51,255 nt of DNA, taken from a virus. Positions 1-51,255 of the stretch are shown piece by piece; position 1 is the first letter of the stretch; each line of letters opens with the position of its first letter. The DNA lies in the IMG/VR virus record IMGVR_UViG_3300023179_008629, positions 1 to 51,255 of that record, one strand, 5' to 3'. The notes below the pieces were generated by a model. That model did no database searches and had not been told where the DNA came from. It worked only from the letters and a program-made list of their open reading frames with translations. The translations under genes were made by a program, and so were the position numbers.

Positions 1-2
1 CC

Positions 3-240
3 CAAACTCCAACAGTTACGCCAACTAAAACACCAACCCCAACAGTTACATCCACTAACACGGTCACTCCCACTAATACCCAAACTCCAACAGTTACGCC
101 AACTAAAACACCAACCCCAACAGTTACATCCACTAACACGGTCACTCCCACTAATACCCAAACTCCAACAGTTACGCCAACTAAAACACCAACCCCAACA
201 GTTACGCCAACTAAAACACCAACCCCAACGCCTACAGAAA
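3..240 (+). repeat. 78-bp tandem repeat encoding a 26-aa Thr/Pro unit
   Basis: Two apparently identical 78-bp units lie at 3-80 and 81-158, followed by a third that diverges after about 50 bases. Each unit encodes 26 residues made of TPTVTPTKT-like and TPTNTQ-like pieces. The array probably extends left of the window. Unit length is a multiple of three, so copy-number change would keep the frame. Confidence 0.85.
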
Positions 241-1073
241 CACCTAACTGTCCAATTGAAAGAGATTGTGATGGCACTTGTTGTCCAGAAGGTTTTTATT
301 GTGAAGAAGGAATTTGTCTCACAGAAAAATTCTATTGTGTGCCAGACACAAACCCTACCCCAACGCCTACAGAAACACCAACCCCAACAGTTACTCCCAC
401 CAACACGGTAACTCTCACTAATAGTGCAACACCAACAGTTACTCCCACTAACACGGTAACTCTTACTAACAGTGCAACACCAACAGTTACTCCCACCAAC
501 ACGGTAACTCTCACTAATAGCGCAACACCAACAGTTACTCCCACCAACACGGTAACTCTCACTAATAGTGCAACACCAACAGTTACTCCCACCAACACGG
601 TAACTCCCACTAATACCCAAACTTCAACAGTTACACCCACTAACACAGCCACTCCCACTAATACCCAAACTCCAACAGTTACTCCAACACCCACAGTTTT
701 ACCAACATTTAGCATAAATAATAGCTCAACAGCAGAAGCAAATGGTTGCTACAATATAGTTGGAGAGTATGGTTCTGGACTCACCGGGCCTAAACCTTTT
801 TACAGCAATGGATTGTATTATGTTTGGATTAGAACGTATGGACCAGGCTCTTACCGTTGGGCATTATCAGAAAAAGATATATCTTCTTTCTTTAATATAA
901 TCGCAGAATCACCTTTTGTATCTGTTCCAATAAACGATCTACCGCCCAATTATGATTGGGATAATGGTGTTATATTAACATATGGTTGTGCGACCACAAC
1001 AACAACAACAACAACAACAACAGAGCCTTATATATATAGTAGTAGTATTCAACTATTCGATTTTATTCCATGA
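3..1073 (+). CDS. Pro/Thr-repeat (mucin-like) surface or fibre protein, 5'-partial
   Basis: The frame is open from the left edge, so this is the 3' part of a longer gene; a GTG at 339 is an internal valine, not a convincing start. Order of parts: a Thr/Pro array in 26-residue units (3-245), a module with seven cysteines in about 30 residues (249-338), a second Thr/Pro array built on 16-residue units (381-620), a further Thr/Pro linker to about 705, an ~85-residue Gly/Tyr/Trp-containing domain (about 710-990), a run of ten Thr, and a short tail ending in FDFIP. Low-complexity Thr/Pro linkers are typical of extracellular or virion surface proteins. The stop overlaps the next start (ATGA), so it is translationally coupled to a glycosyltransferase. 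Inferred role: phage fibre or decoration protein, possibly O-glycosylated. The protein family is not recognised. Confidence 0.75.
249..338 (+). other. Cysteine-rich module between two Thr/Pro arrays
   Basis: Thirty codons contain seven Cys with spacing C-x5-C-x3-CC-x5-C-x4-C-x6-C, which resembles small disulfide-knotted (knottin-like) modules. The adjacent CC pair and the Gly/Asp-rich loops fit a disulfide-stabilised extracellular fold. It sits like a bead between two flexible linkers. Its identity as a cystine knot is inferred from spacing only; zinc binding is an alternative. Confidence 0.55.
381..620 (+). repeat. 48-bp tandem repeat encoding [16 protein letters not shown]
   Basis: Four 48-bp units start at 381, 429, 477 and 525, and a fifth partial unit starts at 573. 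Units differ only by scattered, mostly silent changes (ACC/ACT, CTC/CTT, AGT/AGC). Each encodes the same 16 residues. Silent divergence with protein identity suggests selection on the peptide or recent gene conversion. Confidence 0.85.
996..1022 (+). repeat. (ACA)9 microsatellite coding poly-Thr
   Basis: Nine consecutive ACA codons preceded by ACC give ten Thr in a row just before the C-terminal tail of the Thr/Pro protein. It is a trinucleotide run, so slippage would change length without a frameshift. Confidence 0.9.
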
Positions 1074-1987
1074 TAGATGTATATTTATGGTTATATCATA
1101 TTGACTTGTGGCACGAATTTAGTAAACTTTTATATCCTATAAAAGATAATATAGTTTTACATCTTGGTCTTTATAATGGTCATGATAATACTTTTATTGT
1201 CAAGAATATAGACAAACAATTTAATCATTATCAGATCAAGTATCACAATAATATTGGAGCAGATATTCTACCATTTATTACGGATTTTAGCCAGAATGAA
1301 AGTCGTAATTCGCATTTTTTGAAAATACACTCCAAAAAAAGCACGCTGGCTAGAAACACACCATGGAGAACTATTTTGCTTCATAGTTTAATTGGAACGT
1401 CCGATATATTTTATTCCAATCATAGTAGTATGTTAAATCATGACCATGGTATAGTATGTGATAAAAATTTAACTTTGCGTAAACAGGAAAATACCAATTC
1501 ATTTAAAATTTTAGAACTTTTAAACTACTACGGTATTCCTTCTAAACAAATCGTAAAAAAACAATTTGCTGCTGGCTCAATGTTTTTTGGCAATTCTGGC
1601 TTGTTTGAAAAGTTTTTTAATAAAGACAGTCTTAAATTTTTAACATCAAAACTATCTACAGAAGTAGGATATATTACAGATATAAATAGTGGTAAATATG
1701 CTCATAGTTTAGAAAGAATATTTGGATATATATCAGAATATGAAAATAAAACCATAGGCAATACAATATATCCGACCAAACGAATTATTAACCATAAATC
1801 ACCAACACATAAGCTTCACCTCGTTCAAACCCACACGTCTTTCTGCTACATACAAGAAAACATCACTGTTAAAGGTCGCTTATTGCATCAAGAGCCAGAT
1901 TCTTTTACTATAGAATGGCATCATACAGACAAGCCCACAATCAGAAAATATGTAAAAATAGATAATAATACTTACATAGGAATATGA
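1070..1987 (+). CDS. RgpF-like (rhamnan synthesis protein F family) glycosyltransferase
   Basis: 305 aa. It starts with [14 protein letters not shown], like the 'H.YY..LW' opening of the RgpF family. Further family hallmarks are the KIHSKKS segment (about residue 86), AAGSMFFGN (about 167) and the C-terminal [10 protein letters not shown]. RgpF-type enzymes transfer sugars to surface polysaccharides in the cytoplasm. The start is fixed by the ATGA overlap with the Thr/Pro protein. The last ~37 residues (269-305) resemble residues 38-71 of the next protein (pattern G-x-LL...I-x-W...Y-x-K-x-DNN-x-Y), so a small module occurs on both sides of the gene boundary. Family assignment is good; donor sugar and acceptor are unknown. 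Acting on the neighbouring Thr/Pro protein is an inference from position. Confidence 0.75.
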
Positions 1988-1996
1988 TATAGTTTA

Positions 1997-4384
1997 ATGT
2001 CTAATATTAAAACAATTAAAATTTTTACCGAAGAACTAAATAATATTATTAATATCGATATAGATCATAATAATATTTGTAAATATCATTATAGTAATAA
2101 TACGTATGGAAATCTTCTTTATGAAACAGATAATTCTATAGTTATTATTTGGAACAAACTAAATAAAACATATACTAGAGAATATATAAAAACAGATAAT
2201 AATGACTATTATGTTCATAATGCTAAAAGTTTAATTCCTGAATCTTGGAATCCAAAATCTTATAGAGAGTTAAATAAAGATTTATTAGATTTGAACATGG
2301 ATGATAGGTCATTGATGCAACACTATATCGAATATGGTATTGAAGAAAATAGAATTTTTCAATTATCAAAATTACCAGAAAATTTTGACTATAGATTATA
2401 TCGGTTATTAAATCCAGATTTAAGAATTTTATCTACTCAACACGAAATCGAAAATCATTATATAGCTCATGGTCAAAAAGAACAACGACGATATACTTAT
2501 GGTTTTACATACGATCAAATGATATCTATCAAAGATAATCAAACTCATCATTTATTATTAAAACCCACTATAATACTAATCAATCATGACTCATCGTTAA
2601 CTGGGGCACCACTAGCACTAGTAGATATAGCGAATTTTTTAGATGATAACAATTTTAAGAATATACTTTTTATAGACATTTTACCTAATAATTTATTTAA
2701 GCTCAACAAAAGAATTAAAAAATTATATCACTTTAATGATGATAATGTTTTATTAGATATTATTGATAATACAACGCCAATATTGATTTATTCTAATTCG
2801 CTAACTCTGATGGTTCAAAATCCCAAAAAATTTGAGCATCTACTTTATAAAACGGTATTTCATTTACATGAATGTTTTAGTGATCTTATTTCATTTATTG
2901 GAGATAATAATAAATTTAAATATCTAGTAGATCATAGCAAAAATATATGTATGGTAGCCCCCAAGATAGTTGAAGATTCTAATCTACTAAATATTGATAA
3001 AGTTAAAATTATTACTCCATTTATATCAAAAGATAAAACCAAAACAATATTAAAATATCAAAAAAAGAAAAAACAACTTTCTGATAAAGTTACGATATGC
3101 ATGTGTGGATCAGTATCTATAAGAAAAAATCCAGAATTATTTATACATTTAGCTAAAATGAATCCCAATTACCATTTTGTATGGGTAGGTGCAGATCTAG
3201 GGGTAGATTTACCCAATATACAATGTATTGAACAAACAAATAATCCTTATGAAACTTTTAGTCAAATAGACTACTTTTTTTTAACAAGCATAAGAGAACC
3301 ATTTGGTACAGTAATAATAGAAAATCTATTTTTAAATAATAAAATTATACTATTAGAAGATAATATCAAATATAATTATGATATATCTAAATTAGAAAAT
3401 GTATTTGTTATTCGTAATCATAATAACAATTATAATATTATTAATACAGAATTTCAAAAACTAAATATTAATAAAAAACCTAATAAAAGTATAAAAAATA
3501 TACAATATATTAAAAATAACTTTTTACAATACAATGTAGTCGATACTACTGCTATTAAACATAAATCTCATATTATATTATCTTTTTATAATAAACCTAA
3601 TCAAGATTTAAATTATTACACTAATATTATAAATCAAAAACTATTATTTGATAAAACCATAAATAGTATTACAATTTCTATTGCAGATGATGACGGTGCT
3701 ACTTCTAAATATTTTTTAAATAATATCAATCATAATAACATTATTATTAATAAAAGAAACAATGCTGGATGGGATATTGGTGGATTAGTTCATTCTTTGT
3801 GCGAAAATAGAATATATAAAGATGAAGACTATATAATGTATATACATAATAAAAGTAATTTCTTGTGGAGACAAGGATTATTTAAAATTCTATATTACAA
3901 CGATTATTTCAAATACGACTCTGTTGTAGCTAAAGAATGGTACGTCCCTTGTGAAAAAGACAAAATACTAAGAGAGCTATTTAAAATTCATAGTTTTATG
4001 AATGAAGTTTATGATAAATCTTTTAATTATATTAGTGGCACATGTTTTATAACACGATATAGTTTATTAAAAAATTTAATTTCTAACTCTCAGTATATTC
4101 TAAACAATTTAACAGATATCGATAAAGACGATACTTATTGGCAAAAACAAATGTCTAATATAGTATTGTTTGAACAAAAATTTAAAAACCACCAGGACCA
4201 CCCTATATATAACACCGTAGACGAAGACGCTAGAGACGTCTTTTTATCTACTAAAAGTAAAAATTATTTTGAACTACTCATTAAACATAATAAAAAAGGC
4301 ATACCAGACTATACGTTTGAACATGCTTTAGAAAGATATATCGGATATTTGATATCACAAAACAGAAAAGTGCATATAATATAA
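1997..4384 (+). CDS. Large multidomain glycosyltransferase (GT4 plus RgpF-like domain)
   Basis: 795 aa. Residues ~38-71 share a short module with the end of the preceding protein. Residues ~80-170 hold two copies of the 'Y..LNPDL...HY..hG..E.R' motif (LMQHYIEYGIEENR and IENHYIAHGQKEQRRY) that often accompanies bacterial glycosyltransferases. A GT-B (GT4-like) domain follows, beginning near LINHDSSLTGAPLAL, with CGSVSIRKNPELF and a C-terminal half containing SIREPFGTVIIENL (an EPFG...E variant of the EX7E motif). From ~residue 520 there is an RgpF-like domain with NAGWDIGGLVHSL, YIHNKSN and the C-terminal HALERYIGYL. It lies 9 bases after its neighbour. Two catalytic domains in one chain could make a disaccharide or longer glycan; that is inferred. 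Confidence 0.8.
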   Translation: MSNIKTIKIFTEELNNIINIDIDHNNICKYHYSNNTYGNLLYETDNSIVIIWNKLNKTYTREYIKTDNNDYYVHNAKSLIPESWNPKSYRELNKDLLDLNMDDRSLMQHYIEYGIEENRIFQLSKLPENFDYRLYRLLNPDLRILSTQHEIENHYIAHGQKEQRRYTYGFTYDQMISIKDNQTHHLLLKPTIILINHDSSLTGAPLALVDIANFLDDNNFKNILFIDILPNNLFKLNKRIKKLYHFNDDNVLLDIIDNTTPILIYSNSLTLMVQNPKKFEHLLYKTVFHLHECFSDLISFIGDNNKFKYLVDHSKNICMVAPKIVEDSNLLNIDKVKIITPFISKDKTKTILKYQKKKKQLSDKVTICMCGSVSIRKNPELFIHLAKMNPNYHFVWVGADLGVDLPNIQCIEQTNNPYETFSQIDYFFLTSIREPFGTVIIENLFLNNKIILLEDNIKYNYDISKLENVFVIRNHNNNYNIINTEFQKLNINKKPNKSIKNIQYIKNNFLQYNVVDTTAIKHKSHIILSFYNKPNQDLNYYTNIINQKLLFDKTINSITISIADDDGATSKYFLNNINHNNIIINKRNNAGWDIGGLVHSLCENRIYKDEDYIMYIHNKSNFLWRQGLFKILYYNDYFKYDSVVAKEWYVPCEKDKILRELFKIHSFMNEVYDKSFNYISGTCFITRYSLLKNLISNSQYILNNLTDIDKDDTYWQKQMSNIVLFEQKFKNHQDHPIYNTVDEDARDVFLSTKSKNYFELLIKHNKKGIPDYTFEHALERYIGYLISQNRKVHII

Positions 4385-4425
4385 TGTCCACACCCATACC
4401 AAAATTTAAATACGAAAAAACCTGA
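4384..4425 (+). pseudogene. 13-codon mini-ORF, possible gene remnant or leader
   Basis: An ATG overlaps the preceding TAA (TAATG) and reads MSTPIPKFKYEKT before TGA. It sits in the 58-base gap before the sulfotransferase. It may be a decayed gene start or a coupling leader; no function can be assigned. Confidence 0.2.
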
Positions 4426-4442
4426 ATAAAAAAGAGAAACTT

Positions 4443-5219
4443 ATGATACCGATATTTATAATAGGCGATATAAGATCAGGATCATCAGCAATAAATGATT
4501 GCTTAAGAGACGTTTTAAATATTCAGGGGTATAATGAAGGCCATTTCTTAAAATATATTAAAAACTATCAAGATATTACAAACGAAATATTTAATAATTT
4601 ATTAGAATACGAACAAAATCCTCTAATAGCCATAGGCAATATTGATAAAAATAAATTTTTTAACAATATATTATTAGCATTTCAAAAAACATATGAATCT
4701 TTATTTGATAACTCTCAACAGTATTGGATAGATAAAACGCCAGATTTTAATTTATATCACATTAAAGATTTATTAAATTTATGGCCTAATAGTAAATTTA
4801 TAATGCTAAAAAGAAGATCACTAGAAAATATTAAATCTAAAACTATAAAATTTCCCCATCAGTCATTTGGTCACCATTGCGATAGCTGGAATGATGCGAT
4901 GGTAAGATGGTATTATTTAGATAAAAATGTTTTCAATAATAACTATATAGAAATAGAACACTATGACATGCTATTTAATATAGATAAAATAGCTGAGGAT
5001 TTAGTGAGATTATTGCCAGAATATGGCAATAAAAAACAAAATATTATTGATTTTCTTAATACCAGATATCCTCAAAGTAGTACAGGCAAAAAACCAGAAA
5101 TATTAGATATCAATAGTACAGGTTGGACTTATGATCAAATAAAGATTCATCATAATATTTGTAGCGAAACACTAGATTTATATAAATATAGTTTAGATAA
5201 AAATTATTTTAAGATTTGA
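4443..5219 (+). CDS. Sulfotransferase family protein (PAPS-dependent)
   Basis: 258 aa, a usual length for the family. The N-terminal IFIIGDIRSGSSAI (residues 4-17) matches the 5'-phosphosulfate loop, including the G-x-x-RSGSS pattern. The segment KFIMLKRRSLENIKSK (about 119-134) matches the 3'-phosphate-binding motif of a strand, Arg and Ser. YWIDKTPDF is also typical. The enzyme would move sulfate from PAPS to a hydroxyl, here most plausibly a sugar made by the two glycosyltransferases upstream. A GAGA-type ribosome site precedes the ATG. Substrate is inferred from neighbours; protein tyrosine or lipid sulfation is possible but less supported. Confidence 0.8.
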   Translation: MIPIFIIGDIRSGSSAINDCLRDVLNIQGYNEGHFLKYIKNYQDITNEIFNNLLEYEQNPLIAIGNIDKNKFFNNILLAFQKTYESLFDNSQQYWIDKTPDFNLYHIKDLLNLWPNSKFIMLKRRSLENIKSKTIKFPHQSFGHHCDSWNDAMVRWYYLDKNVFNNNYIEIEHYDMLFNIDKIAEDLVRLLPEYGNKKQNIIDFLNTRYPQSSTGKKPEILDINSTGWTYDQIKIHHNICSETLDLYKYSLDKNYFKI

Positions 5220-5228
5220 GGATATTTG

Positions 5229-5315
5229 ATGTCAACATCTATAAACAAAATTAACATTATAATTCCCCTGGGGGTTCTGGATTACGCTTTCACCTATAGC
5301 TATAAAAAAATATAG
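5229..5315 (+). pseudogene. 28-codon ORF, possible truncated glycosyltransferase start
   Basis: ATG at 5229 follows GAGG (5219-5222) and reads MSTSINKINIIIPLGVLDYA before stopping at 5315. The hydrophobic strand NKINIIIPLG resembles the first beta strand of GT2-type glycosyltransferases, but nothing follows. It may be a remnant of a deleted gene, or an unrelated small peptide. It lies in the 171-base gap between the sulfotransferase and the next operon; apart from the promoter listed separately, I see nothing else in this gap. Confidence 0.25.
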
Positions 5316-5361
5316 AAGATATTGTGAATATAGCAAAACGGTGGAAATAGATATCAACTTC

Positions 5362-5390
5362 TTGACTTTCTGTACTGAACAGACTATAAT
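5362..5390 (+). promoter_or_regulatory. Consensus sigma70 promoter for the nucleotide/replication operon
   Basis: TTGACT (5362-5367), a 17-base spacer and TATAAT (5385-5390) give an almost perfect housekeeping promoter in a true intergenic gap. Transcription should begin near 5396-5398, at or beside the ATG at 5397. A 13-base dyad (CTGT-N5-ACAG, 5370-5382) sits in the spacer and could be an operator. Confidence 0.85.
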
Positions 5391-5396
5391 TTGTTC

Positions 5397-5864
5397 ATGA
5401 GACCGTCGTGGACAGATTATTTTTTAGGATTGGCCAAAGTAGTATCTCAACGTAGTCACGATATACATACTCAGCATGGCTGTGTTATTACTGATCAAAA
5501 TCACAGAATCTTAGGTGTAGGATACAATGGATTTCCTAAAGGTATGGACGATAGTTTCTTGCCAACAACCAGACCAGAGAAATACGATTGGATGATTCAT
5601 TCGGAAAAAAATGCTTTAGCAAATTGTGTAATTAGGCCAGACAACGCAATAGCTTATGTAACTGGTCAATGTTGCAATGATTGTATTATGGCTTTGTGGC
5701 AAGAAGGAATTAGTACTGTATATATGATTGATTCTCACGGCACAGTTTTATTTGATGAATCGGCCCAAAAAAGGTTTGATCTTTTTGTGGAAATGAGTGG
5801 TATCAAAATATTTCGTATAACTCCAAATCTTGATTGGCTGAGACAAATCTCTGGTGTAATATGA
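5397..5864 (+). CDS. Deoxycytidylate (dCMP) deaminase, zinc-dependent
   Basis: 155 aa from ATG 5397; an in-frame TTG at 5391 is immediately downstream of the -10 box and would lie upstream of the expected transcript start. The family opening RPSW..YFLGLAKVVSQRS is present, followed by the active-site HSEKNAL (H-x-E, zinc ligand and proton shuttle) and GQCCNDCIMAL, where the usual PCxxC is QCCNDC. It converts dCMP to dUMP, feeding thymidylate synthesis. The mRNA appears leaderless: no Shine-Dalgarno fits between the -10 box and the ATG, and the conserved N-terminus begins right at this codon. It is the first gene of the long + strand operon. Confidence 0.9.
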   Translation: MRPSWTDYFLGLAKVVSQRSHDIHTQHGCVITDQNHRILGVGYNGFPKGMDDSFLPTTRPEKYDWMIHSEKNALANCVIRPDNAIAYVTGQCCNDCIMALWQEGISTVYMIDSHGTVLFDESAQKRFDLFVEMSGIKIFRITPNLDWLRQISGVI

Positions 5865-5995
5865 TGATTACCCTATTTTATATTTTATCAGCTTTGTATA
5901 TTATTAGAATAAATTTTTTAGAAGTTAATTATATGGGTCAAGCTTTTGAAAGTTTGGTAATATTGGGTTTGATAATTTTATTACAGAAAAAATAA
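5861..5995 (+). CDS. Small membrane protein, 44 aa
   Basis: ATG 5861 overlaps the deaminase stop (ATGA). It reads MMITLFYILSALYIIRINFL, a Met-Gly-Gln-Ala turn, then LVILGLIILLQKK and TAA. Two hydrophobic stretches (residues 1-20 and 31-41) with a basic C-terminus suggest one or two membrane segments. It fills the space up to the nrdB ribosome site (ATGGAG, 5995-6000). Function unknown; small membrane proteins of this kind are common in phage early operons. Confidence 0.55.
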   Translation: MMITLFYILSALYIIRINFLEVNYMGQAFESLVILGLIILLQKK

Positions 5996-6007
5996 TGGAG
6001 TTTTATT

Positions 6008-6982
6008 ATGATATTTGATGAACAAATTAGTCGCAAACCCGATCATTATCCTTGGACCCAAGATTTTATATCAGCAATGCACAATGGTTTTTGGACCCAT
6101 AAAGAATTTAATTTTAGTAGTGATATTCAAGACTTTAAAGTTAATCTAACAGAACAAGAACAACAAATAATTATAAGGGCCCTTTCTACTATAGGTCAGC
6201 TAGAAATTAGTGTTAAAAAGTTTTGGGCTAAACTAGGTGATAATTTACCTCATCCTAGTATAAATGATATGGGCTATGTTATGGCTAATACTGAAGTTAT
6301 TCATGGTGATGCTTACGAAAGACTTCTAGAGGTTTTGGGTATAGACGAAGCTTTTGATGATATACTAAAGTTAGATATTATTAAGGGGCGCGTTAATTAT
6401 CTACGCAAGCATTTGCATAAATTTCATGATAATAATAAAAAGCAGTTTGTATACTCTTTAATATTATTTACCTTATTTGTTGAGAATATTGCATTATTTT
6501 CACAATTTTATACTATTAGTTTTTTTGGACGATATAAAAATTTGTTAAAAGATACCAATAAACAAGTTGAATATACTAGTCGTGAAGAAGCAGCACATAG
6601 TATAATAGGAATAAAAATTATTAATACTATTAAAACAGAGCATCCTGAATTATTTGATGAAGAATTAAAAACTAAAATAGAACATGAAGCCAAAGATGCT
6701 GTAAAATATGAATGTCAAATTGTTGAATGGATAGTTAATGGATACTCTCATGAAAAGCTTAATTCTAATCTATTAAAAGAGTTTATTAAAAACAGAATGA
6801 ATGAATCTTTAAAGCAGATAGGATATGATCCAATTTTTGAGGTAGATCAAGACATTATTTCTAAAACATTATGGTTTGATGAACAAGTATTAGGAAATAA
6901 TATGACTGATTTCTTTCATAGTCGTCCAGTAGAATATGCTAAATGTTCGCAAAGCTTTGATGTGGATGATCTATTTAGCTGA
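6008..6982 (+). CDS. nrdB: Class I ribonucleotide reductase, small (beta, R2) subunit
   Basis: 324 aa. The diiron-radical protein generates the radical passed to NrdA for reducing ribonucleotides. Visible ligands and radical site: E96-x2-H99-x3-Y103 (EVIHGDAY, the Tyr at the E. coli Y122 position), E159 (FVEN) and E194-x2-H197 (EEAAH). The first ligand position appears to be E66 in IGQLEISVKKFW instead of the classic Asp, a pattern I associate with the R2 group often found in Bacteroidetes. The C-terminus DVDDLFS is the usual R1-docking tail. It precedes nrdA by 39 bases; the start has a good ribosome site. Confidence 0.95.
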   Translation: MIFDEQISRKPDHYPWTQDFISAMHNGFWTHKEFNFSSDIQDFKVNLTEQEQQIIIRALSTIGQLEISVKKFWAKLGDNLPHPSINDMGYVMANTEVIHGDAYERLLEVLGIDEAFDDILKLDIIKGRVNYLRKHLHKFHDNNKKQFVYSLILFTLFVENIALFSQFYTISFFGRYKNLLKDTNKQVEYTSREEAAHSIIGIKIINTIKTEHPELFDEELKTKIEHEAKDAVKYECQIVEWIVNGYSHEKLNSNLLKEFIKNRMNESLKQIGYDPIFEVDQDIISKTLWFDEQVLGNNMTDFFHSRPVEYAKCSQSFDVDDLFS

Positions 6983-7021
6983 TATTACTGACAAAATGAT
7001 ATTAGACATAAAAGGAACAGT

Positions 7022-8674
7022 ATGACAAGTAAAAAATATTATTGGTTGAATTCTCATAGTCGCATATTTTTAGAGCGGGGATACTTAAAAGAAGGAATAA
7101 CCCCAGAAGCTAGAATACGTCAAATAGCAGAAACGGCTCAAGCTATTCTAAATATAGATGGCTTCGCAGATAAGTTTGAGGACTATATGGCCAAAGGATT
7201 CTATTCTTTAGCCACTCCTGTTTGGACAAATTTTGGCAATGATAGGGGCCTACCGGTTTCTTGCTTTAATTCTTATATTCCCGATACAATGGACGATATT
7301 TTAAATAAAGTCGCTGAGGTAGGAATGATGAGCAAGCTGGGTGGTGGTACTAGCGGTTACTTTGGAGACCTAAGACCCCGCGGAGCAAAAATAAGTGTTG
7401 GTGGAGAAAGCAGCGGCCCTGTTCACTTTATGGAATTATTCGATAAGGTTGCGGAAGTGGTTTCTCAAGGTTCTGCTAGACGAGGATCATTTGCTGCTTA
7501 TCTACCAGTGGAGCATCCCGATATAGAGGAATTCTTACAGATAAGAAGCGAAGGACACCCTATCCAAAATATGAGTATAGGAGTTACGATATCTGACGAT
7601 TGGATGAAAGATATGGTGTCTGGAGATAAAGATAAAAGAAAAATTTGGGCAAAAATTATTCAGAAAAGATTTCAGACCGGTTATCCATATTTAATGTTTA
7701 GTGACAATGTAAATAATAATGCTCCTCAAGCATATAAAGATAAAAGACTCAAAATAAAAAGTAGTAATCTATGCTCGGAAATTGAACTTTATTCCGATGA
7801 AGACAATAGTTTTGTTTGTGTATTATCTTCGCTAAATCTATTACACTGGGATGAAATCAAAGAAACAGATGCTATAGAAACACTGATATATTTCTTAGAT
7901 GCTGTTAACGAAGAGTTTATTAGAAAAACCAATAATAGTAAATTCATGTCAGCGGCTCATAACTTTGCCAAGAACCAAAGAGCATTGGGTATGGGTGTGT
8001 TAGGGTGGCACTCTCTACTACAATCTAAGATGATATCTTTTGAGTCCATGACAGCTAAAAGCTTAAATGTCGAAATATGGAAAACTATAAAATCACGAGC
8101 GGATAAAGCATCTATAGAACTAGCTAAGCTTTTTGGAGAACCAGAATTATTAAAGGGATATGGTCGCCGTAATGTTACAACACTGGCCGTAGCTCCTACT
8201 ACTAGTAGTTCGTTTATATTAGGCCAAGTAAGTCCTAGTATAGAACCATTAAATAGCAATTATTTTGTTAAAAAGCTAGCAAAGGGTAGTTTTACTTATA
8301 AGAATCCTTATCTTAAAAAACTTCTGAAAGAAAAAGATAAAGATAATGAGACAGTATGGAAAGATATTCTAGTTAGGGGCGGTAGTGTACAACACTTAGA
8401 CTTTTTCACCCAACAAGAAAAAGATATATTTAAAACATTTGGAGAAATTAGTCAAAAAGAAATAGTAATTCAAAATATCCAAAGACAAAAATATATAGAT
8501 CAAGCAGTGTCGCTAAATCTAATGATTCCACCAAATTGTGCTGCTAAAGATGTTAGTGATCTACTGATATATGGATGGGAAAATGGTATAAAAACCTTTT
8601 ATTACCAAAGAAGCTCAAATCCTGCTCAAGAATTGGCAAGATCAATTTTAACTTGTTCTAGCTGCGAATCTTAA
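7022..8674 (+). CDS. nrdA: Class I ribonucleotide reductase, large (alpha, R1) subunit, without ATP cone
   Basis: 550 aa, short for R1 because it begins almost directly with the catalytic core (ATPVWTN at ~65); no N-terminal ATP-cone activity domain is visible. Catalytic residues: C81 (PVSCFNSY), C251 and E253 (NLCSEIEL), C266 (FVCVLSS), radical-path Tyr pair 527-528 (TFYYQRS) and a C-terminal redox pair C545/C548 (TCSSCES). It reduces ribonucleoside diphosphates together with NrdB. AAAGGAAC precedes the ATG. Loss of the ATP cone would make the enzyme insensitive to dATP shut-off, which suits a phage; that consequence is inferred. Confidence 0.95.
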   Translation: MTSKKYYWLNSHSRIFLERGYLKEGITPEARIRQIAETAQAILNIDGFADKFEDYMAKGFYSLATPVWTNFGNDRGLPVSCFNSYIPDTMDDILNKVAEVGMMSKLGGGTSGYFGDLRPRGAKISVGGESSGPVHFMELFDKVAEVVSQGSARRGSFAAYLPVEHPDIEEFLQIRSEGHPIQNMSIGVTISDDWMKDMVSGDKDKRKIWAKIIQKRFQTGYPYLMFSDNVNNNAPQAYKDKRLKIKSSNLCSEIELYSDEDNSFVCVLSSLNLLHWDEIKETDAIETLIYFLDAVNEEFIRKTNNSKFMSAAHNFAKNQRALGMGVLGWHSLLQSKMISFESMTAKSLNVEIWKTIKSRADKASIELAKLFGEPELLKGYGRRNVTTLAVAPTTSSSFILGQVSPSIEPLNSNYFVKKLAKGSFTYKNPYLKKLLKEKDKDNETVWKDILVRGGSVQHLDFFTQQEKDIFKTFGEISQKEIVIQNIQRQKYIDQAVSLNLMIPPNCAAKDVSDLLIYGWENGIKTFYYQRSSNPAQELARSILTCSSCES

Positions 8675-8699
8675 TAACCTTAAATAAGGATAAATATAT

Positions 8700-9065
8700 A
8701 TGACGAACGTATTTACGGATCAAACTAAATTTATGGTATCTTGCGATCAAACAGTATGTGAATGGAATAAAAATCAACTAGACATGTATCATAACTTAAT
8801 TAAAGAAGAGACTAGCGAACTACAAGAAGCTTTTAATCAAAATAATAGAATTGAAATCCTAGATGCCCTTATAGATATTATAGTAGTAACAGTCGGTGCT
8901 ATTAACAGCATGGGAGCAAATGGAGAAGCCGCATGGAATGAGGTAATGAAGACTAACTTTGCTAAAATAGATAGTACAACAGGCAAAGTTAATAAAAGAA
9001 GCGATGGCAAAGTACTGAAGCCGGAAGGATGGAAAGAACCAAACTTAAAACCCTTTGTAATATAA
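8700..9065 (+). CDS. MazG-like nucleotide pyrophosphohydrolase
   Basis: 121 aa. The all-alpha NTP-PPase signature is present: K35-EETSEL (E36, E37, E40) followed by EILDALIDII (E52, D55, D59), matching the EExxE...ExxD metal site. The C-terminal NKRSDGKVLKPEGW is common in phage members. It likely hydrolyses a (d)NTP or an alarmone-like nucleotide to the monophosphate, supplying or cleaning nucleotide pools beside ribonucleotide reductase. Substrate unknown. AAGGAT lies upstream of the ATG. Confidence 0.8.
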   Translation: MTNVFTDQTKFMVSCDQTVCEWNKNQLDMYHNLIKEETSELQEAFNQNNRIEILDALIDIIVVTVGAINSMGANGEAAWNEVMKTNFAKIDSTTGKVNKRSDGKVLKPEGWKEPNLKPFVI

Positions 9066-9121
9066 ACGGTGTATATTACTATACTGTTTTTAAATTTATT
9101 ACTTATTATAAAGGGTTTATC

Positions 9122-9856
9122 TTGAGAAAGAAAAAAAATGGTAATTCTAAACAGCAAAAACTTATCGATCTCACTAATAATATCTCAGGATTTAATGAAA
9201 AACCCGGATTCAAAAATAAACTTAAACCACGAAGCGAAAATCAAAAAGAATATATTCGTTTTATAGCAGAAAACACTATCACTTTTTGCCAAGGCAAGCC
9301 AGGAAGTGGTAAAACGCATATCGCTGTTGGTTTAGCTTTAGAATATTTATTGGAAGATAAAGTTAAAAAAATTATTATAACACGACCCGTTGTAGAGGCT
9401 GGTGAAAAAATTGGTTATTTACCAGGAGATGCTAATACTAAACTATTTCCATACTTATTGCCTATAGAAGATGAAATTAATTATTTTATTGGTCCAGCAC
9501 TAAATGCGTCATTAAAATTAAATAATAAGATAGAAATAGTGCCGTTGGGTTTTATGAGAGGTCGTAATTTTCATAATAGCTTTATCGTTGCTGATGAATG
9601 CCAGAATGCTTCCTATGAACAATTAAAAATGTTATTAACTAGAATAGGACAAAATAGCAAGATGGTATTAACTGGAGATATTCAACAATCTGACTTGGCT
9701 AGACATTTGCAGGGTGGCTTTTATGATATGATTAGTAATTTGAATGGAGTAGAAGGCATAGGCATAGCCTCATTAACAGATAGTGACATAGTTCGTAATC
9801 CTATTATAGCTAAAATATTAAATAGATTAGATGTTTATGAACAGGGCGGAAAATAG
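9122..9856 (+). CDS. phoH: PhoH-like P-loop ATPase
   Basis: 244 aa from TTG 9122, chosen because AAGGG (9111-9115) lies six bases upstream and the start does not overlap the MazG-like gene; an ATG at 9029 in frame would overlap it by 37 bases and add an unlikely leader. Walker A is GKPGSGKT (residues 58-65), followed by IITRPVVEAGEKIGYLPGD and FIVADECQNAS (Walker B) and MVLTGDIQQSD (sensor), the standard PhoH signature. PhoH-like proteins are widespread in marine and freshwater phages; proposed roles are RNA or DNA helicase and phosphate-stress related, not settled. Confidence 0.9.
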   Translation: MRKKKNGNSKQQKLIDLTNNISGFNEKPGFKNKLKPRSENQKEYIRFIAENTITFCQGKPGSGKTHIAVGLALEYLLEDKVKKIIITRPVVEAGEKIGYLPGDANTKLFPYLLPIEDEINYFIGPALNASLKLNNKIEIVPLGFMRGRNFHNSFIVADECQNASYEQLKMLLTRIGQNSKMVLTGDIQQSDLARHLQGGFYDMISNLNGVEGIGIASLTDSDIVRNPIIAKILNRLDVYEQGGK

Positions 9857-10430
9857 TAAGTGCTTATTATTAAATGCTGATTATTCACCGCTAAAACTTA
9901 TATCATGGAAAAAGGCTATAGTATGGTCTTTAAAATATGAGCATTCGCACACTTATGCAATTGAAATTATAGATTATTATAAAGATAAATATATCCAAGG
10001 AGCTTGTAATAAACAGTATCCTGTTCCTCTAGTAGCAAAAACTGTTAAATATCTAAATATTTATAGTAGATCACCGAAATTTTCACGATATAATTTATTT
10101 ATTAGGGATAATTTTTCTTGTCAATATTGTGGAGCTATATTAAATTATAATCAATTAACATATGATCATGTGATACCAAAAAGTAAATTTCGCCCAGACT
10201 TAAAAAGAGCAACAACCTGGGAAAATGTTACTACATCATGCGTGCAGTGCAATAGAAAAAAATCTAATAAAACACCAGAACAAGCAAAAATGAAACTATT
10301 AAATACGCCAAAACAACCAGTCTATACGCACAAGTACTTGCCTGTTATAGCCGAGCTGCTTACTATAAAAGAAACCCTGGACCCGAATCATAAAGAATGG
10401 ATAAAGTATATCGATGGCCATATTCAATAG
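9831..10430 (+). CDS. HNH endonuclease
   Basis: 199 aa. N-terminal LLLNADYSPLKLISWKKAI (about 12-30) is the familiar opening of the stand-alone HNH family in bacteria and phages. The nuclease core has C97-x2-C100, DH at 112-113, N132 and C137-x2-C140, giving the zinc-bound beta-beta-alpha metal site. It overlaps phoH by 26 bases; ATG 9837 is an alternative start. Role may be DNA processing or homing; it is not inserted in a gene, so ordinary phage DNA metabolism is as likely. Confidence 0.9.
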   Translation: MFMNRAENSKCLLLNADYSPLKLISWKKAIVWSLKYEHSHTYAIEIIDYYKDKYIQGACNKQYPVPLVAKTVKYLNIYSRSPKFSRYNLFIRDNFSCQYCGAILNYNQLTYDHVIPKSKFRPDLKRATTWENVTTSCVQCNRKKSNKTPEQAKMKLLNTPKQPVYTHKYLPVIAELLTIKETLDPNHKEWIKYIDGHIQ

Positions 10431-10821
10431 CACAAATCCTAATCAACAAGAAGATCAGTTTTATTGTTTAATGGGCAATGAAGACTTTATAGATGATAAT
10501 GGTTTTCCAAGATCTTACTCTCATACTGATAATACAGTAGCAAAAATAGTATTTAATAAAAAACCCAAGCATTTTATCGATACTAATAAACGTTCTTATG
10601 GAAAATATTATATTAAATTAGATCCCAACTCTAAGATATTTAATCCTAAAAAGATTCTATCTTCTATAGAAGAAAAAAATTCATTAAATTTTATCAATAG
10701 TGTTTGTAAAAAAGAATGGGCTTTTCAAGAGGTCACACCCCAAATATTTCAAAAATATATTATGTTTTTAAAAACACAGAACCTAAGCTGGCTCAAAGAT
10801 GCTCAAAGAGATCTTAAATAA
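10414..10821 (+). CDS. Conserved phage protein, paralogue A
   Basis: 135 aa, overlapping the HNH gene by 17 bases. The family is not recognised. The C-terminal half (YYIKLDPNSKIFNP...SLNFINSV...FLKTQNLSWLKDAQRD) aligns by eye with the protein at 11530-11913 (YQIKIANNNELFNP...YSFLDNVV...FLKSQNVAWLHKAERE), so the two are paralogues. The N-terminus (MGNEDFIDDNGFPRSY) also parallels NEADFVDSFGNHRIK there. No membrane segment, no catalytic motif seen. Confidence 0.7.
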   Translation: MAIFNSTNPNQQEDQFYCLMGNEDFIDDNGFPRSYSHTDNTVAKIVFNKKPKHFIDTNKRSYGKYYIKLDPNSKIFNPKKILSSIEEKNSLNFINSVCKKEWAFQEVTPQIFQKYIMFLKTQNLSWLKDAQRDLK

Positions 10822-11165
10822 TGCCCACCTACACATACTTTTGCAATAAATGTAAACAGAAATTTGAATTATTTTATTATATTAAGGATTATATTTCATC
10901 TCCAAATTGTTTACACTGCGCCAGTAAGCTAACAGAACGCAGTTATTCAGATGATATAACTTCTATACAAAATTCTATTATTAAACATGATAGTGAACTT
11001 AAAACAGTGGGCGATTTAGCCAATAGAAATAGAGATAGGATGAGCGAAGATCAAAAGCAAGCACTAGAACACAAACACAATTCATATAAGGAACAACATA
11101 ATAATAAGCCACTACCAAAAGGCATGAACAGAATATCAAAACCAAATAAAGTTAAATGGACATGA
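10821..11165 (+). CDS. FmdB-like zinc-ribbon protein
   Basis: 114 aa. The N-terminal ribbon has C8-x2-C11 and C30-x2-C33 with the family opening MPTYTYFCNKC. A charged, probably helical tail (residues 60-114) ends KGMNRISKPNKVKW. Family members are small putative regulators or adaptors of unknown mechanism. The ATG overlaps the previous TAA (TAATG), so translation is coupled. It sits between two paralogous proteins. Confidence 0.75.
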   Translation: MPTYTYFCNKCKQKFELFYYIKDYISSPNCLHCASKLTERSYSDDITSIQNSIIKHDSELKTVGDLANRNRDRMSEDQKQALEHKHNSYKEQHNNKPLPKGMNRISKPNKVKWT

Positions 11166-11168
11166 ACT

Positions 11169-11540
11169 ATGAATGACGAACCGATCCCATCAGGGTTAGA
11201 TCTCGATCTACTTAAAAAACGAATAGCAGAACTCAACGAAGAACATAAAGTCGATTTATCAGAATATAAGTATATTTTTGATGATCCTAATAGGGTTAAA
11301 AAACAAACAGAATTTCCGTATGAAATACACATTAGTATGACGGCTAATATACTAAAGAATGTGGACGGGGCTGAATTTCCAGAATCAGAAAGTGTTGGTG
11401 TTAATAATTATTATATTCCTGTACCATCAGGAAATGATTATCAAGAATATGTCAAAGCATTTTTTGATTATATTGAAAACTGTATGAGTTCTTCAGCATC
11501 AGATATGCATAATAAGGAAGCAATCAACAATGAGCAGTAA
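11169..11540 (+). CDS. Hypothetical phage protein, 123 aa
   Basis: No family recognised. It is acidic, with an N-terminal helix (LDLLKKRIAELNEEHK) and a central strand region (EIHISMTANIL), then NNYYIPVPSGNDYQEYVKAFFDYIENCM. No Cys pairs, signal or membrane segment. It starts 3 bases after the FmdB-like gene and overlaps the next by 11 bases, so it is a true operon member. Confidence 0.6.
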   Translation: MNDEPIPSGLDLDLLKKRIAELNEEHKVDLSEYKYIFDDPNRVKKQTEFPYEIHISMTANILKNVDGAEFPESESVGVNNYYIPVPSGNDYQEYVKAFFDYIENCMSSSASDMHNKEAINNEQ

Positions 11541-11913
11541 TGATTTTATGTTTAGTCCTAGGCAGCAAGTTTCTACTTCTATAGAAGAAGAGCTTTATGG
11601 TTCTGCTAACGAAGCTGATTTTGTAGATTCTTTTGGCAACCATAGAATTAAACAAGAGAACAAACATACTCTAGCTAAAAAATTAAATAAAGACAATGTT
11701 ATTATTTACCAAATTAAGATAGCTAATAATAATGAATTATTTAATCCCTATTCTAAGCTAGATAGAGAAAAAAGCTATAGTTTTTTAGATAATGTTGTAA
11801 GACCAACTGATAAATTTATTAATGTTAATAGTCTAGTTTTTAATTATTATTTAAAATTTCTTAAATCACAAAACGTTGCATGGCTACACAAAGCAGAAAG
11901 AGAAAGAATATAA
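11530..11913 (+). CDS. Conserved phage protein, paralogue B
   Basis: 127 aa, a paralogue of the protein at 10414-10821 (shared FNP, SFL/NFI and FLK-x-QN-x-x-WL-x-x-AER motifs, see that entry). The pair brackets the FmdB-like and 123-aa genes, which suggests duplication with intervening genes or insertion between tandem copies. Function unknown. Confidence 0.7.
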   Translation: MSSNDFMFSPRQQVSTSIEEELYGSANEADFVDSFGNHRIKQENKHTLAKKLNKDNVIIYQIKIANNNELFNPYSKLDREKSYSFLDNVVRPTDKFINVNSLVFNYYLKFLKSQNVAWLHKAERERI

Positions 11914-11914
11914 T

Positions 11915-12223
11915 ATGAGTAAAGTATCAAAAAATAATATTTACGCTATAAAACATCTAGTTTCTCAAGGATTATCATCAGAACAAATAGCAAAAGAGCT
12001 TAATCTTAATCTATCTAACATAGAATCAATTATTGTTTCAGAAAATTTGATCCCTAAAATACCATCAGCCAAAGACTTGATGATAAATAAAACCTCCGTT
12101 AAAAAAACAAATAATGTATCTATTATGACTCAAGAAGCGTCAATGACCAATGATCATGATAGAGCTAAATATAAAATAAACAGCACAAAATTAGAACATA
12201 TATTTAATCCTCTTAACAAATGA
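11915..12223 (+). CDS. Small helix-turn-helix protein
   Basis: 102 aa from ATG 11915, one base after the previous stop and preceded by GAAAGAGAAAG; an in-frame ATG at 11876 would overlap the neighbour by 38 bases. Residues ~6-40 (AIKHLVSQGLSSEQIAKELN plus a following helix) form a resolvase-like helix-turn-helix. The rest is polar, with a short C-terminal LEHIFNPLNK. Could be a regulator or replication accessory protein; DNA binding is inferred from the motif. Confidence 0.6.
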   Translation: MSKVSKNNIYAIKHLVSQGLSSEQIAKELNLNLSNIESIIVSENLIPKIPSAKDLMINKTSVKKTNNVSIMTQEASMTNDHDRAKYKINSTKLEHIFNPLNK

Positions 12224-12636
12224 AATTTATTTCACGATATTCCAACAACAAAGAGGTTTCTGCTGCTCAATATATTGTTGAGTTAATTTGTGAGAAAAAA
12301 GCTAAATTAGATAAAAAGGATTTACACTATAGGTTTTGGCTAACTAAAGAGTGGGCTAGCTTTTATAAGAACCAAATAGCAACAGCTCATAACTTAGTAA
12401 AAAAACATAATCCTGTAGCTATAGTCAAAGCCTTACAAGACAACAAAACAGCCAAAACATACTCATTGCGAGCGCCTTTCTTAAAATCTATTATAGAGCA
12501 GCACGAAAAGATTTTAGACTCCCAGAATAAAGAGTTTTCACAATCTATAGATAGATCAGAACAAAAAACATACAAGACAAACATACCATCCAAAAATATA
12601 CTTTCAAAGCTAGAGGATATAGATAATGAGTGTTAA
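12220..12636 (+). CDS. Hypothetical basic protein, 138 aa
   Basis: ATGA overlap with the preceding gene and an 11-base overlap with the recombinase gene. Residues 1-60 carry aromatic and Lys-rich helices (DLHYRFWLTKEWASFYKNQI), followed by HNPVAIVKALQDNKTAKTYS and a charged tail. No known family. Position directly before the RecA-like gene suggests a recombination or DNA-binding accessory. Confidence 0.6.
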   Translation: MKFISRYSNNKEVSAAQYIVELICEKKAKLDKKDLHYRFWLTKEWASFYKNQIATAHNLVKKHNPVAIVKALQDNKTAKTYSLRAPFLKSIIEQHEKILDSQNKEFSQSIDRSEQKTYKTNIPSKNILSKLEDIDNEC

Positions 12637-13642
12637 AGAAGATATTATTAAGACTTTTGGAGATGATATTATATTATCAGGAAATTCTTTAGTAGAGAAA
12701 AAAATCTTAACTGTTCCAGTCAGTCCTGCTTTGGATATTGTTTTGGGTGGTGGAATTCCTGAAGGAAGTTTTGTGATTTTTACTGGTCAGCCAAAATGTG
12801 GCAAAAGTCTAAGTTCATTGGATTTTGCAGCCACCGCACAAAAACCAGAATATCAAGGAGACTTAAAAAATCCTAGAGAAGTGTATTACCTAAATATAGA
12901 AGGTAGATTAAAACAAAGAGATTTATTAGGAATTAAAGGATTAAATTTATCTAGATTTCACGTTATAGGATCTCAACAAGGCAAAATTTTACATGCTGAA
13001 GAATATTTACAAATAGCAGAAAGAATTATTAATGAAATTCCAGGTTCAATAGTTATACTAGACTCGTATTCGGCTTTATGCACAGAAGCCGAGATCACTA
13101 GCGATATGGATAAAATGCAAAGAGCAGATGGAGCAAAACTATTAGCTAAATTTTGCAGAAAGGTGAGCAATGTTATTCCTGTGAATAAAAATATTGTAAT
13201 AGGAATAACACATCTTATGGGAAACCCAACAGGATACGGTGCAGAATTCAAAGAAAAAAGTGGTCAAGGAATAGCTTATCAAACCGATATTAAATTAAGA
13301 GCTAAAAGCTCTAAGCCTTGGTCTTTAGGAGCAGATGATACTCAAATTGGTCAAGAAGTAGAATGGCAAGTTATTTGTTCGGCTCTTGGGCCTCCGGGCG
13401 GCGTAGCAAAAAGTTTTATTCGCTATGGAGAGGGCATAGACAAGCTCACTGAGCTGGTTAATTTAGCCTCTGACGTGGGCGTTATAAATAAAGGTGGTGC
13501 ATGGTACACAATTAAAACAAGCAAGGATTCTCACAAATTTCAAGGAGCTGAAAAGACGAGATTATTCTTGATGGAAAATCCTGAAATAGCCAAAGAGGTT
13601 GAGAATTCGGTCAAATCTGTATTGGGTATTAAAGTTGTATGA
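12626..13642 (+). CDS. RecA/UvsX-like recombinase
   Basis: 338 aa. Walker A GQPKCGKS (residues 54-61) follows ALDIVLGGGIPEG, the standard RecA-family lead-in; Walker B is SIVILDS (141-147). ITHLMGNPTGYGAEFKEKSG matches the motif region before DNA loop L2. It should form filaments on single-stranded DNA and pair strands for recombination-dependent replication and repair. The Walker A sequence is closer in style to phage UvsX-type proteins than to bacterial RecA (GPESSGKT). It sits upstream of helicase and primase in one operon. Confidence 0.85.
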   Translation: MSVKEDIIKTFGDDIILSGNSLVEKKILTVPVSPALDIVLGGGIPEGSFVIFTGQPKCGKSLSSLDFAATAQKPEYQGDLKNPREVYYLNIEGRLKQRDLLGIKGLNLSRFHVIGSQQGKILHAEEYLQIAERIINEIPGSIVILDSYSALCTEAEITSDMDKMQRADGAKLLAKFCRKVSNVIPVNKNIVIGITHLMGNPTGYGAEFKEKSGQGIAYQTDIKLRAKSSKPWSLGADDTQIGQEVEWQVICSALGPPGGVAKSFIRYGEGIDKLTELVNLASDVGVINKGGAWYTIKTSKDSHKFQGAEKTRLFLMENPEIAKEVENSVKSVLGIKVV

Positions 13643-14046
13643 ATATAGTCAATTTGGATGGAGAATCAGTAGTTTGGAGCTTGACAGGACACATCAGCAA
13701 AGGTAGAATAACCAACAAGTCCTCGTATCATCTACAGGCACGAGAGCTATTATCGTCTTTACATCCAACATTACAGATTCTAGAAGAAGTAACAATACCA
13801 GTAAGAAAAGGCCAAATAGCGTATATGGATTTCTATTTGCCTTTGCTCAAATGGTGCGTAGAAGTTCACGGAGAACAGCATTACAAGTTTGTGGCTCACT
13901 ATCATGGTAACATGATGAGTTTTTTAAAGAGTCAAAAAAAAGACAAAGAAAAACAAGAATGGTGCGACATTAACAATATTAAATATATAGAATTGCCGTA
14001 TTACGAAAATATCGAACAATGGAAAGACAAGCTATCTTATGAATAA
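13639..14046 (+). CDS. Vsr/PD-(D/E)XK-fold endonuclease-like protein
   Basis: 135 aa, ATGA overlap with the recombinase gene. The core reads MDFYLPLLKWCVEVHGEQHY with D and E-x-HGEQH arranged as in Vsr-like and related restriction-fold nucleases, then KDKEKQEWCDINNIKYIELPY, the usual closing helix and strand. The nuclease at 31598-32410 has the same core layout (IDLFVP...IEVDGPSHF). Likely a DNA repair or branch-cleaving nuclease working with the recombinase; substrate is not known. Confidence 0.65.
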   Translation: MNIVNLDGESVVWSLTGHISKGRITNKSSYHLQARELLSSLHPTLQILEEVTIPVRKGQIAYMDFYLPLLKWCVEVHGEQHYKFVAHYHGNMMSFLKSQKKDKEKQEWCDINNIKYIELPYYENIEQWKDKLSYE

Positions 14047-14530
14047 CAAATCATCAAAAGAAGAATTACAGCATTGGGATAAAATTCTTGATGAATATGA
14101 AAATTCTATAGGCTTATCAGAATACTCGACTAGTATCATTAATAATGAAGAAATTAATAAATATACTAGTATGACTAGAGACGAAATAGAGAAATTAAAT
14201 CCAGAAGATTGTGCTCAAATATCTTATAGATTATCTCAATTTGCTTTTTATCTACAAAGAAGCTTAAACAGGGAACTGGCTCGATATAATTGGGCAGAAG
14301 AAAGCATCAAAGAGGTTATAGCCGACGAAATCAATAATTATAAAGGCTATGGATATATTGAAAAATCATTACAGGCTATCAAGCATAATGAAAAAGCTTC
14401 TGGTTTAAATAGTATAAAAAAATATGCCAAACAAAGAAGCGATAGACTTCAATACTTAGCCAATAACTTAAAAAATCTATCAGATGTTATGCTATCTATA
14501 CAAAAAAGTAAGGTGAAAAATGGATCCTAA
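14039..14530 (+). CDS. Hypothetical helical protein, 163 aa
   Basis: Almost entirely helical in appearance, with long charged stretches (AQISYRLSQFAFYLQRSLNR and LQAIKHNEKASGLNSIKKYA) that could form a coiled coil or helical bundle. No catalytic motif and no family recognised. It overlaps both neighbours (8 and 11 bases) between the Vsr-like nuclease and the zinc protein, within the recombination and replication operon. Confidence 0.6.
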   Translation: MNNKSSKEELQHWDKILDEYENSIGLSEYSTSIINNEEINKYTSMTRDEIEKLNPEDCAQISYRLSQFAFYLQRSLNRELARYNWAEESIKEVIADEINNYKGYGYIEKSLQAIKHNEKASGLNSIKKYAKQRSDRLQYLANNLKNLSDVMLSIQKSKVKNGS

Positions 14531-14957
14531 AGAATTATTAAATGATCCTAATCAGATCAAAAATCTTATATTGTTATTACAATCTATGCTGCCTGAAGAG
14601 CAAAATAAAACAACAAAAAGTAAAAAAAACACAAAGAAAAATACTACTCAAAAAAAACATCTTATTGAAGACGATCAATCTAATTTCAATAGTAAAATCA
14701 AAACAAAGAACAAAAGATCTTTTCAAGCATCAAATACAAATCAATTTGAAAAAATGAGTGAATTTAGAATGCACAAAGACGATAGAGAAATAGATAAGAA
14801 ATTGGCTAAGCATCCCCCTGTAGCACGAACACGGGATTTTGAGCCAGTATCTGTTATTTGTAGAATATGTGGTAAAAAAGAAATTGTGAGTCCCTCTCTT
14901 GTGTATGAGGGTCCTTCTCGCTATAAATGTAATAATTGCTCAACACAAGCTGGATAA
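14520..14957 (+). CDS. Small zinc-finger protein, 145 aa
   Basis: The middle is very rich in Lys, Thr, Asn and Gln (residues ~27-75), probably disordered and nucleic-acid binding. The C-terminus has a C4 zinc site: VICRICGKKE and YKCNNCSTQ (two CxxC pairs ~20 residues apart). It lies immediately before the helicase gene. May be a helicase-loading or single-strand-binding accessory; this is inference from position. Confidence 0.6.
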   Translation: MDPKELLNDPNQIKNLILLLQSMLPEEQNKTTKSKKNTKKNTTQKKHLIEDDQSNFNSKIKTKNKRSFQASNTNQFEKMSEFRMHKDDREIDKKLAKHPPVARTRDFEPVSVICRICGKKEIVSPSLVYEGPSRYKCNNCSTQAG

Positions 14958-14964
14958 AAATAGT

Positions 14965-16428
14965 ATGATACTTTGTGATCCTGCCGCAGAAAGAGCGGTT
15001 TTATCTGGTATATGCAAATATGGAGAAAATGCATATCTAGATATTGCCGATATTTTACAGCCATCAACTTTTACTGTAGATAGTAATATTATGATTTTCA
15101 CAGTCTTAAAAGAGATCTGTGAAAAAGAACATAGTCCATCTATTGATATAGCTTCAATATTATCTACTAGTCAATCATTAAATTTTGCACATATATTATC
15201 TCAAAAAAATGAAACACAGCATCTTAAAGCTATTATAGATTTTCCTGTAAATTTAGATAATGTAAGAAAATTTGCAGCAAAAATTCGTAAATTACAAATA
15301 GCAAGACTATTAAGAGAGCAACTAGAAAATGCGAAAGAAAAATTATTAGATGTTAATGGTCATGAGCCCATATCATCCATTATAGGAATAGCCGAAGATA
15401 GTGTATTTAATTTCTCTTCACTGCTTAACGATACTGATAATAATCCTGTTTGTGTATCAAGTATTATAGATGATTATATAGATAATCTTAAAGATAATCC
15501 CATAGATCAAATCGGTGTTCCAACAGGATTTCCCGTATATGATCACTCTATTGGTGGAGGATTAAGAAAAGGAAGTGTTAGCATCATTGCTGCCAGGCCC
15601 AAAATTGGAAAAACCACTTGTGCAGATAACATAGGGCTGCATATTGCTCGTAATGTTAAAATCCCCGTGCTAAATATGGATACAGAAATGAGCACAGAGG
15701 ATCATATTAATAGACTTTTAGCTATGATGACAGAAATAGAAATCAATAGTATTGAAACAGGCAAAGTCTTTGATTCTCCAGATAAAAAGAATAGGCTGCA
15801 AAAAGCCCAGGAAGATCTTAAAAATATAAAATTGTATTATAAATCAATTGCTGGTAAGCCTTTTGAAGAGCAATTAGCTATTATGAGAAGATGGCTAGTT
15901 AAAGAAGTAGGATTACATCCAGACGGAACAGCCAAAGACTGTGTTATAATTTACGATTACCTTAAGCTTATGGATAGCACAGGTATTAGCCAGGATATGA
16001 AAGAATATCAAATTTTAGGTTTTATGATGACCAGTTTGCATAATTTTGCTGTAAGATATAAAGTCCCTATTTTGGGATTTATTCAATTAAATAGAGATGG
16101 AATAACTAAGGAAAGCACCGACACTGCTAGTGGATCCGATAGAATAATCTGGCTTTGTAGTAATTTTACTATTTTTAAAAGAAAAAGCGACGAAGAAATG
16201 GCTGAAGATGGACCAACTAATGGTAATAGAAAGCTTGTTCCTTTAATAAGTAGACACGGTGGTGGTTTAGACGATAACGATTATATAAACCTTCACATGA
16301 AAGGCTGGTGTGCGAAAATTGAAGAGGGTAAAACTAGATTAGAATTGATATCAAATAACAATAATTCTGACAAAGGATTCATAGTGAACGATGAGCAAGC
16401 TAATGATCAAGAAATCCCGTTCGTATAG
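14965..16428 (+). CDS. dnaB: DnaB-type replicative DNA helicase
   Basis: 487 aa from ATG 14965; an upstream in-frame ATG at 14899 would overlap the zinc-finger gene, whereas MILCDPAAERAVLSGI is a normal DnaB-family N-terminus. Residues 1-150 are the N-terminal helical domain; the RecA-like motor follows, with GGGLRKGSVSIIAARPKIGKTT (Walker A 210-218), LNMDTEMS (catalytic Glu), CVIIYDYLKLM (Walker B) and PILGFIQLNR. It would unwind DNA at the fork as a hexamer, with the primase encoded next. Confidence 0.9.
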   Translation: MILCDPAAERAVLSGICKYGENAYLDIADILQPSTFTVDSNIMIFTVLKEICEKEHSPSIDIASILSTSQSLNFAHILSQKNETQHLKAIIDFPVNLDNVRKFAAKIRKLQIARLLREQLENAKEKLLDVNGHEPISSIIGIAEDSVFNFSSLLNDTDNNPVCVSSIIDDYIDNLKDNPIDQIGVPTGFPVYDHSIGGGLRKGSVSIIAARPKIGKTTCADNIGLHIARNVKIPVLNMDTEMSTEDHINRLLAMMTEIEINSIETGKVFDSPDKKNRLQKAQEDLKNIKLYYKSIAGKPFEEQLAIMRRWLVKEVGLHPDGTAKDCVIIYDYLKLMDSTGISQDMKEYQILGFMMTSLHNFAVRYKVPILGFIQLNRDGITKESTDTASGSDRIIWLCSNFTIFKRKSDEEMAEDGPTNGNRKLVPLISRHGGGLDDNDYINLHMKGWCAKIEEGKTRLELISNNNNSDKGFIVNDEQANDQEIPFV

Positions 16429-17548
16429 TCAACAACAATTAAAAGTATTATCAGATTATTTATGTGAAGACATAGATAATCTTTTAGATAGTTTAGGAAT
16501 AATAGACTATAAGCTATTCGATAGAATGATAGCTATGAAATGTCCTATACATGGTGGAGATAATAATTCAGCATGTAATTTATATTACAAGGGTGATTCT
16601 TATAGAGGTAATTGGAAATGCAGAACTCACCAATGCGAAGAAACTTTTAAAAATTCTATCATTGGCTTTATAAGAGGCTGTTTATCTAAACAAAATGGCT
16701 GGACAGGACCGGGCGATCCTATAGTGTCTTTCGAAGAAGCAGTAGATTATGCTGTCTCTTTTACCAAACAGGATCTCAAAAAAATCAAGATTAATAAAAA
16801 AGAAACAGAAAAAAATAGTTTTGTTAATATTATTAATCATATTCAGCCAACAGCAACAAAAGCAAACGATATTCCTAAAGTATCACGAAACAGTATACAA
16901 AAATCTTTAGAAATACCATCGAAATATTTTTTAGATAGGGGATTTTCAGCAGAAATACTGTGTAAGTACGATGTAGGTGAATGCCACATATACGGTAAAG
17001 AAATGTATGAAAGGGCCGTCGTTCCAGTTTATGACTCTGCACATCAATATATGGTAGGCTGCTCTGGTCGTAGTACATCTAAAGCTTGCAGTAAATGCGA
17101 AGGCTATCATAATGGTGATTGTCCCAATACTGATTACTTGTGGCAATATTCTAAATGGAAGCATAATAAAGGATTTAAAACCCAAGAACATTTATATAAT
17201 TTATGGTATGCTAAAGACTATATACAACAAAAGAAAAGTATCATTCTGGTAGAAAGCCCAGGAAACGTTTGGCGTTTGGAGGAGAGTGGTATTCATAATA
17301 GTGTTGCTCTTTTTGGATCTGTTTTGCAGGATAAGCAAAAATTATTGATTGATTTATCCGGTGCTATGACTATATATACCTTGATGGATAATGATGATGC
17401 TGGTAAAAAAGCGGCACAAAATATATATGAAAAATGCCATAAAACATATAATATATATAATATTGATATTGATCATCCTGATGTTGCTGAAATGAGCGTT
17501 CAAGAAGTTCAAGAAATTATAAGCCCACAAATAAAAGAAACATATTAA
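16391..17548 (+). CDS. DnaG-type DNA primase
   Basis: 385 aa. The N-terminal zinc-binding region has C51-x2-H54 and C77 with C82 (or H80). The Toprim core shows IILVESPGNVWRLEE (E288) and LMDNDDAGKKA (D333, D335, D336), the metal site for RNA primer synthesis. An extra cysteine cluster (C233, C236, C244) lies between the two, a possible second zinc site. It is shorter than bacterial DnaG because no C-terminal helicase-binding domain is visible. It overlaps the helicase gene by 38 bases (ATG 16403 is an alternative start). Confidence 0.88.
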   Translation: MSKLMIKKSRSYSQQQLKVLSDYLCEDIDNLLDSLGIIDYKLFDRMIAMKCPIHGGDNNSACNLYYKGDSYRGNWKCRTHQCEETFKNSIIGFIRGCLSKQNGWTGPGDPIVSFEEAVDYAVSFTKQDLKKIKINKKETEKNSFVNIINHIQPTATKANDIPKVSRNSIQKSLEIPSKYFLDRGFSAEILCKYDVGECHIYGKEMYERAVVPVYDSAHQYMVGCSGRSTSKACSKCEGYHNGDCPNTDYLWQYSKWKHNKGFKTQEHLYNLWYAKDYIQQKKSIILVESPGNVWRLEESGIHNSVALFGSVLQDKQKLLIDLSGAMTIYTLMDNDDAGKKAAQNIYEKCHKTYNIYNIDIDHPDVAEMSVQEVQEIISPQIKETY

Positions 17549-17550
17549 TA

Positions 17551-18144
17551 ATGACAAAAATTTTAGCATTTTCTGGAAGAAAACAGTCCGGTAAAACAAC
17601 CGGAGCACAATATGTAGAATCTATAATTAATAACCATTCTTTAAATATTAGTTATAGAACCTATAGTTTTGCTGATCCATTAAAACAAGATATATGTATG
17701 AACATTTTAGGATTAACATATGAACAATGCTATGGGTCAGACAATGATAAGAATACTATGACTGATCTTGAATGGGACGGTAAAAAATTAACTGCTAGAG
17801 AAGCTATGGAAATTATAGGAACCGATATTTTTCGCAGATTAAAAGACAATGTTTGGGTGCAGGCCACAATTAACAAAATACACAAAGATAATCTAGACAT
17901 AGCTATTATACCAGATTGTAGATTTCCTAATGAAGTAGATACTATTCTTAATCATGGTGGCTATGTTATAAGGTTAGACTTGGATCCTTTTAATTCAAAA
18001 TCGAACAGTGAATCTGCTTTAGATAAAAATAATTATGACTGGAATAGATTTAGTCACACTATATATAATAGCAACCTAACAATTTATGAGAAAAATGATT
18101 TTATTCTTAATTTTCTTTCAGACAAAGGAATACTACAATTATAA
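17551..18144 (+). CDS. Deoxynucleoside monophosphate kinase
   Basis: 197 aa. P-loop FSGRKQSGKTT (residues 7-17) and the family pattern of SFADPLKQ, REAMEIIGTDIFR and IIPDCRFPNEVD (substrate and lid region) match phage dNMP kinases of the T4 gp1 type. It phosphorylates dNMPs to dNDPs, matching the ribonucleotide reductase and dCMP deaminase upstream. It starts 2 bases after the primase stop. Confidence 0.88.
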   Translation: MTKILAFSGRKQSGKTTGAQYVESIINNHSLNISYRTYSFADPLKQDICMNILGLTYEQCYGSDNDKNTMTDLEWDGKKLTAREAMEIIGTDIFRRLKDNVWVQATINKIHKDNLDIAIIPDCRFPNEVDTILNHGGYVIRLDLDPFNSKSNSESALDKNNYDWNRFSHTIYNSNLTIYEKNDFILNFLSDKGILQL

Positions 18145-19181
18145 TTACATATTTTAGAAGCTCATCATATAATGCTCATAATCTTTGCGAACAACAATAT
18201 TTCTTTGAATATGTGCTGGGCTGGAGGGGCCCATCTGGTTTCAAGGCTGTAAAAGGAACCATAATGCATAAAGTTTTAGAAATATTAGCGATTATTAAAA
18301 AAGCTAGACAAGAAGATTTAGAGTATGTAAATGATGATGAAATTTTAGGAAAAATAAATGTTAATAATTATAATTTAAATAGTATTATAGAGAAAGTTTA
18401 TAAACATTATAGTGAAGCTAATTCTCAACATATATGGACAGTTAAGGACTATAAAGAGTGTTATGGTTGGATCTATAAAGCTATAGAATTTAATAATGGT
18501 ATGTTTGATCCTAGAAATTGCAATATTCTACAGCCAGAACAGAAATTCGATCTGGTTATAGAAAAACCATGGGCAAAATATGAATATAATATTGATGGCC
18601 AAAAAGTTGATGGCTTTTTGGGATTAAAAGGCACGATAGATTTAATTACAAAGGTTAATGATACAACTGTTGAGGTGGTTGATTATAAAACTGGGAAGCG
18701 ATTAGACTGGGCCACAGGACAAGAAAAAACACAGGAAAAACTAGAAAAAGACGCACAACTAAGAATATACCATTATGCTGTTAAAAAATTATATCCTTAT
18801 ATAGACACTGTTATATTTACTATATATTATGTTAATGATGGTGGTCCATTTTCTATGGTTTTTCACGATAGTGATTTGATAGAAACTGAAAATATGTTAA
18901 GACAAAAATTTGAAATTATCAAGAATACTCGTAAACCCAGATTAAATAAAAGTTGGATGTGTAGTAAAATATGTCATTTTGGCAAAACAACTTTTGAGAA
19001 CACCCATGTTGAGCCATTAGAAGAATATAGAGATGGTCATACATGCAAAAAAGGTTCGATCATGACTAAGTGTGAGCAGGTAAAACACAATCTTGATCTT
19101 TACGGGATTGATGCTACAATGAGCATATACAAACATCCTAATCATACCGTGGGCTATTATCAGGCGCCTGGGTCAACTTGA
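18138..19181 (+). CDS. Cas4/RecB-like PD-(D/E)XK nuclease with a probable non-AUG start
   Basis: The conserved N-terminus (TYFRSSSYNAHNLCEQQYFF) is encoded upstream of the first standard start in frame, GTG 18213, so translation must begin earlier. AAAGGAA (18124-18130) places the start at ATT 18138 (ATA 18141 or ATT 18144 are alternatives). Catalytic residues, numbered from GTG 18213: H19 (MHKVLE), D143 (GTIDLI), D157 and K159 (EVVDYKTGK), and a Q182-x3-Y186 motif. Four C-terminal cysteines (C250, C254, C278, C287), with one Cys in the upstream extension, suggest an iron-sulfur cluster of the Cas4/AddB kind, although spacing is not canonical. Likely exonuclease for recombination or end-processing. 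About 347 aa if started at 18138. Confidence 0.75.
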   Translation: MIITYFRSSSYNAHNLCEQQYFFEYVLGWRGPSGFKAVKGTIMHKVLEILAIIKKARQEDLEYVNDDEILGKINVNNYNLNSIIEKVYKHYSEANSQHIWTVKDYKECYGWIYKAIEFNNGMFDPRNCNILQPEQKFDLVIEKPWAKYEYNIDGQKVDGFLGLKGTIDLITKVNDTTVEVVDYKTGKRLDWATGQEKTQEKLEKDAQLRIYHYAVKKLYPYIDTVIFTIYYVNDGGPFSMVFHDSDLIETENMLRQKFEIIKNTRKPRLNKSWMCSKICHFGKTTFENTHVEPLEEYRDGHTCKKGSIMTKCEQVKHNLDLYGIDATMSIYKHPNHTVGYYQAPGST

Positions 19182-19196
19182 AAGGAAATTTAAAGA

Positions 19197-21062
19197 GTGA
19201 GTATCGAACGCAATTATGTGCCTTTGCATGTGCATTCTCATTTCTCGTTGCTCGATGGCCTCGGAAAGCCCGACAAAATAGCTAGCAGATGTGACTCATT
19301 AGGCATCAGGTCTTGTGCATTAACAGATCACGGAAATATAGCTGGAACCGTACAATTTTATCAAAAGCTTAAAGCTAAGAATATTAAACCTATTCTTGGA
19401 TGTGAACTTTATATTTGCGATGCAGACCCAAGCGTCAAAACCAAAGATAATGCTAAGTTAAGTCATTTCCTTGTATTAGCAAAAAATTTACAAGGTTGGA
19501 AAACCCTAATTAAGATAGTATCAGAATCTAATAAGCCAAATTTCTTCTATCATAAACCAAGGTTAAGCTTAGATAAATTAGCATCTATATTAGATGGAAA
19601 TATAATAGGCATATGTGGCCATTTAGGCTCTACTCTAGCGGATATTATCTTAAAAGACCAAACAGGTTCTATAAATAATGGATTGTCTTTTGTTGATAAG
19701 ATGAAAGATATCTTTGGAGAAAATAATTTTTATCTAGAAACCCAACTGTTTGATAAAGAATATTTAAAAGAGCAAATATATTTGACAGATACTATCAGAA
19801 GATTATCTGAAATATCCAAAATAAAAGCGGTTTGCACACCAGATGCTCATTATGTAGATCAGGATGATGCTGTTGACCAAAGAATATTATTGTGCAACAA
19901 TCTTAAAACAACACTCTCCGATATTAATACTAAAATATTAAATGATCAAGATATTCCTATGGAATGTTTTTTTAAGAGTGATAAATACTATATCCTATCT
20001 CCAGAAGAAATGAAATATTTACATAAAGAAGAGGAAATAGAAAATACTCTTTTAGTAGATAGTTTAATAGAAAATTTTGATATCTTATCCCCACCCAGAT
20101 TACCTCAATTTGATTGTCCAAATAATTATGATCCAGACGAGTATTTGAGAGAACTTTGTCGCAACGGCTGGAGAGATAGAATCATGCCTAATATTACAAA
20201 AGAAAATCAACAAATTTATGTTGATAGAATAAAATACGAATTAGAAATTTTGCAAGGAGCAAAGCTAAGTAGTTATTTTCTTATTGTACAAGATATAGTT
20301 AATTATGTAAGAAGTCATAAATGGCTGCCGGGGGTAGGCAGAGGAAGCGCCGCTGGTTGCTTAGTGTCTTATCTAGTGGGCATTACAGATATTGATCCTA
20401 TCAAATATAATTTATTATTTGAAAGATTTTTTAATGCCGCAAGATCATCCTCTATTCCAGATATTGATACCGACGTACCAATAGATAAAAGAGAAAATGT
20501 ATTAGAATATATAAAAAATAAATATGGCAAAGACAAGGTGTCTCAAATGATAACCTTTAATACTATGAAAGGTAGAGGGGCTCTAAAAGACGTTTTAAGG
20601 GTTTATGGTAATATTAGTTTTGAAGAAATGAATACTATCACCAAATTTATTCCTGATGAAGCAAAAATAGCTGACGAATTGCAAGAAATGAAAGAAGATA
20701 CCGGAGAATCTTCTATTATTCGTTGGGCTTTAGAAAATAATGTTGACAAACTAAAAGAATGGTGCTATATTACTGAGGACGGTTTGTTAGCTGGTCCACT
20801 AAGTAAAAGATTCGAACAGGCTATTCGTTTGGAAGGCACAAAATCTAATCAAAGCAAACACGCTGCTGGTGTAATTATAGGAACAGAAGATCTATCATCT
20901 TTATGTCCGATGGTTTATGACAATAAAAATGATCAGCTTATAGCGGGCATGGAAATGAATGATCTAGAAAGTTTGGGGTTGATAAAGTTTGATTTGCTGG
21001 GTATAGCTTTCTTAGATAAAGTAATGTGTGTTTCAGAGTACCTTCAAAATGGAGAAATATAA
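19197..21062 (+). CDS. dnaE: DNA polymerase III alpha subunit, N-terminal part (PHP and palm)
   Basis: 621 aa. Starts at GTG 19197 after AAAGGAAA. The PHP domain is at the N-terminus (HVHSHFSLLDG, LTDHGN). The polymerase palm has GVGRGSAAGCLVSYL and the catalytic aspartates in PDIDTD (D422, D424), and the third in GLIKFDLLG (D599). The gene ends about 20 residues after that motif, where ordinary alpha subunits continue into the fingers. The continuation is encoded at 21931-23544. No intein sequence is visible at this break. The product should be inactive alone and need the second part for DNA binding and synthesis. Confidence 0.9.
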   Translation: MSIERNYVPLHVHSHFSLLDGLGKPDKIASRCDSLGIRSCALTDHGNIAGTVQFYQKLKAKNIKPILGCELYICDADPSVKTKDNAKLSHFLVLAKNLQGWKTLIKIVSESNKPNFFYHKPRLSLDKLASILDGNIIGICGHLGSTLADIILKDQTGSINNGLSFVDKMKDIFGENNFYLETQLFDKEYLKEQIYLTDTIRRLSEISKIKAVCTPDAHYVDQDDAVDQRILLCNNLKTTLSDINTKILNDQDIPMECFFKSDKYYILSPEEMKYLHKEEEIENTLLVDSLIENFDILSPPRLPQFDCPNNYDPDEYLRELCRNGWRDRIMPNITKENQQIYVDRIKYELEILQGAKLSSYFLIVQDIVNYVRSHKWLPGVGRGSAAGCLVSYLVGITDIDPIKYNLLFERFFNAARSSSIPDIDTDVPIDKRENVLEYIKNKYGKDKVSQMITFNTMKGRGALKDVLRVYGNISFEEMNTITKFIPDEAKIADELQEMKEDTGESSIIRWALENNVDKLKEWCYITEDGLLAGPLSKRFEQAIRLEGTKSNQSKHAAGVIIGTEDLSSLCPMVYDNKNDQLIAGMEMNDLESLGLIKFDLLGIAFLDKVMCVSEYLQNGEI

Positions 21063-21245
21063 ATGTTAACAAAAACTTTAGAAGAAGTGGCGGTGGGTGA
21101 AAATTTTGTAGTTAATAATCTAGAATATACTAAAGAACAAGAGGTTAGGGTTAGCTGCTGCAAAAGCATCAACTGTCATCTTGCTAGCGATCCTACCCAA
21201 AGGACTTTTTTCCCAGGAAACACAGTAGTGGAGACCAATGGCTAA
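21063..21245 (+). CDS. Small conserved phage protein, 60 aa
   Basis: Begins on the base after the dnaE part 1 stop and overlaps the exonuclease start by 8 bases. Pattern: LTKTLEEVAVGENFVVNNLEY, then Cys-Cys-Lys-Ser-Ile-Asn-Cys and FFPGNTVVET. This resembles a short beta-barrel family common in phages, of unknown role. Three Cys may bind metal. It is one of two genes separating the polymerase halves. Confidence 0.6.
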   Translation: MLTKTLEEVAVGENFVVNNLEYTKEQEVRVSCCKSINCHLASDPTQRTFFPGNTVVETNG

Positions 21246-21930
21246 TTTACAAAAAATTTGTGTATTTGATTTGGAAACGGACGGGGCTAATCCTGATGTT
21301 TGTAGCCCCGTTCAAATAGCAGCAGTAATAATTGATCCATATAAGTTAGAAATTATTAAAGATTCAGAATTTAATATCAATATAAAACCATCTGCTATAG
21401 AGGACAATCCTGAGTATCTTTATGAGGATAGTGATGTTTTAGATTTTCATGCCAAAGTCAAAGGCTGTGAAAAACATCAAATTTTAAAAGAATGGAAAGA
21501 CTATCAAAAACAAGAACATGGCTGGAAAATGTTTGTTTCTTATTTGGAAAAATATCATATAAGATCAGATAAAAAGTCTTGTTTTACTGCCCCTATAGCA
21601 GCAGGATATAATATCAATAGATTCGATCTTCGTATTATAGAAAAACTAAGCATCAAGTATAACAACCTTAACAAAGAGGGTAAAACCTCTCTGTTTTATC
21701 CAAGAGATGTTATAGATTTAATGAATGTTATATTTTACTGGTTTGAGGGTAATAATGAGCTTAAAAACTATACTCTTGATCATGTAAGAGAATATTTAGG
21801 GTTAGGCAAATTAGGATCTCATGATGCATTAAATGACGTTAGGGCCACAGCGGACATATTAATTAGATTTATGAAATTACACAGAAACTTAGCCGATAAA
21901 GTTAAGTTTAAAAACGCATTTGCTAAATAA
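21238..21930 (+). CDS. DnaQ-like DEDDh 3'-5' exonuclease
   Basis: 230 aa. Exo I is VFDLETDG (D11, E13), Exo II is AAGYNINRFDLRII, and Exo III is SHDALNDVRATADI with the catalytic His and Asp, so all four acidic residues and the general-base His are present. Domain type matches the proofreading epsilon subunit of DNA polymerase III. It lies exactly between the two halves of the alpha subunit, with its stop abutting the start of the second half. This strongly suggests it is the proofreading partner. Confidence 0.88.
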   Translation: MANLQKICVFDLETDGANPDVCSPVQIAAVIIDPYKLEIIKDSEFNINIKPSAIEDNPEYLYEDSDVLDFHAKVKGCEKHQILKEWKDYQKQEHGWKMFVSYLEKYHIRSDKKSCFTAPIAAGYNINRFDLRIIEKLSIKYNNLNKEGKTSLFYPRDVIDLMNVIFYWFEGNNELKNYTLDHVREYLGLGKLGSHDALNDVRATADILIRFMKLHRNLADKVKFKNAFAK

Positions 21931-23544
21931 ATGAATCAATATTATTCTTTTGATTGTGGATGTAAATTTAAGATATTAGGCTACAATTCAAATAATAAGC
22001 CTAGTATAGAGTTTACTGGCAAACTAGAAGACCTTAATTTGGATTGCTCTAGAACATGGGATTTAATTAGTCAAGGAAATACTAAGGGAGTGTTTCAGCT
22101 AGAATCTAGGCTTGGTTCTAGTATGGCTAAAAAATTAAAACCTCAAAATATAGAGCAGCTATCTGCTTTAATCAGTATTATGAGGCCCGGTTCGTTAGAG
22201 GCTATAAGAGACGGTAAGAGCGTTAGTAATCATTATATAGATAAAAAGAACCACTTAGAAAGTGTGGATTATTTTCATCCTTCTTTGGAACCTATATTAA
22301 AATCTACTTATGGAGAAATGATATATCAGGAACAGAGTATGCAAATAGCCCAGGCTGTGGCGGGTTTTAATCTGCAAGAGGCTGATATGTTAAGAAAAGC
22401 TATTGGTAAAAAGAAACCTGAAGAGATGGCAAAAGTTAAGACTAAATTTATACAAGGAGCGAAAGCATTAAATATTATCACTGAGTATGAAGCTGAAACA
22501 ATTTTTAGCTGGATAGAAAAAGCACAAAGATATCAGTTCAATGCTTCTCATAGTATCTCTTATGCGATGAACGCATACTGCTCTGCTTATGCCAAAGCTC
22601 ATTTCTCTCGTTCTTTTTTTGCATCTTATTTAAAGTTTGCTAAAGACAAGATGGATCCACAAAAAGAAACGAAAGAATTGGTCAGAAACGCTACGGAAAT
22701 GGATATTGTCGTTTGTGTGCCCGACTTAAGAAAACTCAATAAGCATTTTATTATAGCAGATGATAAAATTTATTTTGGCCTTACTGATATTAAGGGTGTG
22801 GGATACTCTGTATTTGATAAAATAATAGAACTATCCAAAACTTTAGATCTGCAAACACTATCTTGGTTGCATATTTTAACAAAATTCTTGACAAAAATCA
22901 ACTCAACAGCCGCCAAGGCTCTAATATCTTGTGGTTCTCTCGATTATTGCAATCTTTCTAGAACTCAAATGTTGTTTGAATATGATATAGTATCAGAGTT
23001 AACATCAAGAGAATTAGAGCTTCTAATTGATCAAAATAATTCATTAGGAAATGCATTAAAACAGCTCTTATCTGCACCGAGAATTACAGCAAAAAGAAAA
23101 GCTTCTATAGAACAACTTATTAATTTATACTATAATCCTCCATATTCTTTAAATGATAAAATAGAGTGGTTGTCTGATACCGAAAATTCACTATTAGGTG
23201 TGTCTATAACGTGTTTCAAAATAGACTCTTATGATATTAGTATGACAAATTCTGATTGTAAAAGTTTTAAAAATACACACTTAACTAAAAATATTATTTT
23301 GGCTGGAGAAATTAGCAATATAAATTTTGTAAAAACCAAGAAAGGCAAATATGCCGGATCAGATATGGCATTTTTAACTATTGAAGATCAAATTGCTAGT
23401 TTGGATAGTGTTATAGTTTTTCCTGAACAGTTATCTAAATATAGAAATTATTTATTTGAAGGAAATGTTCTAATTTTTTCTGGCAATAAAAGTAATCAAA
23501 AAGACTCTTTTGTAGTGGAGAAATGCTTTACTCCGCGATCTTGA
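21931..23544 (+). CDS. dnaE: DNA polymerase III alpha subunit, C-terminal part (fingers, beta-binding, OB)
   Basis: 537 aa. After a ~40-residue lead with a CGCKF motif, the sequence joins the standard alpha subunit at DLNLDCSRTWDLISQGNTKGVFQLES, then SIMRPGSLEA, YGEMIYQEQSMQIAQAVAGF and KAQRYQFNASHSISYA, all hallmark fingers motifs. A helix-hairpin-helix-like region (IYFGLTDIKGVGYSVFDKI) and an OB-type region (NIILAGEISNINFVKTKKGK) follow. ATG 21931 comes directly after the exonuclease TAA. Together with 19197-21062 it rebuilds a full alpha subunit; the two chains must associate, since no split intein is visible. Confidence 0.9.
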   Translation: MNQYYSFDCGCKFKILGYNSNNKPSIEFTGKLEDLNLDCSRTWDLISQGNTKGVFQLESRLGSSMAKKLKPQNIEQLSALISIMRPGSLEAIRDGKSVSNHYIDKKNHLESVDYFHPSLEPILKSTYGEMIYQEQSMQIAQAVAGFNLQEADMLRKAIGKKKPEEMAKVKTKFIQGAKALNIITEYEAETIFSWIEKAQRYQFNASHSISYAMNAYCSAYAKAHFSRSFFASYLKFAKDKMDPQKETKELVRNATEMDIVVCVPDLRKLNKHFIIADDKIYFGLTDIKGVGYSVFDKIIELSKTLDLQTLSWLHILTKFLTKINSTAAKALISCGSLDYCNLSRTQMLFEYDIVSELTSRELELLIDQNNSLGNALKQLLSAPRITAKRKASIEQLINLYYNPPYSLNDKIEWLSDTENSLLGVSITCFKIDSYDISMTNSDCKSFKNTHLTKNIILAGEISNINFVKTKKGKYAGSDMAFLTIEDQIASLDSVIVFPEQLSKYRNYLFEGNVLIFSGNKSNQKDSFVVEKCFTPRS

Positions 23545-23568
23545 CACCTCACCTCCTTGCCCTATAAT
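23541..23568 (+). promoter_or_regulatory. Consensus sigma70 promoter for SSB
   Basis: TTGACA (23541-23546), a 16-base spacer and TATAAT (23563-23568). The -35 box overlaps the stop codon of dnaE part 2. Start of transcription is expected near 23575, leaving a ~35-base leader with AGGAG (23597-23601) before the SSB ATG. The spacer contains CTCCT, which could pair with that AGGAG only in read-through transcripts. Confidence 0.85.
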
Positions 23569-23610
23569 ATATCATTGTGTCCGTTTTTTACTTTTTAGGA
23601 GATTGATTTT

Positions 23611-23979
23611 ATGAACATTACGTTGTTGAAAGGTAATCTAGCAAGGGATCCTGAACTAAGAGTAGTAAATCCCAATGGTAAGCAGACTAGCGTTGTTAAT
23701 TTTACTATCGCTGTAAATAGAGATTACACAAAAGCTAATGGCGAAAAGGATAAGATTACCTCTTTTATTAATTGCGAAGCCTGGGATAGTGGAGCAGAAA
23801 CTATTGCTGAGTCGCTAAAGAAGGGCGATTTGGTTATGGTAGAAGGATCGCTACGCAATGATAGTTGGGAAAAGGATGGTGTCAAACACAGTAGTTTAAA
23901 GGTAAGAGTTAATAACTTCTCTAAGATTAGCAAGCTGAGCCGAGCAAAATCTGAAGAATCAGAATCTGTAGCTTTCTAA
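23611..23979 (+). CDS. ssb: Single-stranded DNA-binding protein (bacterial SSB type)
   Basis: 122 aa. The OB-fold opening MNITLLKGNLARDPELRVV, then VNFTIAVNRDY, FINCEAWDSGAETIAESLKKGD and MVEGSLRNDSWE match bacterial SSB. The C-terminal tail is short (SEESESVAF), keeping acidic residues and a final Phe as in the DDIPF interaction tip but lacking the long Gly-rich linker. It has its own strong promoter and is followed by a terminator, so it can be made independently and in large amounts, as expected for a stoichiometric DNA-coating protein. Confidence 0.95.
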   Translation: MNITLLKGNLARDPELRVVNPNGKQTSVVNFTIAVNRDYTKANGEKDKITSFINCEAWDSGAETIAESLKKGDLVMVEGSLRNDSWEKDGVKHSSLKVRVNNFSKISKLSRAKSEESESVAF

Positions 23980-24004
23980 TAAATTAACAAAGGATTATGG
24001 AAAT

Positions 24005-24035
24005 ATGGGGGTGAAATATCCCCCATTTTCTTTAT
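24005..24035 (+). terminator. Rho-independent terminator after SSB
   Basis: Stem ATGGGGG (24005-24011), loop of 8, CCCCCAT (24020-24026), then TTTCTTTATT. It ends one or two bases before the ATG of the next gene at 24037, so that gene has no room for an independent promoter after the hairpin. Confidence 0.85.
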
Positions 24036-24040
24036 TATGA
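24005..24040 (+). CDS. Possible 11-codon leader peptide across the terminator
   Basis: ATG 24005 reads MGVKYPPFSLL and stops at 24038-24040, overlapping the next ATG (24037) as ATGA. AAAGGA (23989-23994) lies ten bases upstream. The mini-ORF covers the entire terminator hairpin, so its translation could open the hairpin and hand ribosomes to the glycosyltransferase gene, which otherwise lacks a ribosome site. This is a proposal; nothing shows that it is expressed. Confidence 0.35.
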   Translation: MGVKYPPFSLL

Positions 24041-26898
24041 CAAAATCTAAGCTCAAAATCTTGATGTGTTCAGAAGCTAGTTTTATAAATTCTGGCTTCG
24101 GAAAATATGCTTATGAGTTTTTGTCTAGATTACACAAGACAGGAAAATATGACATAGCAGAGTTTGCTTCTTATGGTTTTGTAAATGATCCAAGAGATAA
24201 GAATATCGACTGGACATATTATGCCAATGCCGTAAGAGAGAACGATCCTAGATATCAAGAATACATGTCAAGAACCGACAACCAATTTGGGCGTTGGAGA
24301 TTTGAAAAGGTTTTATTAGACTTTAAGCCCGATGTTGTTTGTGACGTAAGAGATTATTGGATGACTCACTATCAGCCAATTTCTCCATTAAGACCATACT
24401 TTCACCATGTCTTAATGCCCACTGTCGATTCTGCTCCTCAACAAGAGGAGTGGATAGACACCTTCTTATCTGCTGATGCTGTCTTTACATATAGTGATTG
24501 GGGAGCAGAAGTATTAAAAAATCAAAGTAATAATAAAATTAATTATATAGACACCACAACTCCCGGTGTTAATTTGGATATTTTTTATATGAAAGATAGT
24601 AAAGATTTAAGATCAAAATTTAATATCGATCAGGATGCTTTCGTTATTGGTTCTGTGATGAGAAACCAGAAAAGAAAACTAATTCCTGAACTATTCTCTA
24701 GCTTAAAGCAGCTACTATCTCACTTATCTCAACAAAACAATCCTCAAAAAGTATATTTGTATATGCATACAACATATCCTGATATGGGTTGGGATATTCC
24801 AGAATTACTAAATCAATACGAAGTAGCGAATCATGTTTTATTCACCTATTTATGTAAACAATGTGGTAATATTGAAGGTTCTACATTTTGTGGTACTCAA
24901 AAAATTTGTTCCAAATGTCTAAATAAATCATCGTCTTTTCCATCTGTTTCTCAAGGAGTATCAGAAGATCAATTAAGCGATATATATAATTTGTTTGATT
25001 TATACGTGCAATATGCGATTTGTTTAGGGAAAGATGAGCAAATAAAAATAAAGCGAGATGAAAAAGCTCAATGGATTCCGATATCCCAGGTACAGGTAGG
25101 AGACGAAGCATGGACCCACAAGAATAGGTGGAGAAAAGTATCTCATGTATGGAAAAACTTGGCTAAAAGTCATAATAAAAAAATCTTAGAATTATCTGTA
25201 CACGGAGACTATGAAACATTAACAGCAACAGAAAACCATGAATTTCCAGCATATACATCTAATGAGCTCAAAATTAAACATAGATCCATAAGAGAAAATA
25301 TAGGATATTATCTATATAACAAGAAAGAACTACCAAATTATGGAAAATATGAGCTAAAAGACTTAAAAGAGGGAGATATGCTTCTTTATCCTATAGACGA
25401 TACTGTTATAGATATTAACTCCATCGATATTGCTCAAGAAATTGATTGTTCGGACTATCTTGTATTGGACTCTTTTATAGAGACATCTAAAACATATAGT
25501 TATCCCAGATTTATTGATATTAACAATAGTTTTTGTAAATTTATAGGATTGTTTGCTGCCGATGGATCTTGGGAATCTCGTCCCGGATGCAAAAATATTA
25601 AAATCACATCTCATATAAAAGAAACCGAGAATCAAATTCTTGCGTTAGAATGTATGACTCAAATAGGATCAAACAATAACGCCGTTTCTGATAGGATATA
25701 CAAAGACAGGCTAGGTATAGATGCTGTACTAGGTTCCAAACTACATGCTCAATTATTTGCTAAATGGTTTTCTAAACATGAACACAAACAACTACCAGAC
25801 TGGTGTTTATATCTACCGTTAGAAAAACAAAAAGAAATTTTGATCGGCATGTTCATGGGAGATGGCCACTATTGCAAAGTAAAAAATTATTCTCAAATTA
25901 GTACAATTTCTAAACCATTAGCGGATCAAATAAAACATATCCTAAGAAGATTAAGAATCCCGTTTTCTGTATCAAAAATTAATAGAACCAAACATAAAAC
26001 ACAAGATCAGAAAAACAGGAAAGATTGCTATTCTTTTGAAATCTATGGATGTAATATTAAAAATGGAGATATTACAAATAAAAGAAACGGATCATATAAT
26101 GTATATTATAAAAATAATCATATAATACAAATAAAGAGTATTGTCGAATCAGACTACAATGATGATGTGTGGTGCTTAACCGTAGACAATGACCATACAA
26201 TGACTACAAAAATAGGCGCCACTTTTCAGTGCGAGGGTTTAGGAATGCCCCAAGTAGAAGCAGCAGCTTGTGGTATTCCAGTAGCTACAGTTAATTATAG
26301 CGCTATGATAGATATTATTAATAAATTACAAGCTTTTCCTATTAGGGTGCAAACTTATTTTAAAGAACTAGAAACGAAAGCCATAAGAGTCTATCCTGAT
26401 AATAATGATCTAAGAAGAATAATACTTGAACAGATAAATAAACCATTATCTATAAGAAATCAAGAAAGATATCGAACACGACAATTAACAGAACAACATT
26501 ATGATTGGAATATTATTATAAGAAAGTGGGAGAAATACTTTGATAATCTAGAATTTAGAGCCGATTGGAATAAACCACTACCATCACTTACTAAGGCAGA
26601 TTTACCATCTAAAAAAACAAATACTGATAATTTGTCTTGTTTTTTAAATCTATGTAATAATCATCTTAAAAATGCAGATTTGGTATCTTCTTCAAGATTT
26701 TTAACAATGCTACAAAATGCTGACTATGGATTTATGAGCAACACCCCAACACAAATAGCAGGAGCATCCATAGAGAATTTATATAGCTATGTTAATACTA
26801 TGATAGATAATAATAATAAATCAGAAGAGGCTAGAAAAAATAATATTACTTTTGAAGAAGACTTTATACAATACGCACACTTAAAAAAGAACACATGA
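24037..26898 (+). CDS. GT4-type glycosyltransferase interrupted by an intein
   Basis: 953 aa precursor. N-extein, residues 1-328: GT-B fold with EASFINSGFGKYAYEF, SDWGAEVLKN and PGVNLDIFYMKD. Residues 273-294 form an unusual zinc-ribbon insertion (C273, C276, C291, C294). C-extein, residues 732-953, begins with CEGLGMPQVEAAACGIPVAT, containing the EX7E motif (E733...E741). Joining the exteins gives a continuous YVQYAI-CEGLGMPQ, normal for the family. The spliced enzyme would be 550 aa. It likely transfers a nucleotide-activated sugar; acceptor unknown. It heads the second glycan cluster and overlaps the next gene by ATGA. Confidence 0.85.
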   Translation: MTKSKLKILMCSEASFINSGFGKYAYEFLSRLHKTGKYDIAEFASYGFVNDPRDKNIDWTYYANAVRENDPRYQEYMSRTDNQFGRWRFEKVLLDFKPDVVCDVRDYWMTHYQPISPLRPYFHHVLMPTVDSAPQQEEWIDTFLSADAVFTYSDWGAEVLKNQSNNKINYIDTTTPGVNLDIFYMKDSKDLRSKFNIDQDAFVIGSVMRNQKRKLIPELFSSLKQLLSHLSQQNNPQKVYLYMHTTYPDMGWDIPELLNQYEVANHVLFTYLCKQCGNIEGSTFCGTQKICSKCLNKSSSFPSVSQGVSEDQLSDIYNLFDLYVQYAICLGKDEQIKIKRDEKAQWIPISQVQVGDEAWTHKNRWRKVSHVWKNLAKSHNKKILELSVHGDYETLTATENHEFPAYTSNELKIKHRSIRENIGYYLYNKKELPNYGKYELKDLKEGDMLLYPIDDTVIDINSIDIAQEIDCSDYLVLDSFIETSKTYSYPRFIDINNSFCKFIGLFAADGSWESRPGCKNIKITSHIKETENQILALECMTQIGSNNNAVSDRIYKDRLGIDAVLGSKLHAQLFAKWFSKHEHKQLPDWCLYLPLEKQKEILIGMFMGDGHYCKVKNYSQISTISKPLADQIKHILRRLRIPFSVSKINRTKHKTQDQKNRKDCYSFEIYGCNIKNGDITNKRNGSYNVYYKNNHIIQIKSIVESDYNDDVWCLTVDNDHTMTTKIGATFQCEGLGMPQVEAAACGIPVATVNYSAMIDIINKLQAFPIRVQTYFKELETKAIRVYPDNNDLRRIILEQINKPLSIRNQERYRTRQLTEQHYDWNIIIRKWEKYFDNLEFRADWNKPLPSLTKADLPSKKTNTDNLSCFLNLCNNHLKNADLVSSSRFLTMLQNADYGFMSNTPTQIAGASIENLYSYVNTMIDNNNKSEEARKNNITFEEDFIQYAHLKKNT
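25021..26229 (+). other. LAGLIDADG intein (403 aa) inside the glycosyltransferase
   Basis: Starts at Cys329 (CLGKDEQIKI, block A). Block B is LTATENHEFPAY (TxxH). Two LAGLIDADG helices are visible: FIGLFAADGSW and ILIGMFMGDGHY, so a homing endonuclease is present and looks intact. Block F is VWCLTVDNDHTMTT. The last intein residue is Gln731, preceded by Phe rather than the usual His, and the +1 residue is Cys732. Insertion is immediately before the EX7E catalytic motif, a conserved position that favours homing. C-terminal Gln occurs in a minority of inteins, and a missing penultimate His can slow the last cleavage step. Splicing is therefore expected but not certain. Confidence 0.9.
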
Positions 26899-27857
26899 AT
26901 ATTCTATATATAGGACCATATAGGCTCAACACAGACTATGGTTATGAATCACTAAATATTTTATTAAATTTACAAGATTCTTTTCCTAATATTTTATCTA
27001 GATCCCTATATAATGAATCTTCAATACATAAACTAGAAGATTCTAATCTTTTATTATCTAAATTAGAGAGTAAAACCTTTAAAAACTTTGATCTGCTTAT
27101 TCAACACACCTCTTTAGAAAGCATGACACATACTACAAGAATTAAAAAACATATTTTTTTACCTATACTGAATAGTAATAATATTAATTATACTCAAAAA
27201 CAAATTGTTCACACATTAGAACAACATGGTTTATTTTTAACTTATAGAGATAGAGATGATTTTATTCTAAAAGATGCTGGTGTTCTCAATAAACGATCTT
27301 ATAAATTAAATATACATAACAGGCTGTCTCCAACTTCCAGTGGTTCTTTTAATCTTGGGCTATATTCTTCGTATAAAAAGTATTACTCAATAGTATCTTC
27401 TAAAGATCAAAGCTCTATTAAGCAACTTATAGTGAACTATATCGCCCAAATAAAGGATCCAAGTAGTTGTCTATTATTGTTTATGCAAGATGTCGATCAG
27501 TCTACTTTAGATGAGTATAATAAATATATCAAAAATGTTTATCAGGCTATGAATATTAACTATAGCATATCTAAAGTTGTGGTGGTTCCTATTGAGCTAG
27601 ATAATAAAAATATACCAGTGATTCATTCTGGCGGGGATATTTATATAAATATTAATGACAATATTCATTCATTATATGCTTATAAATATCAAAAGCCTAT
27701 AATCTCGAACAAATCCCAGCTATCTGCTAAATATGACTATATTTCTTTATATGAAACTCCAAAAATTTATTATAAAGATGACATTGACCTATCTCAAATA
27801 GACACAAATGAAAATCTCCACCCGTCACTTGTAGAAATTATATCAAACTATGTTTAG
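26895..27857 (+). CDS. GT-B-like glycosyltransferase, divergent
   Basis: 320 aa. Opens with MNILYIGPYRLNTDYGYESL, the first beta strand and Gly-rich loop of GT-B enzymes. The C-terminal half has HSGGDIYININDNIHSLYAY, where a GT4 enzyme would have its donor site, but no clear EX7E Glu pair is visible. It may be a weakly conserved or non-catalytic member. It is coupled to the preceding gene by ATGA and overlaps the next by 8 bases. Confidence 0.6.
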   Translation: MNILYIGPYRLNTDYGYESLNILLNLQDSFPNILSRSLYNESSIHKLEDSNLLLSKLESKTFKNFDLLIQHTSLESMTHTTRIKKHIFLPILNSNNINYTQKQIVHTLEQHGLFLTYRDRDDFILKDAGVLNKRSYKLNIHNRLSPTSSGSFNLGLYSSYKKYYSIVSSKDQSSIKQLIVNYIAQIKDPSSCLLLFMQDVDQSTLDEYNKYIKNVYQAMNINYSISKVVVVPIELDNKNIPVIHSGGDIYININDNIHSLYAYKYQKPIISNKSQLSAKYDYISLYETPKIYYKDDIDLSQIDTNENLHPSLVEIISNYV

Positions 27858-28686
27858 CCATCAAGCAGTATCTAATACTTTAAATAAATTATTTGATAAT
27901 AATAACCTACTATATTTAGGTCAAAAAAATTTATTTTATCATATGTTAATAAAAAATGCTGATTATAATATTATAAGTGATGACTCTCAACCTTTTATTG
28001 GTATACTGCATGATGATCCTCTATTTTTTTCTCAACAGGTTGATCGTGTACATTTGGAGTATCATACCAATAGTTTAGTTTTTTTTCATAGCGAGGCCCC
28101 TAAAGTTCTTAAAAAAGAAGATAAACATATTTTATCTAAAAAGCTTAAAGATGTTATTAAAGTATTCTTTTCTAGTGCCATTCGTGATTCTTGGGGTTTA
28201 TCTAAAGACAATAATAGTTACTCTATGGGGTATGGTTGTGAAATTATTACCCAAACCAATAAAATAAAAAATATTGCGGTTTTAAACTTTTCCCAAAATA
28301 GTATTATTAATACAATATTTTCTTATATAAAGAACGCTTTTCCTGATGCTCAACTTGTAGATAATATTGAAAATATAGAAAATTTAGCACAATATAAGAT
28401 TATTGTTTGCTTAGATGGATTATACGATATAATATACTGCGCCGCTTTGGGCTGTGTTGTTCTATCAAATCAGGATATACAAAACAGCTTACCCAGCGTA
28501 TTTAGAATTAAGAACATAAATGATATTAATGCACAATTATCTGAAATTTTATCTCAAGACTTAAGCAAACTATCCTCCTTGTCACAGCATCTAATATCTA
28601 ATAATTTTGGATTAGAAAGTTTCCATAGATCCATCAGCAACGCCTTTTCTTTGCTAAAAAATAGGACATATATTTATGAAGCGTAA
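27850..28686 (+). CDS. GT-B-like protein, divergent
   Basis: 278 aa. The segments DDSQPFIGILHDDPLFF and SLVFFHSEAPKVLKKED recall the N-terminal domain of glycosyltransferases, and IIYCAALGCVVLSNQ parallels the 'EAxAxGxPVV' donor-site helix with the Glu lost. It could be an inactive partner or an unusual transferase. It shares overlaps with both neighbours in the glycan cluster. Confidence 0.5.
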   Translation: MFSHQAVSNTLNKLFDNNNLLYLGQKNLFYHMLIKNADYNIISDDSQPFIGILHDDPLFFSQQVDRVHLEYHTNSLVFFHSEAPKVLKKEDKHILSKKLKDVIKVFFSSAIRDSWGLSKDNNSYSMGYGCEIITQTNKIKNIAVLNFSQNSIINTIFSYIKNAFPDAQLVDNIENIENLAQYKIIVCLDGLYDIIYCAALGCVVLSNQDIQNSLPSVFRIKNINDINAQLSEILSQDLSKLSSLSQHLISNNFGLESFHRSISNAFSLLKNRTYIYEA

Positions 28687-29086
28687 TATAATTATTACTA
28701 TTGATGAATCCAAAATAGATAAAGAACACATACACATCAATAACATGAGTTCTATCGTTAATTATTCTTGTGATAGTGTAACGATAGACTGTTTAGAGTA
28801 TCTAGAAGAGACAAATCATCATTTAGTATTATCTCATTTAACTAATAAAATTAGATTAAATGGTAAACTTATTCTTAAAATTAATAACTCAGACAGTATC
28901 TGTACAAAATTTCTACAAAAAACAATCTCTAATCAAGAATTTTTAAATTTCTTTTCTAATAAAAGAAGCTTAATTTCAGTTGAAAATATTTATTCAATAA
29001 TAGATTTTAAAATCTTTGATCTCATGGACTTAGATATAAGCGAGAATGCTATTAAAATAGTTTTAGAAAGAAAAAATTATGAGTAA
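28676..29086 (+). CDS. Possible methyltransferase-like fragment, 136 aa
   Basis: Pattern SVTIDCLEYLEETNHHLVLS followed by HLTNKIRLNGKLILKINNSD recalls the second half of class I SAM methyltransferases ('L-E-H-I ... L-x-x-GG-x-L-x-I'). The first half with the SAM-binding GxGxG is absent, so it is probably non-catalytic or a remnant kept by the operon. Overlaps of 11 and 8 bases with neighbours argue that it is a real gene. Confidence 0.45.
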   Translation: MKRNIIITIDESKIDKEHIHINNMSSIVNYSCDSVTIDCLEYLEETNHHLVLSHLTNKIRLNGKLILKINNSDSICTKFLQKTISNQEFLNFFSNKRSLISVENIYSIIDFKIFDLMDLDISENAIKIVLERKNYE

Positions 29087-29801
29087 TACATTATGTGAGC
29101 AGTGTTTTTTTGCTAAAGAGACTAATAGTGACAAGCCTTGTCTCTTTAATATTCCTGATATTATTAAGGATTATCATCAAATAGAAAAGGTTAATAATTA
29201 TTATAAGCTTGTAAGCTATAATTGTAGATATGGATTTAGTAAAAAAACTTATCATGAAAATATTGATAAATTTAATGAAATAAATATTACTGAATATATT
29301 AAACAACAAAATATAGTAAAATATTCATTAGTTATCATAGCACAAAATAATGATCATTCTAAGATAATAGAATCTTTAAATAAACTTTCCATCAAACCAT
29401 TTTATATCACTATTATATGCTATAATAATGGAGTACCTTTACATTCTAAACTATTAGAACAAACCCCATATATTCCATATAAAGTACATACATTTCTAGA
29501 CAAAATTCCTGCACCTCAAGCTTTACATATTGCATTAGAAACAAATAAAAATAAAGTAGGAGATTTACTATGGATCTTACACGACTCCTCACTAGAGTCT
29601 TGCGTCGATAATGATAGTATACAAAATATCAATTATATTATCAATGTTGAACAGAGACCAGCTCATTATTATAAAAATAAAAAACTAGCATCTTCATTTG
29701 ATGGAATTTTTATTAATACTAATAATTATTGGACATTATCTAGAACAGAAAACTATACAATAGAACATAATAATCAAACCCTAATTGTAGAATATGATTG
29801 A
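29079..29801 (+). CDS. GT-A-like (GT2-type) protein with N-terminal Cys motif
   Basis: 240 aa. The N-terminus has C6-x2-C9 and another Cys pair (PCLF, YNCRYG), a possible small metal site. KYSLVIIAQNNDHSKIIESL then resembles the first strand and helix of GT2 enzymes, with ITIICYNNG as the second strand and LLWILHDSS in place of the usual DxD. The metal-binding Asp pair is not clear. Sugar-transfer activity is uncertain. Confidence 0.5.
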   Translation: MSNTLCEQCFFAKETNSDKPCLFNIPDIIKDYHQIEKVNNYYKLVSYNCRYGFSKKTYHENIDKFNEINITEYIKQQNIVKYSLVIIAQNNDHSKIIESLNKLSIKPFYITIICYNNGVPLHSKLLEQTPYIPYKVHTFLDKIPAPQALHIALETNKNKVGDLLWILHDSSLESCVDNDSIQNINYIINVEQRPAHYYKNKKLASSFDGIFINTNNYWTLSRTENYTIEHNNQTLIVEYD

Positions 29802-30459
29802 TATACTATTAATATCTCCAGAAATTACCAAAGGCATGAAATCTGTAGGATCTAAATGTTTATTATCATTAAGAAAAAATTTAACTCTGATAGAATATCA
29901 GGTATCTCAGTTGCAAAAAATTAAACCGGCTAAAATTACTTTAAATATAGGCTTGGATGCTGAAAAAATTGTAACAAAATTATATAGATATAAAAAAATA
30001 AACTATTTTATTAACAATAAATATAGTTCTACTAATCAGGCTGCTAATCTTATATCATATATAAAAAAATATAAACCATTAGGCTTATTAATATTTAGCA
30101 GTGGGCTACTAATTAAAAATAATATTATAAACCAAAAAGATATGCAGAGCGGATGCAAGCTATTTATACTAAATAAAAATAAGAATAATTTTGATATTGG
30201 TTGTTCTAATATGAAAAATCCAGATTACTTATTCTATGATATGCCCGAAACTTGGGCGGAAATTTGTTATTTGGATTCAGCAGCAATCGAGATGCTATTT
30301 AATAGCGAAGAAAAAATATTCGAACAGATGTACCTATTCGAAGCCATCAACTTTTTACTGCAAAAAAATATAGTATTTGAGAAAATCTATTTAAATAAAA
30401 ATAATATTATGAAAGTACAAACCTTAAAAGATCTACCATCGGCCAAAGCATTTATATGA
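29794..30459 (+). CDS. Sugar-nucleotidyltransferase-like protein (GT-A fold)
   Basis: 221 aa. GMKSVGSKCLLSLRKNLTLI followed by EYQVSQLQKIKPAKITLNIG mirrors the NTP-transferase opening ('G.g.r....K.ll...g..lie.q...l......i.v..G'). GLLIFSSGLLIKNN stands where the catalytic Asp ('..GD....') should be, so key residues seem altered. It might make an activated sugar for the neighbouring transferases, or be a degenerate relative. ATGA overlap with the next gene. Confidence 0.5.
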   Translation: MIDILLISPEITKGMKSVGSKCLLSLRKNLTLIEYQVSQLQKIKPAKITLNIGLDAEKIVTKLYRYKKINYFINNKYSSTNQAANLISYIKKYKPLGLLIFSSGLLIKNNIINQKDMQSGCKLFILNKNKNNFDIGCSNMKNPDYLFYDMPETWAEICYLDSAAIEMLFNSEEKIFEQMYLFEAINFLLQKNIVFEKIYLNKNNIMKVQTLKDLPSAKAFI

Positions 30460-31178
30460 ACAAACTATTAATACAAAATTTGAATGATAAATTTATTAAT
30501 AATCTAGCATATTGCGAGCTAGACTCTTGCTCAGTAATAGCTACCAACACCAAAGGGATCCTGTACAGAGCATATAGCGAACATCATTTTACTCATATAG
30601 TTTTTATAGATTCTTTATTAGATATAGAATCACTACAATTTATCGAAGATTTTGCCTCTGCTATACAAATTTTTATATATATAGATGGTGACTCGGAAAA
30701 CTATAAGCTTATCAAACAAAAAATTGCTCTGCTGAGTGTTTCTAAAATAGAAAATACGTCTCATAAAATCATAAAAATACCAACTCTTGTAAACCCAAAT
30801 CTGTATCATGCTCTGTCATCAAACAATAAACAAGACCATATAGTATCATTTATAGAAAAAATACAGTCTTTGCCAGAAGATTTATATGATTATTTATATC
30901 CTAAAAACACATTAAAGATTAAGCTATTCAATAATAAAGACATTATACATCCTCAAAATTTAGGTTTGCTATCTGAGCAAGATAAATCTATATTATTACA
31001 AAATACCAAATACTATCTAGCATTAAATGATGATTATGTTGCAGAAGCGTGGGCTTGTGGTTGCGAGGTTTTAACTATTGAAGACCTGTCTAGTATGCAA
31101 CCGAAAAAATATAAAAATGCTAAATTTTTCCAATCATACAGTAACTTTTTAAAGGGCTTGATAAGTGCTAAAAAATAG
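30456..31178 (+). CDS. GT-B-like glycosyltransferase, divergent
   Basis: 240 aa. The C-terminal LALNDDYVAEAWACGCEVLTIEDL resembles the EX7E region of GT4 enzymes ('E-A-x-A-C-G-x-x-V'), with one Glu retained at AEAWACG. The N-terminal half is a strand-helix region without a clear glycine loop. No membrane segment. Likely a sugar transferase or a non-catalytic subunit. Confidence 0.5.
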   Translation: MNKLLIQNLNDKFINNLAYCELDSCSVIATNTKGILYRAYSEHHFTHIVFIDSLLDIESLQFIEDFASAIQIFIYIDGDSENYKLIKQKIALLSVSKIENTSHKIIKIPTLVNPNLYHALSSNNKQDHIVSFIEKIQSLPEDLYDYLYPKNTLKIKLFNNKDIIHPQNLGLLSEQDKSILLQNTKYYLALNDDYVAEAWACGCEVLTIEDLSSMQPKKYKNAKFFQSYSNFLKGLISAKK

Positions 31179-31626
31179 TGTAGGATTTGTACTATTAAAT
31201 ATAGAGAATAATGATTATTATGATTCTCTTTTAAAAGAGATATCTCGACTTATTATTCATAATCCACTAACCAATATCGTGGTTTTTAATAGTCATTGTG
31301 ATAAAGTATCTCTTTATAATGTTCCATTGCTTCATATTAACCATGCTAAATTTTTTAATGGAGACCTATGGTTGTTCGATATAATAGGATTAATTATTAG
31401 TAAAAACTTTACAAATATCAATAAAAAAATATTATATGTCAATGATATGCCGTGGATTAAAAATAGAGATAATATGTATTCTGAATGGAAAAGTTTGTAT
31501 AACAAAGATATAAATTTTGTAGCCTCTAATAAATATTTATACGACGTTTACTCTTTGTGTTGGTCCCAACCTTTAGAAATTATGGAATCTTTTAATCATG
31601 AAAAAATACAACACATCCTACAATAA
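31165..31626 (+). CDS. Conserved phage protein in glycan cluster, 153 aa
   Basis: Starts at GTG 31165 with AAAGGG (31151-31156) upstream. Strands such as GFVLLNIENN and NIVVFNSHCDKVSLYNVPLL, followed by LWLFDIIGLI and KILYVNDMPWIKNR, suggest a Rossmann-like half domain. It resembles small phage proteins that sit beside glycosyltransferases, but I cannot name a family. It overlaps the endonuclease gene by 29 bases. Confidence 0.5.
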   Translation: MLKNSVGFVLLNIENNDYYDSLLKEISRLIIHNPLTNIVVFNSHCDKVSLYNVPLLHINHAKFFNGDLWLFDIIGLIISKNFTNINKKILYVNDMPWIKNRDNMYSEWKSLYNKDINFVASNKYLYDVYSLCWSQPLEIMESFNHEKIQHILQ

Positions 31627-32410
31627 TTTATCTGATAAAGATAAAAAAGAGTTAATATTAGAACTATACTCTTTTAAGGGGCAAAGTTTTGCCGATATAG
31701 CATTATCATACGATACCTATGCTAATAAAATTAGAAGAGATGCTATAAGATTTAATATAAAAATTAGAGATAAAAGCGAAGCACAAAAGAATGCTTTGAA
31801 AACAGGCAAGCATTCTCATCCGACAAAAGGCAAAGAAAGATCACAAAATACAAAACAAAAAATAGGTTTAGGAGTATTAACATCTTGGGAAAATCTAGAT
31901 AAAAAAACAATTTTAGAGAGAAAACTAAAAGCCAAAGAGAATTGGGAAAATTTAGACCAAAACACCAAAGATAATATCTTACGATCAGCCAATCAAGCTG
32001 TTAGAGTAACAAGTAAGACAGGATCTAAGCTAGAAAAATATTTACAACAAAAACTTTTATCAGATGGTTATAAAGTAGAATTTCACAAAGAGCAGGTATT
32101 GGTTAATACTAAGTTGCAGATTGATCTGTTTGTACCTAGTATAAATCTGGCTATAGAAGTTGATGGACCTTCTCATTTTGAGCCTGTGTGGGGTGAACAG
32201 TCATTAAACCGCAATAAAAATTATGATTCAAAAAAAGAAGGTTTAATTTTAGGCAGGGGCTGGAATTTGGTTAGAATAGTACAAACTAAGGATTATTCAG
32301 AAACGCGGGCATTACTGGTATACCAAGAATTAATAAATACCATCACCAACAATAAAACAGCACTAGCATCTGGACAACAAAAATTTACTATAAAGGACAA
32401 TAATGAGTAA
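31598..32410 (+). CDS. NUMOD3/Vsr-type (EDxHD-like) homing endonuclease
   Basis: 270 aa. N-terminal helix-turn-helix (GQSFADIALSYDTYANKIRR, about 28-47), then a NUMOD3-like stretch (KTGKHSHPTKGKERSQNTKQ plus KIGLG), then a Vsr-fold nuclease: KLEKYLQQKLLSDGYKVEFH, LQIDLFVPSINLAIEVDGPS (D and E-x-DG) and GWNLVRI. Such free-standing enzymes cut phage DNA near their own gene and spread by repair. It lies between the glycan cluster and the RAD52-like gene, overlapping both neighbours, so it has been domesticated into the operon layout. Confidence 0.8.
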   Translation: MKKYNTSYNNLSDKDKKELILELYSFKGQSFADIALSYDTYANKIRRDAIRFNIKIRDKSEAQKNALKTGKHSHPTKGKERSQNTKQKIGLGVLTSWENLDKKTILERKLKAKENWENLDQNTKDNILRSANQAVRVTSKTGSKLEKYLQQKLLSDGYKVEFHKEQVLVNTKLQIDLFVPSINLAIEVDGPSHFEPVWGEQSLNRNKNYDSKKEGLILGRGWNLVRIVQTKDYSETRALLVYQELINTITNNKTALASGQQKFTIKDNNE

Positions 32411-33131
32411 AAAAGAAAAAATCGAAGCAGTTAAAGTAGATATCGCTGATGATGTAGAGAAGAAAACACCCACTATACACGATCTAGAGTGGACAGATTA
32501 TGTATTGGGTTTGCTCTCAGATGATGAAAAAATAGCCGGAAACCCCACAACAGATGGATTAAGAAGAATTTTTGAAATGGCCCTTAATTGTAGATTAATA
32601 TCATCAAATAGCAATGTTGTGCAATCTCCGTCTCCAGATAATGAAAAAAGAGCCACTGTTATTCACTCTTTAACGTATCATTTAAAATCTGATGGGAGGG
32701 ACATGGAGGGTTTAAATATCTTGTCTGTGGACGGCTCTGCGGACGTTTATTGGGGTAATTGTGACAAAGTATATCGAAATCATCCTGTGGCGGTAGCAGA
32801 AACACGAGCAGAAGGCAGAGCTTTTAGAAGAGCTTTAAGACTACGTAAAGTAGTTGCGGCAGAAGAAATAGCTAAAGATATTGAAGATCATCCTGATAAT
32901 AATAGTGTTAATAAAATTAGTAATCAACAAATTAATTTTATAGATGTATTAGCACAAAGGCTTAATATTAATGTAACTAAATTACTAGAACATCATAATA
33001 TTAAAACAGATAATATTTATAGCTTGACACATGAAACAGCTGTAGATATAATAAGATCATTATCTAAATATCAACAAAATATGAGCGATATTGATGATAA
33101 AATATCTGGTTATTCTAATGAATGGAAATAA
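32403..33131 (+). CDS. RAD52-like single-strand annealing protein
   Basis: 242 aa. The core VIHSLTYHLKSDGRDMEGLN...YWGNCDKVYRNHPVAVAETR and AEGRAFRRALRLRKVVAAEE has the 'A-x-T-R-A-x-x-R-A-x-R-x-A-L' signature of phage RAD52/annealase relatives. The C-terminus (ISNQQINFIDVLAQRLNINV...LLEHHNI) is a small helical domain found in similar proteins. It would anneal complementary single strands and work with SSB and the RecA-like protein. A C-terminal Trp (EWK) could be an interaction tip, which is inference. Confidence 0.75.
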   Translation: MSKKEKIEAVKVDIADDVEKKTPTIHDLEWTDYVLGLLSDDEKIAGNPTTDGLRRIFEMALNCRLISSNSNVVQSPSPDNEKRATVIHSLTYHLKSDGRDMEGLNILSVDGSADVYWGNCDKVYRNHPVAVAETRAEGRAFRRALRLRKVVAAEEIAKDIEDHPDNNSVNKISNQQINFIDVLAQRLNINVTKLLEHHNIKTDNIYSLTHETAVDIIRSLSKYQQNMSDIDDKISGYSNEWK

Positions 33132-33457
33132 TTATGAAAGTATTATACAAAGCTAATGACAAATTGCACTTCGAACTAGAGGCTAGCGGACAAAAAGAGA
33201 TTTTTAAAGAACTAGCTCTTATTCAAGAGATTTTTAGCGAGGCCAAATGTGGTATATGCGGAAGCACCAATATTAAGTTTGTGGTGCGTAGCGTAGAAGG
33301 TAATGATTATTATGAATTAAGATGCAATGATTGCGGAGCTATACTATCATTCGGTCAACACAAAAAAGGCGGAACGCTATTTCCGAAACGCAAAGATGAT
33401 AATAACAATTATCTTCCCCATAATGGTTGGCATAAGTGGGTCAAAGATAAAGAATAA
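33122..33457 (+). CDS. Zinc-ribbon phage protein, 111 aa
   Basis: Two CxxC pairs (KCGICGS and RCNDCGA, ~26 residues apart) form a zinc ribbon. SFGQHKKGGTLFPKRK and a C-terminal GWHKW are conserved-looking. ATG 33122 overlaps the previous gene by 10 bases; ATG 33134 is the alternative. Residues before the ribbon (HFELEASGQKEIFKELALIQ) look like a DNA-pairing partner seen next to annealases, but the function is unknown. Its TAA ends at 33457, touching the stop of the opposite-strand gene. Confidence 0.65.
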   Translation: MEIIMKVLYKANDKLHFELEASGQKEIFKELALIQEIFSEAKCGICGSTNIKFVVRSVEGNDYYELRCNDCGAILSFGQHKKGGTLFPKRKDDNNNYLPHNGWHKWVKDKE

Positions 33458-33757
33458 TTACCACCTATCTTTTGGACAAATAGCATCTTTATCACTTAAT
33501 TTATTAGTAAAGTTTTTATATCTATTAATAATGCAACCACATTGTGTACAGGTATCCTCTTTAAAAAATTCACATTTTAAGCAAATATTATATCTTCTTT
33601 CTATCTCTTCAGAATTTGCTAAGTTTTTTGGCAAAATAGTTTGGTCTATTGCTACACAAGGTATTATAGGAATAGTACCATCAGATACAGAAATAATAGA
33701 ATTGCATTTCACACATTGATAAGTACTATAGTCTATAGAGATTAAATTACAAAACAT
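33458..33757 (-). CDS. Small Cys-rich (zinc) protein of the virion operon
   Basis: 99 aa. Cysteines at 15, 18, 59, 62, 70, 73, 75 and 94 form two clusters; the second (CLKCEFF...CTQCGC...CPKDRW) is a widespread small phage motif ending in CPxxxW. It is the last gene of the - strand operon, 3 bases after the 2586-aa gene. Its stop (33458-33460) abuts the + strand stop at 33457. Likely metal-binding; role unknown. Confidence 0.7.
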   Translation of the reverse strand: MFCNLISIDYSTYQCVKCNSIISVSDGTIPIIPCVAIDQTILPKNLANSEEIERRYNICLKCEFFKEDTCTQCGCIINRYKNFTNKLSDKDAICPKDRW

Positions 33758-33760
33758 AAT

Positions 33761-36700
33761 TTAAAAAATTGGAGTAAGATCGTCAGTTGGTGGGGTTGTA
33801 GTTGGATTATCAAAAATCCCTGTGGGTTTTATAAAATACTCATAAGGAATCATCTCAAAATCATATAAGCTACGTAATTGAGGGGTCTTGTTTTCTATAT
33901 TGTCAACACTACCAAAAAATGCTCTAAAAATCATTTCATTCAGCAATTGAAAAAATTCTGGTGTTTTTGCCTCTAATAAAGAACCACCGGCTTGTGGTGC
34001 TGCCAATGGATCTTTTTGATAGCATTTCCATTGATATAAATTATTAATTAAGCTTTCTGTTCGACCAATACCCCAAGCGTCAAGAGGATCAAGAGGAGGT
34101 CTATTCTGTGGTCTATAGCTCATATTCTCACCATATCTTAATATGGTGCCTATAGCATCAATACCTCTTAAAGCCCTCGGAGCTTTACGAAATTGAACCT
34201 TTAATGTTTGAGTATCATCAAGATTAAAAATATTATATACTCTAGTGGGAAAAGCATTACGAGAATTATTCTCTAAACCGTCTAATAGTCCATTTTTTAA
34301 AATATCTCCAGAATAATCATTTTTTAAGATATTTTCTTCTAACATGGTTGAGACTATATCAGAATCAGATAATCCGGCCTCTCTGCCATTTTTTATATAT
34401 ATTTCTATAGTGTCTAATGCTATATCATAAGTTTCTATGGCTGTTACCAAAAATTCTTGATTTTCTCCCGTAGAATTATTTGTTGATTTTTCGCTATTGA
34501 TTCTAAATCTTCGTTCTATAGTTTGATTTTTCCACGATAATACTCTAGCACCAAAGCTTTCTTTTTGTTCGTTAATAAAATCTTCTTTAAAAGTATATGT
34601 TGTACCAGTGCTATCTGCTTTAATTATCATTTTATCATTTTCTAATGTATCCACAACGCTCCAATCTGGACATACATTATTAAAACTGATCAGTTGAGAA
34701 CCACCAGTGGTAAAACTAGGATTAGTATTTTGACAAACATATTTTACAGACTTAAGGATTTTGGGCCTCATTTCTTCCGCGATACTAATAGATTGTTTGG
34801 GATCAATATTAATCCAATAGTAATTATTTGATAAATTTTCATATGTTATATTTAGAGATTTATCAGCATTGGTAACTATATTAACTTTTTGATCGGGAAT
34901 AATTCCTCCGTTGTCGGTATGATATTTTTGAGCCTCCGGATCCAAAATATATTCATAAACTATTTTAAATATCTCTTCTTTTTGAAAAATAATAGAATTA
35001 TCTATAAGCTTAATAGATTCTATATTATTAAATTCTACTATTCCCTCTATAAATACATTGTTAGTAAAATCTTGATTAGATTTATATATTTTTACTTTTT
35101 TGATGGTCTGTTTGTCTAATAATTTTAAAATATCATTTTTTTCTGAATATAATTTTTGTAATTTATTGTATGTATTATATTTATAACATGTCAGCACTGG
35201 GAAGACCCTTGAACAGTCCCCCAAGTCTTCAGATAAGCTATCATAATGTTGTTGAATATAAAAAATAGAATCTGAAGCTAAAATAGTATTAGTATTGAGC
35301 CCTTCCCCTATTAAACTATCTAAATTAACAATATTGTCTTGATTAATGACGGCCAATCGATCTGTAAGAGTTTTTAATTCATCTATTGTAATTCTTGTGA
35401 CTGTGTCTTTATATGAATAAATATTTTCTATAGTAACAGAAGCTATAGCATTACGATATAATTGCTTAATAGAATTATTATCTTTAACTTTCAAATAAAT
35501 CATATTATATCTATGATCTTTAAAGTATGTTTTATTGTTTTTTATAGAAGTATTGATATTATCTAATAGATCTCTTATAGCTTCTCTGTTATCTGTAGCA
35601 TTACTATCACTAAAAGTATGATCTATAATATGATATATATTACTATTAACGATATTATTATTGGAAACATCATAATATACTGGATATGATTCTAATTTAT
35701 TATTAATTACAATAGGCACACCAGTAGGCAAGCCAGTTGGAGCCATAGGTTGTTTGTGTTGTCCAGACGGCAGTGTTATAGCTAGTTCATTATAGTAATA
35801 TTTATCATTATTAAAATTATTTAATTGATTATATATAGATTCTATATGATTAATCTGTACTTTTCTAGATAATATATTTTTATCTTTAACAGAGGATCCG
35901 TCTCCATATGATCCTAAACTATTGGTAGAAAAAGTTAAATCTGGTATGGTGTCATTTGGTGGTTGATCACTAACTAAACCAAATAATGAAACTGGAGATG
36001 TTTGACTTATATCTAATGTAGAGTTTTCAGATCCGCAGACAATAACAACATCTTCTGGTAATAATAAAGAAGAACAAGAATTTAATATTTCTTTAGATTT
36101 ATTTAAAACTAAAACCGTAATATATTTAGAGTCTTTATATATTAAAGCCTTAGACATAACTATAGCTGATAGATTGTTACAGTCTAGAGTTATTGAGTCT
36201 CCGATGCTGATTAAGTAATATGGAATAGTGTGATCTATAATAATTAATGTTTGATCAGGCTTATTTAGATATTGAAAAATATTTTCACTATGTATAATTT
36301 TATTAGCAAATACTAGCTCGTCCACGCCCATAAAATCAAAATTATTATAGACATTATCATCAATATTCTGATAGAGGGCTTTATCTGTTTCATCAGCGTC
36401 TTCTGGTGTGGCCTTGTTAATAATATATTGAATAAATAATTCATCTATAATATCACTACGATTAGATACGATATTAAAATTAAATTTAAATAATTTATTA
36501 TCCGATTTAATTAATGAATATTTTTTAAGTGGTAAAGCTGGGGTATTATTTAATTTAAAAATACTAGCCTCGACTTTATACCAAAATAAGCCATCCTTAC
36601 TAATATTAAGCAAAATTTTATCTGAATTACCAAAAGGATAACCATCATATTCTATATCAAATGTTTCTCTTTGAGCTAATTCCAAAAGAGGAACCTGTCT

Positions 36701-39700
36701 TGATTGTTTAAAATAATCGAATATCATTTGAAATCCTAGAGCATATGTTGGTCCTAAGCCTCCCACTAAAGCCCCAACCAAAGTACCAGTCATTCCGCCA
36801 ACAGCTGTCCCAGCTAAAATAAAAATTAAAGCCTCTGTAGGAAATCTTGGACTATTAATTAGTGCTCCTTTACCTATTAATTCATTATCAGCGTATTCAC
36901 ATGCATTATAATTTTGAAAAAAGGTTGTAGGAGCATTCATATTAACTAAAGGTAATAAAAATTTACTATCTTTTAGATCAGCAATAAAGCTATACCCTGG
37001 ATATTTTGGATCTTTGCCATATTCTAAACAACTCAATGCATCAGTTCCGCCGTAATTTGCTAAAGAATTTAGCTGACTTGTTACTGGCTTTTTAACATCT
37101 TCTGTATGTAATATCAATTCCCAACTACATAAATTATTAAATAAATTAGCACTAGTAATAGAGTTTTCTATGCTAGCTATATTAGTATATAATTCATTAT
37201 TAACTATCGTATCCATAGGAAACATTTCATCTTGTTCTTCTAATACTGCTATGCACAAAGTAAATGTGGTAGCAGCGTCATAAGGCCCCCTATTAGGAGG
37301 ACATGGATTTCCAAATTTGTCCTCTTCTGGGTCTACTCCTGCGAATAATCTTTTATTAGCAAATTTATTAAAAGTATTATTATTAATATTTAAATTATTA
37401 TTTTTGTTAATATTACTAAAATTACTATTATGATAAGTATCATAATCTATACTATGTCTAGATGCATTTACTTTCATATTATTATTAATAATATATTGCT
37501 CAGGATCGATAATACCAGTACTAAATATATTTTGATCAAATAATACATTATGCTTATTAGCAGTATCGGAAAAAATAACACTAAAATTATATTCTTTATT
37601 CTGAACAGTTTCTTGATTCAATAGGTGTAAAATTAATTTTTCACCAATATTATCCACAGAATTAGAGTCTGTTAAATTTTGTAAATATTGCTTAATGTCG
37701 GTATTAGACACAGGAATACCAGCAGAAACCAAAAAATCATTGCGAACATCTTTAAAACCCTTATATGTATCATTAGAAATAAACTGGTCTATAAAAATGT
37801 TAGAACTAGTAATTTGAGCAGGTGCAAATTCTTTTTCCGTCGGTTTTTGTTTATTGCGAGATATGTTTCGCTTTTCTCTACTAAGATATCCTTTGCCTAT
37901 AAAATCAACCTCCAACCATATAACTAAATTCTTAGTATTAACATAATTTAAAAAATTTAATTTAACTTCTATATCTTTAATTGTTAAATCATTAACTCTT
38001 GGATTTCTTAACTTTAAACCATTATTATTTTCTATATATTCTATTAGATTAAAATTTTGATTATTAGGATCAGGATTCAAAAATTGTAAATCATCATCTG
38101 AAAAAGATATTTTGCCTGGTGGACCAACAACATTAAAACCATAAATAAATCTATTATTAATCTCATTAATACTAAAATTAAATTCATCATTAGTTGGTGA
38201 GCCTTCAGACAATAAATTTCTTTCTGATGTTTTTGGATTTCCGCCGTTTAGTATTCTATATCCATGATGATAATCATTAGCATAACGATCAGATAATTGG
38301 TCAGATAGCTCCTTTTCTATTTGATTTGTCCAATCATGCTGTTGTTTATTGGCTGCTTTTTTTGCTCTCGCTACGGCTTCTGGTAAGCCCTGATCGCATA
38401 CCGCAGGCTCAGGCTTCCATCTTATAATTGGATTAATCTCAAGCTCTATAGTGCTACGAAAAATATTAGATGATATCTCAGCACTATTTGTATAATTGCT
38501 TAAGTTTAGTATTCCTGGTCCAGAAAAACTAAAGCTTTGTCTAGCACCGGGATTGAATTTTAAAACACTGCTAAGATTACGACTATCATTAACCACCCAC
38601 CCACTTTCTGGAATGAAACATCCTTTATTAAATTTTAGGTATTCTGTTGGCATAACATGCTGTTGATAGCAAAACTTATAGTTTCTTACAGCATCATCCA
38701 GGCTTACAAAGTCATCTTTATAGTCTAGTTTATATCCTGTTGCATACGGTAAGATCTCGGGGATTTGAGCAACTAAACCGTTATTTTCTGCCAGTCTTTT
38801 GGGTTTTTTTAAAGACTCTAAATTATTAATAGATAATTTATCTAAAATTTTATTACCATATCCCCCATATGATCTAATTGGAGGAGAGATATCGGTACTT
38901 ATAATAGGATAATAGTATTCTCTAGTTTCGCTCGGATAAAAAATATTAGCATCTGGTAAATACTTTTGTAGAGTAAAACTATCTGGATTTTTGTTGCTTC
39001 TGGTGAAATTTGGCCTTTTGTTACCACCAATAAAACTTTTAAATTTAGGTTTATAAAGACTATAACATTGAGAACATTGGACAGTATCATTCCGTATATT
39101 ACGCAATATAATTCTATCTAGCTTTATAATGGTATTATTAGTTTTATAATTAATAGATAATGTGCTATTAGTTAATTTTGGTATTATACCAGTTGACCCA
39201 TCTTTATCAAACATAAATAAATAGTTATTATTTTCATTTAATTTTTCTATTGGTCTGCTGTTTGCTGCTACTTTTTCCACATAATAATTAGTGCGTATTG
39301 GTGCAAATAGACCATCTCTATGGACTGCTACAGAATCCAAGCCCGCGATAAAAACCTGTAATTGGTCTTTGTTTAATGGTATTTTAACATTTTCTGTTCT
39401 ATATTTATTAAGATTGATATTTTGTATATTAACCCTATTGGTAGTAATATTATTATTGTTTATATTATCTATTATTTCTTCTGCGACTGCTTCATCGTTC
39501 GGTAATAACTCTCCAGGTAATGGAGCATCGTTATTGATTGTAAAAGACATAGACGAAAAATTAAATAGATTATCAGAAGCATCTGTTGTATATGTAGCAA
39601 AATTAGGATTGTCTATTATTTCTTGTTCTGATTGTATTTTTTCTCTGCCATCAACTATAAAAATAGTTTTAATCTTGGTGAAAGATCCGTATGGCCCCGA

Positions 39701-41521
39701 AACAACACATTTAAGAACATATTTGCCGGTACTAGACGGAACCAATAATACCTCATTGCTATATGCTATATTATAATTTTTATTGGTTTGTGTTTTATTT
39801 AGATCAACAAATCTACAATCAGGACCAGAAACTTTAGTCCAAACACAAACAAACTCGCTGTCTATTATTTCTTGAGCCTGATTTGGATATTGGTTGTTAG
39901 TATATTTAGTTAATAAATCAGTATTTACTACCTTAAACTTAGGACAATACCTTAACCAATCAGTCATGTTATTTTGAATATTTCTAGGTCCCCAATAAAA
40001 CACATTGGTATTAGGATGATAATCAAAAACAGCAGGAATATCAGAATTACCTTTCTTAAAATACTCATCAACATTATTATTTTTTTCCATTAATATATTA
40101 ATATTAGAAGAATCTTTTAAATATGGTTTAACACTATCATATAGAGATACTGTCTCGGTTGTTTTGTTTTTATGTTTCAATAAAATACTAGAAATTGATT
40201 CCCCAATGCTAGTTTCTACAGATAAATTTCCTATGGACAAAGTTTTATTATTTTTTACAATTTTATCCTTTAAAGTTTTATCAATTAATGTCTCACCAAT
40301 TTCTTCTACTATAACGCTATCTCCATAAGTCAGTGTTGGTTTATAGCTAATAGTAGCATCTCCGGAAAGCTGTAACTTCGCACCATATTTATTAAATAAT
40401 TTAAGAAATAATTGATCATTATTATTAATAATATTACTGTTATTATTTATTTCATATTTGCTATACTCTTGACTAATAACTTCTAAAACTTTTTTTAGCT
40501 CGATAATATCATTAGATATACTGTTTATAGTTTTTGTCAGATAATTATTGATAGCGGTTTTAATAGACTCTGTAGGCTTTGCCAATAAGATTGCAAAAAA
40601 TTCGCTACTAAAAGGACTGGTACTCAAAGAGTGAGCTAATTTTTTATATTGTCTTAATTTATGTGTTGATCTAGTATCTGTGACTTTAATTAGTTTTTCA
40701 TTAGCTGTTAAGCTATTATAAAATATATTATAATACTTATATAGAGATCCTGATATATAAGACCTAGAAGCTATTCCTTGTATACTATTTTGTTTTTTTT
40801 CTGATTGATTAGTAAAATATAATAACTGATCACCATCAGGAATCCATACTTTAGTTTCTTCTGATCCGTATAAAATAAACTCTGGATCTTTATTATTATT
40901 TTCTTTAATTAAATCAGAAATTTTTATATCACTATCATCTTCTGTATACCGAAAAGATACGGTCGCATCAATCATAAAAGACGATTGAAGGGCTTTTGTT
41001 GGATCAATAGGTCTGATTGTTTCATTATCTAGTTTGAAATAAATTTTATCATTATATTGAATTTTAGAGTAGTTTGGAAAAAAGTCAATTTTACCAGTTA
41101 TCTTGGGAGTTTTTCTTATCCAATACATTAAACCAGCTTCAACACTATGTTCTGATCTACTTCTATTAAGTATCCAATCAATAACCATCAATTCTCCCGG
41201 AGCATCCCAATTTTTAAAGAATGGATTAAAAACTATAAAATTTTCTATGCCTATTCTACCACTAGAAAAAGATGAATCGCCAGTAACTGATCCATAATGA
41301 CTAATTATTTTATTAGATACTAAATTATCATCTTGATAAAAAACTGGTATCCAAGTGTCTTTATTGTCTGAAAATGAGAATATATCTTTTTTTAAAGTGT
41401 ATCCCTCTGTGATTTTATTTTCCCAAATTATTTGATTATCTTTTAATGAATAAGATAATAAATCTTCGCTAAAAGACTTTGTGGTTATATCACAATTTTT
41501 AGAAAAATCTAATAAACTCAT
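33761..41521 (-). CDS. Giant virion-type structural protein, 2586 aa
   Basis: No homology can be assigned by eye. Visible parts: an N-terminal Asp/Ser/Asn-rich beta region; a CVWTKVSGPDCRF...GKYVLKCVVSGPYGSFTKIKT segment (about 560-620) like a PKD or Ig-type beta sandwich; a CSQCY pair (about 820); a hydrophobic Gly-rich segment (LAGTAVGGMTGTLVGALVGG, about residue 1570) that could cross a membrane; and a long C-terminal beta-rich region with PTTTPPTDDLTP at the end. Size, lack of catalytic motifs and position suggest a tail, baseplate or injection protein. One base separates it from the 2139-aa gene. Composition is Asn/Ile-rich like its neighbours. Confidence 0.6.
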   Translation of the reverse strand: MSLLDFSKNCDITTKSFSEDLLSYSLKDNQIIWENKITEGYTLKKDIFSFSDNKDTWIPVFYQDDNLVSNKIISHYGSVTGDSSFSSGRIGIENFIVFNPFFKNWDAPGELMVIDWILNRSRSEHSVEAGLMYWIRKTPKITGKIDFFPNYSKIQYNDKIYFKLDNETIRPIDPTKALQSSFMIDATVSFRYTEDDSDIKISDLIKENNNKDPEFILYGSEETKVWIPDGDQLLYFTNQSEKKQNSIQGIASRSYISGSLYKYYNIFYNSLTANEKLIKVTDTRSTHKLRQYKKLAHSLSTSPFSSEFFAILLAKPTESIKTAINNYLTKTINSISNDIIELKKVLEVISQEYSKYEINNNSNIINNNDQLFLKLFNKYGAKLQLSGDATISYKPTLTYGDSVIVEEIGETLIDKTLKDKIVKNNKTLSIGNLSVETSIGESISSILLKHKNKTTETVSLYDSVKPYLKDSSNINILMEKNNNVDEYFKKGNSDIPAVFDYHPNTNVFYWGPRNIQNNMTDWLRYCPKFKVVNTDLLTKYTNNQYPNQAQEIIDSEFVCVWTKVSGPDCRFVDLNKTQTNKNYNIAYSNEVLLVPSSTGKYVLKCVVSGPYGSFTKIKTIFIVDGREKIQSEQEIIDNPNFATYTTDASDNLFNFSSMSFTINNDAPLPGELLPNDEAVAEEIIDNINNNNITTNRVNIQNINLNKYRTENVKIPLNKDQLQVFIAGLDSVAVHRDGLFAPIRTNYYVEKVAANSRPIEKLNENNNYLFMFDKDGSTGIIPKLTNSTLSINYKTNNTIIKLDRIILRNIRNDTVQCSQCYSLYKPKFKSFIGGNKRPNFTRSNKNPDSFTLQKYLPDANIFYPSETREYYYPIISTDISPPIRSYGGYGNKILDKLSINNLESLKKPKRLAENNGLVAQIPEILPYATGYKLDYKDDFVSLDDAVRNYKFCYQQHVMPTEYLKFNKGCFIPESGWVVNDSRNLSSVLKFNPGARQSFSFSGPGILNLSNYTNSAEISSNIFRSTIELEINPIIRWKPEPAVCDQGLPEAVARAKKAANKQQHDWTNQIEKELSDQLSDRYANDYHHGYRILNGGNPKTSERNLLSEGSPTNDEFNFSINEINNRFIYGFNVVGPPGKISFSDDDLQFLNPDPNNQNFNLIEYIENNNGLKLRNPRVNDLTIKDIEVKLNFLNYVNTKNLVIWLEVDFIGKGYLSREKRNISRNKQKPTEKEFAPAQITSSNIFIDQFISNDTYKGFKDVRNDFLVSAGIPVSNTDIKQYLQNLTDSNSVDNIGEKLILHLLNQETVQNKEYNFSVIFSDTANKHNVLFDQNIFSTGIIDPEQYIINNNMKVNASRHSIDYDTYHNSNFSNINKNNNLNINNNTFNKFANKRLFAGVDPEEDKFGNPCPPNRGPYDAATTFTLCIAVLEEQDEMFPMDTIVNNELYTNIASIENSITSANLFNNLCSWELILHTEDVKKPVTSQLNSLANYGGTDALSCLEYGKDPKYPGYSFIADLKDSKFLLPLVNMNAPTTFFQNYNACEYADNELIGKGALINSPRFPTEALIFILAGTAVGGMTGTLVGALVGGLGPTYALGFQMIFDYFKQSRQVPLLELAQRETFDIEYDGYPFGNSDKILLNISKDGLFWYKVEASIFKLNNTPALPLKKYSLIKSDNKLFKFNFNIVSNRSDIIDELFIQYIINKATPEDADETDKALYQNIDDNVYNNFDFMGVDELVFANKIIHSENIFQYLNKPDQTLIIIDHTIPYYLISIGDSITLDCNNLSAIVMSKALIYKDSKYITVLVLNKSKEILNSCSSLLLPEDVVIVCGSENSTLDISQTSPVSLFGLVSDQPPNDTIPDLTFSTNSLGSYGDGSSVKDKNILSRKVQINHIESIYNQLNNFNNDKYYYNELAITLPSGQHKQPMAPTGLPTGVPIVINNKLESYPVYYDVSNNNIVNSNIYHIIDHTFSDSNATDNREAIRDLLDNINTSIKNNKTYFKDHRYNMIYLKVKDNNSIKQLYRNAIASVTIENIYSYKDTVTRITIDELKTLTDRLAVINQDNIVNLDSLIGEGLNTNTILASDSIFYIQQHYDSLSEDLGDCSRVFPVLTCYKYNTYNKLQKLYSEKNDILKLLDKQTIKKVKIYKSNQDFTNNVFIEGIVEFNNIESIKLIDNSIIFQKEEIFKIVYEYILDPEAQKYHTDNGGIIPDQKVNIVTNADKSLNITYENLSNNYYWINIDPKQSISIAEEMRPKILKSVKYVCQNTNPSFTTGGSQLISFNNVCPDWSVVDTLENDKMIIKADSTGTTYTFKEDFINEQKESFGARVLSWKNQTIERRFRINSEKSTNNSTGENQEFLVTAIETYDIALDTIEIYIKNGREAGLSDSDIVSTMLEENILKNDYSGDILKNGLLDGLENNSRNAFPTRVYNIFNLDDTQTLKVQFRKAPRALRGIDAIGTILRYGENMSYRPQNRPPLDPLDAWGIGRTESLINNLYQWKCYQKDPLAAPQAGGSLLEAKTPEFFQLLNEMIFRAFFGSVDNIENKTPQLRSLYDFEMIPYEYFIKPTGIFDNPTTTPPTDDLTPIF

Positions 41522-41522
41522 T

Positions 41523-44500
41523 TTATCCTGTGCTAACTAATGTCCATTTTCCATTAATATAATTAAATAGTCCTTTATTGCCAGTTTTTAAATTTAATGG
41601 ATTGACAAAATTGGTAGTAAATATTGGTAAAACTCCTGCTCTTCGACCCTGGGTATAACTCATTTCTATTTTAGCTTCTAGTCCATTGATTGTGCCCAAA
41701 GCAGTTAAAATTGGTTTACTGATTGGCTCATAAAAACCGTTATCTCTGTTGTATCTGCATAATAACTTAGCTCCTCGTGGAGCGGTATAGCCTGCCTTGT
41801 CTATTACATATACTAATCGTCTATAATTATTCTGTAAAGGCTCTTTACTATATTCTATATCGTCTATAAAAGCTCGTGCCGGAACTGTGCTCTCAAAATT
41901 ATCTTCTCTTATCATATCTTGCTCTAATGTTAAATAAACCATTTTATATGGACATTTATTTTCATTTCTATTAGCTAAAAATTCAGTTAATGTAGATAAG
42001 TCATTTTTATCACTAATTATAAATGGTGGCAAAACTTCTTCTTTGCAAGCTCCTGAGCCGCTAGCATCCCATACTTTTCTTTGATGGTCCCATCTTAAAT
42101 CTATAGGACCAACGGGCCAAAGATCTGGTCTTTCTCCCCATTTTTTATGAAAAAATTCTGATTTTTTATTAGATTTTTTAACATATTTAGTGCCATTCCA
42201 AGTATAATTAACAGGAATAATATCTCCGAGTCTTTCGATGGTGACTCCATCTCCGTCAACAATAGGCTCATACAACCCTGATTTATTTAAATCATTTAAA
42301 CCGCTTGTTAGAATAAATCTTTTAGGTCTATTTTTATCATCAATCTCAGCAGCTTCATCATTAGCATTAGGAACAGGATAACCATCCGTATCAAATCCCC
42401 AACTATGTAGCATCAACGGCCCTCTTAAACCAAAAAATCTTTGATTCATCAACATATCCACATTATCACTATTTTTTTTATTTAAATCGATCTCATTATA
42501 ATCAAATTCACCACTATTTAATACTAAATTTGCATGCAAAACAAAGCTTTGATCTCCAACTGGTAATTTTTCTCCTCTAGCTAAAGCAACTATAGAATGT
42601 TTAGGTAATAAACCTGTGGTGTGTGGATTGGTAAACTCTCCGTTATTTACTATAATAGGATTTAAACTGTAAAGATTGATATTATCAGGCACAGATGCTT
42701 GTTTTATCGGTTTATTATCATTACTTAATTTGCTCTTAGAACAAACAGGACAGGGTAATCTAATCTCTATTCTAGGCCTATCGGTTCTACTATAGTCTAT
42801 GCTATCAACTATTATATATCTTTTATTAGAACATCTGGGACAATAAAGAATAATATCCTTTCCAATTTTATCTTTATAAGCTAAAGAACTAATACTATAA
42901 GTACTGTTCAATCTAGTGGGATAAAAAGATATAGGAGATAACAACCCGTCTAAGCTCATAGCTGCTTTGCTATCATAGTCATTTAAAAGCTCAGCTCCCA
43001 CTTCGCTACCAGGAAATATAGCAGCATAATGGTGATTTCTTATAGTCTCATTAAACCCTGATACTGTTATTGTATTTTCTGGTATAGGGGCAAAACCCGC
43101 CGCTTGCCCGATAATTAGTTCAACAGGACTATTTCCAAATAATTGTGTAGAGTGTTTAGCAACACTATATGGCTCTCTGTTTGTTTGAGATTTTTCTTTG
43201 GCTGTTAAAAAGTTTTTAAGTTGAGTATTAGATATATTATTATTTTTTCCAAATAATATTTTATTAAATTTTAATAATTGAGAGTTCTGTTTTCTAATAT
43301 TATCACTAAATTGTTTATTAAATAATCCTGTTTTTGGATTATAGGTTTGAAAACTATAAGTAGTTCTTATTCCATTGTCAGATGTTTGTATGCTAATATT
43401 ACTGATAACAGCACTAGAACCATAGGTGTTTTGTTCTAATATTTTTGTAGTATATTGTGCTGTATTTTTATTAGGTAAATCAATGAACATTATATTTGTA
43501 TTTTTAATTTGATAATAGTTATTATCATAAATCATATAGTTGTTATCATTTCGATACAAATTAAGATTATTAATATGCTCATAAGTAAAAACTCCACCAA
43601 TACTAAAAATTGGTGGTCCAACTATAGAAACTCTTCCATTTTCTATTGTGTTCTGATAATTAACATCAACATTCATTTCATAGGAAATAACCTTATCCAA
43701 AAAACTCATACCTCCATAATTCCAAGGAACATAATCAGCATTTTGCTCTATCTTTATATTGCCTATCAAATTATCTGCTAAATTAGAGTTCATCACCAGT
43801 CCTGGATAATTTGTCCATGGGCCATAAACGGCTCTATTCATTTTGAGTGGAGCAGCAACAAAAAACGGGGTGGCCATTTTTGGCTCAACCATATAATTTT
43901 GAGGAGAGGTATTGGTAGACACTCCCAAAGGCACCAATCTTGTTGGATCTATGGTATATACATATTGTAATAAATATCTAAGATACTGAGCTTCTTTGGA
44001 GTCTATATTTGCATCTATAATTTTTTTTCCAGATCTATCTCTTTGAAAGATAAAATTATTATTCTCATTATTTAAATTAGCGAAGATACAAAAATCCTCC
44101 ATTGCTATATTGCTAATAACAGTTAAATTTGGATCGCTAAGATAGCTATAACTAGAACTGGCTAATTTTACTGGTGTCGCATCTACTACTATTCTAGGAT
44201 CAGATAAATTTATCGGATTAAGAAATATAATTTTATCAGAATTGGATTTGGTATATAATTTGGATGAATTTACTTTTCCACCAAAAGCATCAGTATTTTT
44301 TATAGCTTTCTCCAACAATACATATGAACCAACATCAAGATCAGCAATATCAAGAGATGGTATAGAAATTTTATTAGGATCTGAACAATCAAAAGAATCT
44401 CTATATGCTGTTCTTAGTTGTGTAATCAATGAAAATAGATTTGTTAGATCTTCGAGTTCTTTTTGTTCATCTGGATATTCCTGCTCCCATGGTTTCCAAA

Positions 44501-47500
44501 AACCCCCATATGGTTCTCTTTTTTTGTTCCATTCACTTTTTTCTATCTGCAATTGTTTTAATCTTTCACGACTAGTAGATATTATTCTAATTTTTTCTTT
44601 TTCTAGTTTTTTAAGTTGTTTATTATATTCTGTTAATTTATTATTATAAAATGATAAAAAATTATTATAGCTCATAGCTTTATTACCACTATCCATAGCT
44701 TCTTTTCCGAATATTTCGGCAATATCCGGATCGTTTTCTCCAAAAGCATCTAGTACCAGTTTGCCTTGGTAGAGCTTATTATTTCCTTTTTTATTATTTA
44801 TTTGTGTTCGAATATAATTAATAATAGTATTTGTTCCATTTATTAATTTTTTAATATCCTCTATATCTTTGTCAATTTCAGTTGTGGTTGGTATTGATAT
44901 TACCGTTATTTTTTCTTGTAGTTTAGCAATTTGTTTTTCATATGATAGTTCGCACCAAAATTTTGTAACATAATCTATATTATTGCTACTATTATATCCT
45001 ACTATTGTTGGAATGAGTCCGTCATCATTTCTTAAAACATGCCAATTATTATCCCCACAAACTATACTATCATCTATATAATTTCCATACTCTTCCCATG
45101 CTCCTTCTGCGATTTCATAATCATAGAAAATTTCAGTTCCTCCTTGATATATAGAAATATTTCCTATTTTTGATGGCAACTGTATATTAGCATATTGAGT
45201 ATCTTTATAAGAATATAACGATGGTGCTTTAATAGCATATTTTTTCCCATAATATTTATCTCCAATGCTTTTAATAAAACTAAATAATATTTGTAAATCT
45301 TTTATAAAATTATGATTTAACCATAAATCCCAATTAATATCCATCTTAGTTCTTATGGATGACGAAGGATCGCCAGGGATTCCATCTTGATTAATATTTA
45401 CTCGACTTGAGCCAATCGATCCTCTGGTTAGTCCTGTTTCATTGGTAGGTGTGCTGGTATTAGATCTGGGAGATGTTAAAAATATTCCTTTATCTTTATA
45501 AGCATTAACTAACATGGTAAAAAGATCTGGTTTGCTATATATTGATTTTCCTAAACAATATGTTAAATAACTATCAAAATTAGAGCATCTAAACTCTGTT
45601 TCTTTTATTGTAAATCCCGGATTACGATAATTTAATGTTCTTGTTGGGTCTATACCTTGTGATGCAGCACCTCCGAAATCTGTGGGTGGTGTCTGTTGTG
45701 TTTGATTAGATGTTATGGATCCTTGTTTTCTGGAAAGCCCTCCATTGATATCTGATGAAGAAGAAGTGCTAAAAACACTAGGATCATATAGTGTCATTAA
45801 TTCTCCTATAGATAATAATGGAAGCTCATTCATATCAAAAAGTACAGTTATCTGATTTGTCCAAGTATCTATCAACACTGGTCTGTGTAGTCTAAATTCA
45901 TTAGTATTATCCCCAATAGGGGCATTATTTTCAGTTTTAAAACCAAAATATGGACTAATAACATCATCAAATAATGAAATATATCGTTCATAAACAGGCT
46001 CTGTAATAATTACAGTGCTGCCATCTGGATTGGTTATTTCCAAGAATCTTGTGCCTGTTCTTATTGCCTCATTATTAAATATTAATGTATCTTCATAATT
46101 ACCACGAACTATATAGTCCTTTGATCCCTGATCTTCTCTATCAATCTCTATATCGCCCCAGTCACTAACTGCTGTACTAAATCTAATATCTTTATCTATA
46201 TCGTCTCTTAAAAAAAGAGAACTTTCATCTGGATGTATAAAATCAGATAAAATTTTATTTCTTGTAGAGGATAATGATGGATTACGAATTTTATTGGTTT
46301 TGTTCCTGGTCTTAGTAGAATCCAAATTCATAAATTCTTTAGTAATAGTATTATAAATATAATTTGTTTGATTATATGATAATCTATAGTTTTTTACTTG
46401 ATATAATCTTTGTTGATTTCCTCCAAATACTAATTTACGAGTAAAATTGTTATTTTTCTCTTGACCAAAACTACTGTTTTCTATCTGAAAACCTTTATTC
46501 TCTAAAGATGCCACAACACTAGGGATTTGATAAAGAGGATTATAATTTTTGCGATCAACGGTAACTATTTTGATTATAAAATCTGTGTTATTATCATCTG
46601 ATATAGGAATAACAACGGACAAAAAGTCAACTCCAGTGTCATCAGAGAGTTGTCTTATAAAAGAAGATATGCTGATATTGGGATTGCCTTGAATTCTATA
46701 ATTATCAGGAGGTCTTGGTATACTACTAAGATCTAACTTAAAACTATTATAATTTTGAGCAGGATTGTTGTTTCTTGTGGGGGAGCTGTATGTTATAACG
46801 CCAAAAGATTTTAAACCAGAAACAATTGATTGATCCCTAGCATTTGCTATATTTTTTGTTAATATTCTTCCGAATGGAGAAAACGCTTTATCTAATAGTC
46901 TAAAACCAAAATTATCGCTTGAGGTTAACGTTTGAATAGCGTCTATAATATCATTAGCTCTTAATCCTTCGCTATTTAATTTAGAACCTCCGAAACCATT
47001 ATCTCCCATACTCTCTAAAAATCCATACACATTAAATACATTTGGAAGGTTGCCTAGTTTAATTTTTTCATCAAATTTCTGAGATGATCCAATAGCAATA
47101 GATGGCAAAGGAAAATTTACTGGACCCCCTATTTGGTTAGCTGATAAATTAGTTACGTTGGCTATACCTGCGTTTCCTAATGAATCCAATAAATTTTGTA
47201 AATATGCTGACTGTATATTAAAAATAGCACCATTAAAAGACTGTAAAATCATATGACAATTATCTAATAACTCATCAAAACTCTCTATGGTCACACTATA
47301 GGTGATCCCTCCTGGTCTATTGTTTCTTGTCCAGTCTTTGACCAATCCTATAAACTCAAAATTATCAAATTTAAAATAAACAGGAGTATTAATAATATCA
47401 TATATATAAAGATTAGAATTATAGATGTCACGACTTAAAGATGGTTCATAAATACCATTAGGATTGATTCTGGTGCCTGTAGCAAAAAAACCTGGATCTT

Positions 47501-47942
47501 CGCCATACCAATATTTAGATACAAACCTATTATTTACCCATTCATAATAAATTTTACCCGGAACATTTTTTTCTTTTTTAGTAGTACTAGAAGAATAAGG
47601 GTTGCCATTTTCATCTATATAACAATCATCATCGATGCATGTATAGTAGTGGTTATCTGGATAATTGATAGTATTATTATAAAAATTAATATTATAAAAA
47701 TTACCACCTAAATCTCTAGAGCCAGGATGATCATTGGGCAAAGGATCGGTGCTATTTAGATCCAAATCTCCATAATCAGCACTTTTAGTCTGACTAAATT
47801 TTCGAAAAGGAGTTTTTCCAAAAGGCTGCAGATCTTCTATTAATTCAACAGTAATGCTACTATTGTTACCTCCCCACCCTACATTACTACTAAAACTAAC
47901 TACACTAGCTCCTAAAAATAATGTTTGTCCTACAACTCTCAT
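41523..47942 (-). CDS. Giant virion-type structural protein, 2139 aa
   Basis: The N-terminal third has NTPVYFKFDNFEFIGLVKDW and GGITYSVTIESFDELLDNC (about 180-230), reminiscent of phage baseplate hub or tail-tip proteins. A coiled-coil region lies at about 1000-1130 (LQEKITVISI to ELEDLTNL). A zinc site, CPRCSNK...CPVCSKS, sits near residue 1700. The C-terminus (GRRAGVLPIFTTNFVNPLNL) is beta-rich. It lies between the 655-aa and 2586-aa genes, all separated by 1-3 bases. I infer a baseplate or tail-spike scaffold; the exact role is unknown. Confidence 0.6.
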   Translation of the reverse strand: MRVVGQTLFLGASVVSFSSNVGWGGNNSSITVELIEDLQPFGKTPFRKFSQTKSADYGDLDLNSTDPLPNDHPGSRDLGGNFYNINFYNNTINYPDNHYYTCIDDDCYIDENGNPYSSSTTKKEKNVPGKIYYEWVNNRFVSKYWYGEDPGFFATGTRINPNGIYEPSLSRDIYNSNLYIYDIINTPVYFKFDNFEFIGLVKDWTRNNRPGGITYSVTIESFDELLDNCHMILQSFNGAIFNIQSAYLQNLLDSLGNAGIANVTNLSANQIGGPVNFPLPSIAIGSSQKFDEKIKLGNLPNVFNVYGFLESMGDNGFGGSKLNSEGLRANDIIDAIQTLTSSDNFGFRLLDKAFSPFGRILTKNIANARDQSIVSGLKSFGVITYSSPTRNNNPAQNYNSFKLDLSSIPRPPDNYRIQGNPNISISSFIRQLSDDTGVDFLSVVIPISDDNNTDFIIKIVTVDRKNYNPLYQIPSVVASLENKGFQIENSSFGQEKNNNFTRKLVFGGNQQRLYQVKNYRLSYNQTNYIYNTITKEFMNLDSTKTRNKTNKIRNPSLSSTRNKILSDFIHPDESSLFLRDDIDKDIRFSTAVSDWGDIEIDREDQGSKDYIVRGNYEDTLIFNNEAIRTGTRFLEITNPDGSTVIITEPVYERYISLFDDVISPYFGFKTENNAPIGDNTNEFRLHRPVLIDTWTNQITVLFDMNELPLLSIGELMTLYDPSVFSTSSSSDINGGLSRKQGSITSNQTQQTPPTDFGGAASQGIDPTRTLNYRNPGFTIKETEFRCSNFDSYLTYCLGKSIYSKPDLFTMLVNAYKDKGIFLTSPRSNTSTPTNETGLTRGSIGSSRVNINQDGIPGDPSSSIRTKMDINWDLWLNHNFIKDLQILFSFIKSIGDKYYGKKYAIKAPSLYSYKDTQYANIQLPSKIGNISIYQGGTEIFYDYEIAEGAWEEYGNYIDDSIVCGDNNWHVLRNDDGLIPTIVGYNSSNNIDYVTKFWCELSYEKQIAKLQEKITVISIPTTTEIDKDIEDIKKLINGTNTIINYIRTQINNKKGNNKLYQGKLVLDAFGENDPDIAEIFGKEAMDSGNKAMSYNNFLSFYNNKLTEYNKQLKKLEKEKIRIISTSRERLKQLQIEKSEWNKKREPYGGFWKPWEQEYPDEQKELEDLTNLFSLITQLRTAYRDSFDCSDPNKISIPSLDIADLDVGSYVLLEKAIKNTDAFGGKVNSSKLYTKSNSDKIIFLNPINLSDPRIVVDATPVKLASSSYSYLSDPNLTVISNIAMEDFCIFANLNNENNNFIFQRDRSGKKIIDANIDSKEAQYLRYLLQYVYTIDPTRLVPLGVSTNTSPQNYMVEPKMATPFFVAAPLKMNRAVYGPWTNYPGLVMNSNLADNLIGNIKIEQNADYVPWNYGGMSFLDKVISYEMNVDVNYQNTIENGRVSIVGPPIFSIGGVFTYEHINNLNLYRNDNNYMIYDNNYYQIKNTNIMFIDLPNKNTAQYTTKILEQNTYGSSAVISNISIQTSDNGIRTTYSFQTYNPKTGLFNKQFSDNIRKQNSQLLKFNKILFGKNNNISNTQLKNFLTAKEKSQTNREPYSVAKHSTQLFGNSPVELIIGQAAGFAPIPENTITVSGFNETIRNHHYAAIFPGSEVGAELLNDYDSKAAMSLDGLLSPISFYPTRLNSTYSISSLAYKDKIGKDIILYCPRCSNKRYIIVDSIDYSRTDRPRIEIRLPCPVCSKSKLSNDNKPIKQASVPDNINLYSLNPIIVNNGEFTNPHTTGLLPKHSIVALARGEKLPVGDQSFVLHANLVLNSGEFDYNEIDLNKKNSDNVDMLMNQRFFGLRGPLMLHSWGFDTDGYPVPNANDEAAEIDDKNRPKRFILTSGLNDLNKSGLYEPIVDGDGVTIERLGDIIPVNYTWNGTKYVKKSNKKSEFFHKKWGERPDLWPVGPIDLRWDHQRKVWDASGSGACKEEVLPPFIISDKNDLSTLTEFLANRNENKCPYKMVYLTLEQDMIREDNFESTVPARAFIDDIEYSKEPLQNNYRRLVYVIDKAGYTAPRGAKLLCRYNRDNGFYEPISKPILTALGTINGLEAKIEMSYTQGRRAGVLPIFTTNFVNPLNLKTGNKGLFNYINGKWTLVSTG

Positions 47943-47944
47943 AA

Positions 47945-49912
47945 CTAATGATCTCTAAAGTCCTGAGATATACTAGATTGTTGATAAACCCAGCTAACAT
48001 TTCTTGAATATTTTCCTGTGCTAGGATTCCATTGTTCACTATCATTAGATGTATACACCAAACCTTGATTATATATTGGCTCATTAAAAAAACTACTTGG
48101 AGAATAGGGTCTGTGAGCTTCTATAATTTTTTCTATAGTCTTAAATAAATACCCATTTTTATATAATGGACAAGAATTACTATTCATAGATAATTGATTA
48201 ATATTAGTAACAGGAGGTATTCCGATTTCCACACTAATCGTTTTTCTTGGTAATGATCTTCCAGTTCTTTGAATAATAGGACCTAATGCTCTACCAATCA
48301 CCACGGTTTCGCTAGTACTATCAATTGGATTTTCATAACTAACATTGATATTTTCAGTAATAACCCCACTAATAACTGTCAAACGATTATTAAATTCATA
48401 ACTATAATTAATAGTACCTTTTCTTGGATCATGACCTTCGCTAGTATTAACTGGTATTATGCTTAATAAATTCTCTTTGCTATATATTGGGTTTTTAGGA
48501 GATAATGGTGGATCGGTTATATATGATTCTATATAATTTGACGTTCTATCAGCAGAATTAAGAGCTAATGTAGCTCTTCTGTATAAAAATGGCTTAATAT
48601 GATTAATCCAGGCATTTAACGCATTATTGTAACGATTAGCGTCTATAACTTGAGCGGGGGGGGCATCTGATCCTTGAGACACCACAGCGTCTAATGTATT
48701 ATATTGTGAATTTAAAGACTCTCCACTTACACTATACTTATTTAGTTGTAGTTTAGCATCTATAAGACCATTGTTGCCGCTACCACTAGGTAAAACACCG
48801 CTAGTTGTCATTAATCCACTATTTGTAATTGATAATCCAATTATATTACCAGCCACTCTTACATTTTTAACATAGTCTTCACCTGTTGAAGCTTCTATAG
48901 TATATGTTTCGGTATATGGTATGCCGCTAGGCATAGCTAGCCAAGTATCATTAGTTTCATATGTTCCATTAAAAATATCAATATTAACTGTTCTATTATG
49001 ATTAAAAGCAAATAAATTTTGGTCGAAAGGATTTGCAAAATACGGGGCGCTACTATTACTAGAGCTTCTATTAAAAGCTTTTTTACTCATATTTTCAACC
49101 CAAGCTTTAGCAAAAACATAGGGTTTGCTATTAGCATCATTCATATCTTTTTGACAGATTTTGTTCGTACTCGGAACCGATCCTTTAGCAGATAATCTTC
49201 TTGATATTCTAAATTGCGGTATATTAATAATTTTTAAAGTATTTGTTTCGGTATTATTATTGCTGCTAATTTGTCCAAAAGAAGGTGGTCTATTTAGTCT
49301 TGGATTATCTCTTTCGTATTTAGTGGTTATGCTTTTATCAAAATTAACATAAACAGTATCCTCTAAAGGTTCTATATTCCAAGTATCTGATCGATCTGTT
49401 ACATATTTTTCTATTGTGTCGTCTCCATCTCCATCCCACAATCTTTCGCTAGCTTCCAGTCCTATAGTATAATCTGCTGTTTGAACCCAATTATCTTCAG
49501 TGTTATTAAATTGTAAACTAGTAACTCTTACTTCACTAATTTCGTGTAAAATATTAGATCCACATTTAAATTTTAAAGTTCCATAAGGACAATCGCTAAA
49601 AAGCTTTTTGAGTCCGCTTACACCAGCCATAATTCCACTAAAACCGGGCATGCTTTTGTCGGTATCAACTCCGGGTAGATTGCCAGTATCTGGATTTCTA
49701 AAAATTTTACCAGTCAAATTAATAGTAGTAGTTAAGCTTTCTGCTAAGTTATTATTGTTATTATTAAAATTATAACTAATATCTACCACAGGAACCGGAC
49801 CAGTTATAGAGTGTATGCTTGTTCCATTATACTCTACTACTATTTTGGGAGAGTTACCAATACTTTGATTAGAAAAGTTATTGTCTTGTAAATTTAACTG
49901 ATTATATATCAT
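47945..49912 (-). CDS. Virion-type structural protein, 655 aa
   Basis: Begins MIYNQLNLQDNNFSNQSIGN and is rich in beta-strand, Asn, Thr and Ser. GTLKFKCGSNILHEISEVRV...DNWVQTADYTIGLEASERLW recalls tail or baseplate wedge proteins, and SVEIGIPPVTNINQL and VSWVYQQSSI are similar beta pieces. No enzyme motif, signal peptide or membrane segment. It lies 2 bases before the 2139-aa gene and 14 bases after the beta-propeller gene. Likely a tail or baseplate subunit. Confidence 0.55.
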   Translation of the reverse strand: MIYNQLNLQDNNFSNQSIGNSPKIVVEYNGTSIHSITGPVPVVDISYNFNNNNNNLAESLTTTINLTGKIFRNPDTGNLPGVDTDKSMPGFSGIMAGVSGLKKLFSDCPYGTLKFKCGSNILHEISEVRVTSLQFNNTEDNWVQTADYTIGLEASERLWDGDGDDTIEKYVTDRSDTWNIEPLEDTVYVNFDKSITTKYERDNPRLNRPPSFGQISSNNNTETNTLKIINIPQFRISRRLSAKGSVPSTNKICQKDMNDANSKPYVFAKAWVENMSKKAFNRSSSNSSAPYFANPFDQNLFAFNHNRTVNIDIFNGTYETNDTWLAMPSGIPYTETYTIEASTGEDYVKNVRVAGNIIGLSITNSGLMTTSGVLPSGSGNNGLIDAKLQLNKYSVSGESLNSQYNTLDAVVSQGSDAPPAQVIDANRYNNALNAWINHIKPFLYRRATLALNSADRTSNYIESYITDPPLSPKNPIYSKENLLSIIPVNTSEGHDPRKGTINYSYEFNNRLTVISGVITENINVSYENPIDSTSETVVIGRALGPIIQRTGRSLPRKTISVEIGIPPVTNINQLSMNSNSCPLYKNGYLFKTIEKIIEAHRPYSPSSFFNEPIYNQGLVYTSNDSEQWNPSTGKYSRNVSWVYQQSSISQDFRDH

Positions 49913-49926
49913 AATATATTATATAT

Positions 49927-51255
49927 TTATGGTCCTTTAATTTTTAATCTTCCTATTCCTCCAACATAATATGAAGACCCATCATATGCTACACCATCAA
50001 AAAGACCGAGTATATTACTAGCTGGTAAATTTCTAAGCGTCCAAGTTATACCATCCGTTGACGTAGCATAAACATCAATAGTAGTTCCAAAAGCTATAAA
50101 ATGAGAACCATTATATGATATTGTATTCCATTGATCTATTACTGGCATAGCATCATCATATGAGGTCCATGTGGCTCCATTATCATTGCTGATAGCTACT
50201 CTACGACTACCTCTCATAATATTTGAATCAGAATATTTATGACCATAATATAGAGCTCCAGAGAATGTATAATCATAGTGTCTTCCAATCATAATAGAAC
50301 CTTGACCAGGAGCAGGTGAGTAGGATCTGGAACCATTACACAAAGCTACCCATTTACCATTTCCATAACAAATAGCAGCATAGGCCTCGTTGTTTGGCAT
50401 ATTTACCACAGACCAACTCAATCCATCTGATGATATAGCAGCTATAGGATTATAGACACTGTCTTGTAATAAGATTGCTTGTCCTACGGCTATGAATGTA
50501 TTATTACCATAAGCAACATTATAATATAATTCACCCAAATAACTCTTAAAAGTAGAAGATCTATTTGTGGATGTTATTTTAGACCATGATGTCCCAGAAG
50601 AAGAAGACCACAATAAAGACCCTCCGTCACTCGATCTACCAAAAGCCTGTGACATGAATCTATCTGGACAAGCAACAAATCTATTATTGCTAGAAGTTAA
50701 AGCCACAACTCTATTGTCTGTAGTAAAACTGGTCCAGGTTGCTCCGTTGTTATCGGAATAAACCCCACGATCAGATTGATAGGAATTATTACCGAAATCA
50801 ATATCAGCAGATGATTGAAGAATAATAATTCTACTTGATGTAGCAGCTATATACGATCCTACTAAATTGACATCTTGTGTGCTCCAAATATTATTTGTAT
50901 TTTTATATATCATATCATTAACAGGGGAGACGCCCAGAGTACTATCTGATATGCCAATTAAAGTTGTTCCTTTATATAAAAAGCTTCTACAGTTAAGTAT
51001 AGATGCTTCTGTTCTAGCTTCCCATATTTCCTGTAGTGTGGGGGTAGGTGTAACAGTAGGAGTTGCGGTTATAGTAATGCTTGGGGTAGGCGTAGCCTTT
51101 GTAGGAGTAATACTTGGTGTTAACGTAATAGTAGGAGTGACTGTTGGGGTAACCGTTGGAGTAACGCTATTTGTTGGGGTAACCGTTGGAGTAACGCTAT
51201 TTGTTGGGGTAACCGTTGGAGTAACGCTATTTGTTGGGGTAACCGTTGGAGTAAC
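49927..51255 (-). CDS. Pro/Thr-repeat plus Asp-box beta-propeller protein, 5'-partial
   Basis: On the - strand the frame is open to the right edge; an internal ATG at 50913 is not a needed start. The visible N-part is a Thr/Pro array ([10 protein letters not shown] units), then a linker (LQEIWEARTEASILNC), then ~300 residues with five Asp-box-type motifs: SDNNGATW, SSSSGTSW, SSDGLSW, SNDNGATW and STDGITW. These mark a sialidase/BNR-like beta-propeller. Such domains bind glycans; in a phage they suit a receptor-binding fibre. No catalytic sialidase Arg triad can be identified. A 14-base gap follows to the 655-aa gene. Confidence 0.75.
   Translation of the reverse strand, partial: VTPTVTPTNSVTPTVTPTNSVTPTVTPTNSVTPTVTPTVTPTITLTPSITPTKATPTPSITITATPTVTPTPTLQEIWEARTEASILNCRSFLYKGTTLIGISDSTLGVSPVNDMIYKNTNNIWSTQDVNLVGSYIAATSSRIIILQSSADIDFGNNSYQSDRGVYSDNNGATWTSFTTDNRVVALTSSNNRFVACPDRFMSQAFGRSSDGGSLLWSSSSGTSWSKITSTNRSSTFKSYLGELYYNVAYGNNTFIAVGQAILLQDSVYNPIAAISSDGLSWSVVNMPNNEAYAAICYGNGKWVALCNGSRSYSPAPGQGSIMIGRHYDYTFSGALYYGHKYSDSNIMRGSRRVAISNDNGATWTSYDDAMPVIDQWNTISYNGSHFIAFGTTIDVYATSTDGITWTLRNLPASNILGLFDGVAYDGSSYYVGGIGRLKIKGP
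51166..51255 (-). repeat. 30-bp tandem repeat encoding [10 protein letters not shown]
   Basis: Three identical 30-bp units (51166-51195, 51196-51225, 51226-51255) run to the edge and probably continue. Each encodes ten residues of the Thr/Pro linker. The repeat lies inverted relative to the left-edge arrays. Confidence 0.9.

Follow-up and report, generated by a model that had tools for sequence, protein, structure and literature searches.

According to a review (PMC4031507), the third step of protein splicing is assisted by two histidines, His F:13 and the penultimate His G:6, and about 5% of functional inteins carry a residue other than His at G:6. The same review reports that the Gln-ended Pol II inteins of Pab (Pyrococcus abyssi) and Mma are slow, and that the Gln-ended RNR intein of Chilo iridescent virus (CIV) splices better with Gln than with Asn. 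In the Pab and Pho (P. horikoshii) Pol II inteins the block-F His adjoins the terminal Gln, at a distance of 3.4 A in Pho Pol II. Phage inteins often lack His G:6, putting the His back slowed one of them, and in mycobacteriophage inteins without His G:6 the block-F His has been suggested to compensate. The review also takes inteins that lack His G:6 or Asn G:7 to stand, in all probability, at various stages following a first catalytic loss (PMC4031507). Class 3 inteins carry a WCT triplet at positions B:12, F:4 and G:5 and usually have no class 1 nucleophile at position 1. Gln-ended and His-less inteins are each already known separately; in the accessible literature we found no tested example in which a Gln end is combined with the absence of the penultimate His.

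The window analyzed here corresponds to a complete IMG/VR virus record, 51,255 bases long. An open reading frame of 953 codons without an internal stop (24037-26898, plus strand) carries an intein in frame, as residues 329-731 of its product; the exteins joined without it make a protein of 550 aa. The features of the locus are listed below, with the numbering of intein blocks following PMC4031507, and relatives are denoted by L numbers throughout.

24037..25020, plus strand: N-extein of the GT4 glycosyltransferase (GT), 328 aa, conserved in intein-free relatives
25021..26229, plus strand: class 1 LAGLIDADG intein, 403 aa, from Pfam, alignment and structure model; absent from intein-free alleles
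25021..25023, plus strand: Cys1, the N-terminal nucleophile (block A), invariant in 15 alleles
25228..25239, plus strand: block B TxxH (TENH), assisting step 1, found by alignment
25540..25566, plus strand: first LAGLIDADG motif, FIGLFAADG, with catalytic Asp (Pfam, alignment)
25840..25866, plus strand: second LAGLIDADG motif, LIGMFMGDG, with catalytic Asp (Pfam, alignment)
26164..26211, plus strand: block F (DVWCLTVDNDHTMTTK), from alignment; Cys F:4 at 26173-26175, block-F His at 26194-26196
26224..26229, plus strand: Phe402-Gln403 (codons TTT CAG), an atypical block G end where His-Asn is usual; the same in L002, L004 and L028
26230..26259, plus strand: Cys+1, then the EX7E catalytic motif EGLGMPQVE; the EX7E Glu and Cys+1 are invariant in intein-free alleles
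26230..26898, plus strand: C-extein of the GT4 glycosyltransferase including the stop codon, from sequence and intein-free relatives
24577..26500 (limits approximate), plus strand: tract around the intein in which synonymous sites agree with L002 more than outside (co-conversion), from third-base identity

The intein begins with CLGKDEQI and ends with GATFQ, after which CEGLGMPQVE follows. Two Pfam models score above their cut-offs, LAGLIDADG_3 (E 7.5e-10) and Hom_end (4.5e-5), and both LAGLIDADG motifs retain the acidic residues of a homing endonuclease, while Intein_splicing remains under its cut-off (24.4 vs 35.8 bits). The AlphaFold model (pLDDT 88, pTM 0.89) matches the whole inteins TliVMA, PI-SceI, PI-PkoII and PI-PfuI over their length (E 5e-17 to 2e-13) and the gp41-1 intein at 2.4 A; a phmmer search of the PDB with the intein alone gave no match, and a profile of 14 alleles found inteins there. 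The Pfam domains, both motifs and the matches to whole inteins agree with a preliminary description of this locus, which had proposed a full-length LAGLIDADG intein of 403 aa. The C-terminal residue of the intein, Gln403, is one of the known substitutes (Gln/Asp) for the cyclizing Asn; the penultimate His, which is usual but not obligatory, is replaced by Phe402, and the block-F His is present.

The host proved to be a GT4 enzyme, as had been suggested: the joined extein matches the PHROG 2170 glycosyltransferase family (E 1e-20), and the model of the intein-free relative L007 (pLDDT 84, pTM 0.82) shows a GT-B fold of the GT4 type, with a transferase of Paramecium bursaria chlorella virus NY2A as the best Foldseek match (3oy2 among the matches), followed by MshA, BshA and WaaG. 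The extein contains the EX7E motif of GT4 enzymes, and both its Glu residues (E343 and E351 in alignment A4) as well as Cys+1 are invariant across 15 intein-free proteins. A weak match of the GT profile to PC4 in the PDB, around RDYWM (E 7e-4), was judged to be due to chance. The gene is surrounded by genes of phage replication (an RNR, a RecA/UvsX-like protein, DnaB helicase, a primase, Pol III alpha as two pieces, an exonuclease and SSB), and its position after Pol III, exonuclease and SSB is kept in relatives with and without the intein. The Pol III alpha subunit is split into two ORFs (19197-23544), one for the PHP/catalytic part and one for the finger/HhH part, which are separated by the gene of an RNase_T-type exonuclease; this order is kept in L002, L004, L007, L009 and L013. 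Elsewhere in the window, positions 1997-5219 encode a sulfotransferase-like protein of 258 aa and what may be another glycosyltransferase, of 795 aa, which suggests further glycan-modifying genes in this phage, and two giant neighboring ORFs on the minus strand (33761-47942; 2586 and 2139 aa) have no Pfam or PHROG match. A search of 84,980 prokaryote genomes confirmed no relatives, and among INPHARED phages there were only remote GT matches (Synechococcus phage S-EIVl and a Pontimonas phage) and remote inteins.

The junction was established from IMG/VR relatives, of which more than 140 were fetched, most of them intein-free. Nine of the 14 loci in the first set lack the insert and read QY[AS]I/CEGFGMPQVEA (the slash marks the insertion point); in a larger set (349 relatives matched, 80 kept), 68 of 74 examined read QY[AS]I/CEG[FL]G flush, with no insert, and a pattern scan for N/CEGFG added about 75 intein-free genes with QYAN/CEGFG. 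Because intein-free relatives join seamlessly at the same point, the boundaries of the intein are fixed, and because both EX7E Glu residues are invariant in the intein-free alignment, the intein is placed directly before this motif, with only Cys+1 between. An in-frame insert that is absent from seamlessly joined homologues is the behavior of a class 1 intein. A junction shifted by one residue (LGK...QC/E) would yield the same product but leave a nucleophile at neither end, and was rejected, as were matches to Q/CEG in L106 and L108, which lie in short chance frames. The position before EX7E, claimed in the preliminary description, is thereby upheld; the search for intein-free alleles in related phages that it advised returned many, joined at the exact point, and since these exist, the absence of any joined extein homologue, which it named together with absent splicing as fatal to the idea, is excluded.

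Besides the window, 14 complete alleles of the intein were found at this site in IMG/VR, and a further copy (L239) is interrupted by the end of its contig. Four of the 15 end in Phe-Gln (window, L002/L003, L004/L006 and L028), one in Tyr-Gln (L022-L024), one in Pro-Gln (L249), one in Asn-Asn (L005), and eight in His-Asn (L031, L175, L135, L230, L231, L232, L233 and L234). The Phe-Gln end described earlier is no sequencing slip, as it recurs in these entries and is always encoded with CAG, the codon used for Gln in all Gln alleles. A nucleophile is found at both ends of every allele: Cys1 in 15 of 15, and at +1 Cys in 13 and Ser in two (L231 and L233). In L233, around position 3015, the sequence after Ser+1 reads GALEMPLVEA, so that the first EX7E Glu is seemingly lost, near the contig end. 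On the intein tree, rooted by midpoint, the seven alleles without the penultimate His, the window included, form one clade (support 95/95). The Asn-Asn allele of L005 is nested inside this clade, and a clade of Gln alleles only is rejected (AU p 1.5e-4); therefore L005 most simply reverted from Gln to Asn within the Gln clade, and we regard such a reversal as likely. His-Asn, the common state, is inferred to be ancestral. Among the Gln alleles mutual intein identity ranges from 44 to 90% and the penultimate residue is Phe, Tyr or Pro, while all six possess the block-F His, which in L005 is Asn; this link could reflect shared descent, since one clade and one reversal stand behind it. Six of the seven no-His alleles have Cys F:4, which is missing from all eight His-Asn alleles, and six of the seven have Thr G:5.

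Other insertions were encountered in the same gene family. L022 (1829-5827) and L230 (4054-8061) each carry two inteins per GT gene, one at the site described here and one before C[DG]IRD[FW]WM (CVPPET...VHN/C); L142 has an intein before CVMPTVDARP, and L192, of the same GT family, before CDFAERSPFRP. These extra positions bring the insertion points in this GT to four or more. L025 and L258 carry other inteins, with His-Asn ends, in proteins that resemble a DNA methyltransferase and a protease, respectively.

The distribution of the intein follows homing rather than phage lineage. On a tree of 48 exteins, hosts of the no-His clade are scattered over six places (six changes) among intein-free genes, and a tree that forces them together is rejected (AU p 2e-44). 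The separation of the window with L002, of L028 and of L022 involves well-supported neighbors, while long branches make some placements (L004 and L005) unsure. The window intein is 66% identical to that of L004 and 62% to that of L005, compared with 36% identity of the exteins in both cases. Relative to L002, which has the allele nearest to that of the window, synonymous differences per site amount to 0.22 for the intein, against 0.45 for the GT exteins (intein vs exteins, Fisher p 9e-9) and 0.57-0.70 for five upstream flanking genes. Third-base identity to L002 rises from about 0.6-0.7 upstream to 0.82-0.95 near 24577, stays at 0.72-0.95, mostly above 0.8, across the intein as far as about 26450, and is 0.5-0.6 from 26557; against the intein-free L032 there is no comparable rise around the intein site. 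Such a bounded tract around the insert is the mark expected of recent homing, in which the intein would have been copied with its flanks. Purifying selection is evident throughout, with dN/dS of 0.07 and 0.16 in the exteins, 0.08-0.13 in the Hint parts and 0.24 in the endonuclease. The spread of an intein whose extein stays under purifying selection almost certainly means that it splices, and from selection and mobility we conclude that the window intein very probably still splices.

On this sequence evidence, the insert in the GT4 enzyme is very likely a mobile class 1 intein that is still active. Cys1 and Cys+1 would perform the two acyl transfers, and the branched intermediate would be resolved by cyclization of the C-terminal Gln to a glutarimide, in place of the succinimide formed from Asn, with the block-F His probably taking over the role of the missing penultimate His (here Phe). 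The LAGLIDADG domain is predicted to cut intein-free GT genes at the EX7E codons, whereupon the intein would be copied into the cut gene together with its flanks. We infer Gln cyclization with the block-F His from the reviewed data on Gln ends and His, the geometry of Pho Pol II and the His-less phage inteins; the slowness of Gln ends in two characterized inteins (PMC4031507) counts against the reading of an active intein as a whole. Improbable, by comparison, is a scenario in which a single loss of His-Asn was rescued by coupled changes (Gln and the block-F His, later Cys F:4 and Thr G:5) that now constitute a step-3 chemistry of their own, which could be redox-sensitive through the three active-site Cys residues, so that GT activation would depend on the state of the cell.

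The idea put forward in the preliminary description, that splicing at the atypical end may be slow or conditional and that sugar transfer could thereby be switched, appears unlikely, also in the form that the phage delays the enzyme in this way. The insert does split the enzyme exactly at its active site, slow splicing is known from the Pol II inteins of Pab and Mma with their Gln ends, Pab being locked by a Cys1/Cys+1 disulfide, and Cys1, Cys F:4 and Cys+1 of the window intein could form a similar lock. However, most relatives in the same phage group are intein-free and therefore no switch is needed; the spread of the intein follows homing; the end has been kept at 44-90% intein identity in a clade that has moved several times, once recently; and nothing in the window sequence suggests a regulator or signal. 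Nor does the sequence predict a splicing rate, since Gln ends can be slow or, as in CIV RNR, better than Asn, and a restored His can slow a His-less phage intein. Decay, with poor splicing and with Gln and Phe as plain damage, would account for the loss of two normally conserved catalytic residues, but it is very improbable given that Gln is kept in six alleles of a clade found at six places on the extein tree, that dN/dS is 0.08-0.24 in the intein and 0.07-0.16 in the exteins, and that a recent copying event is visible between the window and L002. A mixture of class 1 and class 3 features is reportedly known in some inteins from work of Tori and Perler in 2011. That Cys F:4 and Thr G:5, two thirds of the WCT triplet and typical of the no-His alleles, take up the N-extein first in a partly class 3-like reaction is the least probable reading, as Cys1 never varies, alleles with Cys F:4 have Phe, Leu or Met but never Trp at B:12 (the window has Phe-Cys-Thr and Cys1, which led us to reject a class 3 assignment), Cys ranks second in frequency at F:4 among ordinary inteins (PMC4031507), and L249 is Gln-ended without Cys F:4.

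In the open-access literature we found no description of a Gln end combined with the lack of the penultimate His, of such an allelic series at one site, or of a GT4 host; the Phe-Gln end itself is possibly new, to judge from those published intein ends that the survey covered. The 15 complete alleles at one site lead from His-Asn by way of Pro-Gln, Tyr-Gln and Phe-Gln to an Asn-Asn end in which Asn has probably returned, and the evolutionary path can therefore be tested allele by allele. They indicate that a doubly atypical end is no bar to the spread of an intein, and they add phage glycosyltransferases, with their several insertion points, to the known intein hosts.

Among described systems, the window intein resembles the Pyrococcus abyssi and P. 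horikoshii Pol II inteins in the C-terminal Gln before Cys+1 and in the block-F His near that Gln, but the latter are mini-inteins without an endonuclease, possess the penultimate His, reside in an archaeal DNA polymerase and have their splicing improved by Asn. The RNR (RIR1) intein of Chilo iridescent virus is likewise viral and Gln-ended, and splices better with Gln, but it occupies another host protein; the comparison covers its Gln end. Mycobacteriophage class 1 inteins (e.g. Bethlehem RDF, with penultimate Gly) share the phage origin, the endonuclease and the lack of His G:6; they differ in their exteins and have been described with terminal Asn cyclization. The best structural matches to the whole model, the VMA inteins PI-SceI and TliVMA, have the same Hint and LAGLIDADG domains, but only 12-14% sequence identity and a V-ATPase as the host.
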